A DNA stretch of 64,000 nucleotides, taken from positions 186,001 through 250,000 of the forward strand of contig CP051237.1 of the NCBI GenBank assembly GCA_017794825.1, given 5' to 3'. Under the pieces are notes generated by a model, which did not search any database, was not told where the DNA came from, and saw only the letters and a program-made list of their open reading frames with translations. The DNA is from Pararhizobium sp. (lineage in GTDB: Bacteria; Pseudomonadota; Alphaproteobacteria; Rhizobiales; Rhizobiaceae). Below, piece by piece: positions 1 to 64,000 of the stretch (positions are counted from its first letter, which is position 1; the number at the start of each line of letters is the position of its first letter). The position numbers were made by a program, and so were the translations under genes.

Positions 1-1653
1 CAACCGCTCATCGAGATCGTGCTGAGCGCTGATACTGAACGACTTGCGCTGATGCACGAGGCGGAAACGGCGACCGATCCGCACCGAATAGCCGAAATCC
101 ATACTCGGCTGGTCGATATCGACGCCCATTCAGCGGAAGCACGGGCCGCCAGCATTCTCGCCGGCCTGGGTTTCGACGAGGCGGCGCAAAAAAGACCCGC
201 CTCCAGTTTTTCGGGCGGCTGGCGAATGCGCGTTGCCCTCGCCTCGGTGCTTTTCTCGGAGCCCGACCTCCTTCTGCTCGACGAACCAACCAACTATCTG
301 GACCTCGAAGGAACCCTATGGCTGGAAGATTATGTACGGCGATATCCGCATACCGTGCTGATCATCAGCCATGATCGGGATCTGCTCAACAAAGCTGTGA
401 ACTCGATCGTGCATCTGGAGCAGAAGAAGCTCGTCTTTTACCGTGGCCCCTACGACCAGTTCGAGCGTCAGCGCGCCGAAGCCCGTGAATTGCAGACAAA
501 GATGCGGACGAAGGTCGAGGCCAAGCGCAAGCACATGGAATCCTTCGTGGAGCGTTTCCGCTACAAGGCGTCCAAGGCCAGGCAGGCGCAGTCGCGTCTC
601 AAGGCGCTTGAACGCATGGGAACGGTCGCCGCCGTCATTGAGGAGCATACTCAGGGGTTCAGCTTTCCCGAGCCAGACAAACAGGCGTCGTCCCCGATCA
701 TTCTCCTGGAACGGGCGTCGGTCGGCTACGAAACAGGGAAACCGATACTGACTGGCCTCGATCTGCGAATCGACCATGATGACCGCATTGCCCTTCTCGG
801 CGCCAACGGCAACGGCAAATCGACATTCGCAAAGCTTGTTTCCGGTCGCCTTGACCTCGACACGGGCTCCATGGTGCGCGCGCCTAATCTGAAAGTCGGC
901 TACTTCGCGCAGCATCAGCTCGACGATCTTGTGCCGTCGGAGAGCGCGGTCGATCATGTGCGCGCCCGGATGCCCGACGCTCCGGAAGCAAAGGTGCGTG
1001 CGAGGGTGTCCCAGATGGGCCTTTCAACAGAGAAGATGGCAACTGCGGCTCGCGACCTGTCCGGAGGCGAAAAGGCGCGTCTGCTGATGGGGCTTGCCAC
1101 CTTCGACCGGCCGAACCTCATCATTCTTGACGAACCGACCAACCATCTCGATATCGACAGCCGCACGGCTCTTGTCGAAGCGTTGAACGACTATGACGGC
1201 GCTGTCATTGTGATTTCGCACGACCGCCACCTCCTCGAAGCAACCGTGGACCGCTTGTGGCTGGTCAATCACGGAACGGTGCGGCCCTATGAAGGCGACC
1301 TCGACGACTACCGCACGCTTATCCTCAAGGGTGAAAAGGCGGATACCTACCCGGAGATTTCCGGCTCGGGATTGTCCAAATCGGATCAACGCAAGGTTGC
1401 GGCGGATCGCCGAAAACAGCTTGCGCCGTTGCGGAGAAAGATCAAGGAAATCGAATCGTTGACCGAAAGACTTGAGATCCAGATTCAGAAGCTCGACGCC
1501 GAGCTTGCCGAACCGACGATCTATGACCGGTCGCCCGGCCTCGCCGCCGACAAGGCGCGAGAGCGCAATCAGGCGCAGCGCAGCCTCGCCAGCGCTGAGG
1601 AGGAATGGCTGGAGCTTTCAGCCGAGTATGACGAGGCGATTGCGGCCGAATGA
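1..1653 (+). CDS. ABC-F family ATP-binding protein (YheS-like), 5' end outside window
   Basis: A soluble duplicated-ATPase protein of the ABC-F type; family members act on the ribosome rather than in transport. The frame is open from base 1, so the start and the first Walker A lie upstream. Visible in order: the first-domain signature FSGGWRMRVA and Walker B LLLLDEPTNYLDL; a basic linker with RFRYKASKARQAQSR, which resembles E. coli YheS; the second Walker A GANGNGKST; the second signature LSGGEKARL with DEPTNHLD; and a C-terminal coiled coil rich in Lys, Glu and Arg. About 550 residues are present. The stop codon lies in the loop of an inverted repeat shared with the convergent gene. The family is clear; the YheS subgroup is an inference from the linker. 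Confidence 0.93.
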   Translation, partial: QPLIEIVLSADTERLALMHEAETATDPHRIAEIHTRLVDIDAHSAEARAASILAGLGFDEAAQKRPASSFSGGWRMRVALASVLFSEPDLLLLDEPTNYLDLEGTLWLEDYVRRYPHTVLIISHDRDLLNKAVNSIVHLEQKKLVFYRGPYDQFERQRAEARELQTKMRTKVEAKRKHMESFVERFRYKASKARQAQSRLKALERMGTVAAVIEEHTQGFSFPEPDKQASSPIILLERASVGYETGKPILTGLDLRIDHDDRIALLGANGNGKSTFAKLVSGRLDLDTGSMVRAPNLKVGYFAQHQLDDLVPSESAVDHVRARMPDAPEAKVRARVSQMGLSTEKMATAARDLSGGEKARLLMGLATFDRPNLIILDEPTNHLDIDSRTALVEALNDYDGAVIVISHDRHLLEATVDRLWLVNHGTVRPYEGDLDDYRTLILKGEKADTYPEISGSGLSKSDQRKVAADRRKQLAPLRRKIKEIESLTERLEIQIQKLDAELAEPTIYDRSPGLAADKARERNQAQRSLASAEEEWLELSAEYDEAIAAE

Positions 1654-1662
1654 CCGCAATCG
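1637..1662. terminator. Inverted repeat between convergent genes
   Basis: Perfect 9-bp arms (CGATTGCGG / CCGCAATCG) with an 8-base loop. The loop holds the TGA of the upstream ABC-F gene, and the right arm ends 6 bases before the end of the convergent DUF2339 gene. There is no T-tract, so it may be a bidirectional 3'-end hairpin rather than a classical intrinsic terminator. Confidence 0.4.
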
Positions 1663-1667
1663 CGGCT

Positions 1668-4367
1668 CTATTCGGCCTGCCGCAACAGGCGCTGGTAGAC
1701 AAGGCCGATGCCGACCAGCACGACGCCCAGGCCGATGAATGACAGGGCCCGCAGGAATCCCGTCAGGGCCGCCATATCGAACAGGAACACTTTCGCGATC
1801 ACCGCGACGATGATGATTCCGGAAATGATGCGTAGATAGCGCACGCCCGTGGCGAACCCGGCAAGCAACGTGACGATGCCAATGAGCAGCCAGGCGGCGG
1901 AGTACATATATAACTCGGCGTCGCCAGTCTCTCCCACCGTGAGCCGGCCCGGATGGAAACCGTGTCGGATCGTCAGAGAAATCCACGCGAAGAAAAGCAC
2001 GCCAGACAAAGCGACTGCTGATCTGCTGTAATATGGATGACGTCGACCAAGACTGAAGAAGCCCAATGCGCCGTACAGAAGCGCCGTCAGCAGATAGGCG
2101 AACAGCAGCACATTAAAGAACAGACTCCGGCCAATCCATTCACCCGTAATCAGCGGATTGTAGACAAAGAGCAGTCCCAGACCTGCGATCGCCATGCCAA
2201 CGCCGCCCAGGATTTCCGACAGACGCTGCAGGGTAATGCTCGCAGCCGTGCGCGGCAGGCGTAATAGCGCCAGCGCCATTCCGCCGCCAATCACCGCGAG
2301 CATGGCGGCTTCGGCAAGAGTATCGATTGCTGTGAAGAGACTGTCCGGATCGATCGCATGCAGCCCGAGAAGCGCCAGCGTCACGGTGACAGCGAGCGTG
2401 GCGATCGCCTCCATGATTTCGAGCCAGACGTCGCGACCGCGAAGCCCCATAAGATAGGCTGTCGCCACAAACCCGGCCGCCGGCGCGCCGTAACCAAGCA
2501 ACAGCCAGTTAAAGACCGGCGTCGCGCCGAGATCGTCTCCCACGATCGCCGGATCCCAGGCGACCCGCGCCGCCCACAACGCCGCCGCCAAAATGGAAAC
2601 CACCCGCAGCGAAACCAGCGGATAACGGACATAGACGACAGCGACAATCAGCGCCATCAGACCAAGCGCAACAGTTAGCGCCCCGCGATCGAGCATCATG
2701 CACAGACCAAGCGTGAAGGCGGAGAGAGAGGCTATGAGCCAAACCGCGATGGCTCCCTCGCGTCCATGCGCGTCCGAATGCAACCGGCGCTTCAGAGTGT
2801 CGGCCAGTCCGAAGAGCGCGACGCTCAGCACGATTGCAAGCAGGCCGAAGCGGAAGGAAATCTGCAGGGCTTCCATCCGCGCATACGCGACTGCGACAAC
2901 GAGAACCGGAAGAAATGCTCCGCCAATGGCGACGGGTATTCTCGCCGTCGAAACCAGAGAGCCCCGCATACCCAGAAGGACGGCAAGTAACCCGAGCCCT
3001 GCTCCAAGCAATGCGTAGGTGGACAAGAGTTTCTGCTGGAAGCCCGGCAGCATATCAATCGCCGGCGCGGCGTCAGGCGCTGGTGGCAGGCGCCATTCTG
3101 TCAGGCTTTCAAGCGCAATGTCCCAACCACTATATCCGAGAGCCACGATTACAATTGCTATCGGCGCGACATATCGTGAGGCCGTCCATTCTCGCGCTAC
3201 CCACATTGGCGCGCCGAGCATCAGGACGAGTATCACCACATTGAGCGTATCGGCGTGGTCCGGCGTCAGACCAAGCAGCGGCAGCAATGCAAGAGACAGC
3301 AGCGGCCACGCTGCATGATCGGGGCTGGTGAGCGCGTTGACGGATCGATCATAAAGGCTGATGACGAATACGAAGCAAATGATCGCCCACGAAATGACGG
3401 CGTAGGCGGCCACCACCGCCCGATAACCGTCCTCCGCAGAAAACAGCAACACCATGCCCCAGAACACCATGCCGAGCGCGGCGACGATCGCCATCCAGCG
3501 CCAGTATTTCAGGCGGGCGACGCCGAAAGCGGAAATCGAGACCGCCAGAGCATAGCCAGCCAGCCCGATCGTGCTTGGAGTGTCCGTCGCGACCAGGAAA
3601 GGAACCAGAAAGCTTGCCAGAATGCCAAAGCCCGCCAGCAACGGACCGTGCAGCAGGGCGGCAGCCATGGTGAGCAGCGTGACGATCGTCAGGCCCGCGA
3701 ATGCGATGAAGGGCGACAGAAAACCGTACAACGCATAGGCCGCGAAGATGGTCGCGAAGGCGGCGAGCGTTCCGACCGCCGTCAAAATCGAAGGAATGTT
3801 GGCTGATTCGAATCGGGAGAAAGACCACTGATTGCCGGCCCGACGAGTCCATTCGCCTGCTCCCGCCATTGCGATGGCGAACAGTGCGCCCAGGAGAACC
3901 CGGGCGCCAGGGCCCAGAAGCCCCTGCTCTATAGAGTATCGAACCAGGAAGACGCCGCCGAGCGCCAGCGCAATTCCACCGATCCAGACAGCCCATTTCG
4001 CGCCGAAGATTTCCTCGAAGTTCCTGTCTTGCGCGGTGTCCGCCGGAGCAGATGCGGTGCTGGCTGCTTCAGCATGCTCCGGTTCCTCCACAGTATGTCC
4101 GCTGTCTTTCTGCGGCTGCGGTATGAAGTCTTCCGCCTCGGGCGCCGAAGTTTCTGTGATTTGGCTATCTGCTGGCGGCTTGGCTGCTCTTTCTGCTGCG
4201 GCTCGCGCCAGGGCGTTTTGTCCGACATCCGGCAGCGCGCCGAACTGGGCCTTGAACGCGTCGAATTCGCGCCGCAAGGTCCGAATGCGAAAGAAAGCGA
4301 CCGTGCCGAGTATCGGACCGATCAGAACGAAGGCGAGAACGACGAGAATCGGTACGACATAATCCAT
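1668..4367 (-). CDS. DUF2339 multi-spanning membrane protein
   Basis: A predicted inner-membrane protein of 899 residues with very many hydrophobic segments. It opens with one N-terminal membrane helix (MDYVVPILVVLAFVLIG). A charged segment at roughly residues 25-105 follows, rich in Ala, Glu, Pro and Lys, and then a small conserved block ending in EEIFGAKWAVWIGGIALALG, which is characteristic of DUF2339. The rest is a long run of membrane helices. Length and architecture fit the family, whose function is not established. It is convergent with the ABC-F gene (14 bp apart) and 42 bp downstream of the isomerase gene on the same strand, so the two may be co-transcribed. Confidence 0.88.
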   Translation of the reverse strand: MDYVVPILVVLAFVLIGPILGTVAFFRIRTLRREFDAFKAQFGALPDVGQNALARAAAERAAKPPADSQITETSAPEAEDFIPQPQKDSGHTVEEPEHAEAASTASAPADTAQDRNFEEIFGAKWAVWIGGIALALGGVFLVRYSIEQGLLGPGARVLLGALFAIAMAGAGEWTRRAGNQWSFSRFESANIPSILTAVGTLAAFATIFAAYALYGFLSPFIAFAGLTIVTLLTMAAALLHGPLLAGFGILASFLVPFLVATDTPSTIGLAGYALAVSISAFGVARLKYWRWMAIVAALGMVFWGMVLLFSAEDGYRAVVAAYAVISWAIICFVFVISLYDRSVNALTSPDHAAWPLLSLALLPLLGLTPDHADTLNVVILVLMLGAPMWVAREWTASRYVAPIAIVIVALGYSGWDIALESLTEWRLPPAPDAAPAIDMLPGFQQKLLSTYALLGAGLGLLAVLLGMRGSLVSTARIPVAIGGAFLPVLVVAVAYARMEALQISFRFGLLAIVLSVALFGLADTLKRRLHSDAHGREGAIAVWLIASLSAFTLGLCMMLDRGALTVALGLMALIVAVVYVRYPLVSLRVVSILAAALWAARVAWDPAIVGDDLGATPVFNWLLLGYGAPAAGFVATAYLMGLRGRDVWLEIMEAIATLAVTVTLALLGLHAIDPDSLFTAIDTLAEAAMLAVIGGGMALALLRLPRTAASITLQRLSEILGGVGMAIAGLGLLFVYNPLITGEWIGRSLFFNVLLFAYLLTALLYGALGFFSLGRRHPYYSRSAVALSGVLFFAWISLTIRHGFHPGRLTVGETGDAELYMYSAAWLLIGIVTLLAGFATGVRYLRIISGIIIVAVIAKVFLFDMAALTGFLRALSFIGLGVVLVGIGLVYQRLLRQAE

Positions 4368-4409
4368 CGGTCACTACCCTTTTTTCGTTCCGCACGCCCT
4401 GTCCAGCTT

Positions 4410-5003
4410 TTATCTGGCTACAGCTTCCACGACCCAGTCGAGACGATCCTGCCCCCAGTGCATCTCGTTATCGACAAAGAATGTCGGCGCTCCGAAGGCC
4501 CCGCGCTCCGCCGCCTCTTCCGTATTCGTCCGCAATTCGTCCTTGACCGCCTGATCCTGCGCCATGTTCGCTATTTCCTGCGCCGGCAGGTCGACCTTCT
4601 CCATAAGCTCCATGACGACTTCGGGGCGTCCAAGATCACCTCCGTCGGCCCAGGAAGCGTCGAACATGACGTCCATGTACGGTTTCACGAAATCCGGATT
4701 GAGCTTTTCGGCTGCAATCGCGCCGCGCAGGGCGAGGATTGTGTTTAGCGGAAAACCGGGATTGACGGAAAACGGTATACCGTATCTGTCGGCAGTTCTC
4801 TTGAGATCGTCGAACATCCAGCGCCCCTTTGCGGGCACATGGGCCGGCGTGGTGTTGCCGACAGCCTTGAACAAACCGCCGAGCAACATCGGTTTCCATA
4901 CTATGTGTCCGCCCGCCTTCTCCAGCATTGCCGGAAGCCGCTTGTAAGCCAAATAGGACGCGCTACTCACGAAGTCATAATAGAATTCAACCGGCTTGCT
5001 CAT
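4410..5003 (-). CDS. 2-hydroxychromene-2-carboxylate isomerase-like DsbA-family protein
   Basis: A thioredoxin-fold protein of the DsbA/HCCA-isomerase family (about 197 residues). The N-terminal motif FYYDFVSSASYLAYKRL has Ser at the position used by glutathione-dependent HCCA isomerases instead of a CxxC. The C-terminal GAFGAPTFFVDNEMHWGQDR is the family's cis-proline loop. In naphthalene degraders this enzyme isomerises 2-hydroxychromene-2-carboxylate, but many chromosomal homologues have unknown substrates and no aromatic pathway lies nearby. The ATG at 5003 is preferred because AAGGGAGG lies about 9 bases upstream; an ATG two codons earlier (5009) is only 3 bases from that site. Confidence 0.85.
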   Translation of the reverse strand: MSKPVEFYYDFVSSASYLAYKRLPAMLEKAGGHIVWKPMLLGGLFKAVGNTTPAHVPAKGRWMFDDLKRTADRYGIPFSVNPGFPLNTILALRGAIAAEKLNPDFVKPYMDVMFDASWADGGDLGRPEVVMELMEKVDLPAQEIANMAQDQAVKDELRTNTEEAAERGAFGAPTFFVDNEMHWGQDRLDWVVEAVAR

Positions 5004-5318
5004 AGTCATTGGCCTCCCTTGCAAAAAGCGCCTGCAACAGGCGTTGGACAGATTTATGGAATGTTGTGAGGCAAAGCAATGCGAAGATCACGGTACAAAA
5101 ACACACGAACGACCGGGAAACATAAAATTATAATAAACCCGAATTCACGGGAAGTTGAGATACAAATGGCATAAGTTTTGCCGGATATTTGCTTGATTTA
5201 CTGAAAACTAATGCAACTATTCTAACAAGGTTTTGTTCGGCCTCGCACAGACGGGGTAACGTGCGCTGGCCGGGCCATTGTGTGTTGGTGGATGCGGTTA
5301 TTTTTGTAGGGGGTCGCC
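5004..5318. other. Divergent intergenic region
   Basis: This separates the isomerase gene (minus) from the L,D-transpeptidase gene (plus) and should hold both promoters. The part from about 5090 to 5225 is clearly more AT-rich than its surroundings. A weak sigma-70-like pair on the plus strand is TTGATT at 5193-5198 and TATTCT at 5218-5223, but the 19-base spacer is long. No gene, repeat or convincing operator was seen. Confidence 0.4.
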
Positions 5319-6713
5319 GTGAAATCTGAGTTTCTTGTTCGTGGCGTGGCGCTTGCGCCCTTAGCAGGCCTGGTCGCGCTTTTGTCCGTTGGTGTTCCCG
5401 AGGCCTTGGCGAACGCCCGGTCAGCAGCAGAAAAGAACGTCATCGAATGGTCCCATCCCGATAACCGGTCCGAAGAACCCATATTGATGATCGTTTCTCT
5501 TGACAATCAGACAATCAGGGTCTTCTCCGGCGACAAGCTGGTAACGACCTCGAACATCTCCTCGGGAAAAGACGGCCACCGGACACCCACCGGCGTGTTC
5601 AGCATTCTGGAGAAGCGCCGTCACCACAAGTCGAACATCTACAGCCAGGCGCCGATGCCCTATATGCAGCGTTTGACGTGGTCGGGCATCGCGCTTCATG
5701 AATCGGACAGCGTTCCCGATCAGCCGGCGTCGCATGGCTGCGTGCGGCTGCCCGGGGAATTTGCGCGTCAGCTCTTCGGCTACACGGATATTGGCGCGCA
5801 TGTCGTCATCGTCGGTGCAGAACAATCGCCATTTGCGATCACCCACAACAATCTTTTTTATCCGCCTGTAGAGCCGGCGGGCGAAGTTGCAGGAGATCAG
5901 GAAGAAAAGGCGAAGGAGGCCTCGTTGGTTGAACAGGCATCCCTCAATGTAGCCGGTGCGGCAACGGACGCGCAATCGGAAGGAGACATGGGCGCGGACT
6001 ATGCGCTGCGATCCGGCCTCGGCGTCAAGGATCCAGGCGAGGCGCCAAAAAAGGAACCTGAGCTCTCGCAGGAAACCCCTGACCCTGTTCGAATTCTCAT
6101 CACCCGGCGAACCGGTCGCGAACTCGTGCGCGACATCCAGGCAATGCTCAATGAATTGGGTTTCAACGCCGGAAAGGAAGACGGCTGGATGGGACCGGCA
6201 ACCAGCCGCGCCATCATCCGTTTCGAAAAAAGCCAGGAACTCGATCCGACCGGAACGCTTTCCCTGGAAGTCGCAAGGAAACTGCATGAAGCCTCCGGCC
6301 GCGGTCCTTTCAAGAGCGGCCATATCTACGTCCGCCGCAACTTCAAATCGGTGTTCGACGCCCCTGTCGGCATCTCCGAACCGGAGAAACCATTGGGCGC
6401 GCATTTCCTGACTGCCCTCGCCGAAACACCAGGCGAAGACGAGATCTACTGGCAAAGCCTCTCCCTTCCCGACAAGCCGCAAAAATCGTTTCTGTCCGAG
6501 ATTGTTTTTTCCGAGGATGGCCAAACATCCGTGTCGCCGGATATCGCGCAAGCGCTCGACCGAATCGATATACCACTGAAAATTCGTGAACGGATCAACG
6601 GCATGATCGTCGCCGGCTCGTCGTTGGCGATTTCGGACGAGGGTCTCAGCCGCGAAACGACAGACCGCGGCACGGACTTCATTCTGGTGACGCGTCCGCC
6701 GGAAACGGATTGA
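5319..6713 (+). CDS. L,D-transpeptidase (YkuD) with peptidoglycan-binding domain
   Basis: A 464-residue secreted enzyme predicted to form 3-3 crosslinks in peptidoglycan or attach proteins to it in the periplasm. The signal peptide is residues 1 to about 32. The YkuD domain spans roughly 50-170 and carries the catalytic signature with His139, Gly140 and Cys141 (ASHGCVRLP), plus the upstream His of LHESDS. An acidic, low-complexity linker follows. A peptidoglycan-binding type 1 domain lies at about 265-325 (DIQAMLNELGF, GPATSRAIIRFEK). The C-terminal ~130 residues are not recognised. The start is GTG, chosen for TAGGGGG 5 bases upstream and because it opens the signal peptide. Confidence 0.92.
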   Translation: MKSEFLVRGVALAPLAGLVALLSVGVPEALANARSAAEKNVIEWSHPDNRSEEPILMIVSLDNQTIRVFSGDKLVTTSNISSGKDGHRTPTGVFSILEKRRHHKSNIYSQAPMPYMQRLTWSGIALHESDSVPDQPASHGCVRLPGEFARQLFGYTDIGAHVVIVGAEQSPFAITHNNLFYPPVEPAGEVAGDQEEKAKEASLVEQASLNVAGAATDAQSEGDMGADYALRSGLGVKDPGEAPKKEPELSQETPDPVRILITRRTGRELVRDIQAMLNELGFNAGKEDGWMGPATSRAIIRFEKSQELDPTGTLSLEVARKLHEASGRGPFKSGHIYVRRNFKSVFDAPVGISEPEKPLGAHFLTALAETPGEDEIYWQSLSLPDKPQKSFLSEIVFSEDGQTSVSPDIAQALDRIDIPLKIRERINGMIVAGSSLAISDEGLSRETTDRGTDFILVTRPPETD

Positions 6714-6729
6714 AACGAGCGGCTGCCGT

Positions 6730-7179
6730 TCAGGCTTTGCGCTCCCAGCGCCTGTCCGGAGTTTGCTGCCAGTAGGTCAGGTCGTGGCCGGCGCCTTTCA
6801 ACTGTTTCCATTGCCCGCGAGCAGCCTCCAGTTGTTCCTGGTCATGGCCATCGAACATAAAAACCGCGCGGTCGTAGGATGCGAGATCCGGCGGCTCGGC
6901 GCCGTCGACGAGAAACCGCACGCTCGCGTTGTTGGCATTGGAATGGCTGCTGCACAAAAGTACTGGCTGCATATTCGCGTGTTCCGCTGAATCGACGCCA
7001 TGCGGCAGAAAACTGTCGTCCCTCCAGGTCCAAAGGAGCTGGTCGAGCGCATCCCGCCTTTCATCCGATCCCGTCTGAACGACCACGCGCCAACCGCGCC
7101 CGAGACTCTTCTCGAGCAGCGGCGGCAGGGCTTCCTCCAGGCGGGACTCTGTCAGGTGATAGAAAAGCAGTTCCGCCAA
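6730..7179 (-). CDS. holC: DNA polymerase III chi subunit
   Basis: Chi, the small clamp-loader accessory subunit that links the replicase to single-strand binding protein; the 149-residue length is normal. The protein opens with LLFYHLTESRLEEALPPLLE, then RGWRVVVQTGSDERRDALDQLLW, and has the family's SFLPHG segment and the later AVFMFDGHDQEQLEAAR. It lies 5 bp downstream of pepA on the same strand, the usual pepA-holC pair in Proteobacteria, so both should be on one transcript. It is convergent with the L,D-transpeptidase gene, leaving 16 bp between. Confidence 0.95.
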   Translation of the reverse strand: MAELLFYHLTESRLEEALPPLLEKSLGRGWRVVVQTGSDERRDALDQLLWTWRDDSFLPHGVDSAEHANMQPVLLCSSHSNANNASVRFLVDGAEPPDLASYDRAVFMFDGHDQEQLEAARGQWKQLKGAGHDLTYWQQTPDRRWERKA

Positions 7180-7184
7180 CTGTC

Positions 7185-8678
7185 CTAGCTTTCGTAATTG
7201 GCTCTCACGAGTTCATCCAGAAGCCGCACGCCGTAACCAGATCCCCAGGAGCGGTTGATCTCCGTATTGGGCGATCCCATGGCGGTGCCGGCGACATCAA
7301 GATGAGCCCAGGGCACATCGTTGACAAAACGCTGAAGGAACTGTGCGGCGGTAATCGCTCCTGCCGATCGCCCTCCGGTGTTCTTCATGTCGGCAAATTT
7401 GGAATCGATGAGTTTGTCGTAGTCGGAACCGAGCGGCATGCGCCAGACGCGCTCCTCCGTCGACAAACCGGCCCGCGTCAACCGCTCGCTCAATTCGTCG
7501 TTGTTTGAGAACAGACCAGCATGATGGTGGCCGAGAGCCACAATGATAGCGCCGGTCAGGGTCGCGAGATTGATCATGAATTCCGGTTTGAAGCGATCCT
7601 GACAGTACCACAGCGCGTCGCACAGGACGAGCCGGCCTTCGGCGTCCGTATTGATGATTTCGATGGTCTGTCCGGACATCGAGGTAACGATGTCGCCTGG
7701 TCTCTGCGCATTACCGTCCGGCATGTTCTCGACCAGTCCGAGAATGCCGATCGCATTGGTTTTCGCCTTGCGCGCCGCCAGCGCATGCATCAGTCCGATC
7801 ACCGCCGCAGCGCCCCCCATGTCGCCCTTCATGTCCTCCATGCCGGCGCCGGGTTTGAGTGAAATACCGCCAGTGTCGAACACCACGCCCTTGCCGATAA
7901 AGGCAATTGGCTTCTGCTTTTCCTTGCCGCCCTTCCACTGCATGATGGCAAGTCGCGGCGGACGAACGGAGCCTTGGGCAACGCCAAGCAGAGCGGCCAT
8001 GCCAAGTTTTTTCATCTCCTTTTCAGTGAGGATTTCAACCTCTACGCCGAGTTCCGCCAGCGCCGCCGCCTTGTCCGCAAATTCAACCGGACCAAGGATG
8101 TTCGGCGGTTCGTTGACCAGGTTTCTGGCGAGAGCCACGCCCTGCTCGATCGCCTTGAGGTCTTCGAAGACCTTCTTGGCTGCAGGCGCAGATTGCGTGA
8201 CGATCGTGACCGAATATTTCTTCGGAGATTTGTCCTTGCCGTTCTTTTTCTTGCGAGTTTTGTAGGTGTCGAAATCGTAGGCGCGTAGCAACATGCCCAT
8301 GGCCATATTCGCAACGGAGTCGCCCGAAATATCCACATCCGGAAGGTCGGTGTAGACCGTCACCTTCTCGCTGTTCTTGAACTGGGCAAACGTTACTCCG
8401 CCCAATTTCAGCCAATCGTGGTTCTCCACCTTTCCCGGTTCTCCAATTCCCAGGAGGCAGAAACGGTCCGCCTTGCTGGCTTCGGGCGCCATGACTTCCA
8501 GCGTCGCCAGAGGCTTGCCTTCATAGGCGGCAATGGCCATCGCCTTTTTCGATACATCGGCCGGATCGACCTCGCCGGCGTTCGCGACAAGACCGCCCCC
8601 TTTCGCACAGAGCATAACCGCCAGTCCGCCGTTGAGTTTTGCCGATTTCGAGAAGGTGATATTCAATTGCTTGGTCAT
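7185..8678 (-). CDS. pepA: Leucyl aminopeptidase (M17)
   Basis: A cytosolic M17 metallo-aminopeptidase of 497 residues, near the family's usual 500. The C-terminal catalytic domain shows the M17 signature [14 protein letters not shown], the metal and substrate segment [15 protein letters not shown], and [14 protein letters not shown]. The N-terminal regulatory macro-like domain is less conserved, as expected. The ATG at 8678 is chosen because GGAG lies 5 bases upstream and the protein then begins MTKQLNITF; upstream in-frame codons look non-coding. It is followed immediately by holC. PepA also binds DNA in E. coli, which cannot be judged here. Confidence 0.96.
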
Positions 8679-8986
8679 GGTTTCTCCAGTGATTGTTGGG
8701 TCACGAATATATTCCGAACCCCGCATACCGCAACGAGCGCCGGCATCGATTTGTCATGTTGTTGACGTTTTCAGTTAGAATAAGCAAGCCCCGCGCGCCC
8801 GTCCGTGTCACACAGGCGCCACACAGGCTCCAATTCTGTGTGCACAATCGCTTGAAATACAAGAAATCAGGAGTTTGGGGCTTAACCATTTGTTTACTAT
8901 GTGTATTGGTCGCTCATTAGGTATAGTTCCCTAGAATGGCGATGATCTGAGAAGAAGAAAGCGGCGGGACCCGAAAGCCGGACTGC
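8679..8986. other. Divergent intergenic region pepA / lptF
   Basis: This 308-bp gap must hold the promoters of pepA and of the lptF-lptG-lptD operon. The 3' half (about 8850-8935) is AT-rich. TATAGT at 8922-8927 could be a minus-10 element for lptF, but no good minus-35 lies at the right distance. A short direct repeat is listed separately. No small gene is credible here. Confidence 0.4.
8809..8828. repeat. Tandem 9-mer CACACAGGC, 11-bp period
   Basis: CACACAGGC occurs at 8809-8817 and again at 8820-8828, a period of 11 bp, about one helical turn. Two half-sites on the same DNA face would suit a dimeric regulator of pepA or lptFGD, but the repeat is short and could be chance. Confidence 0.3.
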
Positions 8987-10195
8987 ATGAATCTGATTGA
9001 GCGCTACATATTTCGCAGGGTCCTGCTTCTGACGGTCGCCACGCTCCTGGTAACCACAGCGATCGCGATGATTACGCAGGTTCTGATCCATGTGAACCTT
9101 ATGAGTTCGACCGGTCAGTCGCTGATGACCTTCCTTCGGCTGGCGGGATTGCTGATTCCATCCATGCTGGTCGTGGTCACGCCGTTCGCGCTGATGCTTG
9201 GCGCTTCGCAGACGCTCAGCACCATGAACGGCGACTCGGAACTGCCGGTGATCGAAGCCTCCGGCGGCTCCAGGATGCTGACTGCAAAGCCGATTCTGAT
9301 ACTTGCCATGCTGATGTCCTTGGCTTCGCTCGCAACCAGCCTCTACGCCGAGCCCTGGGCCAACCGCAATCTCAGGAATCTTCTGGTAGAGGCGCGAACC
9401 GATCTGCTCTCGGTGGCTGTCCAGTCGGGTATATTTCACAAGCTGCAGAACAACCTTTATGTCCACGTGGCTGATAAACTCGCCGGCGGATCACTCGGCG
9501 GTATCTTTCTCTCGGATGAAAGAGATCCCGCCACGGAACTGGTCTATTATGCGAAATACGGCGCCTTCATCGAAAGCGAGGGCAAGAATTTCCTGGTGAT
9601 GTCGGACGGCGAACTGCACAGGAAAATCAAGGCCGACGGCAACGTATCAGTCATCAAGTTCGCCACTTACGCCTTCGATCTCAGCCTGATCGGCGACAGT
9701 CAGTCCAGCGCCGCCTTCTACTATCCCAAAGAACAGACCACGAAGTATCTGTTCAATCCCGATCCCAACGATCTAATTTATCAGAGACGACCCCAGAACT
9801 ATTATTCGGAGATAAACAGGCGATTCTCCGAATGGCTCTATCCGGTTCTGTTCGCCCTGATTACGATCTATTTTCTCGGCAAGGCGCATTCCCACAGAAG
9901 CGAACAGATCTGGAGCATGATCTTTGCTGCGGCAATCGGTTTCTTCCTGCGTGGATTGGGATATTTTGTCACAGACAAATCCGGCAGGGATATCATCTAC
10001 ATGATCCTTTGCTATGCAATACCGGCGGGCGGCATCGTTGCTTTCGGATCCCTGATCCTGACCAACATTACATTCCGCACACCGCAATTCCTCGTTGACG
10101 GCACAACCAGTCTCGCTGCGTTAACGATGCGCACTGCGCGTCCCCTGCTCGTCCGGTTTCGTCTGATCGACAGCTACGGCAGGAGGGGCGCATAG
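8987..10195 (+). CDS. lptF: LPS export ABC transporter permease LptF
   Basis: One of the two inner-membrane permeases of the Lpt machine that extracts lipopolysaccharide and passes it to the periplasmic bridge. The 402 residues match the YjgP/YjgQ family. It starts MNLIERYIFRRVLLL, has membrane helices near residues 15-35, 50-75 and 100-120, a periplasmic beta-jellyroll domain at about 130-265, and C-terminal helices with SEQIWSMIFAAAIGFFLRGLGY. The stop overlaps the start of lptG (TAGTG). The LptB ATPase is not in the window. Its order before the SurA gene supports the assignment. Confidence 0.95.
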   Translation: MNLIERYIFRRVLLLTVATLLVTTAIAMITQVLIHVNLMSSTGQSLMTFLRLAGLLIPSMLVVVTPFALMLGASQTLSTMNGDSELPVIEASGGSRMLTAKPILILAMLMSLASLATSLYAEPWANRNLRNLLVEARTDLLSVAVQSGIFHKLQNNLYVHVADKLAGGSLGGIFLSDERDPATELVYYAKYGAFIESEGKNFLVMSDGELHRKIKADGNVSVIKFATYAFDLSLIGDSQSSAAFYYPKEQTTKYLFNPDPNDLIYQRRPQNYYSEINRRFSEWLYPVLFALITIYFLGKAHSHRSEQIWSMIFAAAIGFFLRGLGYFVTDKSGRDIIYMILCYAIPAGGIVAFGSLILTNITFRTPQFLVDGTTSLAALTMRTARPLLVRFRLIDSYGRRGA

Positions 10196-11280
10196 TGATT
10201 GGCTTGACGCTCTGGCGTTACCTCTTTCGCCGCTATCTTGTCGTCACCGGCTGGTTTGTCCTTGGGATGGTGGCGTTGATCTTCCTCGTCGATTTCACTG
10301 AATTCGCAAGCCGCATTTCCGGACATGAAAACTATACAATCGGCTTGGGCATCAAGCTTTCCATTCTGAGACTGCCCGGCATCATCCAGGTCACTGCGCC
10401 GTTCGTCATACTCTTTTCTGCAATGACGCTGCTCCTGATGCTGAACAGACGCTATGAACTGGTGGTCGCCCGCTCGACCGGCGTATCGGCCTGGCAGTTT
10501 CTTTCGCCGCTTTGCGTGGCGAGCCTGCTGATCGGCGTATTTTTGATCACCGCAATCAACCCGCTTTCCGCAAGGGCTCTTGCGATCGTGCATGGATACG
10601 AAGTTTCTCTCGGCATGCAGCGCGGGACAGTCGGCGAAATCGAACGCACGCCTTGGCTGCGTCAGCGCACAAATGAGGGCGTCACGATCATCGGCGCCGA
10701 AACGATTGCAGAGCGCGGCCTGCTGCTGGGAGGCGCGAAGTTTATTCGGTTCAATGAAGATGGCGATATCATCGAGAGACTCGACGCCAAGACGGCAGAA
10801 CTCCAGGACGGTCAGTGGGTCCTGTCCGACGTCAAACGCATTTCGGGCCCGGGTCCGGCGGAAATCAAGAGCGCCGTAATCCAAACGAATCTCAATCCGA
10901 AAGCGGTGGAAGAATCACTTGCCGCGCCTGAGGCTGTTTCTTTCTTTGAACTGCCCGACCAAATAGACGTGGCGCGGTCTTTCGGTCTGGGCGCGAATGC
11001 ATTCGCCATGCAGTATCAATCCCTGCTTGCGTTGCCGTTACTCTTGGTTGCAATGACTCTGATCGCCGCAACCGTATCTCTTAAATTTATACGGTTTGGA
11101 CAATCAGTCGGGATCATTTTGGCTGGAATTTTGGCCGGCTTTCTGCTTTATGTCGTATCTGTTCTGGCGAAAGCTTTCGGGACGGCGGGGACAGTGCCAC
11201 CTTTCGTTGCAGCATGGCTGCCTGTTGTCGTTGCGATGGCGCTTGGAGTAACAGTACTTCTCCACAAGGAGGATGGGTAG
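10195..11280 (+). CDS. lptG: LPS export ABC transporter permease LptG
   Basis: Partner permease of LptF in the LptBFG complex. At 361 residues it has the same plan: two N-terminal helices (LWRYLFRRYLVVTGWFVLG), a third around residue 100, a periplasmic jellyroll domain at about 120-260, and three C-terminal helices beginning YQSLLALPLLLVAMTLIAAT. The start is GTG, whose first base is the last base of the lptF stop codon, with AGGAGG 9 bases upstream. Its own stop overlaps the lptD start in the same TAGTG arrangement, which indicates translational coupling through the three genes. Confidence 0.95.
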   Translation: MIGLTLWRYLFRRYLVVTGWFVLGMVALIFLVDFTEFASRISGHENYTIGLGIKLSILRLPGIIQVTAPFVILFSAMTLLLMLNRRYELVVARSTGVSAWQFLSPLCVASLLIGVFLITAINPLSARALAIVHGYEVSLGMQRGTVGEIERTPWLRQRTNEGVTIIGAETIAERGLLLGGAKFIRFNEDGDIIERLDAKTAELQDGQWVLSDVKRISGPGPAEIKSAVIQTNLNPKAVEESLAAPEAVSFFELPDQIDVARSFGLGANAFAMQYQSLLALPLLLVAMTLIAATVSLKFIRFGQSVGIILAGILAGFLLYVVSVLAKAFGTAGTVPPFVAAWLPVVVAMALGVTVLLHKEDG

Positions 11281-13673
11281 TGGATCTGTCGAAAAGCCGC
11301 GAAAGAAAAAGTATGCGTATCGTCGGCTTGGCTACTGCGCTGTCCGCTATTCTGACAAGCACAGTCGCAATACCTTTGGCTATCGCGCAAAGCACATCCA
11401 ATTCGAATTCCGATCTCAATATCAATGTCTCTCCCGACGCCCGTCTTATCCTGACGGCCAATGAACTCGTCTACGACTATGACAATCAGATCATTACCGC
11501 TTCGGGTAACGTCCAGATCGACTACGACAAATACAAGATGGTCGCCCGACGACTGGTTTACGACCAGAATACCGGGCGATTGAAGGCCTATGGCGACATC
11601 CAACTGATTGAGCCGAGCGGCAATGTCATTTATGCGCAAGAACTCGACGTAACGGATGATTTCGCCGACGGGTTCGTAAACGCGCTGCGAATCGAAACCC
11701 CCGACGATACCTATATCGTGGCGGATAGCGCCCAGAGAATCGGCGGCGATCAGGCCGTTTTCAACAACGGCGTTTATACCGCCTGCGAGGTCTGCGAGGA
11801 TAAACCGAAAAGCAACAAGGCGCCGTTGTGGCAGGTCAAGGCGCGGCGGGTAATCCAGAACGGCAACACCCAGACGATTACCCTTCAGCACGCACGCTTC
11901 GAACTGTTCGGAATGCCCATCGCCTATATTCCGACCCTTCAGGTGCCCGACCATACTGTGGAGCGCAAATCCGGTTTCTTGACGCCTGATTTCGTTGTCA
12001 GTGACGAACTCGGGGTCGGGCTGACGGTGCCGTATTTCCTGGTGACGGGGCCCCGCAGCGACATAACTTTCCAGGTCACCGGCTATACCAGGCAGGGTTT
12101 CCTCGGTCAGGCGGAATTCCGCAGGCAATTCGACAATGGCGCACATGTGCTGACGACCGCCGGAATTTATCAGCTCGACAGCAGCGCCTTTGAGGAGGGA
12201 ACAGTCGACGCCGAGAATGACGCACGTGGCATGATCGCCTCCAAGGGCGACTTCCGAATCAATCCGCGATGGATCTTCGGATGGGATGTCATGCTCCAAA
12301 GCGACAACAGCTTTTCGAACACCTACGGCATCGAAGGTTACCGGAACCGGACTGTCCCTTCCAACATCTACCTGACGGGGCTGGAAGGCAGGAATTTCTT
12401 TGACTTGCAAGCCTTCTATTACGATGTCCAGTCGATTTATCCGGAGAACATGGCGGAAGAGCAGCAGCCAATCGTCCACCCCTCGCTGGACTACAACAAG
12501 ACATTCGATCAGCCGGTGGCCGGAGGCGAACTCAGTTTCGACGCCAATATCCTTAGTCTGACCCGCCGCGAAGCGGAAGAATATCCGTTCTTTGACGCCT
12601 ATCGCGGCGTAAAGGGAACCAACACGCGCCTGACAGCCGAACTCGATTGGCGCCGGACGTTCTACACCGATGTAGGACTCCTGTTGACGCCCATCCTCGG
12701 CCTACGCGGCGACGTAAACTATCTCGACGTAGACCGCCCGCTGACCTACCCGGGACCATTCGTCGACGCTGACAGCGTCGGTCGCTACATGGCGACCGCT
12801 GGTCTTGAGGCGCGGTACCCAATTCTGTTTACGACCGAGAACAGCTCCCATATTGTCGAGCCAATTGCCCAAATCTTTGTCAGACCCGATGAGCAGTATG
12901 CCGGCGGATTGCCGAACGAAGATGCACAAAGCTTCATCTTCGACGCCACAAATCTTTTCGAACAGGACAAATTCTCCGGGTATGACCGCATCGAGGGCGG
13001 AACCAGGGCCAATCTCGGAATTCGCTATACGGGCACATTCGACAACGGCATGTCCCTCAGGGGCGTGTTCGGTCAATCCTTCCAACTTGCCGGCCTGAAT
13101 TCCTTTGCAACCGACGACCTGGTCAATGTCGGCGCTTCTTCCGGTCTCGAAACCGCACGCTCCGATTATGTCGGCGGCATAGGGCTAGATCTGCCAAACG
13201 GTCTGACCTTCACCACCCAAGGACGTTTCGACGAAGCCGATTTCAGCTTGCAGCGCCTCGATTTGGGCGGATCATATTCAGCACGCAACTTCAGCACCGC
13301 GATCTCGTACACGTCGGTCGTTCCGCAGCCCGGTTACGGCACGGATTCCTATCGACATGAATTCAAAGGAGCGGCGTCAGTGCGGTTCGCAGAATACTGG
13401 CGAGCATTCGGCGCTATCGAGTGGGATCTCGAAAACGACATCATCACCAACAATACTTGGGGCTTCGGTTACGACGACGAATGCACGGCCATATCGCTGG
13501 CCTATACGCAGACGCGCGACGAGAACGAGGCTGTGGATTGGAGCATCGGCGTCAGAATCAGCCTTAGAACGCTGGGTGACTTCAAAGTTGGCCGAAGCGA
13601 AGATGTCGGTTATGACAGCAAACTGTGGGACAACGACGACAACGGTTCTTCACCGTTCACCACGGTCTACTGA
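11280..13673 (+). CDS. lptD: LPS-assembly outer-membrane protein LptD
   Basis: The outer-membrane translocon that inserts lipopolysaccharide into the outer leaflet. From the GTG at 11280 the protein has 797 residues. A signal peptide covers about residues 12-37 (RIVGLATALSAILTSTVA), the N-terminal OstA jellyroll spans about 50-190 (YDYDNQIITASGNVQIDYD), and the rest is a large beta-barrel rich in alternating aromatic residues. Cysteines occur in CEVCEDK and in a C-terminal DECTAIS; E. coli LptD needs disulfides between such regions. GTG is chosen because AAGGAGG precedes it and it overlaps the lptG stop; ATG at 11313 is an alternative that still keeps the signal peptide. Confidence 0.95.
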   Translation: MDLSKSRERKSMRIVGLATALSAILTSTVAIPLAIAQSTSNSNSDLNINVSPDARLILTANELVYDYDNQIITASGNVQIDYDKYKMVARRLVYDQNTGRLKAYGDIQLIEPSGNVIYAQELDVTDDFADGFVNALRIETPDDTYIVADSAQRIGGDQAVFNNGVYTACEVCEDKPKSNKAPLWQVKARRVIQNGNTQTITLQHARFELFGMPIAYIPTLQVPDHTVERKSGFLTPDFVVSDELGVGLTVPYFLVTGPRSDITFQVTGYTRQGFLGQAEFRRQFDNGAHVLTTAGIYQLDSSAFEEGTVDAENDARGMIASKGDFRINPRWIFGWDVMLQSDNSFSNTYGIEGYRNRTVPSNIYLTGLEGRNFFDLQAFYYDVQSIYPENMAEEQQPIVHPSLDYNKTFDQPVAGGELSFDANILSLTRREAEEYPFFDAYRGVKGTNTRLTAELDWRRTFYTDVGLLLTPILGLRGDVNYLDVDRPLTYPGPFVDADSVGRYMATAGLEARYPILFTTENSSHIVEPIAQIFVRPDEQYAGGLPNEDAQSFIFDATNLFEQDKFSGYDRIEGGTRANLGIRYTGTFDNGMSLRGVFGQSFQLAGLNSFATDDLVNVGASSGLETARSDYVGGIGLDLPNGLTFTTQGRFDEADFSLQRLDLGGSYSARNFSTAISYTSVVPQPGYGTDSYRHEFKGAASVRFAEYWRAFGAIEWDLENDIITNNTWGFGYDDECTAISLAYTQTRDENEAVDWSIGVRISLRTLGDFKVGRSEDVGYDSKLWDNDDNGSSPFTTVY

Positions 13674-13703
13674 CGAAAGAAATCGCAAAACCGACAATCC
13701 AGA

Positions 13704-13721
13704 CAACGCCACCGGGCGTTG
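13704..13721 (+). terminator. Hairpin downstream of lptD
   Basis: Arms CAACGCC / GGCGTTG with a 4-base loop, 30 bp after the lptD stop and before the surA promoter candidate. The following bases are not a clear T-run, so termination would be partial at best. Confidence 0.3.
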
Positions 13722-13775
13722 GAAGTGGGCATATTGGTGCTTTGAAAGTCTTTATTGTGCCAAAACGATGTGCAA

Positions 13776-13806
13776 TTGACACATAGTATCGGTTTACGCG
13801 TACACT
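13776..13806 (+). promoter_or_regulatory. Candidate sigma-70 promoter for surA
   Basis: TTGACA at 13776-13781 is followed after 19 bases by TACACT at 13801-13806, 30 bp before the surA start codon. The minus-35 is consensus; the spacer is longer than ideal. Confidence 0.4.
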
Positions 13807-13835
13807 GCCACACGAGATTGAACAGGGAATGGACT

Positions 13836-14786
13836 ATGACAATCGGTCTCAAAAGGGAGAATTTCACCATAGGAGCTCGTCGCGCGGCACTGGCAGTCGC
13901 CGTAGTCGCAGCAGCGCTCTTCTATGGCGGATCCGCCGTCGCCAACAAGATCGCCATAGTGGTGAATGACAGGGTCATCACGACGCTTGATCTTCAGCGG
14001 AGATCAAAGCTTCTGCAATTGCAGAGAGAAAAGGGCAATCTGAACGAAAAGGCCAAGGAGCAGATGATCGAGCAGGCGCTCAAACTGAGCGAGGCCGATC
14101 GGTTGGGTTACAGCGCCAGCGATACGCAGGTCGACGCAGCGTTTACCCGTTTCGCCAAAGGCAACAAAATGTCCGACAAGCAAATGGAGAAGGCGCTTGA
14201 CCAGTCCGGCGTCGGCGCTGACCATTTCAAGGAGTTCATCAGAACCCAAATGACCTGGCCAAAGCTCGTGGAGGCAAGATTCTCTACTTCCGGTGGACGG
14301 ATGTCGACAGAAGAACTTGTCAAGAACATGCTTGAGCGCGGCGGTGAAAAGCCAACCACGACCGAATATATTCTCCAGCAGGTCATCTTCGTTGTCCCTC
14401 AGTCCAAGCGTAGCGCCATTCTTGACCGGAGAAAGAGAGAAGCTTCAAACATGCGCAGCCGTTTTGTCGGATGTGATTCCAGCCACGAATTCGCCAAGGG
14501 TCTCTTGGATGTGTCCGTGCGCGACCTCGGTCGTGTGATGCAACCGGAATTGCCGAAAAACTGGAAAGCTGCGGTGGAAAAGACTCCGGAAGGGGGAACG
14601 ACGCCAGTTCAGGTGACGGATCAGGGTGTGGAGTTCCTCGCCGTATGCCGCGCCAAGCAGGTGTCTGACGACCTGGCCGCCGAAATGGTTTTTCGGAGTG
14701 AAAATCAAGAGAATGGCGACTCAAACGCCAACAGCGACAAATTTCTGAAAGAGCTGCAGGAAAAGGCGCGCATCTCCTATCACTGA
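13836..14786 (+). CDS. surA: SurA-like periplasmic chaperone / peptidyl-prolyl isomerase
   Basis: A periplasmic chaperone expected to escort outer-membrane proteins such as LptD. From the ATG at 13836 it has 316 residues. A signal peptide (about residues 14-36) ends near GGSAVANK, then comes the SurA N-terminal module (IAIVVNDRVITTLDLQRR) with QMIEQALKLSEADRLGY. A single PpiC-type parvulin-like region follows at about 175-285, ending DQGVEFLAVCRAK. It is shorter than E. coli SurA (428), which has two parvulin domains; the short form is usual in this group. AGGGA lies 7 bases upstream of the start. It sits between lptD and pdxA, as expected for surA. Confidence 0.9.
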   Translation: MTIGLKRENFTIGARRAALAVAVVAAALFYGGSAVANKIAIVVNDRVITTLDLQRRSKLLQLQREKGNLNEKAKEQMIEQALKLSEADRLGYSASDTQVDAAFTRFAKGNKMSDKQMEKALDQSGVGADHFKEFIRTQMTWPKLVEARFSTSGGRMSTEELVKNMLERGGEKPTTTEYILQQVIFVVPQSKRSAILDRRKREASNMRSRFVGCDSSHEFAKGLLDVSVRDLGRVMQPELPKNWKAAVEKTPEGGTTPVQVTDQGVEFLAVCRAKQVSDDLAAEMVFRSENQENGDSNANSDKFLKELQEKARISYH

Positions 14787-14824
14787 CGACAATCCGAGGC
14801 GGCCATTTGCAAGGGCGAGGATAG

Positions 14825-15859
14825 ATGGAATCGACATCCCGGCCTCTTGTTGTGACCATGGGGGATCCCGCCGGGATCGGACCTGACATTACAATCGATC
14901 TATGGCGTCGACGCGCGCAGCTTGACATGCCGCCCTTCGTGGTTCTTGGGTCTCTCGCATTGCTGGAGGAGCGAGCAAGGCTTTTGAAGGCCGGAATTGC
15001 AATTACCGAGGTAGAGCAAGTGTCAGATGCTCTGTCGCAGACTGAGGCTTTACCAGTACTGCCGCTTGAAAACCTTGTTTCAGCGAAACCAGGCAAACCG
15101 GACCGAAACAATGCGAAAGCCATACTGGAGGCGATCCGGCGCGCTGTCGATCTGACTATCTCCGGCAAGGCCGCGGCAATTGTCACCAATCCGATAGCAA
15201 AAGCCATTCTATACGATGCCGGATTCGGGTTTCCGGGCCATACGGAGTTTCTGGCCGAACTCGCAAAGCAGCATACCGACGAAGAGCACATGCCTGTGAT
15301 GATGCTGGCCGGCCCTGACCTGAATGTCGTGCCGGTGACCATTCATATTCCGCTTCGTAAGGTGCCTGAGAAATTGACGACCAATCTTATCGTCGAGACT
15401 GGCCTGACAACTTCACGCGACCTGGAATCCCGCTTCGGAATTTCCAAACCGCGAATCGCCGTCGCCGGTCTCAATCCGCACGCCGGCGAGTCCGGGTCGT
15501 TCGGGTCTGAAGATCTCGCGATCATCGCGCCGGCAATAGCGGAAATGCGCGCTCAAGGCGTCAATGCTTTCGGCCCCCTGCCCGCTGACACGATGTTCCA
15601 TGCGGAGGCGCGGCGCGACTATGACGCTGCGCTCTGCATGTATCATGATCAGGCGCTTATTCCGGCCAAGGCGCTCGCGTTCAACGATACCGTCAACACG
15701 ACGCTGGGGCTGCCATTCATCCGAACCTCGCCTGATCATGGGACGGCGTTCGACATTGCAGGCACCGGAAAGGCGCATTCGGGAAGCCTGCTTGCCGCCC
15801 TGAAGCTCGCTAACCGCATGGCCGCGCATCAACGACAGCAGCGCAATGGCGGCGATTGA
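14825..15859 (+). CDS. pdxA: 4-hydroxythreonine-4-phosphate dehydrogenase
   Basis: An NAD-dependent enzyme of the DXP-dependent pyridoxal phosphate pathway. The 344-residue length is normal. Diagnostic segments are the N-terminal [13 protein letters not shown], the metal-binding His regions [14 protein letters not shown] and [12 protein letters not shown], and the substrate loop [14 protein letters not shown]. It lies 38 bp after surA with GAGGATAG before the ATG, and its last 14 bp overlap rsmA, the classical surA-pdxA-rsmA order. Alr, which needs this cofactor, is encoded at 41 kb but in another transcript. Confidence 0.97.
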
Positions 15860-16697
15860 TGATCTGCCGCCATTGCGCGACGTCATTGCGCGTCACGGGC
15901 TGGACGCGCGCAAATCTCTCGGCCAGAACTTTCTGCTCGATCTCAACCTTACATCAAAAATCGCCCGCGCCGCCGGTCCGCTTGAAGGTCGAACGGTCAT
16001 CGAGGTCGGACCCGGCCCGGGCGGCTTGACGCGCGCCTTGCTTTCAGAAGGCGCCGACAGGGTCATCGCAATCGAAAGAGACAATCGCTGTCTTCCCGCG
16101 CTGGAAGAGATAGTGAAACGCTATCCAGGTCGGCTTCGGGTCATCGAAGGCGATGCGCTGGAGTTTCAGCCAAAGGAGTTCGACAACGCCAAGGTAAAGA
16201 TCGTCGCCAACCTGCCGTACAATATCGGCACACGCTTGCTCATAGACTGGATATCAGTCGAGCCGTGGCCGCCATACTATGAATCGCTGACGCTCATGTT
16301 TCAGCGCGAAGTTGCACAGCGTATCATCGCGGAAGCCGGCGCGAGCGCTTATGGCAGGCTGTCTGTGCTTGCCGGCTGGCGTTGCGAGGCGCGTCTTCTT
16401 TTCGACGTGCCCGCACAGGCTTTCACGCCGCCACCGAAAGTCACCTCTTCCATCGTCCAGCTTCATCCGAGGAAAAAACCGTTGGAATGCGAACTGTCTG
16501 CGCTGGAAATGGTGACGCAAGCCGCTTTCGGAAAGCGGCGCAAGATGCTGCGACAAAGCCTGAAGGCGCTGGGCGGCGAGACGCTGCTCGCGCAAGCCGG
16601 CATTGACCCGCAACGACGGGCTGAAACCCTTTCCGTGGAGGAATTCTGCACTCTTGCGTCCGTCATAAGTCAAGTTAGAGAGGCACGTCGTTCCTGA
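15846..16697 (+). CDS. rsmA: 16S rRNA dimethyladenosine transferase
   Basis: RsmA (KsgA) dimethylates two adjacent adenines near the 3' end of 16S rRNA during 30S assembly. The 283 residues carry [10 protein letters not shown], the SAM-binding [13 protein letters not shown], the acidic ribose-binding IAIERD, and the catalytic [11 protein letters not shown] (NxPY motif), followed by the C-terminal [11 protein letters not shown]. The start overlaps pdxA by 14 bp. Its 3' end overlaps a convergent sulfotransferase gene by 28 bp, which is not typical of this locus. Confidence 0.97.
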
Positions 16698-17476
16698 GCT
16701 TGCATGACTTTCTGATATAGAATTGCGTCTTCACTGTAATATTGATCAATAAACATTAGTAAATCTTTAGGTATTTTTGGAATCAATTTTTCATAATCAT
16801 AGTCTGTAAACAGTATTTTTCTGGACATTCTCTTCAGAGATATTGGTAATATTTTTGAATGCCGAATCTTTTTATATATTTTTATGTTTTTTTCTGCGAA
16901 TTGCTTTCGTAATTCAAACCGTTGCATTCGAGTTTGGTTGACTGGATCCCCTATTTTCAGCTTGCGGTGAAAAACATCCCCGATCATCGCTATCAAAAGA
17001 TCGATGCGTTGTAAGGGCAGAACGACGTCCACTATGCGCTTGCCATCAACCTCCACGTATCGTGATTGTTTTTCGAAGTGTATTCTCTCCGGATCGCAGA
17101 AGCCATTCAGCGTATTCAGATAGTTACATATCTTTTCGCATTCCCTGATAATGTCATCGCTGTTCATGGCTGCGAGCTCGGTCCCGGAAAACATCCGTTG
17201 ATTTTGCGAGAGGGCAGAGAAAAACCGTTCCCTTGGCTCACGCACCAGGGCGAACGCTTTGTAACGTTCGATCTTTGAAAACTCTTCGGCGAAGTGTTCC
17301 TGCAAGATTTCCATTGGAATATGTGCGTATTCGAGTCTCCCGGCCACGGGGTGCTCACGGACGCCCATGAACGGAAAATCTGTCTGATCATAACGCCTGA
17401 TGACATGTTTAACGGTGCTGCCGCCGCATTTGGGTATGTGAACGAATACAAAGCCGTAAGTGTCGTTGATGATCAT
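16670..17476 (-). CDS. Sulfotransferase family 2-like protein, probably acquired
   Basis: A predicted PAPS-dependent sulfotransferase of 268 residues. The 5'-phosphosulfate loop is [19 protein letters not shown] near the N-terminus and the 3'-phosphate loop is [17 protein letters not shown] at about residues 75-90, the two hallmarks of the family. Targets could be a surface glycan, a Nod-factor-like molecule or a lipid, and cannot be chosen. The coding DNA is visibly AT-rich compared with both neighbours. The gene interrupts the rsmA-gmk interval and its last 28 bp run antisense into the rsmA 3' end. These facts suggest horizontal transfer. The ATG at 17476 is chosen because the conserved core begins 8 residues later. 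Confidence 0.82.
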
Positions 17477-17861
17477 TGTTGAAACTATTCCTGCAGTTTC
17501 TTCAGACTGCTTGTCGCCAGGCGCCTGGGAGACAGCCAACTGGCGTGCCGCTCCGCACGGGCGCGCGTACGCAGCCACGGTCTCTGGATGATGAAAAAGC
17601 GAAGTCGGATTTAGTTTGACGCAACGCTCTTGATGCGCCCCTATGCTAGATCAACAACATATCCCGCGTTGATCGGCAGATTTCCGGACGTTTCCTGCGA
17701 GCGGAATTTTGTAACTGAATGTTGCAGGGCAAGCTAATGCGCATGAAGATGGCGGTCGCCACCATGCTCAAAGCCGGATTCACGCCTGAAGATGTCGAAA
17801 CGATGGTCAAGCACAACCCTTGCAGGATGCTCGACGTTTGACTCGGCCAGACCGGAAGGCC
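17477..17861. other. Intergenic region between sulfotransferase and gmk
   Basis: This 385-bp stretch holds the sulfotransferase upstream region (about 17477-17650) and a short plus-strand open frame that looks like a gene remnant (listed separately). No transposase, inverted-repeat ends or tRNA were seen that would explain how the sulfotransferase gene arrived. Confidence 0.4.
17719..17841 (+). pseudogene. Possible 3' remnant of a metallohydrolase gene
   Basis: A 40-codon plus-strand frame ending at the TGA at 17839-17841. Its C-terminal sequence, with AGFTPEDVETMVKHNPCRML, resembles the last helix of phosphotriesterase-like or other amidohydrolase-superfamily proteins, which often end in a gene-specific NPxRxL segment. 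Nothing recognisable precedes it: a TGA lies just before its first ATG. It may be a leftover from a gene displaced when the sulfotransferase gene arrived, or a real short peptide. The resemblance is from memory of the family. Confidence 0.3.
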
Positions 17862-18518
17862 TCAGTCGGACTTTTCCTCAAGAAGCTGCGAGACGAAATC
17901 GAACAGACCAGGTCTACGATCACGGCGCAGACGCTCGGCCTGTACGATTGCCTTCACCGATAAATAGGCCTGATTGAGATCGTCGTTCACCACGACGAAA
18001 TCATAGTCCATCCAGTGGCGAATCTCTTCGCAGGCATTGGAGAGGCGCCGTTCGATGACTTCACTTGTATCCTCGGCGCGTCTCTTGAGCCGCGAACGCA
18101 ACTCGGCGAGCGAGGGCGGAAGAATGAAGATGGAGACGACATCAGCGGCCATCTTTTCCTGCAATTGTTGAGCGCCCTGCCAATCTATATCGAACAACAT
18201 GTCGTGACCGGCGGCCAGAGCCATTTCAGCCGGTTCCCGCGGCGTTCCGTAGAAATTTCCGTGAACTTCCGCCCATTCGAGCAGCGCGTCCGTGTCCCGC
18301 ATCCTCGCAAATTCGGACTCGGATACGAAACGGTAATGGACGCCGTCTATCTCGCTGCCGCGCCGCTGTCGCGTCGTGACGCTGATCGACAGCTTGAGGT
18401 CGCCGTCGTGTTCGAGAAGGGTGCGTGCAATCGTCGACTTGCCTGCGCCGGATGGAGATGAAAGAACAAGCATCAACCCGCGACGCTTGATGCCCATGCT
18501 GTTCCGATCTGTAGTCAC
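17862..18518 (-). CDS. gmk: Guanylate kinase
   Basis: Phosphorylates GMP to GDP with ATP. The 218 residues contain the P-loop [12 protein letters not shown], the GMP-binding segment [32 protein letters not shown]-like [15 protein letters not shown], and [10 protein letters not shown]. The start is GTG at 18518; GGAG lies 7 bases upstream, next to the yicC stop, so the two genes are probably translationally coupled. It is the last gene of a minus-strand run mltG-yicC-gmk. Confidence 0.97.
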
Positions 18519-18522
18519 GGCG

Positions 18523-19410
18523 CTACTCCAAATTCTGTATTTGCTCGCGAAACTGATCGATGATCACCTTCAGTTCCAGTCCGTTGGCGGTCACGGATGC
18601 GGCGTTGGACTTGGAGCAGATCGTGTTGGCTTCACGGTTGAATTCTTGCGCCAGGAAATCGAGCTTGCGACCCACTGGGCCCGTATCCGCAATCAGTCGC
18701 CTGCTGGCCTCGACATGGGCGTAGAGGCGGTCTATTTCCTCGCGAAGATCGGCTTTTGCCGCGAGAATGGCAACTTCCTGATGTATCCGGTTGATGTCGA
18801 GTTCGGCGCTGTTGTTCAGCAGAAGCGACACCTGTTCCGCCAGCCTCTTGCCGATCGCCGCCTGACTTCGCGACGGGTCTTCGTCCACACGGACCGCCAG
18901 CGCATGAATTTCAGCAATCCTGCCTTCCACGTAAGCGGCGATCTTCTCGCCCTCGGCCAGCCGTGTCGCCCGCAGATCGCTGATCGCCAGAGCCAGTCCT
19001 GCGAGTATTGCTTCATGCTCCGCTTCTAGGGTTTCCACATCAAGATCGGGCTCCTTGAGCTCGAGAACGCCGCGAATATTGAGCAGGCCGTCCCATCGTG
19101 GCGGCGCAGCCTCGATCCTGTCGCCAAGGCTTTCCATCATCTTGACAATAGCATCTATTGCTTCCTGATTGATGACGGCTTGCAGGGCTTGGCCTTCGCG
19201 TGAGAGCGTCAGGGTCGCCTGAATACTGCCGCGCTGGAATCCGTTCTTCAGCGCTTCACGAACCAACGGCTCCAGTCGATCGTAGCCGACGGGCAGGCGT
19301 ATGCGGCAATCCAGCCCTTTTCCATTCACGGAACGCAACTCCCAGGACCAGCGGAGCGTTCCACAGACCCCTTCCTGTCGGGCGAAGCCGGTCATCGATT
19401 GTATCGTCAT
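18523..19410 (-). CDS. YicC/YloC family endoribonuclease
   Basis: YicC-family proteins are endoribonucleases that, in E. coli, affect small-RNA turnover. From the ATG at 19410 there are 295 residues starting [13 protein letters not shown], the invariant N-terminus of the family, and the C-terminal DUF1732 half includes [20 protein letters not shown] and [17 protein letters not shown] longer in-frame start at 19452 is rejected because the MTGFAR motif should lie within about six residues of the start. It sits directly upstream of gmk, its usual neighbour. Confidence 0.94.
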
Positions 19411-19685
19411 GGCTCTACCGGTTATGCGACGCTTTAGAGCCAGCGCCGGCACCTGCGTTCCGAATCGTTGCTACTTGTTTCTCCGGCGGCACTTTACGAG
19501 GTTCGGCAGGCCAGCAACAGCTGGACAACCCTCAAGCGGCTGACAAAACCCCAGATTTCATCATGGATTCCAACTGGACGCGAAATCACAGCGAGCAAAC
19601 CGACAGGAATGCACCGAATGCGGCAGGAAGTTGCATGGCCGGCGGCTGGTGTTCAACTCGTAACGCCAGCAGGAAGAGATCGCAA

Positions 19686-20852
19686 CTACTGTCCGTCTCC
19701 AGAGGGTGCTTCGGTTTCCTCGGCCCTTTCGGCTTCAATGCGGCGCCAGCGCCTGACATTCGCGTTGTGCTGATCGAGCGTTTCAGAAAACACATGTCCG
19801 CCGGAACCGTCCGCAACGAAATAGAGATTGCTCGTCTTGGAAGGATTTGCGACGGCCTCGAGCGCAGCGCGGCCGGGATTTGCAATCGGCGTCGGCGGCA
19901 GACCATCGATCTGATAAGTGTTGTAGGGCGTTACCTTTTCAATATCAGACTGATAGATCGGCCGGTCGGAAGGCTTTCCGGCTCCGCCGAAAATACCGTA
20001 AATTATCGTCGGATCGGATTGCAACCGCATGCCACGGTCGAGCCGATTGAGGAAGACGGACGCCACCATGGAACGCTCGTCCGCGCGACCGGTCTCCTTC
20101 TCGACGATAGAGGCAAGCGTCACAAATTCATCCTTGGTGCTGATGGGCAAGTCAGCGCTGCGCCGACTCCAGATTTCGTCGATCAGCGCCGTCTGGGATT
20201 CGTGCATCTGTTCAAGGACCTCGCGGCGGGTTGTGCCACGCGTGAACTTGTATGTCTCGGGGCGCAGATAGCCTTCCGGCGGAAGTTCCTTGGGAAGATC
20301 GCCGGTCAACTGGCTGCTTTCGCTCAGCCTCTGAATGATCTGCTGAACTGTCAGGCCTTCTGGAACAGTGACGCTGTAGAGAATGGACTTGCCGGAACGC
20401 AGGAGATCCATGATGTCCCGCATCGAAGACTCGGCCTTTATCTGGTACTCGCCGGCCTTCAGGGAATCCCCAGGCATGTATGTCCGCACCCCGAGTTGGA
20501 ATATCAGCGAGTTTGAGATGATATCGCGACGCGCTAAAAGATCAGCGATCTCCTTGACGCTGGCGCCCTGACGAACGAGAAACTCCGTATTACGACCCAG
20601 CGGGCCGCTTTCGTCGAATTTCAATTTTCCATAATAGACAGCGATCGCAGCGCCGATCAGCAGCACGACGGCGAGCGTCATAAGAAAATTCAGGAAAACG
20701 ACAAACTGGCTCCGCGCCCGCCTGGAACGCTTCGGCGGTTGTGGTGCTTCTTCGGGTTTGAGCGACTTGCTTGCAGTCCGCGGAAGCACCGGTCCGCCGT
20801 CGATTGTGGGCCCGTAACCAGCGCCCCGTCCTGAACTTCTGCCGTCGTTCAC
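19686..20852 (-). CDS. mltG: Endolytic murein transglycosylase MltG
   Basis: A membrane-anchored lytic transglycosylase that cuts nascent glycan strands. The 388 residues begin with a Pro/Arg-rich cytoplasmic tail of about 48 residues. One membrane helix follows (FLNFLMTLAVVLLIGAAIAV), then a LysM-like region (ASVKEIADLLARRDII), and the YceG domain. The catalytic Glu sits in TLASIVEKETGRADER, with LPPTPIANPGRAAL and YFVADGSGGHVFS near the end. The start is GTG with AGAGG about 8 bases upstream. A 275-bp gap separates it from yicC, in which I see no gene. Confidence 0.95.
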   Translation of the reverse strand: MNDGRSSGRGAGYGPTIDGGPVLPRTASKSLKPEEAPQPPKRSRRARSQFVVFLNFLMTLAVVLLIGAAIAVYYGKLKFDESGPLGRNTEFLVRQGASVKEIADLLARRDIISNSLIFQLGVRTYMPGDSLKAGEYQIKAESSMRDIMDLLRSGKSILYSVTVPEGLTVQQIIQRLSESSQLTGDLPKELPPEGYLRPETYKFTRGTTRREVLEQMHESQTALIDEIWSRRSADLPISTKDEFVTLASIVEKETGRADERSMVASVFLNRLDRGMRLQSDPTIIYGIFGGAGKPSDRPIYQSDIEKVTPYNTYQIDGLPPTPIANPGRAALEAVANPSKTSNLYFVADGSGGHVFSETLDQHNANVRRWRRIEAERAEETEAPSGDGQ

Positions 20853-20945
20853 GTTGAAACCTCTAAACTGGGAATCACCACACTGTTACAACACGCAATA
20901 AAGTACAGGATTGTGGCAATAGATGGCTGATCCGCCCGTCGTTTG

Positions 20946-22208
20946 TTAATCTGTATAGCGCCGCAACACAAGCGAGGCGTTGGTCCCACCGAAGCCGAAT
21001 GAATTCGATAACGCCACGTTGATTTCGCGTTTCCGCGCGACCTTGGGGACAAGATCAAGTTCGGTATCGATTGCCGGATTGTCGAGGTTCAAGGTCGGAG
21101 GCGCGACATTGTCCCGTATCGCCAATGTGCAGAAGATCGCCTCGACTGCGCCCGCCGCGCCCAGTAGATGCCCGATGGCGGATTTTGTCGACGACATCGA
21201 TATGCCGGAGGCCGCCTTGCCGACAACACGCTCGACTGCTCCAAGCTCAATGGTGTCGGCCATCGTCGAAGTCCCATGGGCGTTTATGTAATCGATGTCA
21301 GAAGCGTCAATGCCGGCCCGCTTCAAAGCGCTCGACATGCATCGATAGGCGCCTTCCCCGTCCTCAGCCGGCGCAGTGATGTGAAACGCATCACCGGAAA
21401 GGCCGTAACCGATGACTTCCGCATAGATCTTGGCGCCTCGCGCCTTGGCGTGCTCAAGCTCCTCCAGAACCACTACGCCGGCGCCCTCGCCCATAACAAA
21501 CCCGTCACGGTCGATATCATAGGGTCGCGAGGCGCGTTGTGGTTCATCATTGTAATCAGTGGAAAGCGCCTTGCAAGCAGCGAAACCCGCAAGCGCAATG
21601 CGGCATATGGGAGACTCCGCCCCGCCTGCGACCATCACGTCGGCGTCGCCTAGCGCAATCAGCCGGCTGGCGTCGCCAATCGCGTGCGCGCCCGTAGAAC
21701 AAGCGGTTACCACGGAATGGTTCGGTCCGCGCAGTTTGTGCTTGATGGAGACCTGCCCCGAAGCGAGGTTGATCAGCCTTCCCGGTATGAAGAACGGAGA
21801 GACGCGGCGCGGTCCCCGGTCTCGCAACGTGTAGCCGGCTTCGATGATGCCCTGGAGGCCGCCGATACCGGAGCCTATCAACACGCCCGTTGATATCTGG
21901 TCCTCATCCGACTGCGGAGACCAGTCCGCATCGGCGAGCGCCTGGTCCGCAGCGGCTGTCGCATAAACGATGAAAGGGTCGACCTTCCGCTGCTCCTTCG
22001 GCTCCATGTACTTGTCGGGATTGTATGTGCCGTTGGAACCGTCACCTATGGGAATCGAGCAGGCGATCTTCGCTGGCAGATCGTCGACCTCGAAGGCTTC
22101 GATCTTAGAAGCGGCGTTTTCTGAGGCCAGGAGTCTGCGCCAGCTGACCTCCGTGCCATCACCAAGAGGGGAAACCATTCCGGTTCCCGTAATTACAACA
22201 CGACGCAT
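20946..22208 (-). CDS. fabF: Beta-ketoacyl-ACP synthase II
   Basis: A condensing enzyme that elongates acyl-ACP with malonyl-ACP. The 420 residues start MRRVVITGTGMVSPLGDG. The catalytic Cys is in VVTACSTGAHAIGDAS, the two His are in NAHGTSTMADTIE and SAIGHLLGAAGAVEA, and the C-terminal SNSFGFGGTNASL is complete. GGGAGGG lies 6 bases before the ATG. A hairpin separates it from acpP upstream, so readthrough from acpP may be limited. It is followed 93 bp later by mltG. Confidence 0.97.
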   Translation of the reverse strand: MRRVVITGTGMVSPLGDGTEVSWRRLLASENAASKIEAFEVDDLPAKIACSIPIGDGSNGTYNPDKYMEPKEQRKVDPFIVYATAAADQALADADWSPQSDEDQISTGVLIGSGIGGLQGIIEAGYTLRDRGPRRVSPFFIPGRLINLASGQVSIKHKLRGPNHSVVTACSTGAHAIGDASRLIALGDADVMVAGGAESPICRIALAGFAACKALSTDYNDEPQRASRPYDIDRDGFVMGEGAGVVVLEELEHAKARGAKIYAEVIGYGLSGDAFHITAPAEDGEGAYRCMSSALKRAGIDASDIDYINAHGTSTMADTIELGAVERVVGKAASGISMSSTKSAIGHLLGAAGAVEAIFCTLAIRDNVAPPTLNLDNPAIDTELDLVPKVARKREINVALSNSFGFGGTNASLVLRRYTD

Positions 22209-22296
22209 GTGTTGCCCTCCCTATGATTCAATTACGCTCTGGTGAACGTGTTTCAGCTGCGGCGCGACGCCGGTTTTATCAGCTGACAAGACAATA

Positions 22297-22317
22297 CAGC
22301 CCGGAAAATCCGGGCTG
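22297..22317 (-). terminator. Hairpin between acpP and fabF
   Basis: Perfect 9-bp arms (CAGCCCGGA / TCCGGGCTG) with a 3-base loop. On the minus strand the hairpin is followed by a T-rich stretch (TATTGTCTTG). It lies 74 bp after the acpP stop and 88 bp before fabF, which fits a partial terminator that lets acpP be expressed above fabF. Confidence 0.55.
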
Positions 22318-22390
22318 TGGCGCAAAGCCTTCAGATCATGATCAAATTGTCGGATTTGACTGGCTGTCAGGCTGTGCACCGCCGATCCGC

Positions 22391-22627
22391 TTAACTCTGG
22401 GACTTCTCGATATACTTGATCGCGTCGCCAACCGTCAGAATGGTGTCGGCTGCGTCGTCCGGAATTTCCACTCCGAATTCTTCTTCGAAAGCCATGACCA
22501 GTTCAACCGTATCCAGAGAGTCGGCGCCAAGGTCATCAATGAAGCTTGCCCCTTCCGTCACCTTCTCGGCGTCAACGCCAAGATGCTCGACTACTATATT
22601 CTTAACGCGTTCTGCGGTATCGCTCAT
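22391..22627 (-). CDS. acpP: Acyl carrier protein
   Basis: The small acidic carrier of growing fatty acyl chains, 78 residues from the ATG at 22627. The phosphopantetheine attachment Ser is in [12 protein letters not shown], and the last helix contains [14 protein letters not shown] longer in-frame start is rejected because ACPs begin MSDTAERV in this group. It is flanked by fabG and fabF as in most Proteobacteria, and by hairpins on both sides. Confidence 0.98.
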
Positions 22628-22769
22628 GTCGGTATCCTCGACCCCTATACGTTTTGCTATGCCTTGGATAGCGGCATGCATTCACTCATTCAAGCTCAAA
22701 GCGCCTTATAATTCGGCACACCAGTCCCGTCAAAATACAAGCCTTTGATTTCCCCAGAATTCCGGGATA

Positions 22770-22791
22770 GCGCCCGCGCCTTTGCGGGCGC
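22770..22791 (-). terminator. GC-rich hairpin between fabG and acpP
   Basis: Arms GCGCCCGC / GCGGGCGC (8 bp) with a 6-base loop in the 262-bp gap downstream of fabG. There is no T-tract on either strand, so it may be an mRNA-stabilising or attenuating structure rather than a terminator. Confidence 0.35.
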
Positions 22792-22889
22792 CAACAACAC
22801 TGGATGCGGCCATTAACACGGTTTCTGCCGGGCGCAAAGCCCAAACTGAAACCTTTCATGCGCAGGCGCGATCGCAGAGTCGCGTCACG

Positions 22890-23627
22890 TCAAATCATCG
22901 CCATGCCGCCATTAATATGCATCGTCTGCCCCGTAATGTAGCTCGCCTCGTTCGACGCAAGGAACAGGACGCCAGCCGCCACCTCGGCGCCATCGCCGAT
23001 GCGCCGCATGGGAATAGCTCCCATGATCGCTTCTTTCTGCTTGTCATTCAGCTTGTCGGTCATCGCCGACTGGATGAACCCCGGCGCCACGCAATTGACA
23101 GTGATGTTGCGGGGAGCAATTTCCTGCGCGAGCGACTTCGTAAAGCCGATCAGACCCGCCTTTGACGCGCAGTAATTGGCCTGGCCGGGATTGCCGGTCA
23201 CGCCCACAACGGAAGTGATGTTGATGATCCGGCCGTGGCGGCGGCGCATCATCGGATGCGTCAGTTCCCTGGTCAGTTGGAACACTGCAGTCAGATTGAC
23301 GCCGATGACGGCGTTCCAGTCTTCGTCGGACATGCGAACGAACAAGCCGTCCCGCGTAATCCCTGCGTTGTTGACGAGAATATCGACGCCCTGGAGCTGC
23401 TCTTCTGCTTTTTTACCGAGAGCTTTCACCTCATCGACGTTTGAAAGATTGGCGGGAAACACATGCACATTGCCGCCAAGCTCCGAGGCAAGCGCGTCCA
23501 GCTTTTCGACCCGCGTGCCGTGCAGCCCGACGGTTGCGCCGGCCTTGTGAAGATAGCGGGCGATTTCCTCGCCGATTCCACCGGACGCGCCGGTCACAAG
23601 GGCCTTGCGGCCGCTCAGGTCAAACAT
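22890..23627 (-). CDS. fabG: 3-oxoacyl-ACP reductase
   Basis: An NADPH-dependent short-chain reductase that reduces beta-ketoacyl-ACP. The 245 residues carry the cofactor motif VTGASGGIGEEIA, NNAGITRDGL, the catalytic Ser in INITSVVGVTGN and YxxxK in YCASKAGLIGFTKS, and end TGQTMHINGGMAMI, typical of true FabG. It starts 15 bp after fabD and belongs with fabD and acpP. Confidence 0.97.
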   Translation of the reverse strand: MFDLSGRKALVTGASGGIGEEIARYLHKAGATVGLHGTRVEKLDALASELGGNVHVFPANLSNVDEVKALGKKAEEQLQGVDILVNNAGITRDGLFVRMSDEDWNAVIGVNLTAVFQLTRELTHPMMRRRHGRIINITSVVGVTGNPGQANYCASKAGLIGFTKSLAQEIAPRNITVNCVAPGFIQSAMTDKLNDKQKEAIMGAIPMRRIGDGAEVAAGVLFLASNEASYITGQTMHINGGMAMI

Positions 23628-23642
23628 CGATCAAACTCCGGT

Positions 23643-24581
23643 TCATAATTGATTTACAAGTTCCGCAACGTCCTGCGGGGTGTTGACAGGCTTAGCTGTC
23701 ATGTCAGGAGCAATGCGGCGCGCCAGCCCCGTCAAAACCTTGCCGGCGCCGATCTCGAAAATTTCGGTCACGCCATTGGCGTCAAGCCAGCCAACGCTTT
23801 CGCGCCAACGCACCTGACCGGTCACCTGCCTGACAAGCAGGTCAGCGATTTCCGCCGTACCGGTCACCGGACCGGCCGCCACATTGGCGACCAGCGGGAC
23901 GCAGGGCGCCTGCATGGCGACCTCGGCCAGCGCCTCCTTCATGGCGTCCGCCGCCGGCGCCATCAGTGCGGAGTGGAAAGGCGCGGAAACCGGCAGGAGC
24001 CTGGCGCGCTTTGCGCCCATCTCGCTCGCCTGTTGCGCCGCAGCCTCTATGTTCGCTTTGGAACCGGATATGACGAGTTGACCCGCCCCATTGTCATTGG
24101 CGATCTGGCAAACGCCGCCTGCCGAATTCTCGTTGCATATCGCATGCACCTGTTCGCGTTCGAGACCGATAATCGCGGCCATCGCGCCTTCGCCGACCGG
24201 CACTGCGGCCTGCATGGCTTCTCCTCGAATGCGAAGGAGCTTCGCGGTGTCCGCAACCGAAAAAGCGCCTGCAGCCGCCAGCGCAGAATATTCGCCCAGC
24301 GAATGACCTGCGACATAGGCGACCTTGTCTTTCAGGACGAATCCTTCCGATTCCAGCGCGCGGACGATCGAAAGCGAGACCGCCATCAGCGCAGGCTGGG
24401 CGTTGGCCGTGAGCGTCAGGTCTTCGTCAGGGCCTTCCCAGATGATCCTGGAGAGCTTCTGACCGAGCGCTTCGTCGACCTCCTCGAAAACCGCACGGGC
24501 TGCAGGATAGGCTTCGGCCAGTTCCTTGCCCATGCCGACAACCTGGCTGCCCTGTCCGGGAAACGTAAATGCCCAACTCAT
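23643..24581 (-). CDS. fabD: Malonyl-CoA-ACP transacylase
   Basis: Transfers malonate from CoA to ACP to start elongation. The 312 residues begin with FTFPGQGSQVVGMGKELA. The nucleophile Ser is in AGHSLGEYSALAAAG, the supporting Arg in IRGEAMQAA, and the His in VSAPFHSALM. It is the first gene of the minus-strand fab operon. In rhizobial genomes the gene beyond fabD is usually rpsF; here a catabolic cassette lies between them. Confidence 0.97.
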   Translation of the reverse strand: MSWAFTFPGQGSQVVGMGKELAEAYPAARAVFEEVDEALGQKLSRIIWEGPDEDLTLTANAQPALMAVSLSIVRALESEGFVLKDKVAYVAGHSLGEYSALAAAGAFSVADTAKLLRIRGEAMQAAVPVGEGAMAAIIGLEREQVHAICNENSAGGVCQIANDNGAGQLVISGSKANIEAAAQQASEMGAKRARLLPVSAPFHSALMAPAADAMKEALAEVAMQAPCVPLVANVAAGPVTGTAEIADLLVRQVTGQVRWRESVGWLDANGVTEIFEIGAGKVLTGLARRIAPDMTAKPVNTPQDVAELVNQL

Positions 24582-24667
24582 CCCAAATGCCTTTCATCGA
24601 TGCCGCAGTGGGTCCGCCTAACATCATCGAACGAGAGGCAAGTCAAGGGGCAGTTCACCGTGAGTAA

Positions 24668-25996
24668 TCAGTAGGCCTGTGCGTATTTCTCGCATATTTC
24701 CATATCGGTCAGGCCGTTCATGATGTCGATCTCGCATCGCTTGTGCGCGAGATAGACCTTGATGAAGGTTTCGCCAAAAGCCTTCTTCGCCCAGTCGCTG
24801 GCCTCCAGTCGGTCGAGGGCGTCGGCAAGGCTGGTCGGCAATCGGGCGCATCCGATATCCGCAAGTTGCTCGGGCGTCATCTCGTTGGGGTCGCTTTCGG
24901 TGACCACTGGCGTCGGCATGCTTTCGTCGAGACCGTTCAAGCCGGCGTTCACGAGCGCCGCCATAACCAGATACGGGCTCGCGGCGGCGTCCGAAACGCG
25001 ATATTCGAAATGAAACTTGCCTGCAAAATCTTTCTCGTCCCTTGGCTGGAAGACCGGGCAGATTCGCACAGCCGCCTCGCGGTCGCGGTAACCGACATTG
25101 TTGCAAGTCGGGCTCCAGCGATGCGGTGTCATTCTGATGTAGGAGGGTACGGCCGGCGCTGTCATGGACACGAATTCCGGCAGACGCCGCACCACGCCGG
25201 CGATGAATGCGCCAGCTCTGTCGGAAACACCGTGGGGCTTTGCGCTGTCGAAATCAACCGGATTGCCCTCAATGTCATGCAGCGAGAAATGCAGGTGCAC
25301 GCCGTTGCCGACGCCCTCCGGATCGAGGATTGGGGCAAAACTCGCACGTTCGCCGAGGCCATGCGCCACGGCGCGGGTCATTTCCCGCAACACGACAGCG
25401 TCGTCACAAGCGCCGATCGCATCGTTTGGACCAATTGTGACCTCGCATTGCCCGGGGCCATATTCCGGCATGAAAGTATCGAGTTTCAGACCGACGCGAT
25501 CGAGGACCACCATCAGCCTGTCCGGAAACTCGCCCATGCGGCGAAAGGCGCGCAGCGCGTAGCCAAGTCCCGGCTGCGGCCGACCGCCCGAGTAATGAAA
25601 TTCGTGCTCGAACGCGGCCTTCAGCACAAGCCCGTAGTCGTTTTTCAGCCGTTCGGCGGCGGCTTTCGCCTGACCGCGCAGGCAGCATTCCCAAGGCTCG
25701 TCCTCCAGCGTCATCACATCACCGATCACGAAACACTCATTGACGCCGTATTCCGGGATCGCAAGGTCGATCATGGTCGAGTAATCCGGTCTGATCAAAA
25801 GATCCCCGCGCGGCCCCCAGGGGCTGGCGGCAATCGGACCGAAAGAAGTAATTTGAACGCAGGTTCCAGTCCACCCAACGCCGGTTTCCGTCCGCAAGAC
25901 CTTCGCACGCAACGGCATCGCCTTTCCGCGAAGCTGACCCGATATATCGCTGGTTACGACCATCATCAGATCGGTGTTCTTACGGTTGTCGGTCAT
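24668..25996 (-). CDS. Glutamine synthetase-like gamma-glutamyl-amine ligase (copy 1)
   Basis: A 442-residue GS-fold ligase, predicted to join an amine to the gamma-carboxyl of glutamate with ATP. GS elements visible are the N-terminal beta-grasp VTSDISGQLRGKAMP, the metal-binding AAFEHEFHYSGG, the substrate loop GVGNGVHLHFSLHD and the C-terminal FEYRVSDAAASPYLVMAAL. The sequence is far from canonical GlnA: the usual NRxxxxR-type nucleotide segment is replaced by TPHRWSPTCNNVGYRDREAA. It is the last gene of the cassette, 145 bp after the iron alcohol dehydrogenase and beyond a strong hairpin, so expression may be lower. The amine substrate is not identifiable from sequence. Confidence 0.85.
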   Translation of the reverse strand: MTDNRKNTDLMMVVTSDISGQLRGKAMPLRAKVLRTETGVGWTGTCVQITSFGPIAASPWGPRGDLLIRPDYSTMIDLAIPEYGVNECFVIGDVMTLEDEPWECCLRGQAKAAAERLKNDYGLVLKAAFEHEFHYSGGRPQPGLGYALRAFRRMGEFPDRLMVVLDRVGLKLDTFMPEYGPGQCEVTIGPNDAIGACDDAVVLREMTRAVAHGLGERASFAPILDPEGVGNGVHLHFSLHDIEGNPVDFDSAKPHGVSDRAGAFIAGVVRRLPEFVSMTAPAVPSYIRMTPHRWSPTCNNVGYRDREAAVRICPVFQPRDEKDFAGKFHFEYRVSDAAASPYLVMAALVNAGLNGLDESMPTPVVTESDPNEMTPEQLADIGCARLPTSLADALDRLEASDWAKKAFGETFIKVYLAHKRCEIDIMNGLTDMEICEKYAQAY

Positions 25997-26076
25997 CGCC
26001 TCGTCCTTCGCCCTGTATGAAATTTACGATTGCAACCTTTTTCCAGATTAGTGGGACCGAGTAAAGCACAGGGAAT

Positions 26077-26100
26077 CCGCGGGAAACGTCATTCCCGCGG
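26077..26100 (-). terminator. Hairpin between iron alcohol dehydrogenase and GS-like copy 1
   Basis: Perfect 9-bp arms (CCGCGGGAA / TTCCCGCGG) with a 6-base loop, downstream of the iron alcohol dehydrogenase on the minus strand and upstream of the last ligase gene. The downstream bases are only weakly T-rich, so attenuation rather than full termination is likely. Confidence 0.45.
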
Positions 26101-26141
26101 CCGTCAGCCGTTGCAAATCCGAAGGGAAGAAAAGTTCTGGA

Positions 26142-27287
26142 TCAGAGACAATCGCGAAACAGCTGTGCGGTGTTTTCCCGGGTCATCTCGACGGGATTGC
26201 TGCCAGCCGTCGGGTCGACGATCGCCATTTCGGTTAGTTCATCGATTCGGTCCTCGGATACGCCCATTGCAGCCAGCCCGCTTGGGACGCCGAGTTTCGA
26301 GCGCAAGTCGACCACATAGTCGTAAAAGCCATCAAAGCCGCCGTCGATGCCAAGATAGGCGGCGGCTCGCTCGATTTTGTCCTCGATTATCGCACGATTG
26401 AATTTCAGAACAGGAGGCATGACGACGGCGTTGGTCATGCCGTGGTGGGTGTTGTAAACAGCGCCTACGGGATGCGACAGAGCATGGATCGCGCCCAGTC
26501 CCTTCTGGAAGGCGACGGCGCCCATGGCTGCGGCGCTCATCATGTTGGCGCGCGCTTCCAGATTGTCCGGCTCGGCAAACACGACCGGCAGGTTTTCCTT
26601 GACCAGCCGCATGCCTTCAAGCGCTATTCCCTGGCTCATCGGGTGATAGAACGTCGTCGAATAGGCTTCCAGGCAGTGGGCGAACGCATCCATACCGGTG
26701 CCGACGGTGATCGCCTGCGGCATGCCACAGGTCAACTCCGGATCGCAGATCACCGCGGATGGCAGCATCTTCGGATGGAAAATGATCTTTTTGACATGGG
26801 TTTGCGAGTTGGTCAGCACCCCTGCCCGACCGACTTCCGATCCTGTGCCGGCCGTAGTAGGAACCGCGACGTTCGGAGCGATCGCATCGGCGTCGGCGCG
26901 CGTCCACCAGTCGCCAATGTCCTCCAGATCCCAGACCGGGATCGACTGTCCCGCCATCAGGGCGATGGATTTGCCAAGATCGAGCCCCGAGCCGCCGCCG
27001 AATGCAACGACGCCGTCATGACCACCGGTCTTGTAGACCTCAATACCGGCGGCGAGATTGATATCCGTCGGATTGGGATCAACCTCGGAGAACACGGCGC
27101 GACCAAGGCCTGCCTTCTCCAGAAGATCGAGCGCATGAGCGGTGATCGGCAGGTTGGCCAGACCGCGGTCGGTCACCAGCAATGGCCGCTTGATGCCGGC
27201 AACTGCGCAGGCTTCTCCGAGTTCGGCGATACGTCCGGCGCCGAAGCGTATCGGATTTGGGTAGCTCCAGTTTGCAACCATGCTCAT
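26142..27287 (-). CDS. Iron-containing alcohol dehydrogenase
   Basis: A group III Fe-dependent NAD(P) alcohol dehydrogenase of 381 residues. The nucleotide-binding GGGSGLDLGKSIALMAG and PTTAGTGSEVGRAGVL and the metal-ligand helices HCLEAYSTTFYHPMSQG and IHALSHPVGAVYNTHHGM, with three His, are all intact. It lies 3 bp after the aldehyde dehydrogenase gene, so the two are likely to act in sequence, alcohol to aldehyde to acid. Given the flanking GS-like ligases, the alcohol is most likely carried on a gamma-glutamyl amide; this is an inference. Confidence 0.93.
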   Translation of the reverse strand: MSMVANWSYPNPIRFGAGRIAELGEACAVAGIKRPLLVTDRGLANLPITAHALDLLEKAGLGRAVFSEVDPNPTDINLAAGIEVYKTGGHDGVVAFGGGSGLDLGKSIALMAGQSIPVWDLEDIGDWWTRADADAIAPNVAVPTTAGTGSEVGRAGVLTNSQTHVKKIIFHPKMLPSAVICDPELTCGMPQAITVGTGMDAFAHCLEAYSTTFYHPMSQGIALEGMRLVKENLPVVFAEPDNLEARANMMSAAAMGAVAFQKGLGAIHALSHPVGAVYNTHHGMTNAVVMPPVLKFNRAIIEDKIERAAAYLGIDGGFDGFYDYVVDLRSKLGVPSGLAAMGVSEDRIDELTEMAIVDPTAGSNPVEMTRENTAQLFRDCL

Positions 27288-27290
27288 CGT

Positions 27291-28670
27291 TCAGACTTTC
27301 TTCAAATGATAGGATTTCGGGCGCGTCAGGTTCTGGTATCCAATGACGGAAAGCGCCCCGCCCTTGCCGGTGTTCTTGCAGCCGGTCCAGCACAGTCCGG
27401 GATCGAGGTAGTCCGCGCGGTTCATGAAAACGGTGCCGGTTTCAATGCGGGCGCCAATCCGGGCCGCGCGTTCCGGATCACGGGTCCACAACGACGCCGT
27501 CAAGCCGAACTCACTGTCATTCATGAGCGATACGGCCTCGTCGTCATCAGCGACCTTCATAATGCCGACAACCGGTCCGAAACTCTCCTCGCGCATAACC
27601 CGCATGTCATGATTCACGTCAACAAGGATCTGCGGCATCAGATATGTGCCCCCGTCCTGGGGAAAGAGCTGCGGGTCGATCAATGCGCGTGCGCCGGCTT
27701 CCACTGCTTCGGCGGTCTGGGCGCGAACCTCTTCTGCAAATCGCAGCGTCGCCATCGGTCCAAGCGTCGTCGTCTCATCCAGCGGGTTACCCAGAGTGTA
27801 GCCACTGACGATAGCGACCGCTTTCTCAACGAAAGCGTCGAAAAGCGAAGCGGCGACATAGATTCGCTCAATGCCGCAGCAGCACTGACCGGAATTGAAC
27901 ATGGCGCCGTCGATCAGCGTTTCCGCAGCCGCCTCGACGTCGGCGTCGTCCATGACGTAGCCCGGATCCTTGCCGCCAAGTTCAAGCCCCAGATTGGTGA
28001 AGGTGCCAGCGGCAGCCCGTTCGATGGCCCTGCCGCCGCCCACAGAACCGGTGAAATTCACGAATCCGAAGCTTTTTGCAGCGATCAGCGCCTCTGTCGT
28101 CTCATGATCGAGAAACACGTTCCGGAATACGTCTTCCGGCACGCCAACTTCGGAAAACGCCTTCGCCATCCGTTCGCCTACGAGAACAGTCTGGGTGGAG
28201 TGTTTCAGCACCACCGCGTTGCCTGCGATCAGCGCCGGCGCAACCGTGTTGATCGCCGTCATGTAAGGGTAGTTCCATGGCGCAATGACCAGAACCACTC
28301 CATGCGGCTCGCGCAGGATACGCCGCTCGAAACTGTCGCTGTCTTCCACGACAATCGGCTTCAAAGCCTCCTCGGCGATATCCGCCATATAACTCGCGCG
28401 TTCCTCAAAGCCGCGAAACTCGCCGCCATAACGCACGGGCCGCCCCATCATCCAGGAGAGTTCCGGGACGATCTCCTCATTCATCTCGCCGATGCGGGCG
28501 ACCCCCGCTCGCACCAGCGCGATCCTTTCGGACAGCGGTCTTGCAGCCCAGGCTTTTTGAGCTTTTGCCGCCCTGTTCACGACGTCTTGCGCCTCTGAGG
28601 ACGACAGTACCGGCCGTTCGGCATAGATCGTTCCGTCGATCGGCGTTACGCATTGCAGAATTTTTGTCAT
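27291..28670 (-). CDS. Aldehyde dehydrogenase family protein
   Basis: An NAD(P)-dependent aldehyde dehydrogenase of 459 residues, short for the family (about 480-500). The oxyanion and cofactor Asn is in IAPWNYPYMTAI, the general base Glu in LGLELGGKDPGYVM, and the catalytic Cys in FNSGQCCCGIERIYV, a rare triple Cys. MREESFGPVVGIM and the C-terminal GGALSVIGYQNLTRPKS are complete. It sits between the second GS-like ligase (1 bp) and the iron alcohol dehydrogenase (3 bp). It parallels PuuC, which oxidises gamma-glutamyl-aminoaldehydes in putrescine degradation, but the substrate here is not known. Confidence 0.93.
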   Translation of the reverse strand: MTKILQCVTPIDGTIYAERPVLSSSEAQDVVNRAAKAQKAWAARPLSERIALVRAGVARIGEMNEEIVPELSWMMGRPVRYGGEFRGFEERASYMADIAEEALKPIVVEDSDSFERRILREPHGVVLVIAPWNYPYMTAINTVAPALIAGNAVVLKHSTQTVLVGERMAKAFSEVGVPEDVFRNVFLDHETTEALIAAKSFGFVNFTGSVGGGRAIERAAAGTFTNLGLELGGKDPGYVMDDADVEAAAETLIDGAMFNSGQCCCGIERIYVAASLFDAFVEKAVAIVSGYTLGNPLDETTTLGPMATLRFAEEVRAQTAEAVEAGARALIDPQLFPQDGGTYLMPQILVDVNHDMRVMREESFGPVVGIMKVADDDEAVSLMNDSEFGLTASLWTRDPERAARIGARIETGTVFMNRADYLDPGLCWTGCKNTGKGGALSVIGYQNLTRPKSYHLKKV

Positions 28671-28671
28671 G

Positions 28672-30042
28672 TCAGGCTCTTTCGAATCCGCGCGCGACTT
28701 CCCAGTCGGTAACCTTGCGGTCGTATTCTTCCTGCTCCCACTCGGCGGCGCGGACGTAGTGGTCGATTACCGCGTCGCCGAACGCCGCGCGCAACATGTC
28801 GGACTCGTCTAGCGCGCGCATGGCGCTGCGCAGCGTGCGCGGCACGGATCTCGCTTTTTCGGACAGGTAGGCGTCGCCTTTGAACTCGTCTTCCAGATCG
28901 CGCTTGTTCTCGATGCCGTCAAGCCCGGCTGCAAGCATCGCGGACATTGCGAGATAGGGATTGAGATCGGCCCCGCCGATACGGCATTCGACACGCACCG
29001 CCTTGCTGCTTTCGCCGCATAACCGGAACCCGGCTGTCCGGTTGTCGGTGCTCCAGATCGCCTTCGTCGGCGCGAATGTGCCCTCGGCGAACCGCTTGTA
29101 GGAGTTGATATATGGCGCCAGAAACCAGGTGATCGCCTCGGCATTGTGCAAAAGACCAGCCAGGTAGTGACGCATCAGCTCCGACATGCCGTAGGGACCG
29201 TCCGGATCGTAAAACAGCGCGGTCTTGCCGTCGTCGGACCAGAGCGACTGATGAATATGACAGGAGTTGCCCGCCGCTTGCGTATGCCACTTGGCCAGGA
29301 ACGTCAGGGCCTTGCCCTTCGCCCACGCGATTTCCTTGCTGCCGTTCTTTATGAAAACGTGAGTGTCGGCGATATCCAGCGCATCGGAATATCTGACGTT
29401 GATTTCTTCTTGGCCAGCGCATGCCTCGCCCTTGGTGCACTCGATCGCGATGCCCGCGCCGTAGAGGCCGTTGCGTATCGACCGCATCACCTCTTCTTCC
29501 TTGGTGGTCTGAAAGACGGCGTAGTCCTGATTGTATTTGCCGATGGTGGTCAGGCTCCTGTAGCCGCCTGCCTGCGCCTCCTCGAAGCTCTGGTCGAACA
29601 GGAACAGCTCCAGTTCCGGCGCCATGTTGGCCATCATGCCCATGTCCTTCAGGCGCGCGACCTGCTTCTTCAGCAACGCTCGTGGCGCATGCGGCACTTC
29701 CTCATGCGTATGGTGATCCATCACGTCGCAAAGCACATAGGCGGTCTTTTCGAGCCAGGGCGTGCGACGCAGCGTCGTCATGTCCGGCGTCATTGTATAG
29801 TCGCCATAGCCGCGCTCCCAGCTTGCGGAGGCATAGCCGCTGACGGTCTCCATCTCCATATCCGTCGCCAGCAGATAGTTACAGCTGTGGGTTTCCTTGA
29901 AGGCGTGCTTGACGAAGTTGTCGGCGTGGAACCGCTTGCCCATCAACCGGCCCTGCATGTCGACCTGCACAGCGACGACCGTGTCGATCTCACCGCTTGC
30001 GACCGCGTTTTCGAGCTCCTTGAAGCTAAGATTGCCGGGCAT
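28672..30042 (-). CDS. Glutamine synthetase-like gamma-glutamyl-amine ligase (copy 2, PuuA-like)
   Basis: A 456-residue GS-family ligase closer to the PuuA/GlnT type than copy 1. Visible are the beta-grasp VAVQVDMQGRLMGKRF, the metal site MAPELELFLFDQ, NSCHIHQSLWSDDG, the nucleotide and glutamate segment SYKRFAEGTFAPT, and VECRIGGADLNPYLAMSAM. Such proteins commonly gamma-glutamylate amines (putrescine, ethanolamine, isopropylamine) rather than ammonia. It is 1 bp from the aldehyde dehydrogenase gene and 90 bp after the TRAP binding-protein gene, with a long hairpin between. Two divergent ligases in one operon suggest two substrates or a hetero-oligomer. Confidence 0.9.
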   Translation of the reverse strand: MPGNLSFKELENAVASGEIDTVVAVQVDMQGRLMGKRFHADNFVKHAFKETHSCNYLLATDMEMETVSGYASASWERGYGDYTMTPDMTTLRRTPWLEKTAYVLCDVMDHHTHEEVPHAPRALLKKQVARLKDMGMMANMAPELELFLFDQSFEEAQAGGYRSLTTIGKYNQDYAVFQTTKEEEVMRSIRNGLYGAGIAIECTKGEACAGQEEINVRYSDALDIADTHVFIKNGSKEIAWAKGKALTFLAKWHTQAAGNSCHIHQSLWSDDGKTALFYDPDGPYGMSELMRHYLAGLLHNAEAITWFLAPYINSYKRFAEGTFAPTKAIWSTDNRTAGFRLCGESSKAVRVECRIGGADLNPYLAMSAMLAAGLDGIENKRDLEDEFKGDAYLSEKARSVPRTLRSAMRALDESDMLRAAFGDAVIDHYVRAAEWEQEEYDRKVTDWEVARGFERA

Positions 30043-30080
30043 ATTGTCAGCCTTCCGGAATATACTCTGTTATCAGTAAA

Positions 30081-30117
30081 TTGCCGCCGGTTTCGCAGAA
30101 ATCGATTCCGGCGGCAA
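30081..30117 (-). promoter_or_regulatory. Intercistronic stem-loop after the TRAP binding-protein gene
   Basis: Perfect 10-bp arms (TTGCCGCCGG / CCGGCGGCAA) with a 17-base loop, located 16 bp after the binding-protein gene and 38 bp before the GS-like gene on the minus strand. In solute-binding-protein operons a hairpin at this place often protects the upstream mRNA so that the binding protein is made in excess. A role as partial terminator is also possible. Confidence 0.5.
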
Positions 30118-30132
30118 CAGCTTTGTTGAATG

Positions 30133-31182
30133 CTAACCGTAACGGTAAGGCGGACCCGCCTTCTGCATGGTTTCGCGATATTTTTTCAGGATTTCGACGA
30201 CCTTCGCATTACGCGGGCTTTCGGCCGCGATTTCATCCCAGAATTTCAGGGCCTCGTCCTCGACGGTGGTCCATTCCTCTTCAGGGATCGAGGTCAGTTC
30301 CAACTTGCCCCCGGTCGTGCGGTAGTGCGCCTCGCCCCACCAGTACCAATACTGGCGGTAATAATGAGAGCTGTCGATGCACAACATGTAGAGCGATTGC
30401 AGGTTTTCCGGCAGTTCGTTCCAGCGCTCTTCGTTGACGAAATAGGAACCCGCCCAGGCGCCGGAAATGTTGTTCGTGAGATAGTAGTTGGTCACATCGG
30501 CCCAACCGACAGTATAGTCCTCGGTGATGCCCGACCAGGCGATGCCGTCGAGTTCGCCTGTCTGGACGGCGACTTCGATGTCTTCCCACGGCAGAGTCAC
30601 CGGCACCACGCCGAAGCGCTGCAGGAAGCGTCCGGCAGTCGGGAATGTGAACACCCGTTTGCCCTTCAGATCTTCAAGGCTCCTGATCGGATCGACCGTC
30701 GCGAAGTTGCACGGGTCCCAGGCGCCGGCGCTCAGCCATTTTACGCCCTCGACTTCCGAATAAGCCTCTTCCCAGATTTCCTTCAGTCCGTACTCGTTGA
30801 AAAGCACCGGCACATCGAGGCTGTAGCGTGATGCGAACGGGAAGTATCCCCCGAACACCGAAACATCGACCGGCGCTGCAATGGAGTCGTCGTCGCTCTG
30901 AACGGCGTCTATCGTACCGCGCTGCATGGCGCGAAACAGTTCGCCCGTGGGCACAAGCTGGTCGGCGAAGTAGAGTTCGATTTCCATCTGGCCCGCCGCG
31001 ACCTTGTTGAACTGGTCGATGGACGGCTTGATCACATGTTCAGCGAGCGCCGGACCGGCATAGGTCTGGAGCCGCCACTTGATGGGCGCCTGCGCCTTGA
31101 CGTGAGGGGCAGCGAGTGTAGCGCTGCCGGCGGCGGCCGTGAACAGGCCGGCTTTCTTCAAAAAATTACGTCTGTTGGTCAT
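30133..31182 (-). CDS. TRAP transporter substrate-binding protein (DctP family)
   Basis: The periplasmic receptor of a tripartite ATP-independent transporter, 349 residues. The N-terminus NRRNFLKKAGLF is a twin-arginine signal, with cleavage likely after HVKA. The domain shows WRLQTYAGPALAEHV, ELFRAMQRGTIDAV and SLEDLKGKRVFTFPTAGRF. The Arg that holds the substrate carboxylate in most TRAP receptors (within the KxR segment after LKG) aligns here with Phe178, so the ligand may not be a simple carboxylate. The ATG at 31182 is preceded by GGGAG and is preferred over a longer frame. A stem-loop follows the gene. Confidence 0.92.
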   Translation of the reverse strand: MTNRRNFLKKAGLFTAAAGSATLAAPHVKAQAPIKWRLQTYAGPALAEHVIKPSIDQFNKVAAGQMEIELYFADQLVPTGELFRAMQRGTIDAVQSDDDSIAAPVDVSVFGGYFPFASRYSLDVPVLFNEYGLKEIWEEAYSEVEGVKWLSAGAWDPCNFATVDPIRSLEDLKGKRVFTFPTAGRFLQRFGVVPVTLPWEDIEVAVQTGELDGIAWSGITEDYTVGWADVTNYYLTNNISGAWAGSYFVNEERWNELPENLQSLYMLCIDSSHYYRQYWYWWGEAHYRTTGGKLELTSIPEEEWTTVEDEALKFWDEIAAESPRNAKVVEILKKYRETMQKAGPPYRYG

Positions 31183-31280
31183 GGATATTCTCCCGTTTCG
31201 AAATGCGCGGACCTTTCCGTCGCACCTCCTGTTCAGTTGTTCCCTTGTGTTGTGTTCGGCGGCGCGATCTCCTCTTTCGG

Positions 31281-32606
31281 TTAGCGGACATAGACATGTT
31301 GCGGCAGCCACAGGGCGATCTGGGGAAAGACCATGACGATCACCAGCGCCAACAGCATCACGAAAACAAAGGGCACGATGGACCGGTAGATGTCGGTCAG
31401 CGAAATTTCCGGCGGAGCCATCGCCCGCATCAGAAAAAGGTTGTAGCCGAAAGGCGGCGTCATATAGGCGATCTGGCTGGTTATGGTGTAGAGCACGCCG
31501 TACCAGATGAGATCGAAACCGAGCATATCTACTAGCGGAATGTACAGCGGCGCGACGATCACCAGCATGGCCGTGTCATCGAGGAAGGTCCCCATCAGCA
31601 GGAAGGAAATCTGCATAAGGATCAATATCTCCCATGGGCCGAGACCGAGCTCTCCTACGAAGAAGCCCTCGATCGCGCGCACCGCGCCAAGACCGTCGAA
31701 CACCGCGCCGAAACAAAGCGCCGCCAGGATAATCCACATGAACATGCAGCTCACGCCGAGCGTCTTACGCAAGGTCTCTTCCATGACATGCGCGGTGAGC
31801 CGTCGTTTCACGATGGCGGCAAGCGTCGCCGCGAGCGCCCCGACCGCCGAACTCTCGACGAGACTTGTCACGCCCATAAGGAACAGTCCCGTCATGCTGA
31901 AAAAGATCAGGATTGGAAGAATGCCGGCCCGCAACAGCTTCAGCTTCTCGCGCAAAGGAATGTTGCGTTCTTCCTTCGAGAGCGGCGGTCCGAGTTCCAG
32001 CTGAATACGGCAGCGAACAACGACATAAACGATGAACAACCCAGCCATCATCAGACCGGGGAACACGCCAGCCAGCCACAACTGTCCGACCGACTCTCTT
32101 GCGATCATGCCATAGAGCACGAGAACCACGCTTGGCGGCACGAGGATGCCGAGCGAACTGCCGGCCTGCACAACGCCGGTGATCATGATCTTGTCGTAGC
32201 CGCGGCGCAGCAATTCCGGCAGCGCGATTGTCGCGCCAATAGCCATACCAGCGACGCTCAGTCCGTTCATCGCCGAGATCGCCACCATGAGAATGATAGT
32301 TCCGATCGCGAGTCCGCCGTTCAAAGGCCCGAACCAGACATGAAACATCTTGTATAGATCGTCTGCGATGCCGGATTCCGACAGCATGTAGCCCATGTAG
32401 ATGAAGAGCGGCAGCGTCAGCAGCGGATACCACTTCATCAGTTTGACGCCAGCCGAGAAGGCGATTTCCGAACCACCGTCGCCCCAAAGCAGCAGCGAGG
32501 CGATCACCGCCACGGCGCCGATCGCACCAAAGACGCGCTGGCCGGTTAGAAGCATCACCATCATGGAGGCGAACATGAGGATGGCGATCATCTCATAGCT
32601 CATCAC
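31281..32606 (-). CDS. TRAP transporter large permease (DctM family)
   Basis: The 12-helix membrane subunit that moves substrate with sodium or proton gradients. It has 441 residues, with MKWYPLLTLPLFIYMGYML near residue 60, SLGILVPPSVVLVLYG, and a C-terminal YMTPPFGYNLFLMRAM, all typical of DctM. The start overlaps the stop of the small permease by 4 bp (ATGA). It lies 98 bp upstream of the binding-protein gene, so the order QMP is all on one transcript. Confidence 0.94.
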   Translation of the reverse strand: MMSYEMIAILMFASMMVMLLTGQRVFGAIGAVAVIASLLLWGDGGSEIAFSAGVKLMKWYPLLTLPLFIYMGYMLSESGIADDLYKMFHVWFGPLNGGLAIGTIILMVAISAMNGLSVAGMAIGATIALPELLRRGYDKIMITGVVQAGSSLGILVPPSVVLVLYGMIARESVGQLWLAGVFPGLMMAGLFIVYVVVRCRIQLELGPPLSKEERNIPLREKLKLLRAGILPILIFFSMTGLFLMGVTSLVESSAVGALAATLAAIVKRRLTAHVMEETLRKTLGVSCMFMWIILAALCFGAVFDGLGAVRAIEGFFVGELGLGPWEILILMQISFLLMGTFLDDTAMLVIVAPLYIPLVDMLGFDLIWYGVLYTITSQIAYMTPPFGYNLFLMRAMAPPEISLTDIYRSIVPFVFVMLLALVIVMVFPQIALWLPQHVYVR

Positions 32607-33109
32607 AGATCAACCCCGCGCACCTTGCCGATGCTCCGAAACATCGAGGCGATGGCCTGAAGCAGCATCATCAGAATGCCGAGACACATGACGATCTTGA
32701 TCGGCGCCATATATGGTCGCCAGGCGGAGTAGCTTCTCTCACCATATTCGAGGGCGTAAGCGGTGCTGTTGTATCCGCCGTAAAGCAGGACGCCCAGATA
32801 GAAGATGAGCAACAGGACCGTGAAGCTGTCGACCCAGGCTTTCTTACGGTCAGACCATGCGCCATACAAAAGATCCATCCGCACATGGTCGCCCATCTGC
32901 AGAGAATAGGCCCCACCGAGAATATAATAGCCAACCATCAGGAACTGCGCTGTTTCCAGCGTCCAGAGCGGCGGAATGAAGAACGTCTTAGTAAAGGACG
33001 AGTAGAGGAGCACGCCCATCATCGCGAAGATGAGATACATGGCAAAGCGACCGATAATCCGATTGAACCGGTCTACGATATGAATATAGCCAACGATGAA
33101 TCCGGGCAT
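32603..33109 (-). CDS. TRAP transporter small permease (DctQ family)
   Basis: A four-helix small membrane subunit that pairs with DctM. Of its 168 residues, helices lie near 18-38 (FAMYLIFAMMGVLLYSSF), 50-68, 90-112 and 132-155. The motif GDHVRMDLLYGAWSDRKKAW between helices 2 and 3 is typical of DctQ. It overlaps the large permease by 4 bp and the upstream amidohydrolase stop by 3 bp, so translation of three genes is probably coupled. Confidence 0.92.
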   Translation of the reverse strand: MPGFIVGYIHIVDRFNRIIGRFAMYLIFAMMGVLLYSSFTKTFFIPPLWTLETAQFLMVGYYILGGAYSLQMGDHVRMDLLYGAWSDRKKAWVDSFTVLLLIFYLGVLLYGGYNSTAYALEYGERSYSAWRPYMAPIKIVMCLGILMMLLQAIASMFRSIGKVRGVDL

Positions 33110-33921
33110 CAGGGAACCCTCGCTGGCGAGGATACAGTTTCGGGTACGGAGCGATCGAGCGCGGCCATCAACATGGCGACCAGTTCGTTCGCCGCGCGTT
33201 TCTGACCGGCTTCGTCCGCGATGAGATCGTTTCGGACCTCGATCATCACATTGAGCAGATTTCGCGGCGCTGCGTGAACGTCGATTGTGTGCATGACCCC
33301 CTGCCCCGGCCCGTAGGGTTCGTTGCGGCGGGTCACCATGGTAGTGAAGCTCGAGGCGTGATCAAGCATCGCATCAGCCAGACGCGTGTCCCAGTCATGC
33401 AGAATTCCCAGTTCCACCTCCCGCATTGCGCCGTGATAGACAGGAGTGAAACTGTGAATGGTCACGAAGACCGGATGTCGGCCTGCATGGGTTCGTTGTT
33501 CGATGGTGTCTGCGACTGTCTCGTGAAACGGCGTGTATATCTCGATGATCCGCCGTTGCTGTTCCAGATCGGAAAGGCGGCGATTGCCCGGCACTTCGTA
33601 TATTTCGCTGACCGCCGGCATTGCGTCATGCGCTCCCGGCGCACGGTTGCAATCAAAGACAAGTCGTGAAAAGTTTTGCGCAATCAGGGTCGCATCCAGG
33701 ATTTCCGCCATAGCCCTCGCCACCTCGATGGCGCCCGGATCCCAAGCGATGTGACTTTGCAGAACATCAGGTTCGAGGCCCAGCTTGCCAAGGGCGGCCG
33801 GAATCCGGTTGGACGCATGTTCACACACGAGCAGGATGTCGCTGTCGCCGCTCGGATTGGCTACGGAAACCGGTTCGCCATCCGCGACAGTCAGAAGTGA
33901 CGCATGTGAGGTCAATGCCAT
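33109..33921 (-). CDS. N-formylglutamate amidohydrolase family protein
   Basis: A 270-residue hydrolase of the FGase family (PF05013). Recognisable segments are ILLVCEHASNRIPAALGKLG, HIAWDPGAIEVARAMAE, FSRLVFDCNRAPG, VTIHSFTPVYHG and a C-terminal IEVRNDLIADEAGQ. Known members release formate from N-formylglutamate in histidine breakdown, but no hut genes are present. As the first gene of a cassette with two gamma-glutamyl ligases, it may hydrolyse a gamma-glutamyl amide and return glutamate, filling the place of PuuD. That reassignment is an inference. The ATG at 33921 has AGGGGA upstream; the frame runs far upstream without coding signs. Confidence 0.9.
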   Translation of the reverse strand: MALTSHASLLTVADGEPVSVANPSGDSDILLVCEHASNRIPAALGKLGLEPDVLQSHIAWDPGAIEVARAMAEILDATLIAQNFSRLVFDCNRAPGAHDAMPAVSEIYEVPGNRRLSDLEQQRRIIEIYTPFHETVADTIEQRTHAGRHPVFVTIHSFTPVYHGAMREVELGILHDWDTRLADAMLDHASSFTTMVTRRNEPYGPGQGVMHTIDVHAAPRNLLNVMIEVRNDLIADEAGQKRAANELVAMLMAALDRSVPETVSSPARVP

Positions 33922-33931
33922 TGTTCCCCTG

Positions 33932-33953
33932 TTCTGTAAAAATCTGTACAGAA
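33932..33953. promoter_or_regulatory. Candidate operator between hydrolase and RpiR genes
   Basis: In the 105-bp divergent region, TCTGTACAGA (33943-33952) is a perfect 10-bp palindrome nested in an inverted repeat TTCTGT (33932-33937) / ACAGAA (33948-33953). TCTGTA also recurs directly at 33933 and 33943, one helical turn apart. A second AT-rich imperfect dyad follows near 33980-33998. The neighbouring RpiR protein is the obvious candidate ligand. Confidence 0.45.
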
Positions 33954-34026
33954 ATTCAGACCTCGTCAATAGGAACCTGAAATTTTCATTACAAATTTGT
34001 GGCACGCTGTGGAATGACGAGTTACC

Positions 34027-34923
34027 ATGTCCCCGATGGAGGAAAATCCGCGGACGATGGACAAGCCGGTACTCGAACTCATCAGAGACAGATACGACGC
34101 CTTGACGCGCACGGAACGCCGGCTGGCTGACGCGCTGCTGGACAATTACCCCGTCGCCGGCCTGACCAGCATGACGCGACTCGCCGAAAGCGCCGGGGTG
34201 TCGACGCCGTCCGTCCTGCGCATGGCCCAGAAGTTGGGTTTTTCGGGATTTCCCGATCTGCAAGCCTCGCTCCGCGCAGAGCTGGAAGCGACAATCTCCA
34301 ATCCGATCGCGAAGCATGACAGCTGGGCTGAACACGCGCCGAACACCCACATTCTCAACCGCTTCGCTGACGCAGTGATGCAGAACATGCGCGAGACGCT
34401 GGGCGCGCTCGATCCGCAGGAATTCGACGCTGTGCGAACGCGGCTTGCAGACCGCAGACGCGGTCTTCTCATCGCCGGCGGCCGCATCACGCACGCGCTG
34501 GCGCAATACATGTTCACCCACATGCAGGTGATCCGCGAAAATGTGACGCTGCTTCCGCCAAACGCCAACACCTGGCCGCACTTCGTTCTGAACATTCGCG
34601 AAGGCGACGTCCTCGTCGTGTTCGATATTCGCCGTTACGAGAACGATACGCTGAAACTGGCCGAAATGGCGCGTTCGAAAGGCGCGTCCATTATACTGTT
34701 TACCGACCGTTGGGGCTCACCGGTTTCGCGATTCGCGGAGATCAGGTTCAACGTGCAGATCGAAGCGCCGTCGGCCTGGGACTCCTCCGTCGTAACGATG
34801 TTCATCATCGAGGCCCTGATCGCCGCTGTCGAAACAGAAATCTGGGGCGTCACCAGCCAGCGAATGAAGCAGCTTGAAGGGCTTTTCGACGAGACGCGCC
34901 TGTTCCGCAAGGCCCGTGACTAG
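34027..34923 (+). CDS. RpiR/MurR family transcriptional regulator
   Basis: A 298-residue regulator with an N-terminal HTH_6 domain (about residues 10-85: LTRTERRLADALLDNYPVAG, then VSTPSVLRMAQKLGFSGFPDL) and a C-terminal SIS domain at about 130-265 (RRGLLIAGGRITHALAQYMF, VLVVFDIRRYENDTLKLAEM). SIS domains usually sense phosphosugars; some RpiR members in rhizobia control amine or amino-acid catabolism instead. It is divergent from the cassette, whose operator candidates lie in the shared 105-bp gap, so it probably controls it. The first ATG is used; ATG at 34057, with GGAGG upstream, is a plausible shorter start. Confidence 0.92.
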   Translation: MSPMEENPRTMDKPVLELIRDRYDALTRTERRLADALLDNYPVAGLTSMTRLAESAGVSTPSVLRMAQKLGFSGFPDLQASLRAELEATISNPIAKHDSWAEHAPNTHILNRFADAVMQNMRETLGALDPQEFDAVRTRLADRRRGLLIAGGRITHALAQYMFTHMQVIRENVTLLPPNANTWPHFVLNIREGDVLVVFDIRRYENDTLKLAEMARSKGASIILFTDRWGSPVSRFAEIRFNVQIEAPSAWDSSVVTMFIIEALIAAVETEIWGVTSQRMKQLEGLFDETRLFRKARD

Positions 34924-35296
34924 CTTCCCATTGCTTGAGAGAAATGGGAGCCAAGAAGCAGGCGGCGTTTTCCTTTTCCTTAGCCGGATGACGCGTCTCA
35001 TGCTCAGCGCAAATCGTAATCACTCCGCTTTTGAAACGGTTTGGCTTGCAACCTGCGAAAAAACGTGTACAAGCGCGCTGTTCGAAACACCTGGTCATTT
35101 GGCTGGGGGCTGAACGGAGGGCCGTCCGCTTCATAACGGACGACAGGAAGAAAAGTCTTCCGGCCTCCCGTGTCTCCGCTCTCGACCGTCTCGAAACGAA
35201 CGCCTTTCCTGATTCCGCTTGCGCGGTCGGAAGGTCGTTGAGGCTTAGCCGCCTTTGCCGGGTGATGAATTGAAACGAAGGAAAGGCAAGTCATTC
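34924..35296. other. rpiR-rpsF intergenic region and rpsF leader
   Basis: This 373-bp gap holds the rpsF promoter and a long untranslated leader. Two clean hairpins occur: CGTCCG (35123-35128) / CGGACG (35137-35142), and GGAAGA (35146-35151) / TCTTCC (35156-35161) with a 4-base loop. In many bacteria a S6-S18 binding leader precedes rpsF; I cannot confirm its consensus here. No protein gene is credible. Confidence 0.4.
35045..35073 (+). promoter_or_regulatory. Candidate promoter for the rpsF operon
   Basis: CTTGCA at 35045-35050, a 17-base spacer and TACAAG at 35068-35073 resemble the alphaproteobacterial CTTGAC-N17 pattern. It would give a leader of about 215 bases before rpsF. The minus-10 is weak. 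Confidence 0.3.
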
Positions 35297-35689
35297 ATGG
35301 CTCTCTACGAACATGTATTCCTTGCTCGGCAGGACGTATCCGGACAGCAGGTCGAAGCCCTTGTGGAACAGTTCAAGGGTATTATCGAAAGCAATGGCGG
35401 ATCAGTCGGGCGCATTGAAAACTGGGGACTGAAGTCCCTCACCTATCGCATCAACAAAAACCGTAAAGCGAATTACACGCTGATGAACCTCGACGCGCCT
35501 GCAGACGCCGTCAAGGAAATGGAACGCCAGATGCGCATCAACGAAGATGTGCTGCGTTACATGACCATCCGCGTCGACGAACTTGAAGAAGGTCCGTCCG
35601 CCATGATGCAGAAGCGCGACCGCGACGACCGCCGAGGCGGCCGTGATCGCGACGACCGTCCGCGTCGTCCGCGCGAAGACCGCAACTAA
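35297..35689 (+). CDS. rpsF: 30S ribosomal protein S6
   Basis: S6 of the small-subunit platform, which pairs with S18. From the ATG at 35297 it has 130 residues starting [20 protein letters not shown], with [17 protein letters not shown] and [18 protein letters not shown]. The C-terminal tail is a run of Arg and Asp ([14 protein letters not shown]), as in other alphaproteobacteria. A longer in-frame start at 35255 is rejected. It is followed 12 bp later by rpsR. Confidence 0.97.
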
Positions 35690-35701
35690 GGGGGCCTGAC
35701 A

Positions 35702-35950
35702 ATGGTAGACATCAATCAGATTCCGACACGGCGTCCGTTCCACCGTCGCCGCAAGACATGCCCGTTCTCCGGCGCAAACGCACCGAAGATCGACTACAAG
35801 GACGTTCGCCTGCTGCAGCGCTATATCTCCGAGCGCGGCAAGATCGTTCCGTCCCGCATCACTGCGGTCAGTCAGAAAAAGCAGCGCGAACTCGCCCGTG
35901 CGATCAAGCGCGCGCGCTTCCTGGGTCTGCTGCCTTATCTCGTAAAGTAG
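35702..35950 (+). CDS. rpsR: 30S ribosomal protein S18
   Basis: An 82-residue S18 with [40 protein letters not shown] and the C-terminal [18 protein letters not shown]. It lies between rpsF and a DUF2232 membrane-protein gene, the usual rhizobial order, with GGGGGCC just before the ATG region. Confidence 0.98.
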
Positions 35951-36108
35951 GGCGACCTGCAAAAGCTGGTCGGGGCGCCGCCCCGGCTTCGGCCGCCGTG
36001 ATGGGCGCGGCGGCCCTGAAACCAAAACCCCGAGTTGGGGCGACCGGATACCAAGATACTGCTTCCGGATTTGCCTCTAACTGCTTGAACAAGCAGGACA
36101 GCGAAACG

Positions 36109-37074
36109 ATGAACACCGCGACTCAATCCATTGTTATTGGCATACTCGCCGGGATTACCTCGGCGATGCTGGTTCTGAGCGCGTTTTCGCTCCCGCTTCT
36201 GAACTTCCTTTTCCTGTTTCTGTCACTCATCCCGGTGCTGGTCGCCGGAATCGGCTGGTCGAACCGCGCCGGTATTGCCGCAGTCGTCACCGGCGCAATC
36301 GTTCTTGGCATTGCCGCCGCTCCGTTTGTCGCAATGGTGTTCGCGGGGGCTTTGTTCGCGCCAGCTGCATGGATTGCGCATCTGACAAACTTGGCGCGCC
36401 CCGCAGACGAAATCGGCGGACCGGAAGGCGAGTTGGCGTGGTATCCGCTATCGCGCATATTCCTGTACATCTGTGGAATTTCGGCCGCGCTGTCATCCGT
36501 GCAAGTTCTCGCAATGGGTGAGACGCAGGAAATCCGCGACACCTATCTGATGTTGCTGCAAGACTTTCTCGCACAGACCCCGGAAGCCGAAACTATATCC
36601 CTCAGCTCGATGGAAGCCGCAATCGACCAATTTCTCGCAGTGATGCCGTTCCTGCTGGGCGCATTCTTCGTGCTGCTGCTCTTTTTCGGCTGGTACGTGT
36701 CAGCAAGACTGACAGACAAATTCCGGCGTGCGAAGCGACCCCGCGACGACCTTCCCGCGCGACTTCGTATGCAGCCGATCGCTATACCAATCCTTGGCGC
36801 AGGGCTCATCGTCTACTTCGTGGGCGGCGGCCTGTCTGCTGCCGGATTGGCGATAACGGGCGCCTTTTCCGCCGGCTTCACCCTGTCCGGCCTCGCCATG
36901 CTGCACTTTGCCACCCGCGGAAAACCCTGGCGCTTGCTGATTCTCTGGTTTGCCTATGTTGTGGTCTTCATCGCTTCGATGATGCCGCTCGTGGCCTTCT
37001 TCATCGCCGGCCTGTTCGGGACTGCCCGGGCAACGGCGCCAACATCTCCAAACAAGAACGACACAACGACCTGA
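36109..37074 (+). CDS. DUF2232 membrane protein
   Basis: A 321-residue inner-membrane protein with about eight hydrophobic helices, beginning [20 protein letters not shown]. It fits the DUF2232 family, which in alphaproteobacteria is encoded between rpsR and rplI; function is not known. The frame is open back to 35758, but that part overlaps rpsR out of frame and lacks coding character. The ATG at 36109 opens the first membrane helix. It ends 13 bp before rplI, so it belongs to the ribosomal-protein transcript. Confidence 0.85.
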
Positions 37075-37087
37075 AAGGACTTATACA

Positions 37088-37729
37088 ATGGACGTCATTC
37101 TTCTCGAACGCGTGGCCAAGCTCGGCCAGATGGGCGACACCGTCAAGGTGCGCGACGGTTATGCCCGCAACTATCTCCTGCCGCAGGGAAAGGCGCTACG
37201 CGCCAGCGAAGCTAACAAGGCCCGCTTCGAATCTGAACGGGCGCAGCTTGAGGCTCGCAACCTCGAACGTCGCGGCGAAGCGCAGCAGGTTGCCGACAAG
37301 CTTGAAGGTTCATCCTTCATCGTCGTGCGGGCAGCCGGCGAAACCGGTCAGCTCTACGGCTCGGTCGCGGCTCGCGATGTGGTTGAAATACTCGACCGTG
37401 AAGGATTCAGCATCGGACGCAACCAGGTCGAGCTGCAAAACCCGATCAAGACCATTGGACTGCACGACGTCATTATCTCTCTTCATGCTGAAGTCGAGGT
37501 GAAGATCGAACTCAACGTCGCTCGTTCCGCCGACGAAGCCGAAAGACAGGCCAAGGGAGAAGACCTGACCTCCGCCGAAGCCATTTACGGCGTCGATGAG
37601 GAAGAAGACGTCAACGCCGAGGAACTTTTCGAGGAAGGCGTTGAATTTGAAACCGCCGAATCCGACGAACTTGGCGAAGAAGCTGCGGAAGAAGCAGACG
37701 ACACTGCAGAAGACGAAGAAAAGGCCTGA
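37088..37729 (+). CDS. rplI: 50S ribosomal protein L9
   Basis: L9 binds 23S rRNA and reaches across to the neighbouring ribosome. The N-terminal domain [20 protein letters not shown] and [17 protein letters not shown], the long helix, and the C-terminal domain [16 protein letters not shown] are all present. At 213 residues it is longer than E. coli L9 (149) because of an acidic tail from about residue 165, rich in Glu, Asp and Ala, common in rhizobia. An intrinsic terminator follows 27 bp downstream. Confidence 0.97.
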
Positions 37730-37755
37730 GGAAACTCTTCCTCGCGGCTTTATCG

Positions 37756-37785
37756 ATGCCCGGTCAATGACCGGGCATTTTTATA
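37756..37785 (+). terminator. Intrinsic terminator after rplI
   Basis: A stem of 10-bp arms (ATGCCCGGTC / GACCGGGCAT) with a 3-base loop, followed by TTTTTAT. It ends the rpsF-rpsR-DUF2232-rplI transcript. Confidence 0.88.
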
Positions 37786-37863
37786 TTGTGGCATTCGTAT
37801 CACAGTCTGACGCATGATACTGGATTATCAGCTTTTTCGTTGTTACAGTCGCTCGAAACAATG

Positions 37864-37877
37864 CCGAATTTATTCGG
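37864..37877. promoter_or_regulatory. Palindrome upstream of the cyclopropane synthase gene
   Basis: CCGAAT and ATTCGG flank a central TT, a 14-bp dyad 33 bp before the GTG start. It lies where a regulator or transcription start would be expected. The two-base centre makes it more likely a DNA site than an RNA hairpin. Confidence 0.3.
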
Positions 37878-37910
37878 TGACAGAGACTGACAAGCACGAG
37901 GCCTATTGTC

Positions 37911-39185
37911 GTGGACCGTTTTCTTGAGCGATTGATAAACAGACTGGTCAAGTCGGGAAATTTGACCGTAACTTTTGCGGGAGGAAGGACTAGCAGGTTT
38001 GGAGACGGTGCGGGCCAACCGGTTCATCTCCGCCTCAATAGCAAGAAAGCCGAACGGGAGATCCTGCTCGATCCGTCGCTCAAATTCGCCGAAGCCTTCA
38101 TGGATGGCGATATCGACATGGTCCAGGGCGATATCTACGACTTTCTCGAAGTGATTTTCGAGAATGCTGGCTCCAACGCAACCACATCCTCGGCCTGGCT
38201 CAAGGTTGTGGACGGCCTGCGCCGCGCCGTGTCCCATCTCGGCGACTGGAATACACTCGGTCGCTCGCGGGCGAATGTCCAGCATCACTACGATCTGTCC
38301 GGCGAACTGTACGACCTGTTTCTGGATTCCGATCGCCAGTATTCCTGCGCCTACTATGAAAAGCCGGATTTCGATCTTGCCGAGGCCCAGCTCGCCAAGA
38401 AGAAACATATTGCGGCGAAGCTCTACATGGACCGGGACGACCTGTCGGTGCTTGATATCGGGTCCGGCTGGGGCGGCATGGGACTTCACCTCGCCCGCGA
38501 ATTCAATGCTCGCGTCACGGGCGTGACCCTGTCCGATGAACAGTTCAACGTCTCGAACCGCAGGGCCCGCGATGAAGGGCTCGCTGCACAGGCCGAGTTC
38601 AAGCTGCTCGACTATCGCAAGATCGAACAGAAATTCGACCGAATCGTTTCGGTCGGCATGTTCGAACATGTCGGAAAAAAACACTACCAGACCTATTTCG
38701 ACAAATGCGCGAAGATACTCGACGACGATGGCGTCATGCTGCTGCATACGATCGGCCAGACCCATCCGCCTACCCCGACCAACGCCTTCATAAAGAAGTA
38801 TATTTTCCCCGGGGGCTACATTCCGTCCCTGTCTGAAATGCTGCCAGCCATCGAGCGATCCGGTCTCGCGGTGACCGATGTCGAGATACTGAGGCTGCAC
38901 TACGCCGAAACGCTCAAAGCCTGGCGCGAGGCATTCATGCTTAACCGCGACAAGGCGAAAGAGCTTTACCATGAACGTTTCTGCCGAATGTGGGAATTCT
39001 ATCTCGCGTCGTCCGAATCGGGTTTCCGCCATCAGGATCTCGTCGTCTTCCAGATCCAGATGGCGAAGAAAGTTGATACGCTGCCGATCGTGCGCGATTA
39101 CATCACCGAGATGGAGCACGCGCCTGTCAGGGCTACCCCCGCGGTCTCCCGCGCCGAAGTGAGACAGCCCGTCGCGGCGAAGTAG
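37911..39185 (+). CDS. Cyclopropane-fatty-acyl-phospholipid synthase family methyltransferase
   Basis: A SAM-dependent enzyme of 424 residues predicted to add a methylene bridge to unsaturated acyl chains of membrane phospholipids. The N-terminal lipid-binding region includes FAEAFMDGDIDMVQGDIYDF. The methyltransferase core has HHYDLSGELYDLFLDSDRQY, YSCAYYE, the SAM motif VLDIGSGWGGMGLHLA, and SVGMFEHVGKKHY. The bicarbonate-site His and Glu regions are compatible with activity. The start is GTG with GAGG about 10 bases upstream. It lies between the rplI terminator and dnaB as a single-gene unit. Confidence 0.92.
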   Translation: MDRFLERLINRLVKSGNLTVTFAGGRTSRFGDGAGQPVHLRLNSKKAEREILLDPSLKFAEAFMDGDIDMVQGDIYDFLEVIFENAGSNATTSSAWLKVVDGLRRAVSHLGDWNTLGRSRANVQHHYDLSGELYDLFLDSDRQYSCAYYEKPDFDLAEAQLAKKKHIAAKLYMDRDDLSVLDIGSGWGGMGLHLAREFNARVTGVTLSDEQFNVSNRRARDEGLAAQAEFKLLDYRKIEQKFDRIVSVGMFEHVGKKHYQTYFDKCAKILDDDGVMLLHTIGQTHPPTPTNAFIKKYIFPGGYIPSLSEMLPAIERSGLAVTDVEILRLHYAETLKAWREAFMLNRDKAKELYHERFCRMWEFYLASSESGFRHQDLVVFQIQMAKKVDTLPIVRDYITEMEHAPVRATPAVSRAEVRQPVAAK

Positions 39186-39520
39186 CGTTTCCAAACTTCG
39201 TTTGCCGATTGCTTTCTGACGGAACTGATTCGCTACCCGGCGGCGTCTGAAGCAATCAAGGCGAACAGGCTTCAAGACCTCGCCGCTTCTCCGCCGCAAC
39301 TTTGATTCCCTTTCGCCTGTCAAACAGAATCAGCTATCAATTGTATTTCCACATGAGGCTTGTGGACATTGAGCATGGCTGGACCATTTTTCGACTTTCG
39401 CCTGATTTTGCGCCTATACCGGTCGCCCGTAAGGCAGACGATTTCCAGCGCGACCGCGGCGCAACAAGCCGTCAGGTGAACCAGCCCGCATTTCTACGGG
39501 TTCATTGAAGAAGGGATATT
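39186..39520. other. Intergenic region upstream of dnaB
   Basis: A 335-bp gap holding the dnaB promoter, with no convincing minus-35/minus-10 pair. A weak stem CAAAC / GTTTG at 39192-39204 follows the cyclopropane synthase gene but lacks a T-run. A 68-codon frame at 39302-39508 has no recognisable protein. GAAGAAGGGAT before 39521 is the dnaB ribosome-binding region. Confidence 0.4.
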
Positions 39521-41047
39521 ATGAGCGACCCGGCAAGACGCATCGACCAGAGCGCCAACAATAACAACAACAGCATCTACCGCGAGGCGCCTGGAAACAT
39601 CGAGGCCGAACAGGCGCTGCTGGGCGCCATTCTCGTGAACAACGACGCCTATTACCGTGTCTCTGACTTTCTAAAGCCGATTCATCTGCACGAGCCGCTT
39701 CATCGCAAGATTTACGAGGTGGCCGGCGAAATTATCCGCATGGGAAAGACGGCCAACCCCGTTACCATCAAGACCTTCCTGCCGGCGGATGAAAAGGTTG
39801 GCGAGATGACGATCGCGCAATATCTCGCGCGTCTCGCAGCCGAAGCTGTCACCATCATCAATGCGGAAGACTATGGCCGCGCCATCTACGACCTGGCCTT
39901 AAGGCGCGCATTGATCACGATTGGCGAGGACATGGTCAACATCGCCTTCGACGCGCCATTGGACATGCCGCCCCAAAGCCAGATCGAGGACGCCGAACGC
40001 CGCCTTTTCGAACTCGCCGAGACCGGGCGCTACGACGGCGGTTTTCAGAGTTTCAACGACGCAGTCGCGCTCGCAATCGACATGGCCGGCGCAGCCTATC
40101 AGCGCGATGGCGGGCTTTCGGGCATCTCCACCGGCATTCACACCCTCGACCGCCGAATGGGCGGTCTCCAGCCATCCGACCTTATCATCCTCGCTGGACG
40201 TCCGGGCATGGGCAAGACCTCGCTCGCGACCAATATCGCCTACAACATCGCAAAGGCTTACAGAGCCGAAGTGCAGGCGGATGGTTCGTCGAAGGCGATC
40301 AATGGAGGCGTCGTCGGATTCTATTCGCTGGAAATGTCGTCCGAACAACTCGCGACCCGAATCATTTCCGAACAGACTGAGATCCCCTCTTCGAAAATTC
40401 GCCGGGGCGAGATCACGGAAGCCGATTTCGAGCTTCTCGTCGGATGCTCCCAGGAAATGCAAAAGGTGCCGCTCTTTATCGACCAGACGGGCGGCATTTC
40501 AATCGCCCAGCTGGCGGCGCGCGCGCGCCGGCTGAAGCGTCAGCGCGGTCTTGACCTGCTGGTCATCGACTATGTGCAGCTGATGACCGGCTCGAAGAAG
40601 TCGAACGACAATCGCGTTCAGGAAATCACCGAGATCACCACCGGTCTGAAGGCGCTTGCCAAGGAGCTCGCAGTTCCGGTCATCGCGCTGTCGCAGCTAT
40701 CGCGTCAGGTGGAAAACCGCGACGACAAGCGCCCGCAGCTTTCCGACCTTAGAGAATCGGGTTCGATCGAACAGGACGCAGACGTGGTGCTCTTCGTCTA
40801 TCGCGAGGAGTATTACGTCAAGAACCAGGAACCACGCCGCACGCCTGAAGAAGTTTCGGGCAACATAAAGACCGAGGAATATCTTCGCTGGGAAGAAAAG
40901 ATGATGAAGGTACGCGGCACCGCTGACGTCATCGTAGCCAAACAGCGACACGGCCCAACCGGCACGGTATCTCTCGGTTTCCAGGACGAATTTACGCGCT
41001 TTTCCGACCTTGCGGACAGTTCCTATTCGCAATACAGCCATGAATAA
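39521..41047 (+). CDS. dnaB: Replicative DNA helicase
   Basis: Hexameric 5'-3' helicase of the replication fork. Of its 508 residues, the N-terminal DnaB domain (about 20-125) starts NIEAEQALLGAILVNNDAYY and the RecA-like ATPase domain (about 195-495) contains the Walker A AGRPGMGKTSLATNIAY, Walker B LLVIDYVQLM, SQLSRQVENRDDKRPQLSDL and RHGPTGTVSLGFQ. No intein is present. It is upstream of alr and radA as in other rhizobia. Confidence 0.98.
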   Translation: MSDPARRIDQSANNNNNSIYREAPGNIEAEQALLGAILVNNDAYYRVSDFLKPIHLHEPLHRKIYEVAGEIIRMGKTANPVTIKTFLPADEKVGEMTIAQYLARLAAEAVTIINAEDYGRAIYDLALRRALITIGEDMVNIAFDAPLDMPPQSQIEDAERRLFELAETGRYDGGFQSFNDAVALAIDMAGAAYQRDGGLSGISTGIHTLDRRMGGLQPSDLIILAGRPGMGKTSLATNIAYNIAKAYRAEVQADGSSKAINGGVVGFYSLEMSSEQLATRIISEQTEIPSSKIRRGEITEADFELLVGCSQEMQKVPLFIDQTGGISIAQLAARARRLKRQRGLDLLVIDYVQLMTGSKKSNDNRVQEITEITTGLKALAKELAVPVIALSQLSRQVENRDDKRPQLSDLRESGSIEQDADVVLFVYREEYYVKNQEPRRTPEEVSGNIKTEEYLRWEEKMMKVRGTADVIVAKQRHGPTGTVSLGFQDEFTRFSDLADSSYSQYSHE

Positions 41048-41064
41048 AATGGACAGACGGCGGA

Positions 41065-42258
41065 TTGGCTGAACTTTTGAAGGTTGACGAGATCGACGGC
41101 GCGATTGCGAGCGATGACGGTTACGGGGCGCGACTGACAGTCGACCTCGATGCGCTCGTGAGTAACTGGAGGAGTTGTTGCGCCATGAGCGGCAACGCGC
41201 GTTGCGCGGCAGTCGTCAAGGCCGACGCCTACGGGCTCGGCGCCGTCCCCGCAGTAAGCGCCCTCTATGAGGCAGGCTGCAGGGATTTGTTCGTGGCGAC
41301 AGCCCGCGAAGGCGCCGAATTGCGTCGGCATGCGCCCAACGCCCGCATCTATGTCATGAATTGCATGCTTCCTGGCATCGAGACGATTTGCCGGGCGGCC
41401 GAACTGGTTCCGGTTCTCGCTTCAATGGAACAGGTCGCATGGTGGTCGGCGCATTGCATCGAAGTGAACGATCACCCGTGCGCCCTTCAGGTCGACACCG
41501 GCATGAACAGGTTGGGGGTAACCGTCGAAGACGCGTTGGACCTTGCCGGCGATGTTTCGCGACCAGCCGGCTTTGTGCCGGTCCTGGTGATGAGCCACCT
41601 CGCCAGTTCCGACGATCCGGATCATCCTCAAAATGCAGCTCAACTGGAGCGGTTCCGGCGGGTTGCGGACGCATTCGACGGCGTCGAGGCAAGCCTTGCT
41701 GCATCTGCCGGCATCCTGCTCGGACCGGACTATCACTTTGACCTAACGCGTCCGGGCATCGCCCTTTACGGCGGACGGGCGGCGAACCGGGGCGACACTC
41801 CGCTTCTTGCGGTCGCCACCGCCGAAGCGCGTATCATGACGATCCGGCAGGCCCGCGCCGGAGAAACGGTCAGTTACGGCGCGACTGTAGAGCTTTCGAG
41901 GGACAGCCGCATCGCCGTATGCTCCATCGGATACGCCGACGGCTATCTGCGTTCCGTCTCGGGGTCGGGCGTTCCATTACGCGATGTTGTTGGAAACGGC
42001 GCCAGCGGTTGGATCAACGGACAGGCAGCGCCGGTTCTCGGGCGCGTGACAATGGACATCACCGCCTTCGACATCACCGACCTGCCGGCCGACAGCGTTT
42101 CAGTCGGAGATTTCATCGAACTATTCGGCCTGAACATGCCGCTCGACGACGTCGCCCATGCAGCGGGCACAATTGGCTACGAGCTTCTGACATCGCTCGG
42201 CAAACGCTATCGCCGCCACTATATCCGGCCGCAATCGGAATCATCCGGCCATGGCTAA
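41065..42258 (+). CDS. alr: Alanine racemase
   Basis: A pyridoxal-phosphate enzyme supplying D-alanine for peptidoglycan. The 397 residues include the Schiff-base Lys in AAVVKADAYGLGA, QVDTGMNRLGV, the catalytic Tyr in AVCSIGYADGYLRS, and VGRVTMDI-like LGRVTMDITAFD. No ATG or GTG is available in frame upstream of the core, so a TTG at 41065 (GCGGA just before it) is used; the next upstream in-frame stop is at 41041. Its 3' end overlaps radA by 8 bp. Confidence 0.95.
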   Translation: MAELLKVDEIDGAIASDDGYGARLTVDLDALVSNWRSCCAMSGNARCAAVVKADAYGLGAVPAVSALYEAGCRDLFVATAREGAELRRHAPNARIYVMNCMLPGIETICRAAELVPVLASMEQVAWWSAHCIEVNDHPCALQVDTGMNRLGVTVEDALDLAGDVSRPAGFVPVLVMSHLASSDDPDHPQNAAQLERFRRVADAFDGVEASLAASAGILLGPDYHFDLTRPGIALYGGRAANRGDTPLLAVATAEARIMTIRQARAGETVSYGATVELSRDSRIAVCSIGYADGYLRSVSGSGVPLRDVVGNGASGWINGQAAPVLGRVTMDITAFDITDLPADSVSVGDFIELFGLNMPLDDVAHAAGTIGYELLTSLGKRYRRHYIRPQSESSGHG

Positions 42259-43651
42259 AGTCAGAACACGCTTCGTCTGCCAAAACTGCGGGTCCGTTTA
42301 CGGACAATGGTCAGGCCGGTGCGACAATTGCGGTGAGTGGAACACGATCGTCGAAGATAATCCATCAGCCGGGATTGGCGGTGGTCCGCAGCGCAACGCC
42401 AGGAAGGGCCGCCCTGTCGCGCTCACGCCGCTTTCCGGCGAGATCGAGGACGCGCCGCGCATATCGAGCGGCATTGCCGAACTCGACCGCGTGACCGGCG
42501 GAGGCTTTGTGCGCGGCTCAGCCGTGCTCGTCGGCGGCGATCCCGGCATCGGCAAATCAACGCTGTTGATGCAGGCGGCTGCGGCGCTTTCCCGCAGCGG
42601 CGCCAGCGTCATCTATGTTTCCGGCGAGGAAGCGACGGCACAAGTGCGGTTGCGCGCGCAGCGGCTCGGCGCAGCCGACAGCAATGTCATGCTGGCGGCT
42701 GAAACCAATGTCGAGGACATATTGGCCACGCTCGACCAGAACAAGCGGCCGGATTTCGTGATCGTCGATTCCATCCAGACGCTCTGGAGCGATTTCGCGG
42801 ACTCGGCGCCGGGAACGGTTACACAGGTGCGCACGGGCGCACAGGCGATGATCCGCTTCGCGAAGCAGACGGGCGCAGCGGTCGTCCTCGTCGGGCATGT
42901 CACCAAGGACGGCCAGATCGCCGGACCGCGGGTGGTCGAACACATGGTCGACGGCGTGCTGTATTTCGAAGGCGACAGGGGCCACCACTACCGAATTCTG
43001 CGCACCGTCAAGAACCGCTTCGGGCCGACTGACGAGATCGGCGTGTTCGAGATGTCAGACGCAGGTCTGCGTGAAGTCGCCAACCCGTCCGAACTTTTTC
43101 TCGGCGAGCGCAACGAAAAAGCGCCGGGCGCCGCAGTGTTCGCCGGCATGGAAGGCACGCGGCCGGTTCTGGTGGAAGTCCAGGCCCTGGTGTCTCCCTC
43201 GCCGCTCGGTACGCCGCGGCGCGCCGTGGTCGGATGGGATTCAGCGCGACTTTCGATGATTCTTGCTGTCCTCGAATCCCATTGCGGCGTCCGGCTCGGT
43301 CAGCATGACGTCTATCTCAACGTCGCCGGCGGCTATCGGATCACGGAACCCGCGGCGGATCTGGCGATCGCCGCCGCCCTGGTGTCCTCGCTCGCAGGGC
43401 TGGCCCTGCCCGCTGATTGCGTCTATTTCGGCGAGATCAGCCTTTCCGGGGCAGTGCGCCCGGTTGCGCACACGCTGCAGCGACTCAAGGAAGCCGAAAA
43501 GCTCGGATTCGTACAGGCGGTGCTGTCCGGAGGCTCCGCGGATATGCCTGCCAGACCCCACGGAGAATGGAGATTTGTTGAAAACCTGTCCGATCTGGTG
43601 GCGCGCATAGCCGGATCGGATATCCGGGATTTGCAAGACGTCGGGGAATAG
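42251..43651 (+). CDS. radA: DNA repair protein RadA
   Basis: A branch-migration ATPase that helps RecA-mediated recombination. The 466 residues begin with the C4 zinc finger CQNCGSVYGQWSGRCDNCGE. Then come Walker A GGDPGIGKST, the RadA-specific KNRFGPTDEIGVFEM, and a Lon-protease-like C-terminal domain with LNVAGGYRITEPAADLAIAA. It overlaps alr by 8 bp and is followed 79 bp later by cvpA. Confidence 0.97.
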   Translation: MAKVRTRFVCQNCGSVYGQWSGRCDNCGEWNTIVEDNPSAGIGGGPQRNARKGRPVALTPLSGEIEDAPRISSGIAELDRVTGGGFVRGSAVLVGGDPGIGKSTLLMQAAAALSRSGASVIYVSGEEATAQVRLRAQRLGAADSNVMLAAETNVEDILATLDQNKRPDFVIVDSIQTLWSDFADSAPGTVTQVRTGAQAMIRFAKQTGAAVVLVGHVTKDGQIAGPRVVEHMVDGVLYFEGDRGHHYRILRTVKNRFGPTDEIGVFEMSDAGLREVANPSELFLGERNEKAPGAAVFAGMEGTRPVLVEVQALVSPSPLGTPRRAVVGWDSARLSMILAVLESHCGVRLGQHDVYLNVAGGYRITEPAADLAIAAALVSSLAGLALPADCVYFGEISLSGAVRPVAHTLQRLKEAEKLGFVQAVLSGGSADMPARPHGEWRFVENLSDLVARIAGSDIRDLQDVGE

Positions 43652-43730
43652 AATAGTCAGAACCGGAGACGCCGGGTAAGAACCCTGCGCAGTTACAGGC
43701 TTTTCGATTGCATCGCGAGGTTCATTCAAT

Positions 43731-44312
43731 ATGCCGATTACCCTGCTGGACGGATTAGTGCTTGCCGTGACCTTGTTCTCGGCCGTGCTCGCCATGGTCA
43801 GAGGATTCTCACGGGAAGTTCTCGCCGTCGTGTCATGGGCGGCTGCCGCCTTTGCCGCATACAAATTCTATCCCACGCTTCTCCCGTTCGTGCAGCAATA
43901 TGTGTCGAATGACGACGTAGCGTTGATTATTTCAGCCGCGGTCATATTTATCGTGGTGCTGATCGTCGTATCCGTCATCACGATGAAGATCGCCGATTTC
44001 ATCATCGACAGCCGGATCGGCGCACTTGACCGGACCCTGGGTTTCCTGTTCGGCGCGGCGCGTGGTATCCTGCTGGTGGCGGTCGCCATGCTGTTCTTCA
44101 ACTGGCTGGTCGCGCCGCCGCAGCAGCCCGAATGGGTTGCTAACGCGAAATCGAAGCCGATGCTGGATTCGCTCGGGGATCAGCTTGTTAACCTGCTTCC
44201 CGAAGACGCCGATTCATCGATCATCGAGCGACTGCGCGGATCAGAAACAAGTTCTACGGGTTCCGACGATGAGGCTCAAGCAAGTGACTCAGACGCACCA
44301 GACAGCAACTGA
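43731..44312 (+). CDS. CvpA family membrane protein
   Basis: A 193-residue protein of the colicin V production family, with four hydrophobic helices near residues 5-25, 30-48, 62-85 and 100-122. The region ITLLDGLVLAVTLFSAVLAMVRGFSREVLAVV is typical. Its exact role is unsettled, though it is often next to purF and needed for normal envelope or purine behaviour. The C-terminal tail is acidic and Ser-rich. Its last codons overlap the purF start region out of frame. Confidence 0.92.
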   Translation: MPITLLDGLVLAVTLFSAVLAMVRGFSREVLAVVSWAAAAFAAYKFYPTLLPFVQQYVSNDDVALIISAAVIFIVVLIVVSVITMKIADFIIDSRIGALDRTLGFLFGAARGILLVAVAMLFFNWLVAPPQQPEWVANAKSKPMLDSLGDQLVNLLPEDADSSIIERLRGSETSSTGSDDEAQASDSDAPDSN

Positions 44313-45750
44313 ACACGAGGCTGACTCCTTCCGCGACGAATGTGGCGTTTTCGGCATTTTCGGAAAGCCGGACGCCGCCGCGGTCGTAACGCTTGGACTG
44401 CACGCCCTGCAGCATCGGGGCCAGGAAGCAGCCGGCATCGTCTCCTTTGACGGAAAGCAATTCTCCGTCGAACGCCATGTCGGCCTGATCGGCGACACCT
44501 TCACCAAGCAGTCGGTCATGGACCGGCTTCCCGGCAGCCGCGCCATCGGCCATACCCGCTACTCCACAACCGGCGGCGAAGGTCTGCGCAACGTGCAGCC
44601 TCTTTTCGCAGAATTTGCAGGCGGCGGCTTCGCCATAGCGCACAACGGCAATCTGACAAATGCGTTGACGAAACAGCGCGAACTGCAGAAACGCGGCGCG
44701 ATCTTTTCGTCGACCTCGGATACCGAGACCGTGCTGCATCTCATCGCTGTGAGCGAGCGAGATCGTCTCGTGGAGAAGTTCATCGACGCCGTCACGCAGC
44801 TCGAAGGTGCTTTCTCCTTCGTCGGCCTGTCCGGCAAAAAAATGATCGGCGCGCGCGATCCGCTGGGCATCCGCCCTCTCGTGCTTGGCGATCTCGATGG
44901 CGCATACATCCTCGCTTCGGAAACCTGCGCGCTCGACATCATCGGCGCGCGCATCGTCAGGGACATTCAGCCAGGCGAAGTCATCGTCATCACCGAAGAA
45001 GGCCCGCGCAGCTATTTTCCGTTCGAAAAGACCAGCCCGCGATTCTGCATTTTCGAGTATGTCTATTTCGCCCGTCCTGACTCCATGATCGAAGGCCGCA
45101 ACGTCTACGAGGTGCGCAAGAAGATCGGTCAGGAACTGGCCCGCGAGGCGCCGGTCAACGCCGACATGGTCGTTCCTGTGCCGGACTCGGGCACGCCGGC
45201 GGCAATAGGCTTCTCCCAGGAAGCAGGGATACCTTTCGATCTGGGAATAATCCGTAACCACTACGTGGGACGGACCTTCATTCAGCCGCAATCGGCTATC
45301 CGGCACATGGGCGTGAAACTGAAGCACAACGCCAATCGATGGGCGATCAAGGACAAGCGGATCGTGCTGGTGGACGATTCCATCGTCCGGGGCACGACGT
45401 CGCAGAAAATTGTCCAGATGGTGCGTGATGCGGGCGCCGCTGAGGTGCACATGCGCATTGCATCGCCTCCAACTTCCGCGTCCTGCTTCTACGGCGTCGA
45501 CACGCCGGAGAAGTCGAAGCTGCTCGCCTCGCGCATGTCGATCGAGGAGATGCGCGATTTCATCCGCGTTGATTCCCTCGCGTTTTTGTCGATCAACGGC
45601 CTCTATCGCGCCGTGAATGAACCGCAGCGGAACGATCAATGCCCGCAATTCTGCGATGCGTGTTTTACAAGCGACTATCCGACGGCGTTGACGGATCAGG
45701 AACAATCGGATTCCACGCGCGTCCTCTCCCTGCTCGCAAATAACGGATAA
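44284..45750 (+). CDS. purF: Amidophosphoribosyltransferase
   Basis: First committed enzyme of purine synthesis: PRPP plus glutamine gives phosphoribosylamine. The N-terminal nucleophile hydrolase domain starts at the Cys of DECGVFGIFG after a short propeptide that should be cleaved, as in the Bacillus subtilis type. The iron-sulfur ligands fit that type too: CIFEYVYFARPDS and CPQFCDACF. The PRPP motif is RIVLVDDSIVRGTTSQK. The frame allows ATG at 44269 or GTG at 44284; GTG has GAGG 9 bases upstream and gives less overlap with cvpA (29 bp). About 488 residues result. The choice of start is uncertain; the rest is not. Confidence 0.96.
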   Translation: MTQTHQTATEHEADSFRDECGVFGIFGKPDAAAVVTLGLHALQHRGQEAAGIVSFDGKQFSVERHVGLIGDTFTKQSVMDRLPGSRAIGHTRYSTTGGEGLRNVQPLFAEFAGGGFAIAHNGNLTNALTKQRELQKRGAIFSSTSDTETVLHLIAVSERDRLVEKFIDAVTQLEGAFSFVGLSGKKMIGARDPLGIRPLVLGDLDGAYILASETCALDIIGARIVRDIQPGEVIVITEEGPRSYFPFEKTSPRFCIFEYVYFARPDSMIEGRNVYEVRKKIGQELAREAPVNADMVVPVPDSGTPAAIGFSQEAGIPFDLGIIRNHYVGRTFIQPQSAIRHMGVKLKHNANRWAIKDKRIVLVDDSIVRGTTSQKIVQMVRDAGAAEVHMRIASPPTSASCFYGVDTPEKSKLLASRMSIEEMRDFIRVDSLAFLSINGLYRAVNEPQRNDQCPQFCDACFTSDYPTALTDQEQSDSTRVLSLLANNG

Positions 45751-45756
45751 TCACAA

Positions 45757-46497
45757 ATGACAGACCTGACGGGCCGGATCGCCCTGGTCACCGGAGCCTC
45801 CCGGGGGATCGGATATTTCACGGCGCTTGCGCTCGCCGATGCAGGAGCGCACGTCATCGCCGTCGCCCGCACCGTTGGAGGCCTTGAGGAGCTGGACGAC
45901 GCAATTCGAGAACAGGGACGCGGATCGGCGACCCTGGTTCCGCAGGACCTGCTTGACATGAAAGCGATCGACAAGCTGGGAGCAGCCATATTCGAACGTT
46001 GGGGCAAGCTCGACATTCTTGTTGCAAACGCTGCGATTCTGGGCACGCTCTCCCCCGTCGGACACTACGAAGCGCGCACATTCGACAAGGCGATGAACAC
46101 CAATGTCAACGCAACTTGGCGCGTGATCCGCACGGTCGATCCCCTGCTCGCCAAATCCGACGCTGGCCGCGCCGTCATCGTCTCGTCCGGAGCCGCCCAC
46201 AGTTGCAGGCCTTTTCACGGTCTCTATGCGGCAAGCAAGGCCGCCGTAGAGGCGCTGGCGCGCTGCTGGGCGGCGGAGACCGTCAACAGCCCGCTGCGCG
46301 TGAACTGCGTGAACCCGGGACCGACACGCACCGCCATGCGCGCGCTCGCCATGCCCGGGGAAGATCCGATGACCCTGCCGCATCCATCTAAAATTGCCGG
46401 CAGCCTCGTTTCATTATGTGATCCGAAGCTGACCGAAACCGGCATGTTCTTCGATGTTCCCGAGGGCCGCTTCAAGGCCTTCCAGCCGCCGAGCTGA
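45757..46497 (+). CDS. SDR family oxidoreductase downstream of purF
   Basis: A classical short-chain dehydrogenase of 246 residues with cofactor motif VTGASRGIGYFTALA, NAAILGTLSPVG in place of NNAG, the catalytic Ser in VIVSSGAAHS and YxxxK in LYAASKAAVEAL. It starts 6 bp after purF and is a usual companion of purF in rhizobia. Substrate and cofactor preference are unknown; it is somewhat YciK-like in its NAA motif. Confidence 0.92.
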   Translation: MTDLTGRIALVTGASRGIGYFTALALADAGAHVIAVARTVGGLEELDDAIREQGRGSATLVPQDLLDMKAIDKLGAAIFERWGKLDILVANAAILGTLSPVGHYEARTFDKAMNTNVNATWRVIRTVDPLLAKSDAGRAVIVSSGAAHSCRPFHGLYAASKAAVEALARCWAAETVNSPLRVNCVNPGPTRTAMRALAMPGEDPMTLPHPSKIAGSLVSLCDPKLTETGMFFDVPEGRFKAFQPPS

Positions 46498-46679
46498 CGA
46501 AATCTCCGTTGCAAGACGGCCAGGATTCAATTATTTTTGCATAGCAGCATAAGCGCGATGGTTGTTCCATGGCGCAGATTCTGATTCACATATTTCAACC
46601 ATCTTATTGAATTAAAAAACAAAATATAAACCACCCTCTCCCGGCTCGTCACGAATTCCAGTTGCGTTTTTCAATTCAG

Positions 46680-46699
46680 GTTTTTGCAAATGCAAAAAC
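46680..46699. promoter_or_regulatory. 20-bp inverted repeat GTTTTTGCA/TGCAAAAAC
   Basis: Two perfect 9-bp arms around a central AA, about 110 bp before the PadR gene. It could be a regulator site or form a stem in DNA; a T-run does not follow, so it is not a terminator for the upstream SDR on the plus strand. Confidence 0.5.
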
Positions 46700-46704
46700 G
46701 AGCG

Positions 46705-46743
46705 AGTATATACTTGTTCGATATATGTTGAGTCACTATATAG
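46705..46743. promoter_or_regulatory. Cluster of TATA-centred palindromes (possible PadR operators)
   Basis: AGTATATACT (46705-46714, perfect; with near-symmetric flanks over 14 bp) and CTATATAG (46736-46743, perfect) have centres 30 bp apart, with a further GATATATG between them. Autoregulating PadR proteins bind such short dyads near their own promoter, so this is a plausible control region for the efflux operon. Confidence 0.4.
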
Positions 46744-46806
46744 CCGCGAAGCATGAAATAACGCGCGGCTTCACGCCGTAAGCGCCAGTATCGGACCCGT
46801 CATCTA

Positions 46807-47268
46807 ATGAACGTACGCACACTCTGTTTGGCCATCCTGCACTTTTCCGAGGCCACCGGTTACGAAATCAAGAAGATGTCGACCGAGGAACATTTCTCAT
46901 TTTTCGTCGATGCGAGCTTCGGATCGATCTATCCCGCTCTTTCCCGACTGCAGGACGACGGATGCGTCACAGTGCGCGAGGAGTTTGAGTCCGGAAAGCC
47001 GTCGCGCAAGGTTTATTCAATCACAGACAAGGGACGTGAGGAATTGCATGAATCGCTGCGGGTGCTGCCCCGGCGCGACTCTTTCAAATCCAGTGAAATC
47101 GAAATGCTCGATCAGGTTCTTGAACACTGCGACAATACCTCCGCTGGCAAAATTTGGGTCGCCAAATTCGGTCGCCACGTCAAGCAATATGCGCTCGAAT
47201 ACTTTGTCAAACACCGCCACGAACTCGAAGCGCTGGTTCCCGACAAACAGGCCCAAGCCGCCGAATAG
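46807..47268 (+). CDS. PadR family transcriptional regulator
   Basis: A 153-residue PadR protein with the winged-helix N-terminus LCLAILHFSEATGYEIKKM, the recognition-helix region ASFGSIYPALSRLQDDGC, wing residues RKVYSITDKGREEL, and a C-terminal dimerisation helix. PadR regulators usually repress nearby efflux or detoxification genes and release DNA on binding a small hydrophobic ligand. It is 20 bp upstream of the RND adaptor gene on the same strand, so it probably controls its own operon. There is no obvious ribosome-binding site before the ATG. Confidence 0.92.
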   Translation: MNVRTLCLAILHFSEATGYEIKKMSTEEHFSFFVDASFGSIYPALSRLQDDGCVTVREEFESGKPSRKVYSITDKGREELHESLRVLPRRDSFKSSEIEMLDQVLEHCDNTSAGKIWVAKFGRHVKQYALEYFVKHRHELEALVPDKQAQAAE

Positions 47269-47288
47269 ATCATTACAGGAACGTATCC

Positions 47289-48419
47289 ATGGCATTTCGC
47301 ATCAAAGGTTCCCACATCACAGCCCTGATCATTGCCGGGGCAGTTATCGGATGGATGTCGTCAGGCGAGATCGTCGTCGGCGGCCACGCTGATTCACCCC
47401 ATTCGGTTGCTCCGCCAGCAGAACGCCAAGAAAATCAGGACGAACTGTTCAAGGTTCGCTTCGTCACCGTCGAGCCAGAACAGCGTTTTGAGACATTGCT
47501 TTTGCACGGTCGCACTTCTGCAAAGTCGGTCATTTCTGTGCGCGCCGAAACGAACGGCACGCTGCATGAACGCTTCGTCGAGAAAGGCGATACGGTAAAA
47601 GCCGGCGATCCGGTTTGCAAACTTGATCCGGGGGTAAGGGACACCGACGTTCTGCAAGCCGAGGCGGCGCTTGAACAGGCGACGTTCGATTATGAAGGCG
47701 CCCTGAAGCTGAAAGAGAAAGATTACATTTCGGATACACGCGTCAAAGCGTTGAAATACGCCATGGACAATGCCGCCGCCCAACTCGCTTCCGCAAAGCA
47801 CGAAATGTCGCATGTGGAAATCGAAGCGACGGCATCCGGCATCGTGACTGACCCGGTAGCCGAAATCGGCAGCCATCTTGCGAACGGCGATGTCTGCGTA
47901 ACGCTGATCGATCCTGATCCGATGCTCTTTGTCGGACAGGTTTCCGAACGGCACGTAGGCGATATCGGCATCGGCTACGACGCAGATGTGACTCTGATCA
48001 CCGGAGAGAAGGTAGAGGGCAAGATCAGTTATGTCGCGCCCGCAGCAGATTCCGCTACTCGCACCTTCCTGACGGAAATCGAACTTCCAAACAGCGACGG
48101 CAGGCTGCGCGACGGCGTTACTGCGACAACGACGATAAAGCTCGAGGGTTCTGAGGCTTACAAGATCGCCGCGTCTTGGCTCACTCTCGATGACAACGGC
48201 GTCCTTGGCGTCAGGACGGTGGACAACGACAACGTCGTCGACTTTGCTCCGGTCAAGATCGTCGCACACACGCCTGAAACCATGTGGGTAACAGGTCTTA
48301 CGCCCGGAGCCCGTGTCATCACACTCGGACAGGACTATGTGATCGCGGGTCAGACCGTGGCGCCGGTTCCGGCCGAGATTGCCCGGCAAGTTCCCGCGAA
48401 GGCTGATGCTCGCTCATGA
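47289..48419 (+). CDS. RND efflux periplasmic adaptor subunit
   Basis: A membrane-fusion protein linking an RND pump to an outer-membrane channel. From the ATG at 47289 it has 376 residues: an N-terminal membrane anchor, a lipoyl half-motif SVRAETNGTLHERFVEKGDTV, a helical hairpin at about 115-170, the second lipoyl half VEIEATASGIVTD, and beta-barrel and membrane-proximal domains. No lipobox Cys is seen. CAGGAA lies 9 bases upstream. The stop overlaps the permease start (ATGA). No TolC-like gene is in the window, so an outer-membrane partner must be encoded elsewhere. Confidence 0.93.
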   Translation: MAFRIKGSHITALIIAGAVIGWMSSGEIVVGGHADSPHSVAPPAERQENQDELFKVRFVTVEPEQRFETLLLHGRTSAKSVISVRAETNGTLHERFVEKGDTVKAGDPVCKLDPGVRDTDVLQAEAALEQATFDYEGALKLKEKDYISDTRVKALKYAMDNAAAQLASAKHEMSHVEIEATASGIVTDPVAEIGSHLANGDVCVTLIDPDPMLFVGQVSERHVGDIGIGYDADVTLITGEKVEGKISYVAPAADSATRTFLTEIELPNSDGRLRDGVTATTTIKLEGSEAYKIAASWLTLDDNGVLGVRTVDNDNVVDFAPVKIVAHTPETMWVTGLTPGARVITLGQDYVIAGQTVAPVPAEIARQVPAKADARS

Positions 48420-51400
48420 CTTCTGCGCTCCAATCCATCATTACAAGACCGAAAACGGTCCTTGCGCTCATGGTTTTCATGATCGCGGCCGGCGTAATGT
48501 CCTACATTGGCATCCCGAAAGAGGCCAACCCGGACATTGACGTTCCGGTCTATTATGTCTCGATCACCCAGCAGGGTATTTCCCCGAATGACGCTGAGCG
48601 CCTGCTGGTGCGGCCAATGGAAACGACGCTACGCGGGCTTGACGGACTAAAGGAACTGACGGCGATCGCGTCCGAAGGACATGCCGGCATCGTACTTGAA
48701 TTCAATGTTGAAACCGACGCCGACGAAGTGCTCGCTGACATACGAGACAAGGTCGATCAAGCGCAGGCCGATCTGCCTGAAGAAGCAGATGAACCGACAA
48801 TCACCGAAACAAACTTCGCTTTGCAGCCGACGATTATCGTCACGCTGTCAGGCGACGTTCCCGAACGGACGCTGACCCAACTTGCGCGCCGCCTCAAGGA
48901 CGAAATCGAGGCCGTTCCAACCGTTCGCGAAGCCGAGCTGAAGGGAGATCGGGAAGAGCTTCTCGAGGTCATTCTGGACCTCATGAAACTTGAATCCTAC
49001 GACATCACACAGGACGAGCTTCTCAACGCTCTTTCGCAGAACAACCAGCTCGTTGCTGCGGGTTTCATCGACGACGGCAATGGTCGTTTCAACGTCAAGG
49101 TGCCCGGGCTCGTTGAGAACGCCGAGGATGTCTACAACATACCGATCAAACAGAACGGCGAAGGCGTCGTAACGCTTGGCGAGGTCGGTGAAATCCGCCG
49201 CACCTTCACGGATCCCTCCATCTTCACGCGTGTTAACGGCCAGCCGGCGATTTCCATCGAAGTCACCAAACGCATCGGCACCAATATCATTGAGAACAAT
49301 GACGAAGTGCGCCGGGTCGTTGCAGAGTTTACCAAGGAGTGGCCGCAGTCGATCCACGTCAACTATCTGCTCGACCAGTCGAGCTTCATCTTTGAAGTTC
49401 TGGGATCGCTGCAATCGTCGATCATGACCGCGATTTTGCTGGTCATGATCTGCGTGGTCGGAACGCTTGGACTACGCTCCGGACTGCTTGTTGGCCTCGC
49501 CATCCCCGGCTCCTTCATGCTCGCCTTCCTGATTCTCGCCAGCCTCGGCATGGTGGTGAACATGATGGTTATGTTCGGCATGGTTTTGACCGTCGGAATG
49601 CTGGTCGACGGCGCGATCGTCGTGACCGAGTACGCCGACCGCAAGATTGCGGAAGGCATGGAGCCCGCCGCCGCCTACCAGCGGGCGTCGAAGCTGATGT
49701 TCTGGCCTGTGGTCTCCTCTACCGCAACGACGCTCGCCGCTTTCCTGCCGCTGCTCCTATGGCCTGGCGTGTCCGGGGAGTTCATGAGTTACTTGCCGCG
49801 CATGGTGATCATCGTTCTCACGGCGTCTCTGCTCACAGCCCTGGTCTTCTTGCCGGTTACCGGAACATTGTTCGCTCAAATCGCTGCGGCGGTTTCCAAA
49901 CGGTCCAATGCGATCCTCGCCTTGTTCGTGGCCGCAATTGCCGGTGCGTTCGCCTTTTTCGGTCCGCTTGCACCATTGGGACTGCCCATCCAGGCTGCGG
50001 GTTCGGCGTTAACAGCGGCGATCGCGCTGTTCCTGACTTACCGGATATCGAAGTTCATCGCCAACCGGCGTCGCGACCACGCCGTCTCCGAGGCAGACAA
50101 CGTTGCGATGATGCTGTCGTCGGATTCGGAGCTGGACATCGCCAAAGTGCCGGGCTTCACAGGCGGCTATCTGCGCTTTCTGAACCTCGCTGTCGGATCG
50201 CTAGCAGGCAACTTCGCGGTTATCGTCGTCATCATCGCCGCCACCATAGGCAGCTACATGTATTTCGGCGCCAACAACCAGGGCGTCGAATTCTTCGTGG
50301 ATGAAGAGCCGGATGTTGCGATCGTGCTGGTATCGGCCCGCGGCAATCTCTCCGCCCGCGACATTCGCGATCTTGTCGCAGAGGTCGAGTACGAAGTGCT
50401 CAGGATCAATGGAATTGAAAACGTCGTCATGACCGCCACCGCCCCCGGCGGCGGCGGTAGCGGCGGCCCGCAGATAATCGGCGGCGTCCAGGACAAGCCG
50501 GCCGATGTCGTGGGCGAATTGCAGATCGAACTCGCAGACTATTGCTGCCGGCGCAAGGCGGTCGACATCTTCGAGGACATACGTGAGAGAACAGCCGACA
50601 TCGCCGGCGTCAAGGTGGAAGTGCGCAAGATCGAAGGCGGACCGCCGACCGGCAAGGATGTGCGTCTGGAAGTGAAATCGACGGACTACGACACGATGGT
50701 GGAAACCGTTGGCCGCATCCGCGAGCAGTTCGACGCCATGGAAATGCTCACCGATCAGGAGGACGCACGCCCGCTTCCGGGCATCGAGTGGGAAATTGAC
50801 GTCAATCGCGAACTGGCTGGGCGCTATAACGCTGGCATCGTCCAGGTCGGATCGATGGTCCAGCTCGTCACCAACGGTGTTCTGATCGGCTCTTATCGAC
50901 CAGACGACTCCCAGGACGAGGTCGACATTCGCGTGCGCCTGCCGGAAGAAGAACGCACTCTCGACCAGTTCGAGGTCTTGCGTCTGAGGACCGCCAACGG
51001 TCAGGTTCCCCTTGCGAACTTCATCACCATGGGCGCCCAGCATAAAGTTTCGTCGATCACCAGACGCGACGGGCTTTACGCCATGGACGTCAAAGCCAAT
51101 CTCGGAGAGGGCGTCATGGTCGACGGACGTCCTGCAACGGCTGATGACGCGGTCAAGGAAGTCCAGAAATGGCTGGATACGCAGACGTTCCCGGAAAGCG
51201 TGCAGTTGCGTTTCCGGGGCGCTGACGAAGAGCAGCAGGAGGCGAGCGAATTCCTTGGCAAGGCCGCCATGGCCGCGCTGTTCATGATGTTCATCATCCT
51301 GCTTACCCAGTTCAATTCGTTCTACCAGACGATCCTGACGCTCTCGACGGTCATTCTGGCAGTATCAGGCGTGCTGATCGGCATGGTGGTGACGTCACAG

Positions 51401-51928
51401 CCCTTCTCCATCATCATGACCGGCACAGGCATCGTCGCGCTCGCAGGCATCGTGGTGAACAACGCGATCGTGTTGATCGACACATTCAACCGGATGCGCG
51501 AGGAAGGTGTGACCGATACGCGTGAAGCCGCCCTCAAGACGGCGGCCCAGCGGCTTCGTCCAATCATGCTGACGACGATTACGACCATCCTCGGACTTGT
51601 GCCGATGGCGCTGCAGATCAACATGGACTTCTTCAGTCAGACGATCTCCGTTGGCGGCATTACCGCGATCTGGTGGGTCCAGCTTTCCACCGCAATCATC
51701 TTCGGCCTGGCCTTTTCGACCATGCTGACCCTGGTCATGATCCCGGCAATGCTGGCCATGCCCGACAATGTCAGGAGACTGTGGGGTCGGATCACCGGCA
51801 ACGTCTTCGTTCCGCAACCCGCCTATGCAGGCGTCGGAAGCGTGACCTCGGACGATGCCGATGAGCGACCGGAACGTCGTCCGCACAATGACGACATGCC
51901 GGCTAGACGACCGGACGCAGCAGAATAA
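48416..51928 (+). CDS. RND efflux permease, unusually long
   Basis: An inner-membrane proton-driven pump of the AcrB superfamily. The N-terminal IITRPKTVLALMVFMIAAGV, the porter domains, and the C-terminal RLRPIMLTTITTILGLVPMAL are standard. At 1170 residues it exceeds the usual 1020-1060. The excess is mostly at about 495-600, where two extra hydrophobic helices and a charged loop (ANRRRDHAVSEADN) sit between TM6 and TM7, plus a charged C-terminal tail. In TM4 the usual Asp-Asp proton relay reads VDGAIVV: Asp398 is kept and the second Asp is Gly399. A GGGGSGG linker and adjacent Cys residues (YCCRRK) occur in the second porter half. Substrate unknown. Confidence 0.93.
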   Translation: MTSALQSIITRPKTVLALMVFMIAAGVMSYIGIPKEANPDIDVPVYYVSITQQGISPNDAERLLVRPMETTLRGLDGLKELTAIASEGHAGIVLEFNVETDADEVLADIRDKVDQAQADLPEEADEPTITETNFALQPTIIVTLSGDVPERTLTQLARRLKDEIEAVPTVREAELKGDREELLEVILDLMKLESYDITQDELLNALSQNNQLVAAGFIDDGNGRFNVKVPGLVENAEDVYNIPIKQNGEGVVTLGEVGEIRRTFTDPSIFTRVNGQPAISIEVTKRIGTNIIENNDEVRRVVAEFTKEWPQSIHVNYLLDQSSFIFEVLGSLQSSIMTAILLVMICVVGTLGLRSGLLVGLAIPGSFMLAFLILASLGMVVNMMVMFGMVLTVGMLVDGAIVVTEYADRKIAEGMEPAAAYQRASKLMFWPVVSSTATTLAAFLPLLLWPGVSGEFMSYLPRMVIIVLTASLLTALVFLPVTGTLFAQIAAAVSKRSNAILALFVAAIAGAFAFFGPLAPLGLPIQAAGSALTAAIALFLTYRISKFIANRRRDHAVSEADNVAMMLSSDSELDIAKVPGFTGGYLRFLNLAVGSLAGNFAVIVVIIAATIGSYMYFGANNQGVEFFVDEEPDVAIVLVSARGNLSARDIRDLVAEVEYEVLRINGIENVVMTATAPGGGGSGGPQIIGGVQDKPADVVGELQIELADYCCRRKAVDIFEDIRERTADIAGVKVEVRKIEGGPPTGKDVRLEVKSTDYDTMVETVGRIREQFDAMEMLTDQEDARPLPGIEWEIDVNRELAGRYNAGIVQVGSMVQLVTNGVLIGSYRPDDSQDEVDIRVRLPEEERTLDQFEVLRLRTANGQVPLANFITMGAQHKVSSITRRDGLYAMDVKANLGEGVMVDGRPATADDAVKEVQKWLDTQTFPESVQLRFRGADEEQQEASEFLGKAAMAALFMMFIILLTQFNSFYQTILTLSTVILAVSGVLIGMVVTSQPFSIIMTGTGIVALAGIVVNNAIVLIDTFNRMREEGVTDTREAALKTAAQRLRPIMLTTITTILGLVPMALQINMDFFSQTISVGGITAIWWVQLSTAIIFGLAFSTMLTLVMIPAMLAMPDNVRRLWGRITGNVFVPQPAYAGVGSVTSDDADERPERRPHNDDMPARRPDAAE

Positions 51929-51957
51929 GCCGAAGAGTTTCTCCAGGGCGCGACTGG

Positions 51958-51985
51958 AATGCGGGCTGAAAGGCCCGCATTTTTC
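51958..51985 (+). terminator. Intrinsic terminator after the RND operon
   Basis: Arms AATGCGGGC / GCCCGCATT with a 6-base loop, running into TTTTT on the plus strand 29 bp after the permease stop. It separates the efflux operon from the convergent livM gene. Confidence 0.85.
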
Positions 51986-52012
51986 GTTCCAGGAAACGCT
52001 GGCCCCGAGGTG

Positions 52013-53041
52013 TCACTCTTTGCCGGCGCGCCTCGGCTCTACCCGGTATCCAAGCGGAAAAAGACGCAGACCCGTCAGATCCTGAACGAGACCCCACAAA
52101 CCTTTTGGCGCCACCAGCATAACCGCAATCGCTATTGCACCGAGCACGATCAGGTAAATTGAACCGAGGTCGGCCAGTGTCTCGCGCAGAAGGAAAAATG
52201 CGACTGTGCCGATAATCGGACCTTCCAGAGATCCGATTCCGCCAATCACGACGATAAAAATCACATAGGCGGTCCAGTCGTTGACGCTGAAAGCCGCATC
52301 CGGAGAGATCCTCAGCTTTTGCAGAAAGATCAGCGACCCGACAAACGTCGTCAGGCCGCCAACAACCACATAGACGACGAATTTCGAACGGCAGATATCA
52401 ATGCCGAGGGAGGAAGCAGCAAGCTCGTTGTCTCTGATGGCCGTCAGCGCCAGCCCGTTGCGCGATCGCAGAAACAGATACGCGATGGCCATGACTGCGG
52501 CAGCGCATCCAAGTGTCAGCCAGTAGCTGGTCGCTTCCCGCGCATCGCGTCCGTCGGCTAGAGAGCGCACCACATCCACCGGCAGTGAAATCCCGGACCC
52601 TCCGCCAAGCGCGCTCACCTGGGCAAAGCCCAACCGGAACACCTCGGCGATTACCCAGGTTCCGATGGCGAAATAGGCGCCGCGCAGCCGGAAAATAAGC
52701 GCCGCTACTGGTATCGAAACCAGCGCTCCAACCACCACAGATAAACCGATGGCGGCAAACGGATGCAATCCGCCAAAAATTGTCAACGCGAACAGGGCGT
52801 ACCCGCCCAGGCCGACATAGGCCTGCTGGCCAACCGAGACGAGGCCAGCATACCCGGCGAGCAGGTTCCACAGCATCGCCAGCGAAAGATAGAGGTATAT
52901 TTCGCCAAGCAGCCTCAGATCGGCGCGGCCCATCCACCATGGCGCCGCGGCCAGCGCAAGCAGGAGCAGCAAGCCGACAACCGAAGCAATGCGGCTTGCC
53001 GTCGTGACGCGAAAGACGCGATGTGTATCGACAACGCTCAT
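52013..53041 (-). CDS. livM: Branched-chain amino acid-type ABC transporter permease LivM
   Basis: The second membrane subunit of a Liv-type (HAAT) importer, 342 residues from the ATG at 53041. It shows LNLLAGYAGLVSVGQQAYVG-like LWNLLAGYAGLVSVGQQAYV, RLRGAYFAIGTWVIAEV, the coupling EAA-like RDNELAASSLGI, and VIGGIGSLEGPIIGTVAFF. The frame extends upstream into livH but the start overlaps the livH stop (ATGA) as usual. Such transporters also carry aromatic acids, urea or amides; the catabolic neighbours suggest a substrate other than leucine. Confidence 0.93.
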   Translation of the reverse strand: MSVVDTHRVFRVTTASRIASVVGLLLLLALAAAPWWMGRADLRLLGEIYLYLSLAMLWNLLAGYAGLVSVGQQAYVGLGGYALFALTIFGGLHPFAAIGLSVVVGALVSIPVAALIFRLRGAYFAIGTWVIAEVFRLGFAQVSALGGGSGISLPVDVVRSLADGRDAREATSYWLTLGCAAAVMAIAYLFLRSRNGLALTAIRDNELAASSLGIDICRSKFVVYVVVGGLTTFVGSLIFLQKLRISPDAAFSVNDWTAYVIFIVVIGGIGSLEGPIIGTVAFFLLRETLADLGSIYLIVLGAIAIAVMLVAPKGLWGLVQDLTGLRLFPLGYRVEPRRAGKE

Positions 53042-53901
53042 CCGTCCATCCTCGGGAAAAGGCCGCGTGGGCGAACGGCGAGTATGATCAGGAAGGCGAT
53101 ATGGCCGGCGAGAATTTGCCAGCCCGGATTGATCTGCGCCCCTATCGATTGCGCCATGCCGAGGATCACGCCGCCGGCGAGCGTGCCCCACAGATTGCCG
53201 AGACCGCCGATGATGACCGCCTCGAACCCGAAGATCAGCCGGGCCGGGCCGGTTGCAGGATCGAAGGAGGTCCGCACGCCAAGAAAAATTCCGGCGATTG
53301 CTGTCACAGCGAGAGACAAGGCCATAGCCAGTCCAAAGACATGGCGACGGTTCAGTCCCATCAATTGGGCGATGTCCTGATTGTCCGAAACCGCCCGGAA
53401 GGCCCGCCCAAGCGCTGTTGCGTAGAAGATCCATTGCAGGCCGGCTATCACCAGCACCGCTGTCAGAAACATCACAAGCGGGAGATAGCCAACCGCCAGA
53501 CCGGCGATGTTGGCGCTCGCCACCTCGATGGAGCCTGCACTGAGCTTCTGCGGATCGGCGGAATAGCCTTCGAGTAGCGCGTTCTGGATGATTACCGACA
53601 ATCCGAACGTGACCAGCAACGGAGGCAGAATATCATCTCCGAGCGTCCAGTTCAGGACGCCCCGCTGCAGTACATATCCAAAGCCGGCCATCAGCGGCAC
53701 GACCAGAATAAGCGCTACGAACGGGTTCATCGAGAGAGCCGCAGTCACTGTCAGACCGAGATATGCCGCCAGTACGATCAGGTCGCCATGGGCGATATTG
53801 ACCAGACGCATAACGCCGAAAATCAGGGACAGCCCGGCTGCAAAAAGCGCGTAAAGCCCTCCGAGCAACGTTCCCTGAACAATAGCATTGATCCAGTCCA
53901 T
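53038..53901 (-). CDS. livH: Branched-chain amino acid-type ABC transporter permease LivH
   Basis: First membrane subunit of the Liv importer, 287 residues from the ATG at 53901. It opens DWINAIVQGTLLGGLYALFA, then GLSLIFGVMRLVNIAHGDLI, GRAFRAVSDNQDIAQLMGL (the cytoplasmic coupling loop) and FEAVIIGGLGNLWGTLAGGV. An upstream in-frame start would lie inside livF and is rejected. It is 4 bp from livF and overlaps livM. Confidence 0.93.
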   Translation of the reverse strand: MDWINAIVQGTLLGGLYALFAAGLSLIFGVMRLVNIAHGDLIVLAAYLGLTVTAALSMNPFVALILVVPLMAGFGYVLQRGVLNWTLGDDILPPLLVTFGLSVIIQNALLEGYSADPQKLSAGSIEVASANIAGLAVGYLPLVMFLTAVLVIAGLQWIFYATALGRAFRAVSDNQDIAQLMGLNRRHVFGLAMALSLAVTAIAGIFLGVRTSFDPATGPARLIFGFEAVIIGGLGNLWGTLAGGVILGMAQSIGAQINPGWQILAGHIAFLIILAVRPRGLFPRMDG

Positions 53902-53905
53902 TCCG

Positions 53906-54610
53906 TCAGGTCCCGAAATAAGCGGCGGAAATCTGCTCGCGGCTAACGTCGTCTGTCCGGCCTTCCAGCGAAACACGGCCCTCCTGCAGACAGTAGACGC
54001 GCGATGAAACCGAAAGCGCTTTTGTAATATCCTGTTCCACGATCATCGCGCTCATGCCTTCGCCGACAATGGCAGGCAATGACTCGTAAATCTGCCTGAT
54101 GATGACGGGCGCGAGACCAAGGCTGATCTCGTCGAACATGACGAGATCCGGGTTTGCCATCAGCGCCCTGCCGATCGCCACCATTTGCTGCTGGCCACCG
54201 GACAGGGATGTCGAGGGAACATTCCGCCTCTCCTGAAGAACAGGAAACAGATCATAGATCCGCTGAAGCGACCAGGCTCCCTTGCGGCCGGTCCTGCCGC
54301 CAATGATCAGATTCTCCTCCACCGACAGCGACTGGAACAGCTGCCGCCCCTCGGGCACCAGGGCTATGCCAAGGCCTGCGACCTGATCCGCCCTCAGAGC
54401 GCTGATTGGTCGTCCGCGATACGTGATCTGTTCCGCACGGTTCCGGATCAGTCCGGAGACCGAGCGCATCAATGTCGTCTTGCCGGCGCCGTTTGCGCCG
54501 ATGATCGCAACCACTTCGCCCGCCGCGACAGTCATGTCCACGCCATAGAGAGCCTGGAAATCTCCGTAGTGGGCGTCCAGCTTTCTGATATCCAGAATAG
54601 GCTCAGGCAT
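53906..54610 (-). CDS. livF: ABC transporter ATP-binding protein LivF
   Basis: One of two ATPases of the Liv importer, 234 residues. Walker A is IGANGANGAGKTTLM-like IIGANGAGKTTLMRSV, the signature is TSLSGGQQQMVAIGRALM, and Walker B is DLVMFDEISLGLAPVII; the last segment is diagnostic for LivF. The start at 54610 overlaps livG by 8 bp. A TTG at 54619 is the next in-frame alternative. Confidence 0.94.
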   Translation of the reverse strand: MPEPILDIRKLDAHYGDFQALYGVDMTVAAGEVVAIIGANGAGKTTLMRSVSGLIRNRAEQITYRGRPISALRADQVAGLGIALVPEGRQLFQSLSVEENLIIGGRTGRKGAWSLQRIYDLFPVLQERRNVPSTSLSGGQQQMVAIGRALMANPDLVMFDEISLGLAPVIIRQIYESLPAIVGEGMSAMIVEQDITKALSVSSRVYCLQEGRVSLEGRTDDVSREQISAAYFGT

Positions 54611-55331
54611 CGACTTCAATTCCGAGATAGATTTCCTTCACCTCGCGGCTTTCCATGACGGATGCAGGATCCCCCTCGGCAATCATCTTGCCGAAATCGA
54701 TGACAATCAGACGTTCGACCACCTTGAGGAGCGCATGTACGACATGTTCGATCCAGATGATCGACATGCCGGTTCCGTGAATGGCCTTTATTGTCTCGAC
54801 AAGCAGGTGGCATTCCTCTTCTGTTAGTCCGCCTGCGATTTCGTCCAGCAGCAACAGTTTCGGTTTTGCGCAGAGCGCGCGGGTTAGCTCCAACCGCTTG
54901 CGATCGAGCAGCGCCAGCTTCCCCGCAACGGCGTTCGCCTTGTCGAGCAATCCCGTCTGGTCAAGGACGTCCAGACAGGTCGATTCGGCTTCCCTGCCCT
55001 TGAGGTTGGCGCCCTGTGTCGCGGCCACCATGGCGTTTTCGAAGACCGTCATGTGCCCGAAGGGCTGCGGCACCTGGAAGCTGCGGGCCATGCCCGCGCG
55101 GCAACGCTTTGCAGCGCTGTCGTGAGTCACATCACGACCGTTGTACTGGACACGCCCGGAACTCGCCGCAACGGTTCCGGTAATCAGGTTGAACATCGTC
55201 GTCTTGCCGGCGCCGTTCGGCCCGATAACGCCCAGCGCCTCGCCCTGTCTGAGGGAAAAGGTCAGGCTGTCAGCGACGACGATTGCGCCATAAGATTTGC
55301 ATACGCCTGAAAGGCCAAGGATTTCTGACAC
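54603..55331 (-). CDS. livG: ABC transporter ATP-binding protein LivG
   Basis: The other ATPase of the Liv importer, 242 residues. Walker [17 protein letters not shown] and Walker [17 protein letters not shown] are intact. The LSGGQ signature region reads [16 protein letters not shown], the degenerate form common in LivG. The start is GTG. A 54-bp gap separates it from the damaged binding-protein gene. Confidence 0.93.
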
Positions 55332-55385
55332 GGGTTCCTCGTCGAAACAGTCGCCGCAGGCCCGAGAGACCTGCGGCGCGCTTTC

Positions 55386-56562
55386 TTACAAGAGCTGCAT
55401 TTCAGCCGTTACCGGCACTTCCGGGGCCGTCGCGTTGGCGACGATCTCCAGGTTCAGCCCATTGTCTCCCTTCTGCCATTGACCGCCGACAAGCGGCGTC
55501 TTGGTGACATTCTTGACCGGGCCGACAGACCAGTCGACAGGGCCGACGATTGTATCGAGCGATGTCGAGGCTATCGCCGCAACGATCGACGTCGCTGTAT
55601 CCACTGGCGAGATCCTTCGCGCTTATGCCGGTCAGCGACGAGGAGAAAGGATGGTAAGGCGACCACCAGACTTCCGAAGAGAGGCCGTTGCCTCGTTCGC
55701 CGAGACTGTCGACGACGGATGGGAACAACAGCGCCTTACCGATGGTGACGATCTTCGGATTGAACCCCTGCTGGGCGGCTTGCGCCCAGAACGTCGCAAA
55801 GTCCGGCGGAATCATGTTGCCGGTCACAATCTGGCAATTTGCTTCCTTGAAGGCGTTGATCTGGGCCGTGAAGTCGTCGGTCAACGGCTGGTAGCGACCG
55901 GGATCGACCAGCGTGTATCCTGCGGCGGCAAGCGGCTTGGGCAGTCCCAATTCAGGATCGCCCCAAGCGTTTCCGTCTGCGTCGTTGGGGAACAGACCGG
56001 CCACGGTCTTTTCAACGCCGGTGCCGTCCCACATGGCCAGGAAGGCTGCGATCACGTCCTCGAGCCCCCAGAAGAAATGATAGGTGCTCTCGAAACCGTT
56101 GGCGGGATCGCCGCTGCGACCGAAGAAATAGGGCTGCCAGGGGCAATCCGTGGTGATGCAGGGCACCTCGTTCAGTTCCGCCTGGTCGGCCACCGGATTG
56201 GTTGTGTCGGGCGTCGAGGCAGCGGTGATGATGTCCACTTCCTCGCGAAGAATGAGGTCGGACGCCACCTCTGCGGCCCGGTTCGGATTGGACTGGCTGT
56301 CCGCGGTGATGATCTCGATATTGTAGGTTCCGCCCTGCCCTGCGATCCCTTCGGCGAACTTCGCCCGGATGCCTTCCAGAACATACTCGTCAGCCTCGGC
56401 AAAGCCGGCAAGTGGGCCGGTTCGTGGACTTACATGTCCTACTTTGATCGTGCGGTCCTGAGCGAATGCGCTCTTGCCGCGGAGTATGGCGGGCGCGGCA
56501 AGGCCGATCGCGGCCAGTCCGCGGATCACCGCGCGGCGGTTTGTCGTAAAATGCGTCATCAA
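55386..56562 (-). pseudogene. Liv-type substrate-binding protein gene with internal out-of-frame deletion
   Basis: The binding-protein gene of the Liv importer. The first 321 codons read normally: a Tat-like signal (TNRRAVIRGLAAIG), RTIKVGHVSPRTGPLAGF, and a type 1 periplasmic-binding fold up to SSLTGISAKDLASG. From about base 55600 the frame turns into a 65-residue Arg- and Cys-rich tail unlike any binding protein and ends at 55402. The correct C-terminus continues in a different frame (SIVAAIASTSLDTIVGPV, then KTPLVGGQWQKG, ending MQLL at 55386). About 40-50 residues expected between the two parts are missing. An out-of-frame deletion explains this; a sequencing error would not remove so much. 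The transporter may lack its receptor. Confidence 0.8.
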
Positions 56563-56597
56563 ATCCTCCCTTATCTGATGCCGGATTTTTCCGGCGT

Positions 56598-57527
56598 CTA
56601 GCCTATGTCATCGAGCACCGTGTCAAGACGTCCGAGGAAGCGCGCTACCCTGGCGCGCGTCTCATCGGCTTTCTCCGGCGTCCAGGAATGAAACCCCTCG
56701 CCCGTCTTCATGCCAAGTCTGCCGTCCCTGACCAATTGCTCCAGATAGGGCGACGGGCCGGGACGATTTTCCAGATCGGCAAGCACGTTTTCGTGTATGT
56801 CCAGCGTCAGATCCGTACCGACAAGATCAGCGTTTTCCAGCGGTCCGAGAACAGCAAGCCGTCGCCCGAAGCAGGATTTGATCACGGTATCGACCGCCTC
56901 GGCATCGCATATTCCGCGTTCCACCAGGCTTATCGCCTCGCGCCACAGCGCATGCTGCATGCGGTTGCCAATGAAACCCGGCACATCCTTCTCCACGCGC
57001 ACGGGCGTCTTTCCGGCGCCTGCGAGCAGCCGCGTCATCTCTTCCATCGCCGCGTCGTCGGTCCATTCCGTGCGGATGACCTCGACGAGCGGAATCATGT
57101 GCGGCGGGTTCCACCAGTGTGTCCCGAGCGCCCGATTGCGGCGTTTCAGATCCTGCATGATCTTCGTAATCTGGATTACGGACGTATTCGACGCCAGGAT
57201 CGCTTGCGATGAAGCATGCGCCTCAACCTCTGCGAAGATCTGCTGCTTCAGCGCGAGTTTTTCCGGCGCAGCTTCAAAGACAAAGTCGGCGTGCTGCACG
57301 GCGTCCGGCAACGCATCCCTTAGGCTAACCCTCTCGAGGCATGCGGAAATCTCATTAGCGTCCGCTCCGAGCGACTCCAGGCTGGCGGCAATCCGCTTTG
57401 GAGCGTGTTGAAGAGCCTCGGCCATCGGATCGGTCAGAGCCACGTGATGGCCCGCCTTTGCGAGGGTCAGCGCGATACCGTGCCCCATGAGCCCGGCGCC
57501 GATCACTGCAATGTGCCGGTTCGCCAT
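56598..57527 (-). CDS. 3-hydroxyacyl-CoA dehydrogenase family protein
   Basis: An NAD-dependent dehydrogenase of 309 residues from the ATG at 57527. The Rossmann motif is VIGAGLMGHGIALTLAKAG, followed by FEAAPEKLALKQQIF, SNTSVIQITKI, and HWWNPPHMIPLVEVI; the C-terminal helical domain has DVPGFIGNRMQHALWREA. These are shared by 3-hydroxybutyryl-CoA, L-gulonate and carnitine dehydrogenases, so the true substrate may be a free hydroxy acid. It starts 4 bp after the SDR gene and ends 35 bp before the binding-protein gene, in one transcript. Confidence 0.9.
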   Translation of the reverse strand: MANRHIAVIGAGLMGHGIALTLAKAGHHVALTDPMAEALQHAPKRIAASLESLGADANEISACLERVSLRDALPDAVQHADFVFEAAPEKLALKQQIFAEVEAHASSQAILASNTSVIQITKIMQDLKRRNRALGTHWWNPPHMIPLVEVIRTEWTDDAAMEEMTRLLAGAGKTPVRVEKDVPGFIGNRMQHALWREAISLVERGICDAEAVDTVIKSCFGRRLAVLGPLENADLVGTDLTLDIHENVLADLENRPGPSPYLEQLVRDGRLGMKTGEGFHSWTPEKADETRARVARFLGRLDTVLDDIG

Positions 57528-57531
57528 CGCC

Positions 57532-58329
57532 TCAGCCCGCCGTATAGCCGCCGTCGGCGTAAAGGATATGGCCGGTGTAGAAATCGCTTGCTGCGGAGGC
57601 AAGGAACAGCAATGGCCCGGCCAGATCCTCGGGCTCGCCAAGCCGCCCTTTCGGCACGCGAGTCAGGAATCCGTCGCGCACTTTCTTCGCCTCTTCTGTG
57701 TCTTCGAACATCCAGGCTGTCAGCGGCGAACGAAAGACAGTAGGCGCGATGGCGTTGACCGTAATGCCGGTCGTTCCAAGTTCGCAACCAAGCGCCTTGG
57801 TGATTCCATCTACCGCTGCCTTCGAGGCGCAATAAGCGGTGTAGCCTGCGGGGTGCCCGAGAAGACCACGCGCGGAGCTCACCAGCACGATCTTGCCCCC
57901 CGTTCCTTGCGCTTTCATCTGCCGTGTCGCGGCGCGCGCCAAAAGCCAACTCTGAGTAACGTTGGCGTCCATGACGGAAGCGAAGGTTTCCGCCGCCATG
58001 TCGTCGATCTTCGCAACCTTGTTCATGCCGGAAGCGACGACAAGAATGTTGAGCGCGCCATAGGCGGACACCGCCCGGGCGACCATGTCGGCGCAGGTTT
58101 CTTCGTCCGCCGGGCGCGCATTGATTTCTATCACGTCAGCTCCGGCCCGCCGGCATTCCGCGGCGATTTCGCCGAGCGCATCCGCCGATCCGGCAGTCAG
58201 AACCAGCTTGCATCCGGCTCCGGCCAGGACACGGGCGGCAACGGCGCCGAAAGCTCCCGACGCGCCGGTGATCAGCGCGACCTTGTCCTTGACGTCGAAA
58301 AGCGACAGCGGGTTGGTGATATCAGCCAT
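57532..58329 (-). CDS. SDR family oxidoreductase
   Basis: A classical short-chain dehydrogenase of 265 residues from the ATG at 58329. It shows VALITGASGAFGAVAARVLA, a SSARGL segment with the catalytic Ser, YxxxK in YCASKAAVDGITKALG, and the C-terminal FYTGHILYADGGYTAG. It is 4 bp from the cupin gene upstream and 4 bp from the dehydrogenase downstream. Substrate unknown; context suggests a hydroxylated intermediate of a carboxylic-acid pathway. Confidence 0.92.
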   Translation of the reverse strand: MADITNPLSLFDVKDKVALITGASGAFGAVAARVLAGAGCKLVLTAGSADALGEIAAECRRAGADVIEINARPADEETCADMVARAVSAYGALNILVVASGMNKVAKIDDMAAETFASVMDANVTQSWLLARAATRQMKAQGTGGKIVLVSSARGLLGHPAGYTAYCASKAAVDGITKALGCELGTTGITVNAIAPTVFRSPLTAWMFEDTEEAKKVRDGFLTRVPKGRLGEPEDLAGPLLFLASAASDFYTGHILYADGGYTAG

Positions 58330-58333
58330 GGCT

Positions 58334-58678
58334 TCACCCTTTCGGAGGATAGGGAATGACAACCAGCATCTTGCAGACGTGGTTCGACCGGTTCTCGATG
58401 CGGCGTTCCTGGCCAGGTGGTATCGTGCAGGAGTCCATCGCACGGAGGACTTCCGTCTGGCCGTCCCACTCCAGGGTCATCTCACCTTCCAGAACAACAT
58501 AAACCTTTTCGAAAGGCGTTGAGTCCGGGCCCGCGCCACCGCCAGGCAGAAACTGTGAATAGCCGATCCACTGATTGGTCGGCCCTCCTTCCTCGAATCC
58601 CTGAAGGCGAAGACCGTGGACGTCCCAGTGATTGGGCGCCTCATATGGCTGCGCGTCCTCAAAACGCTTGATCAGCAT
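58334..58678 (-). CDS. Cupin domain-containing protein
   Basis: A small single-domain cupin of 114 residues from the ATG at 58678. Cupin motif 1 is replaced by a form without the usual His pair (GGGAGPDSTPFEKVYVVLEG), while motif 2 reads SCTIPPGQERRIENRSNH. With few His ligands it may not bind metal in the classical way. Small cupins in catabolic operons can be isomerases, decarboxylases or binding proteins, so no function is given. It lies between the cyclase-family gene (49 bp) and the SDR gene (4 bp). Confidence 0.85.
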   Translation of the reverse strand: MLIKRFEDAQPYEAPNHWDVHGLRLQGFEEGGPTNQWIGYSQFLPGGGAGPDSTPFEKVYVVLEGEMTLEWDGQTEVLRAMDSCTIPPGQERRIENRSNHVCKMLVVIPYPPKG

Positions 58679-58727
58679 TGCTGCGTTCCTCCCATGAACA
58701 GATTGCCGTCCTCCCGACAATCCTCCG

Positions 58728-59564
58728 TCAGAAACTCTCGCCAGCCTCGATCCGGTAATTCTGACCCTTGTCGATCATCGCAACCAGGCGAATGATACAG
58801 CCGTCGCCGCGGTCCCAGTTCCACGGGAAAAACGCGAAAGTGCATCGTTTGCCGGTCACGGCGTCGAGATCGCCGCCCACATTCTCGATCCCCAGTATGC
58901 CCGCGCGGAACAGCTTGTTGTGGACCGGCTCCCACTCGGGGAACGCCTCGTCCCAAGCAATGCCGCCCGACCATTCCTTGTACTCCTCGGCCAGGTGCGG
59001 CAACAGCGGACCGTTCCGGTGAGGACCGATGGCGGTCGCGAGCGGATGGTCGTTGGCCTGCGTGTCATGTCCGACGACCTTGACGCCCTTTTCGATCATC
59101 CAGTCGGCGGCCGAAGGCACCAGACCCGGACAGTAAGGGAAATAGTCGCCGTCCTCATACTGCTTGTGCCAGCCGGTATTGATAATCAGGACATCGTTCT
59201 TGCGAATAGCGTGACCGCAGGCCTTCTCAAGATCATCAGCAGTGATCTGCTCCCACTTCTCCTTCGGTATCGGCACGACCAGACCGGTGCCGAAGAAATG
59301 CGGCAGCGGAACCTCGTCGATGAAGGGCGTGCCCTGCACGACATGCGCAGGCGCGTCGATATGGGTCGTCACGTGCATGGTGGTTGTGAGCGTCTGGCTC
59401 AGGACGCCGGATTTCGCCATGTAATGCATGCGTTCGATCCGCACATCGCGAAAATACGGCCAGTTCGGGCATTGGAAACCATAGCGGTGGCTGAGATTGT
59501 AGAACTCCAGCCCCATGTCGTTGTCGGTATTGCCCTGGAATTCGATTCCGCGAATTTCAACCAT
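58728..59564 (-). CDS. Cyclase family protein (PF04199)
   Basis: A 278-residue member of the cyclase or kynurenine-formamidase-like metal hydrolases. The metal motif is TTHIDAPAHVVQG, here with Thr where many have HxGTH; other conserved parts are DVLIINTGWHKQYEDGDYF, FPYCPGL and VVGHDTQAND. Relatives hydrolyse N-formylkynurenine, isatin or cyclic amides and lactones. A strong AGGGAGGAA precedes the ATG and a GntR-type palindrome lies about 65 bp upstream, so this gene probably starts its own transcript with the cupin, SDR and dehydrogenase genes. Confidence 0.9.
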   Translation of the reverse strand: MVEIRGIEFQGNTDNDMGLEFYNLSHRYGFQCPNWPYFRDVRIERMHYMAKSGVLSQTLTTTMHVTTHIDAPAHVVQGTPFIDEVPLPHFFGTGLVVPIPKEKWEQITADDLEKACGHAIRKNDVLIINTGWHKQYEDGDYFPYCPGLVPSAADWMIEKGVKVVGHDTQANDHPLATAIGPHRNGPLLPHLAEEYKEWSGGIAWDEAFPEWEPVHNKLFRAGILGIENVGGDLDAVTGKRCTFAFFPWNWDRGDGCIIRLVAMIDKGQNYRIEAGESF

Positions 59565-59627
59565 TTCTTTCCTCCCTGGCCATTCACAGCGGATTTCAGC
59601 CGCAGTAATCGACGTCTCCTCGTCCCA

Positions 59628-59640
59628 CTGTATGATACAG
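59628..59640. promoter_or_regulatory. GntR-type operator candidate CTGTATGATACAG
   Basis: A perfect 13-bp palindrome (6-bp arms around G), 64 bp upstream of the cyclase gene in a 199-bp AT-rich gap. A related half-site (ATAATACAAG) follows after GGTGCACC. The form TGTAT-N-ATACA matches sites bound by FadR/FCD-type GntR regulators. No GntR gene lies in the window; it may be just upstream of it. Confidence 0.55.
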
Positions 59641-59763
59641 GTGCACCATAATACAAGCTATGTCAACTCGGTTTTCCCCGCTCGCACCGTATTGCGAACA
59701 AGACTACTTGTTCTGCACCGTCATGCAGGACAGTGATGAGCCGTCTCGCGACCATCCTTGAAT

Positions 59764-60732
59764 TCAACGGTCGAGCTTCAACAACGATCTTGCATTGTCG
59801 TAGCAGATCAGCCTTCGCTCCTCGTCAGACAGCGGTGTCGCCTCAATCCAGTCGCCTGCCTCCCTTGCCTGTTCGAACGGATAGTCGACAGAAAACAGAA
59901 TCCGACCAATTCCCATCATGTCGATGGAACAGCGTAAGGGCGCGTCTGCGCACATGCCGGATGTCGTCACCCACACATTCTGCCTGAAATAGTCTGACGG
60001 CTGCTTTTCGAGCCGCATCTCGCCCCGGTGGGATATCTCCCAGCGGCTATCGAGTCTCCAAAGCAGAAACGGAAGGGCCTCGCCAAGATGACCCAGCACA
60101 AGCCGCGCGTCCGGATAGCGATCGAACGTGCCTGCAAACACCAGCCGCAAGGCATGGGTCGCCGTTTCGACGGTCCATGACCAGACAGGACCGTAAAGCT
60201 CCGGGTGGTCGTGATACATATGGACGACTTCGGGCGGATTGTTCGGATGAATATAAATCGACGTCTGGAGATCGGAAACACGCTCCCAGAAAGGAGAATA
60301 CCGATCGTCATCCAGATAGGTTCCCCCTGTCTGGCCGTTGATCATGGCCCCCTGCATACCGAGATCGCGCACGCAGCGTTCCAGTTCATCGGCGGCCTCT
60401 GACGGGTCCTGCATCGCCAGATGCGCAAAGCCGCCATAGCGGTCTGGCCGTTTGGCGATTTCCTCGGCAAGATAATCGTTGACCTTGCGCGCGCGGTCGA
60501 CTGCGAGTGCGGTTCGCTTTTCCACCTGAACCCCGGGACCTGCGAGCGAGAGGATCGATTTCTCGATTCCTATCTCGTCCATGGCGGCAAGACGGCGTTC
60601 GCCGAAATCCATCAACGCTTCCCGCGCCTTGCCGAACAGCGCCGGACTGATGTTGATCGCCGTCGTACCGAAGTACTCCAGGAAATCCGGGTGCATGAAA
60701 TGCTCTTCAAGTGCGATTTTCGGCGTCTTCAC
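59764..60732 (-). CDS. Amidohydrolase family protein, gamma-resorcylate decarboxylase-like
   Basis: A TIM-barrel protein of the ACMSD/amidohydrolase-2 family, 322 residues from the GTG at 60732 (GAGGAGAG just upstream). The metal motif is KIALEEHFMHP (ExH), then SIYIHPNNPPEVVHMYHDH, LVLGHLGEALPFLLWRLDS and RILFSVDYPFEQAREAGDW with the final Asp ligand. These segments are closest to gamma-resorcylate and dihydroxybenzoate decarboxylases, which remove CO2 without oxygen. An aromatic substrate is possible but not shown. It lies 11 bp after the M24 gene. Confidence 0.88.
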   Translation of the reverse strand: MKTPKIALEEHFMHPDFLEYFGTTAINISPALFGKAREALMDFGERRLAAMDEIGIEKSILSLAGPGVQVEKRTALAVDRARKVNDYLAEEIAKRPDRYGGFAHLAMQDPSEAADELERCVRDLGMQGAMINGQTGGTYLDDDRYSPFWERVSDLQTSIYIHPNNPPEVVHMYHDHPELYGPVWSWTVETATHALRLVFAGTFDRYPDARLVLGHLGEALPFLLWRLDSRWEISHRGEMRLEKQPSDYFRQNVWVTTSGMCADAPLRCSIDMMGIGRILFSVDYPFEQAREAGDWIEATPLSDEERRLICYDNARSLLKLDR

Positions 60733-60743
60733 GGTCTCTCTCC

Positions 60744-61922
60744 TCAGAGCTCGAATATTTTCTTTTCGGTCTTGTGCAGGCAGTCCGAGACGCCGTTCTG
60801 CGTGATGAGATAGTTGTCGCAGATCACGGCGAACACCCGCCCGTCGTCGTAGCCCGGATGCACTGCAAGACACATGTCCTTCGCCAGCGGCATCGTTTCG
60901 TCGCGGCGGATCAGCGGCCGCTCCACCATCTCGCACCCTTGTCCGTGGGCATAAAGCCTGGTCTCTGGCGGCAGGCCCCTTTCCTGCATCCAGTTGTCAT
61001 GCGCAGCGGCGATCTCCGCCGGTTGGGCGCCCGGGCGCATCAACGCCAATGTATGAGCCTGCGCCGCCTTGACGGCATCAAAAGCGTTCGTAAGATGTTC
61101 GTCGGCCTGGCCCAGCACCATCGTGCGGGCAATTTCGACGAAGAGCCCACCCGGCCCGTTGATCTCGATGAGCAACGACATGTGATCGCCCGGCTCGATC
61201 ATCCTTGTCTGGAATGGACGATTGAGAAAACGCGACGGTTTTCCGAGCGGCGACGAAAGTCCCAGATAAATCCCCTGATCGCTGCCGAGCCGCCGGCCGA
61301 CCGCCTCCGCATGGGCGGCGACGTCGCGATCCGTAATGCCCGGACGGATGAAGTCGCAAACCTCCTCGAAGACACGGTCCTGCAAAGCCGCCGTCCTCTT
61401 GATCAGGCCAATCTCTTCCTCGCTTTTTATCGCCTTGGCGGAATCGAACCGATCCGTAGCGTCTACCAGAGCAAAAGCCGGCTCGGCCGTCTGCAGCGCG
61501 GTCATGATCGAGTGCGGCAGCGCCCCCGGCGCCAGCAATCCTATACGCAGCGCATCCGCGTCTTTCAGAGCTTTCACCAGCAGCGCGGCGTCGTAGGCGA
61601 TCGTGTAATCGATCGAAACGAAAGAGGGCGTGTTCAGCAGACGGCCCACACCCCGGTTTAGGGGATCATCGGCCGAAACCGGGCGATCTGTTCCGAAAGC
61701 CCCCATCTCGATGATCGTCATTGGGCGATCGCGAAAAAACACGACCGTGCGCGGATAACCATTGTTGGCCGGAATGTCGGTCAGCCAGCGGACGTAACCG
61801 CCCATCCAGTCCTCGCGCGCCTGCGTGACAATTGCATCGACGCCAAGCTCGTCCATGACGCCTCGCGCCACCGTCCAGCGACGTTCCAGTTCAGCGTCCG
61901 AAATCGGGGAATTGGTCTGCAT
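60744..61922 (-). CDS. M24-fold (creatinase / Xaa-Pro peptidase-like) protein lacking metal ligands
   Basis: A 392-residue pita-bread-fold protein with an N-terminal creatinase domain (RWTVARGVMDELGVDAIV) and a C-terminal M24 domain. In Xaa-Pro peptidases two metals are held by Asp, Asp, His, Glu, Glu. Here the equivalent residues read Glu253 (SLLIEING), Glu263 (LFVEIAR), His336 (RLYAHGQGC), His355 (LAVHPGY) and Gln375 (LITQNG). Only the His is kept, so a dinuclear metal peptidase is unlikely. Creatinase itself works without metal through a His, so a hydrolase of a small amide or guanidino compound is plausible. It lies tightly between the D-2-hydroxyacid dehydrogenase (9 bp) and amidohydrolase genes. 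Confidence 0.87.
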   Translation of the reverse strand: MQTNSPISDAELERRWTVARGVMDELGVDAIVTQAREDWMGGYVRWLTDIPANNGYPRTVVFFRDRPMTIIEMGAFGTDRPVSADDPLNRGVGRLLNTPSFVSIDYTIAYDAALLVKALKDADALRIGLLAPGALPHSIMTALQTAEPAFALVDATDRFDSAKAIKSEEEIGLIKRTAALQDRVFEEVCDFIRPGITDRDVAAHAEAVGRRLGSDQGIYLGLSSPLGKPSRFLNRPFQTRMIEPGDHMSLLIEINGPGGLFVEIARTMVLGQADEHLTNAFDAVKAAQAHTLALMRPGAQPAEIAAAHDNWMQERGLPPETRLYAHGQGCEMVERPLIRRDETMPLAKDMCLAVHPGYDDGRVFAVICDNYLITQNGVSDCLHKTEKKIFEL

Positions 61923-61931
61923 GACTTCTTC

Positions 61932-62882
61932 CTATCTTCTTGCCGCCGACTTCAGTGCTTCGGGTCCGCCGCTCGCATAGGCGCGCAGATTTTCCAATAC
62001 GATCGGAAAGCATTGCTTGTGATAAATATCGGCGAATCCGCCCACATGCGGCGTGAGGATCACATTTGGCGCCTGCCAGATAGGATCATCGGCAGGCAGC
62101 GGCTCGTTTTCAAACACATCGAGACCTGCCCCGGCTATTTCACCCCGCTCCAACGCATTGATCAGCGCGGCTTCGTCCACGCAGCCGCCCCGCGCCATAT
62201 TGATAAGAAAGGCCGACGGCTTCATGGCAGCAAGGATCCTCGCGTCGATGATATTGCGCGTTTCATCCGAAAGAGGCACGAGCACAATCAGGAAATCGGC
62301 TTCCGAAGCAGCCTCTTCCAGTTGCGCCCGCGGATAGACGCGGTCTACGTGCGGCGCAGTGCTGCGGCCGTTGGAAACGCCCGTTACAGTCATTCCAAGC
62401 ACCGAACACACATTGGCGATGGTTTCGGCGATACTGCCGAGGCCAAGGAGGCAAACCGTCTTTTCATAGAGAAGCGGCTGCGGCTGGCGATCCCAAATCG
62501 CGGCTTTCTGACTGTCGAGCATATTCGGAAAGTTTCGAACAAGATTCAGCATGAATAGCAGGGCAAGCTCGGTCATTTGCGTCCCGTGCAAGCGGGCGCA
62601 CTTCGTGATCGGAACGTTCTTCGGCATTTCCTGCATGGCGAGCAGATTGTCGATGCCGGTCGTCAGCGATTGCACCCATTCCAGATTTTTCATCGACGAA
62701 ATGAGCTTGGGGGGCATTTGGGGACCGATCCCGATGATTGCGTTGGTGTCGGGCGCATGACGCATTGCGTCATCGAGCGTGTAGGCGGGTCGAAATTCGA
62801 AGTCCGGGAAGAGCTCCGAAAATTGCTCAACATACCAGTCGGTCCAATCGGGTCGTTCGTGTCGGATGAGGACGGTTTTCAT
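61932..62882 (-). CDS. D-2-hydroxyacid dehydrogenase
   Basis: An NAD(P)-dependent dehydrogenase of 316 residues. The Rossmann motif is CLLGLGSIAETIANV, the substrate-binding Arg is in NMARGGCVDEAALI, the Glu in GAGLDVFENEPLP, and the proton-relay His in VILTPHVGGFADIYH. It interconverts a 2-keto acid and a D-2-hydroxy acid; the exact acid is not predictable. It starts 7 bp after the TRAP permease gene, so the D-hydroxy acid may be the TRAP substrate, TRAP systems being mostly carboxylate importers. Confidence 0.93.
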   Translation of the reverse strand: MKTVLIRHERPDWTDWYVEQFSELFPDFEFRPAYTLDDAMRHAPDTNAIIGIGPQMPPKLISSMKNLEWVQSLTTGIDNLLAMQEMPKNVPITKCARLHGTQMTELALLFMLNLVRNFPNMLDSQKAAIWDRQPQPLLYEKTVCLLGLGSIAETIANVCSVLGMTVTGVSNGRSTAPHVDRVYPRAQLEEAASEADFLIVLVPLSDETRNIIDARILAAMKPSAFLINMARGGCVDEAALINALERGEIAGAGLDVFENEPLPADDPIWQAPNVILTPHVGGFADIYHKQCFPIVLENLRAYASGGPEALKSAARR

Positions 62883-62889
62883 GACATTC

Positions 62890-64000
62890 TCAATTATAAA
62901 ACAGCTCCGGAAGCCAGAGCGCCAGTTGCGGGAAGACGAACATCAGGATGATAAGAGCCGCCGGCGCCAGGAGAAAGGGCAGGATTCCACGGTAGATCTG
63001 CCTTATGTTCAGCTCTCTTACCTGGGCGCGGATGATAAACAGATTCATTCCGACCGGGGGAGTGATGAGGCCAAGTTCGACCAGAACCGCCACGAGCACG
63101 CCAAACCAGATCGGGTCGAACCCGTAACCGACGACCACCGGCAGGAAAACTGGCACTGTTATCAGCACCATCCCCAGTCCCTCGAGGAAGCACCCCAGTA
63201 CGATGTAAATTGCGATGATCAGACCCATTACGACAAAGACGTTGAGTTCTGCGTCCTGGGCCAGTTGCAGCAATGTGTCGGGAAGCCGGGTCTGGACGAT
63301 AAAGTTGGCGAAAAGCGTCGCCCCGATAATGATCATGAACAAGGCGCAGGATACGATCACGCTCGCCTGAATGGCTGCAACCAGCCGCTTTCCATCAAGC
63401 GTCCGCTTGAGAAAACCGAGGACAATGGCGCCGAACGCTCCAACCGAGGCGGCTTCGGTCGGACTGAATACGCCCGCGTAAATGCCGCCGATTGTCAGAA
63501 CGAAAAGCAGTACGAATTGCCAGGGATCCTTTAGCGCAGACAGGCGCCTTCCAATCGAAGCGCCTGCCTCCAGCGGCGCTGCGCCGGCGCGATGGGCGAG
63601 CCATATCGCGACCAGAATGTAGAGAACCAGCAGCACGAGCCCGGGTATCATCGACGCTGCGAAAAGGCGTGCTACGCTTGTTTCTGTAATCGAGCCGTAA
63701 ATGACGAGGATAATCGAGGGCGGAATGAGTATTCCCAGCGACCCGCCAGCTGCGACAGACGCGGCCGAATAACTCGGTTCATATCCGGATTTGATCATTT
63801 CAGGCATTGCAATCCGCGTCATGCTCGCCGCGGTCGCGACCGAACTGCCGCAGATGGCGCCGAAAGCCCCCGAAGCGGCGATCGACGCCAGAGACAGGCC
63901 GCCCCGCAATCCGGAGAGCAGAACCCTCGCCGCGTTAAAGAGTTCCGCCGACATACGCGAGCCGGATGCGATTTCACCCATCAGCACGAACAGTGGGATA
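62890..64000 (-). CDS. TRAP transporter large permease (DctM family), 5' end outside window
   Basis: The C-terminal ~370 residues of a DctM permease. The frame is open to the right edge of the window (reading IPLFVLMGEIA, a conserved DctM segment), so the start lies beyond 64000. Visible motifs are GGLSLASIAASGAFGAICGS, GGSLGILIPPSIILVIYG, and the C-terminal GLITPPVGMNLFIIRAQV. It probably heads, with DctP and DctQ genes outside the window, the minus-strand operon that continues into the D-2-hydroxyacid dehydrogenase, M24 and amidohydrolase genes. Confidence 0.93.
   Translation of the reverse strand, partial: IPLFVLMGEIASGSRMSAELFNAARVLLSGLRGGLSLASIAASGAFGAICGSSVATAASMTRIAMPEMIKSGYEPSYSAASVAAGGSLGILIPPSIILVIYGSITETSVARLFAASMIPGLVLLVLYILVAIWLAHRAGAAPLEAGASIGRRLSALKDPWQFVLLFVLTIGGIYAGVFSPTEAASVGAFGAIVLGFLKRTLDGKRLVAAIQASVIVSCALFMIIIGATLFANFIVQTRLPDTLLQLAQDAELNVFVVMGLIIAIYIVLGCFLEGLGMVLITVPVFLPVVVGYGFDPIWFGVLVAVLVELGLITPPVGMNLFIIRAQVRELNIRQIYRGILPFLLAPAALIILMFVFPQLALWLPELFYN

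Follow-up and report, generated by a model that had tools for sequence, protein, structure and literature searches.

Gene organisation of the locus

A divergent RpiR-family regulator gene and seven minus-strand genes form a core system at positions 26142–34923 of the window, which denotes the whole stretch of 64,000 nucleotides that was analysed. A further minus-strand gene, encoding a second glutamine-synthetase-like ligase (GS2), lies outside this core (Table 1). Open reading frames and Pfam matches place all the gene families named in the original prediction on the strands claimed for them, including the divergent regulator on the plus strand. For two of the genes, a longer reading frame than that listed is available. 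The longer FGase frame overlaps the RpiR gene, and that of TRAP-P starts at 31311; in both cases, the Pfam domain (FGase and DctP, respectively) is located within the shorter frame.

Table 1. Genes of the core system and the adjoining ligase gene.
Feature	Position	Strand	Supporting match
RpiR-family regulator (HTH_6 + SIS)	34027..34923	+	Pfam PF01418 9.1e-18, PF01380 1.9e-22
FGase-family amidohydrolase, predicted gamma-glutamylglycine amidohydrolase (GGAH)	about 33109..33921	-	Pfam PF05013 4.9e-42
TRAP small permease (TRAP-Q), EtoV-like	32603..33109	-	PF04290 8.1e-21
TRAP large permease (TRAP-M), EtoW-like	31281..32606	-	PF06808 1.2e-65
TRAP substrate-binding protein (TRAP-P), EtoX-like, probably ethanolamine-binding	30133..31182	-	4uab/4xf5 E 8.6e-168
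GS1, glutamine-synthetase-like ligase, predicted ethanolamine gamma-glutamylase	28672..30042	-	PF00120 2.3e-100
Aldehyde dehydrogenase (ALDH), predicted gamma-glutamyl-aminoacetaldehyde dehydrogenase	27291..28670	-	PF00171 1.4e-115
Iron alcohol dehydrogenase (Fe-ADH), predicted gamma-glutamylethanolamide dehydrogenase	26142..27287	-	PF00465 7.2e-46, PF25137 5.4e-41
GS2, putative PA5508-like amine ligase, outside conserved core	24668..25996	-	PF00120 3.9e-67

The core genes are closely spaced. The predicted gaps of 1–3 bp were recovered between Fe-ADH and ALDH (3 bp) and between ALDH and GS1 (1 bp), while GS1 and TRAP-P are separated by 90 bp and TRAP-P and TRAP-M by 98 bp. TRAP-M and TRAP-Q overlap by 4 bp, and TRAP-Q and the FGase gene by 1 bp. 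The proposal of one minus-strand run holds for the seven core genes, but not for GS2, which is 145 bp away from Fe-ADH and is followed by a fabD-fabG-fabF cluster.

The RpiR protein would be expected to control the operon. The palindrome TGAAANTTTCA is located in the RpiR–FGase gap of the window and of two congeners. At no more than one mismatch, it is found in 3 of 26 RpiR–FGase gaps, compared to 0.18 expected in shuffled sequences. Since it is limited to these three gaps, all from near-identical relatives, we do not claim it as an RpiR operator. Neither promoter-like sites (5 found, 3.5 expected) nor terminator-like sites (6 found, 9.7 expected) stand out in the region, and a literature search returned no paper joining RpiR, ethanolamine and an operator.

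A probable gamma-glutamylation route for ethanolamine

The best solved match of the TRAP substrate-binding protein, EtoX, is 4uab/4xf5, aligned over residues 30–348; the next solved chain is matched at only 2.3e-15. 4UAB belongs to the Csal_0678 locus of Chromohalobacter salexigens, and its bound ligand is reported to be ethanolamine (PMC12410723, PMC4646407). The protein is also described as being without the carboxylate arginine (PMC4646407), and the same holds for EtoX, where Phe178 aligns opposite the arginine of another TRAP protein (4yzz). Of 32 homologues, 25 have Phe and 7 have Tyr at this position. Glu221 of EtoX, which is Glu in all 32 homologues, is probably the counterpart of the platform residue Glu220.

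GS1 is most similar to the solved structures 5dm3 (6.5e-183) and 11zs (8.1e-177). The flap glutamate is replaced by Phe323, and this position is also Phe in 24/24 homologues; the metal, glutamate and catalytic residues that were checked are kept in GS1 and in all of these homologues. The flap glutamate is missing from GS2 as well. On sequence, therefore, both ligases can be rejected as true (ammonia-using) glutamine synthetases, an identity that the original prediction had named as incompatible with its scheme. GS1 reached no NCBIfam cut-off among the families listed; the same applies to ALDH among the 25 of 44 families listed and to Fe-ADH (0 of 15 families). The only solved match of the FGase-family enzyme (GGAH) is 2ODF (2.7e-84), annotated as 'Hypothetical protein Atu2144', a point of likeness to the pathway of Agrobacterium tumefaciens C58.

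The Puu pathway of E. coli and the system in the window have a common logic of gamma-glutamyl protection. Puu acts on polyamines and uses a flavin oxidase and a class I amidotransferase-type hydrolase. Neither of these two enzyme families was found by Pfam in the gene run of the window. Membership of Puu was rejected for both ligases, which score far below the cut-off of the PuuA equivalog (NCBIfam NF045547; GS1, 213.2 bits; GS2, 232.7 bits; cut-off, 650).

A close likeness exists to the locus MED193_10021-10056 of Phaeobacter sp. MED193, which is reported to contain RpiR, GGAH, EtoV, EtoW, EtoX, ETAGA, GAADDH and GETADH (PMC10132767). All eight parts recur in the window, arranged as the locus tags are, RpiR / GGAH-EtoV-EtoW-EtoX-ligase-ALDH-FeADH, with the same proposed reactions; the RpiR gene is likewise first, the comparison being one of locus tags and not of strands. 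A second GS-like gene is not listed in the legend describing the Phaeobacter locus, whereas GS2 and the fab cluster follow in the window. Phaeobacter EtoX binds ethanolamine with a Kd of about 8 uM, and according to the available part of that report, the ethanolamine assay was for EtoX alone, with the enzymes named from induction and homology (PMC10132767). A close relationship of the Phaeobacter genes to a pathway that had been demonstrated for C. salexigens and A. tumefaciens is noted there as well (PMC10132767). The original prediction had expected Fe-ADH, FGase and TRAP to set the system apart from Puu. That these parts make it distinct from all known systems is not supported, and a new pathway is rejected, because the same operon with these parts together has already been published (PMC10132767).

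GlnA4 of Streptomyces coelicolor is another GS-like ligase that makes gamma-glutamylethanolamide, and its pathway is predicted to continue, as in the window, with two oxidations and hydrolysis by a member of the formylglutamate amidohydrolase family (PMC6529630). The streptomycete scheme differs in having a short-chain dehydrogenase in place of Fe-ADH and, in other streptomycetes, an amino-acid-type permease in place of the TRAP transporter (PMC6529630). Literature searches found no paper joining N-formylglutamate amidohydrolase, isochorismatase and glutamine synthetase, and none joining N-formylglutamate amidohydrolase with two of glutamine synthetase, RpiR and gamma-glutamyl.

We conclude with high confidence that the operon encodes ethanolamine utilisation of the gamma-glutamylation type. 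The present analysis shows which genes are there, how they are ordered and conserved, and which active-site residues they encode; the individual enzyme steps in this organism are predicted. EtoXWV would import ethanolamine, and GS1 would join it to the gamma-carboxyl of glutamate, using ATP, to give gamma-glutamylethanolamide. Fe-ADH followed by ALDH would convert the alcohol, by way of the aldehyde, into gamma-glutamylglycine, which the FGase-family enzyme would cleave to glutamate and glycine. The proposal that an amino alcohol brought in by a dedicated TRAP importer is gamma-glutamylated, oxidised to the acid and freed of glutamate by the FGase-like enzyme is thus supported, as a predicted series of steps. 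In all likelihood, this amino alcohol is ethanolamine, given the 4UAB match and the published Phaeobacter operon. By themselves, the enzyme families leave the substrate unfixed, and the operon might serve another amine or amino alcohol, for example alaninol or 3-aminopropanol. However, this appears very improbable, as EtoX is close to 4UAB and keeps the ligand-site glutamate, and as EtoX and four enzymes of the matching Phaeobacter operon are raised by phosphorylethanolamine (PMC10132767). EtoX is reported to be up in phosphate starvation without phosphorylethanolamine as well (PMC10132767).

Distribution of the operon among relatives

All eight core genes are found together in 14 of 18 loci from relatives, and such co-location indicates that the grouping is not due to chance. 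In the neighbourhood comparison that the original prediction had suggested, co-occurrence was seen for the core but mostly not for GS2. Among these nearer loci, GS1, ALDH and Fe-ADH were not found within 17 kb in one (L040), and GS1 was not found in the 1.6 kb remaining past EtoX in another (L042). At the level of the class, EtoX was found in 35 genomes besides our own, and the loci of 10 were read: two have the full set, three have parts, and five have the transporter, with no FGase, no ALDH and no close GS1 within the stretch read. A scan of ten open reading frames (some perhaps in the wrong frame) at EtoX loci without the enzymes gave no related replacement enzyme, with the exception of one frame of the zinc alcohol dehydrogenase family at a locus lacking the core enzymes (L137).

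The published ethanolamine route is now placed in a further genus of the Rhizobiaceae. EutBC is also present in the genome of the window; therefore, the operon need not be the sole ethanolamine route, and both routes could be compared within a single strain.

The second ligase, GS2

GS2 is a putative PA5508-like amine ligase. Among solved proteins, PA5508 of Pseudomonas aeruginosa comes closest to it (4hpp, 5.6e-84; next match, 5e-31), a comparison that rests on solved structures, with PA5508 itself outside the GS tree. PA5508 is reported to favour bulky amines over polyamines (PMC6478659) and to prefer aromatic amines (PMC11335346). GS2 and GS1 fall into separate clades of the GS tree, whose 77 rows comprise part of 80 loci of the wider GS2 family, four own paralogues (L007 omitted) and GS1 rows of at least 55% identity; long branches were flagged for our own GlnA and two other paralogues. 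The GS2 of F. sediminis was omitted from the tree because it is split between frames, by a one-base shift within a G run.

Close orthologues of GS2 are restricted in distribution (3/3 genomes of the window's genus, 4/8 of one other genus, and 5/297 sampled genomes of the family). Inclusion of the second ligase in the unit, as originally predicted, is not supported, since GS2 was not found at 16 of 18 EtoX loci of relatives, as far as these were read. GS2 could be a working second ligase of the ethanolamine pathway, one that would broaden the substrate range to a further amino alcohol or to a bulkier amine and supply the dehydrogenases and hydrolase of the operon, a possibility that we consider rather doubtful. 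Six of seven orthologues (at least 60% identity) directly adjoin the Fe-ADH of the operon, even in two genomes (G603 and G604) whose TRAP genes are located elsewhere. The checked catalytic residues are kept in 6/6 orthologues, and comparison of the window with one relative (G002) indicates purifying selection (dN/dS 0.057), similar to the neighbouring genes. EtoX is present somewhere in all seven GS2 genomes; however, this says little, since EtoX also occurs in 4/8 genomes of the other genus without GS2. The absence from most EtoX loci, a gap to Fe-ADH of variable length (about 145–520 bp), and the frame-shifted F. sediminis copy argue against such a role, as does the seventh copy, in G390, which is located at fabD-rpsF without the operon.

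A more probable reading takes GS2 for a passenger that belongs to the PA5508-like ligases and to a variable fabD-rpsF gap, beside which the operon came to lie, and that serves a different amine. G390 has fabD, GS2 and rpsF in this arrangement and a complete operon elsewhere, although loss of the operon from this spot would be equally possible. In addition, both GS2 and the operon are absent, in the stretches read, from 18 fabD loci of genomes that lack GS2. The wider family has an RpiR/FGase neighbourhood of its own: among its 80 loci (F. sediminis operon locus included), FGase is found in 70, RpiR in 67, and both in 62. While a passenger GS2 is preferred, its recruitment as a second ligase, giving a two-entry gamma-glutamylation pathway that also takes a bulkier or different amino alcohol, is unlikely. 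Such an arrangement would so far be limited to Flavimaribacter and to some members of a second genus of the Rhizobiaceae.

The operon and its published counterpart

All the gene families named in the original prediction, which had read the locus as a gamma-glutamylation pathway for an amino alcohol with its own TRAP importer, were found between the fabF-fabG-fabD cluster and rpsF, and the observed gene run was confirmed. The genome containing the window is a single contig of 6.06 Mb and belongs to the Rhizobiaceae genus that includes Flavimaribacter sediminis WL0058. From the fab cluster to rpsF, the minus strand encodes two glutamine synthetase (GS)-like ligases separated by dehydrogenase genes (GS2, Fe-ADH, ALDH, GS1), the TRAP genes P, M and Q (EtoX, EtoW, EtoV), and an FGase-family gene; the RpiR gene lies in the same interval on the plus strand.

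This operon very probably encodes the ethanolamine pathway already known in print. Consecutive locus tags of Phaeobacter sp. MED193 are described as RpiR, gamma-glutamylglycine amidohydrolase, EtoV, EtoW and EtoX, followed by ethanolamine gamma-glutamylase, gamma-glutamylacetylaldehydeamide dehydrogenase and gamma-glutamylethanolamide dehydrogenase (PMC10132767). According to the same source, five products (EtoX and four enzymes) are up on phosphorylethanolamine relative to phosphate, EtoX is also raised without phosphorus, and MED193 EtoX binds ethanolamine with a Kd of 7.9 uM but not the analogues named there (PMC10132767). Vetting et al. are cited there for the pathway of C. salexigens and A. 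tumefaciens; the same steps are described as proposed for C. salexigens in PMC9397018, and the Streptomyces version uses GlnA4 (PMC6529630). The predicted chemistry was right in outline but not new, and GS2 stands beside the operon as an unexplained neighbour.

Features at the locus and elsewhere (window positions unless a locus, L, is given; G000, the window's own genome)
Feature	Position	Strand	Remarks
fabF-fabG-fabD cluster	20946-24581		one flank of the GS2/operon stretch
rpsF	35297-35689		other flank; Ribosomal_S6, 9.8e-33
162 aa ORF between fabF and fabG	22223-22711	plus	no Pfam match at 0.001; may not be a gene
507 aa ORF (TTG start) between rplI and dnaB	37800-39323	minus	no Pfam match at 0.001; may not be a gene
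GS2 of Flavimaribacter sediminis	L034 13640-13690		frame shift in a G run, past residue 64
Own-genome module	L053 8492-17145 (G000:C1 about 1550.0-1558.6 kb)		the PA5508-like ligase shares a strand with RpiR; FGase, the isochorismatase-family enzyme and the ABC transporter lie on the opposite strand
EutB and EutC (ethanolamine ammonia-lyase)	L134 7770-9919 (G000:C1 about 804.8-806.9 kb)

EtoX and conservation of the operon

Among solved chains, 4uab/4xf5 is by far the best match of the TRAP binding protein (E 8.6e-168), with the next chain at 2.3e-15. 4UAB is the ethanolamine-bound Csal_0678 of Chromohalobacter salexigens, in which Glu220 serves as the platform (PMC12410723), and the TRAP carboxylate arginine is reported missing from this protein (PMC4646407). 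In the structure-match alignment, Phe178 of the window EtoX stands opposite that arginine; of 32 homologues, 25 have Phe at this position and 7 have Tyr, and all 32 have Glu at the position of Glu221. From the alignment, we take Glu221 to be the platform glutamate (Glu220 of the paper) and infer an offset between chain and published numbering.

EtoX was detected at E 1e-80 or better in 19 of 41 genomes, the window's own included, and all eight core genes are present in 14 of the 18 other EtoX loci. The incomplete loci L038 and L044 run into contig ends, and in L038 Fe-ADH and GS1 also have no ALDH gene between them. L042 stops 1.6 kb past EtoX, with no GS1 there; GS1, ALDH and Fe-ADH were not found in the 17 kb of L040. 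Across the class sample, EtoX occurs at E 1e-120 or better in 36 of 289 genomes. Ten of the loci holding it were read: two (L140, L144) have the full set, three (L136, L141, L143) a partial set, and in five (L135, L137, L138, L139, L142) the transporter is accompanied by no FGase, no ALDH and no GS1 match above 31% in the stretch read, which for L135 ends 2 kb past EtoX. L142 has Fe-ADH. EtoX of these five shares 76-83% identity with that of the window.

The ligases GS1 and GS2

The best solved relatives of GS1 are 5dm3 (6.5e-183), from C. salexigens, and 11zs (8.1e-177), both deposited as glutamine synthetases. In alignment with the genome's own GlnA, both ligases retain the residues examined at the metal, glutamate and phosphate sites, with roles assigned as in glutamine synthetase. 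The flap glutamate is replaced by Phe323 in GS1 (Phe in 24/24 homologues) and by Trp294 in GS2 (Trp in 6/6 orthologues), and neither ligase reaches the NCBIfam cut-off for GlnA or for PuuA. The best solved relative of GS2 is 4hpp (5.6e-84), PA5508, reported to prefer bulky amines to polyamines (PMC6478659). A quick tree, with SH-aLRT support alone, separates the GS2 clade from GS1 on a long branch shared with a congener. Purifying selection acts on GS2, with a dN/dS of 0.057 between the window and G002 (ten-gene range, 0.013-0.108). The frame change in the F. sediminis copy reflects a broken gene or, possibly, an assembly slip.

GS2 is present in only 2 of the 18 EtoX loci, both from congeners. 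Relatives at E 1e-40 or better occur in 4 of 41 genomes: close orthologues in all three genomes of the genus, and a fourth (G013, 42%) belonging to the other module type, as in the own-genome module at 1.55 Mb. At E 1e-140 or better, GS2 was found in 5 of 297 sampled family genomes, the genus's three included. Of the eight genomes of one other genus, all of which have EtoX, four carry a close orthologue. GS2 adjoins the whole operon in G468, as in the window, and RpiR, FGase, GS1, ALDH and Fe-ADH in G603 and G604, where the TRAP genes are elsewhere in the genome; in G390 it lies between fabD and rpsF, where the operon is absent, and a complete operon occupies another site. Six of seven GS2 copies therefore adjoin Fe-ADH. 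In 18 further genomes, 10-15 kb were read at fabD, and these stretches contain neither GS2 nor the operon; rpsF is outside one of them.

Related modules and a possible second ethanolamine route

The wider GS2 family usually has its own RpiR/FGase neighbourhood, since among the loci of the best 80 of 196 relatives, some of them cut short by contig ends, 70 include an FGase-family gene, 67 RpiR and 62 both. EtoX is in none of these 80 except the F. sediminis operon locus, which was counted. This neighbourhood is consistent with a function in gamma-glutamyl amine metabolism, whichever amine is involved. The module at 1.55 Mb of the window's own genome, comprising GS, RpiR, FGase, an isochorismatase-family gene and a branched-chain-type ABC transporter, is a second one of the gamma-glutamyl amine type.

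EutB and EutC are encoded in the window's genome alongside the operon, and two ethanolamine routes may therefore coexist. Genes for an M19 dipeptidase and for an ABC transporter of the oligopeptide type are found close to them.
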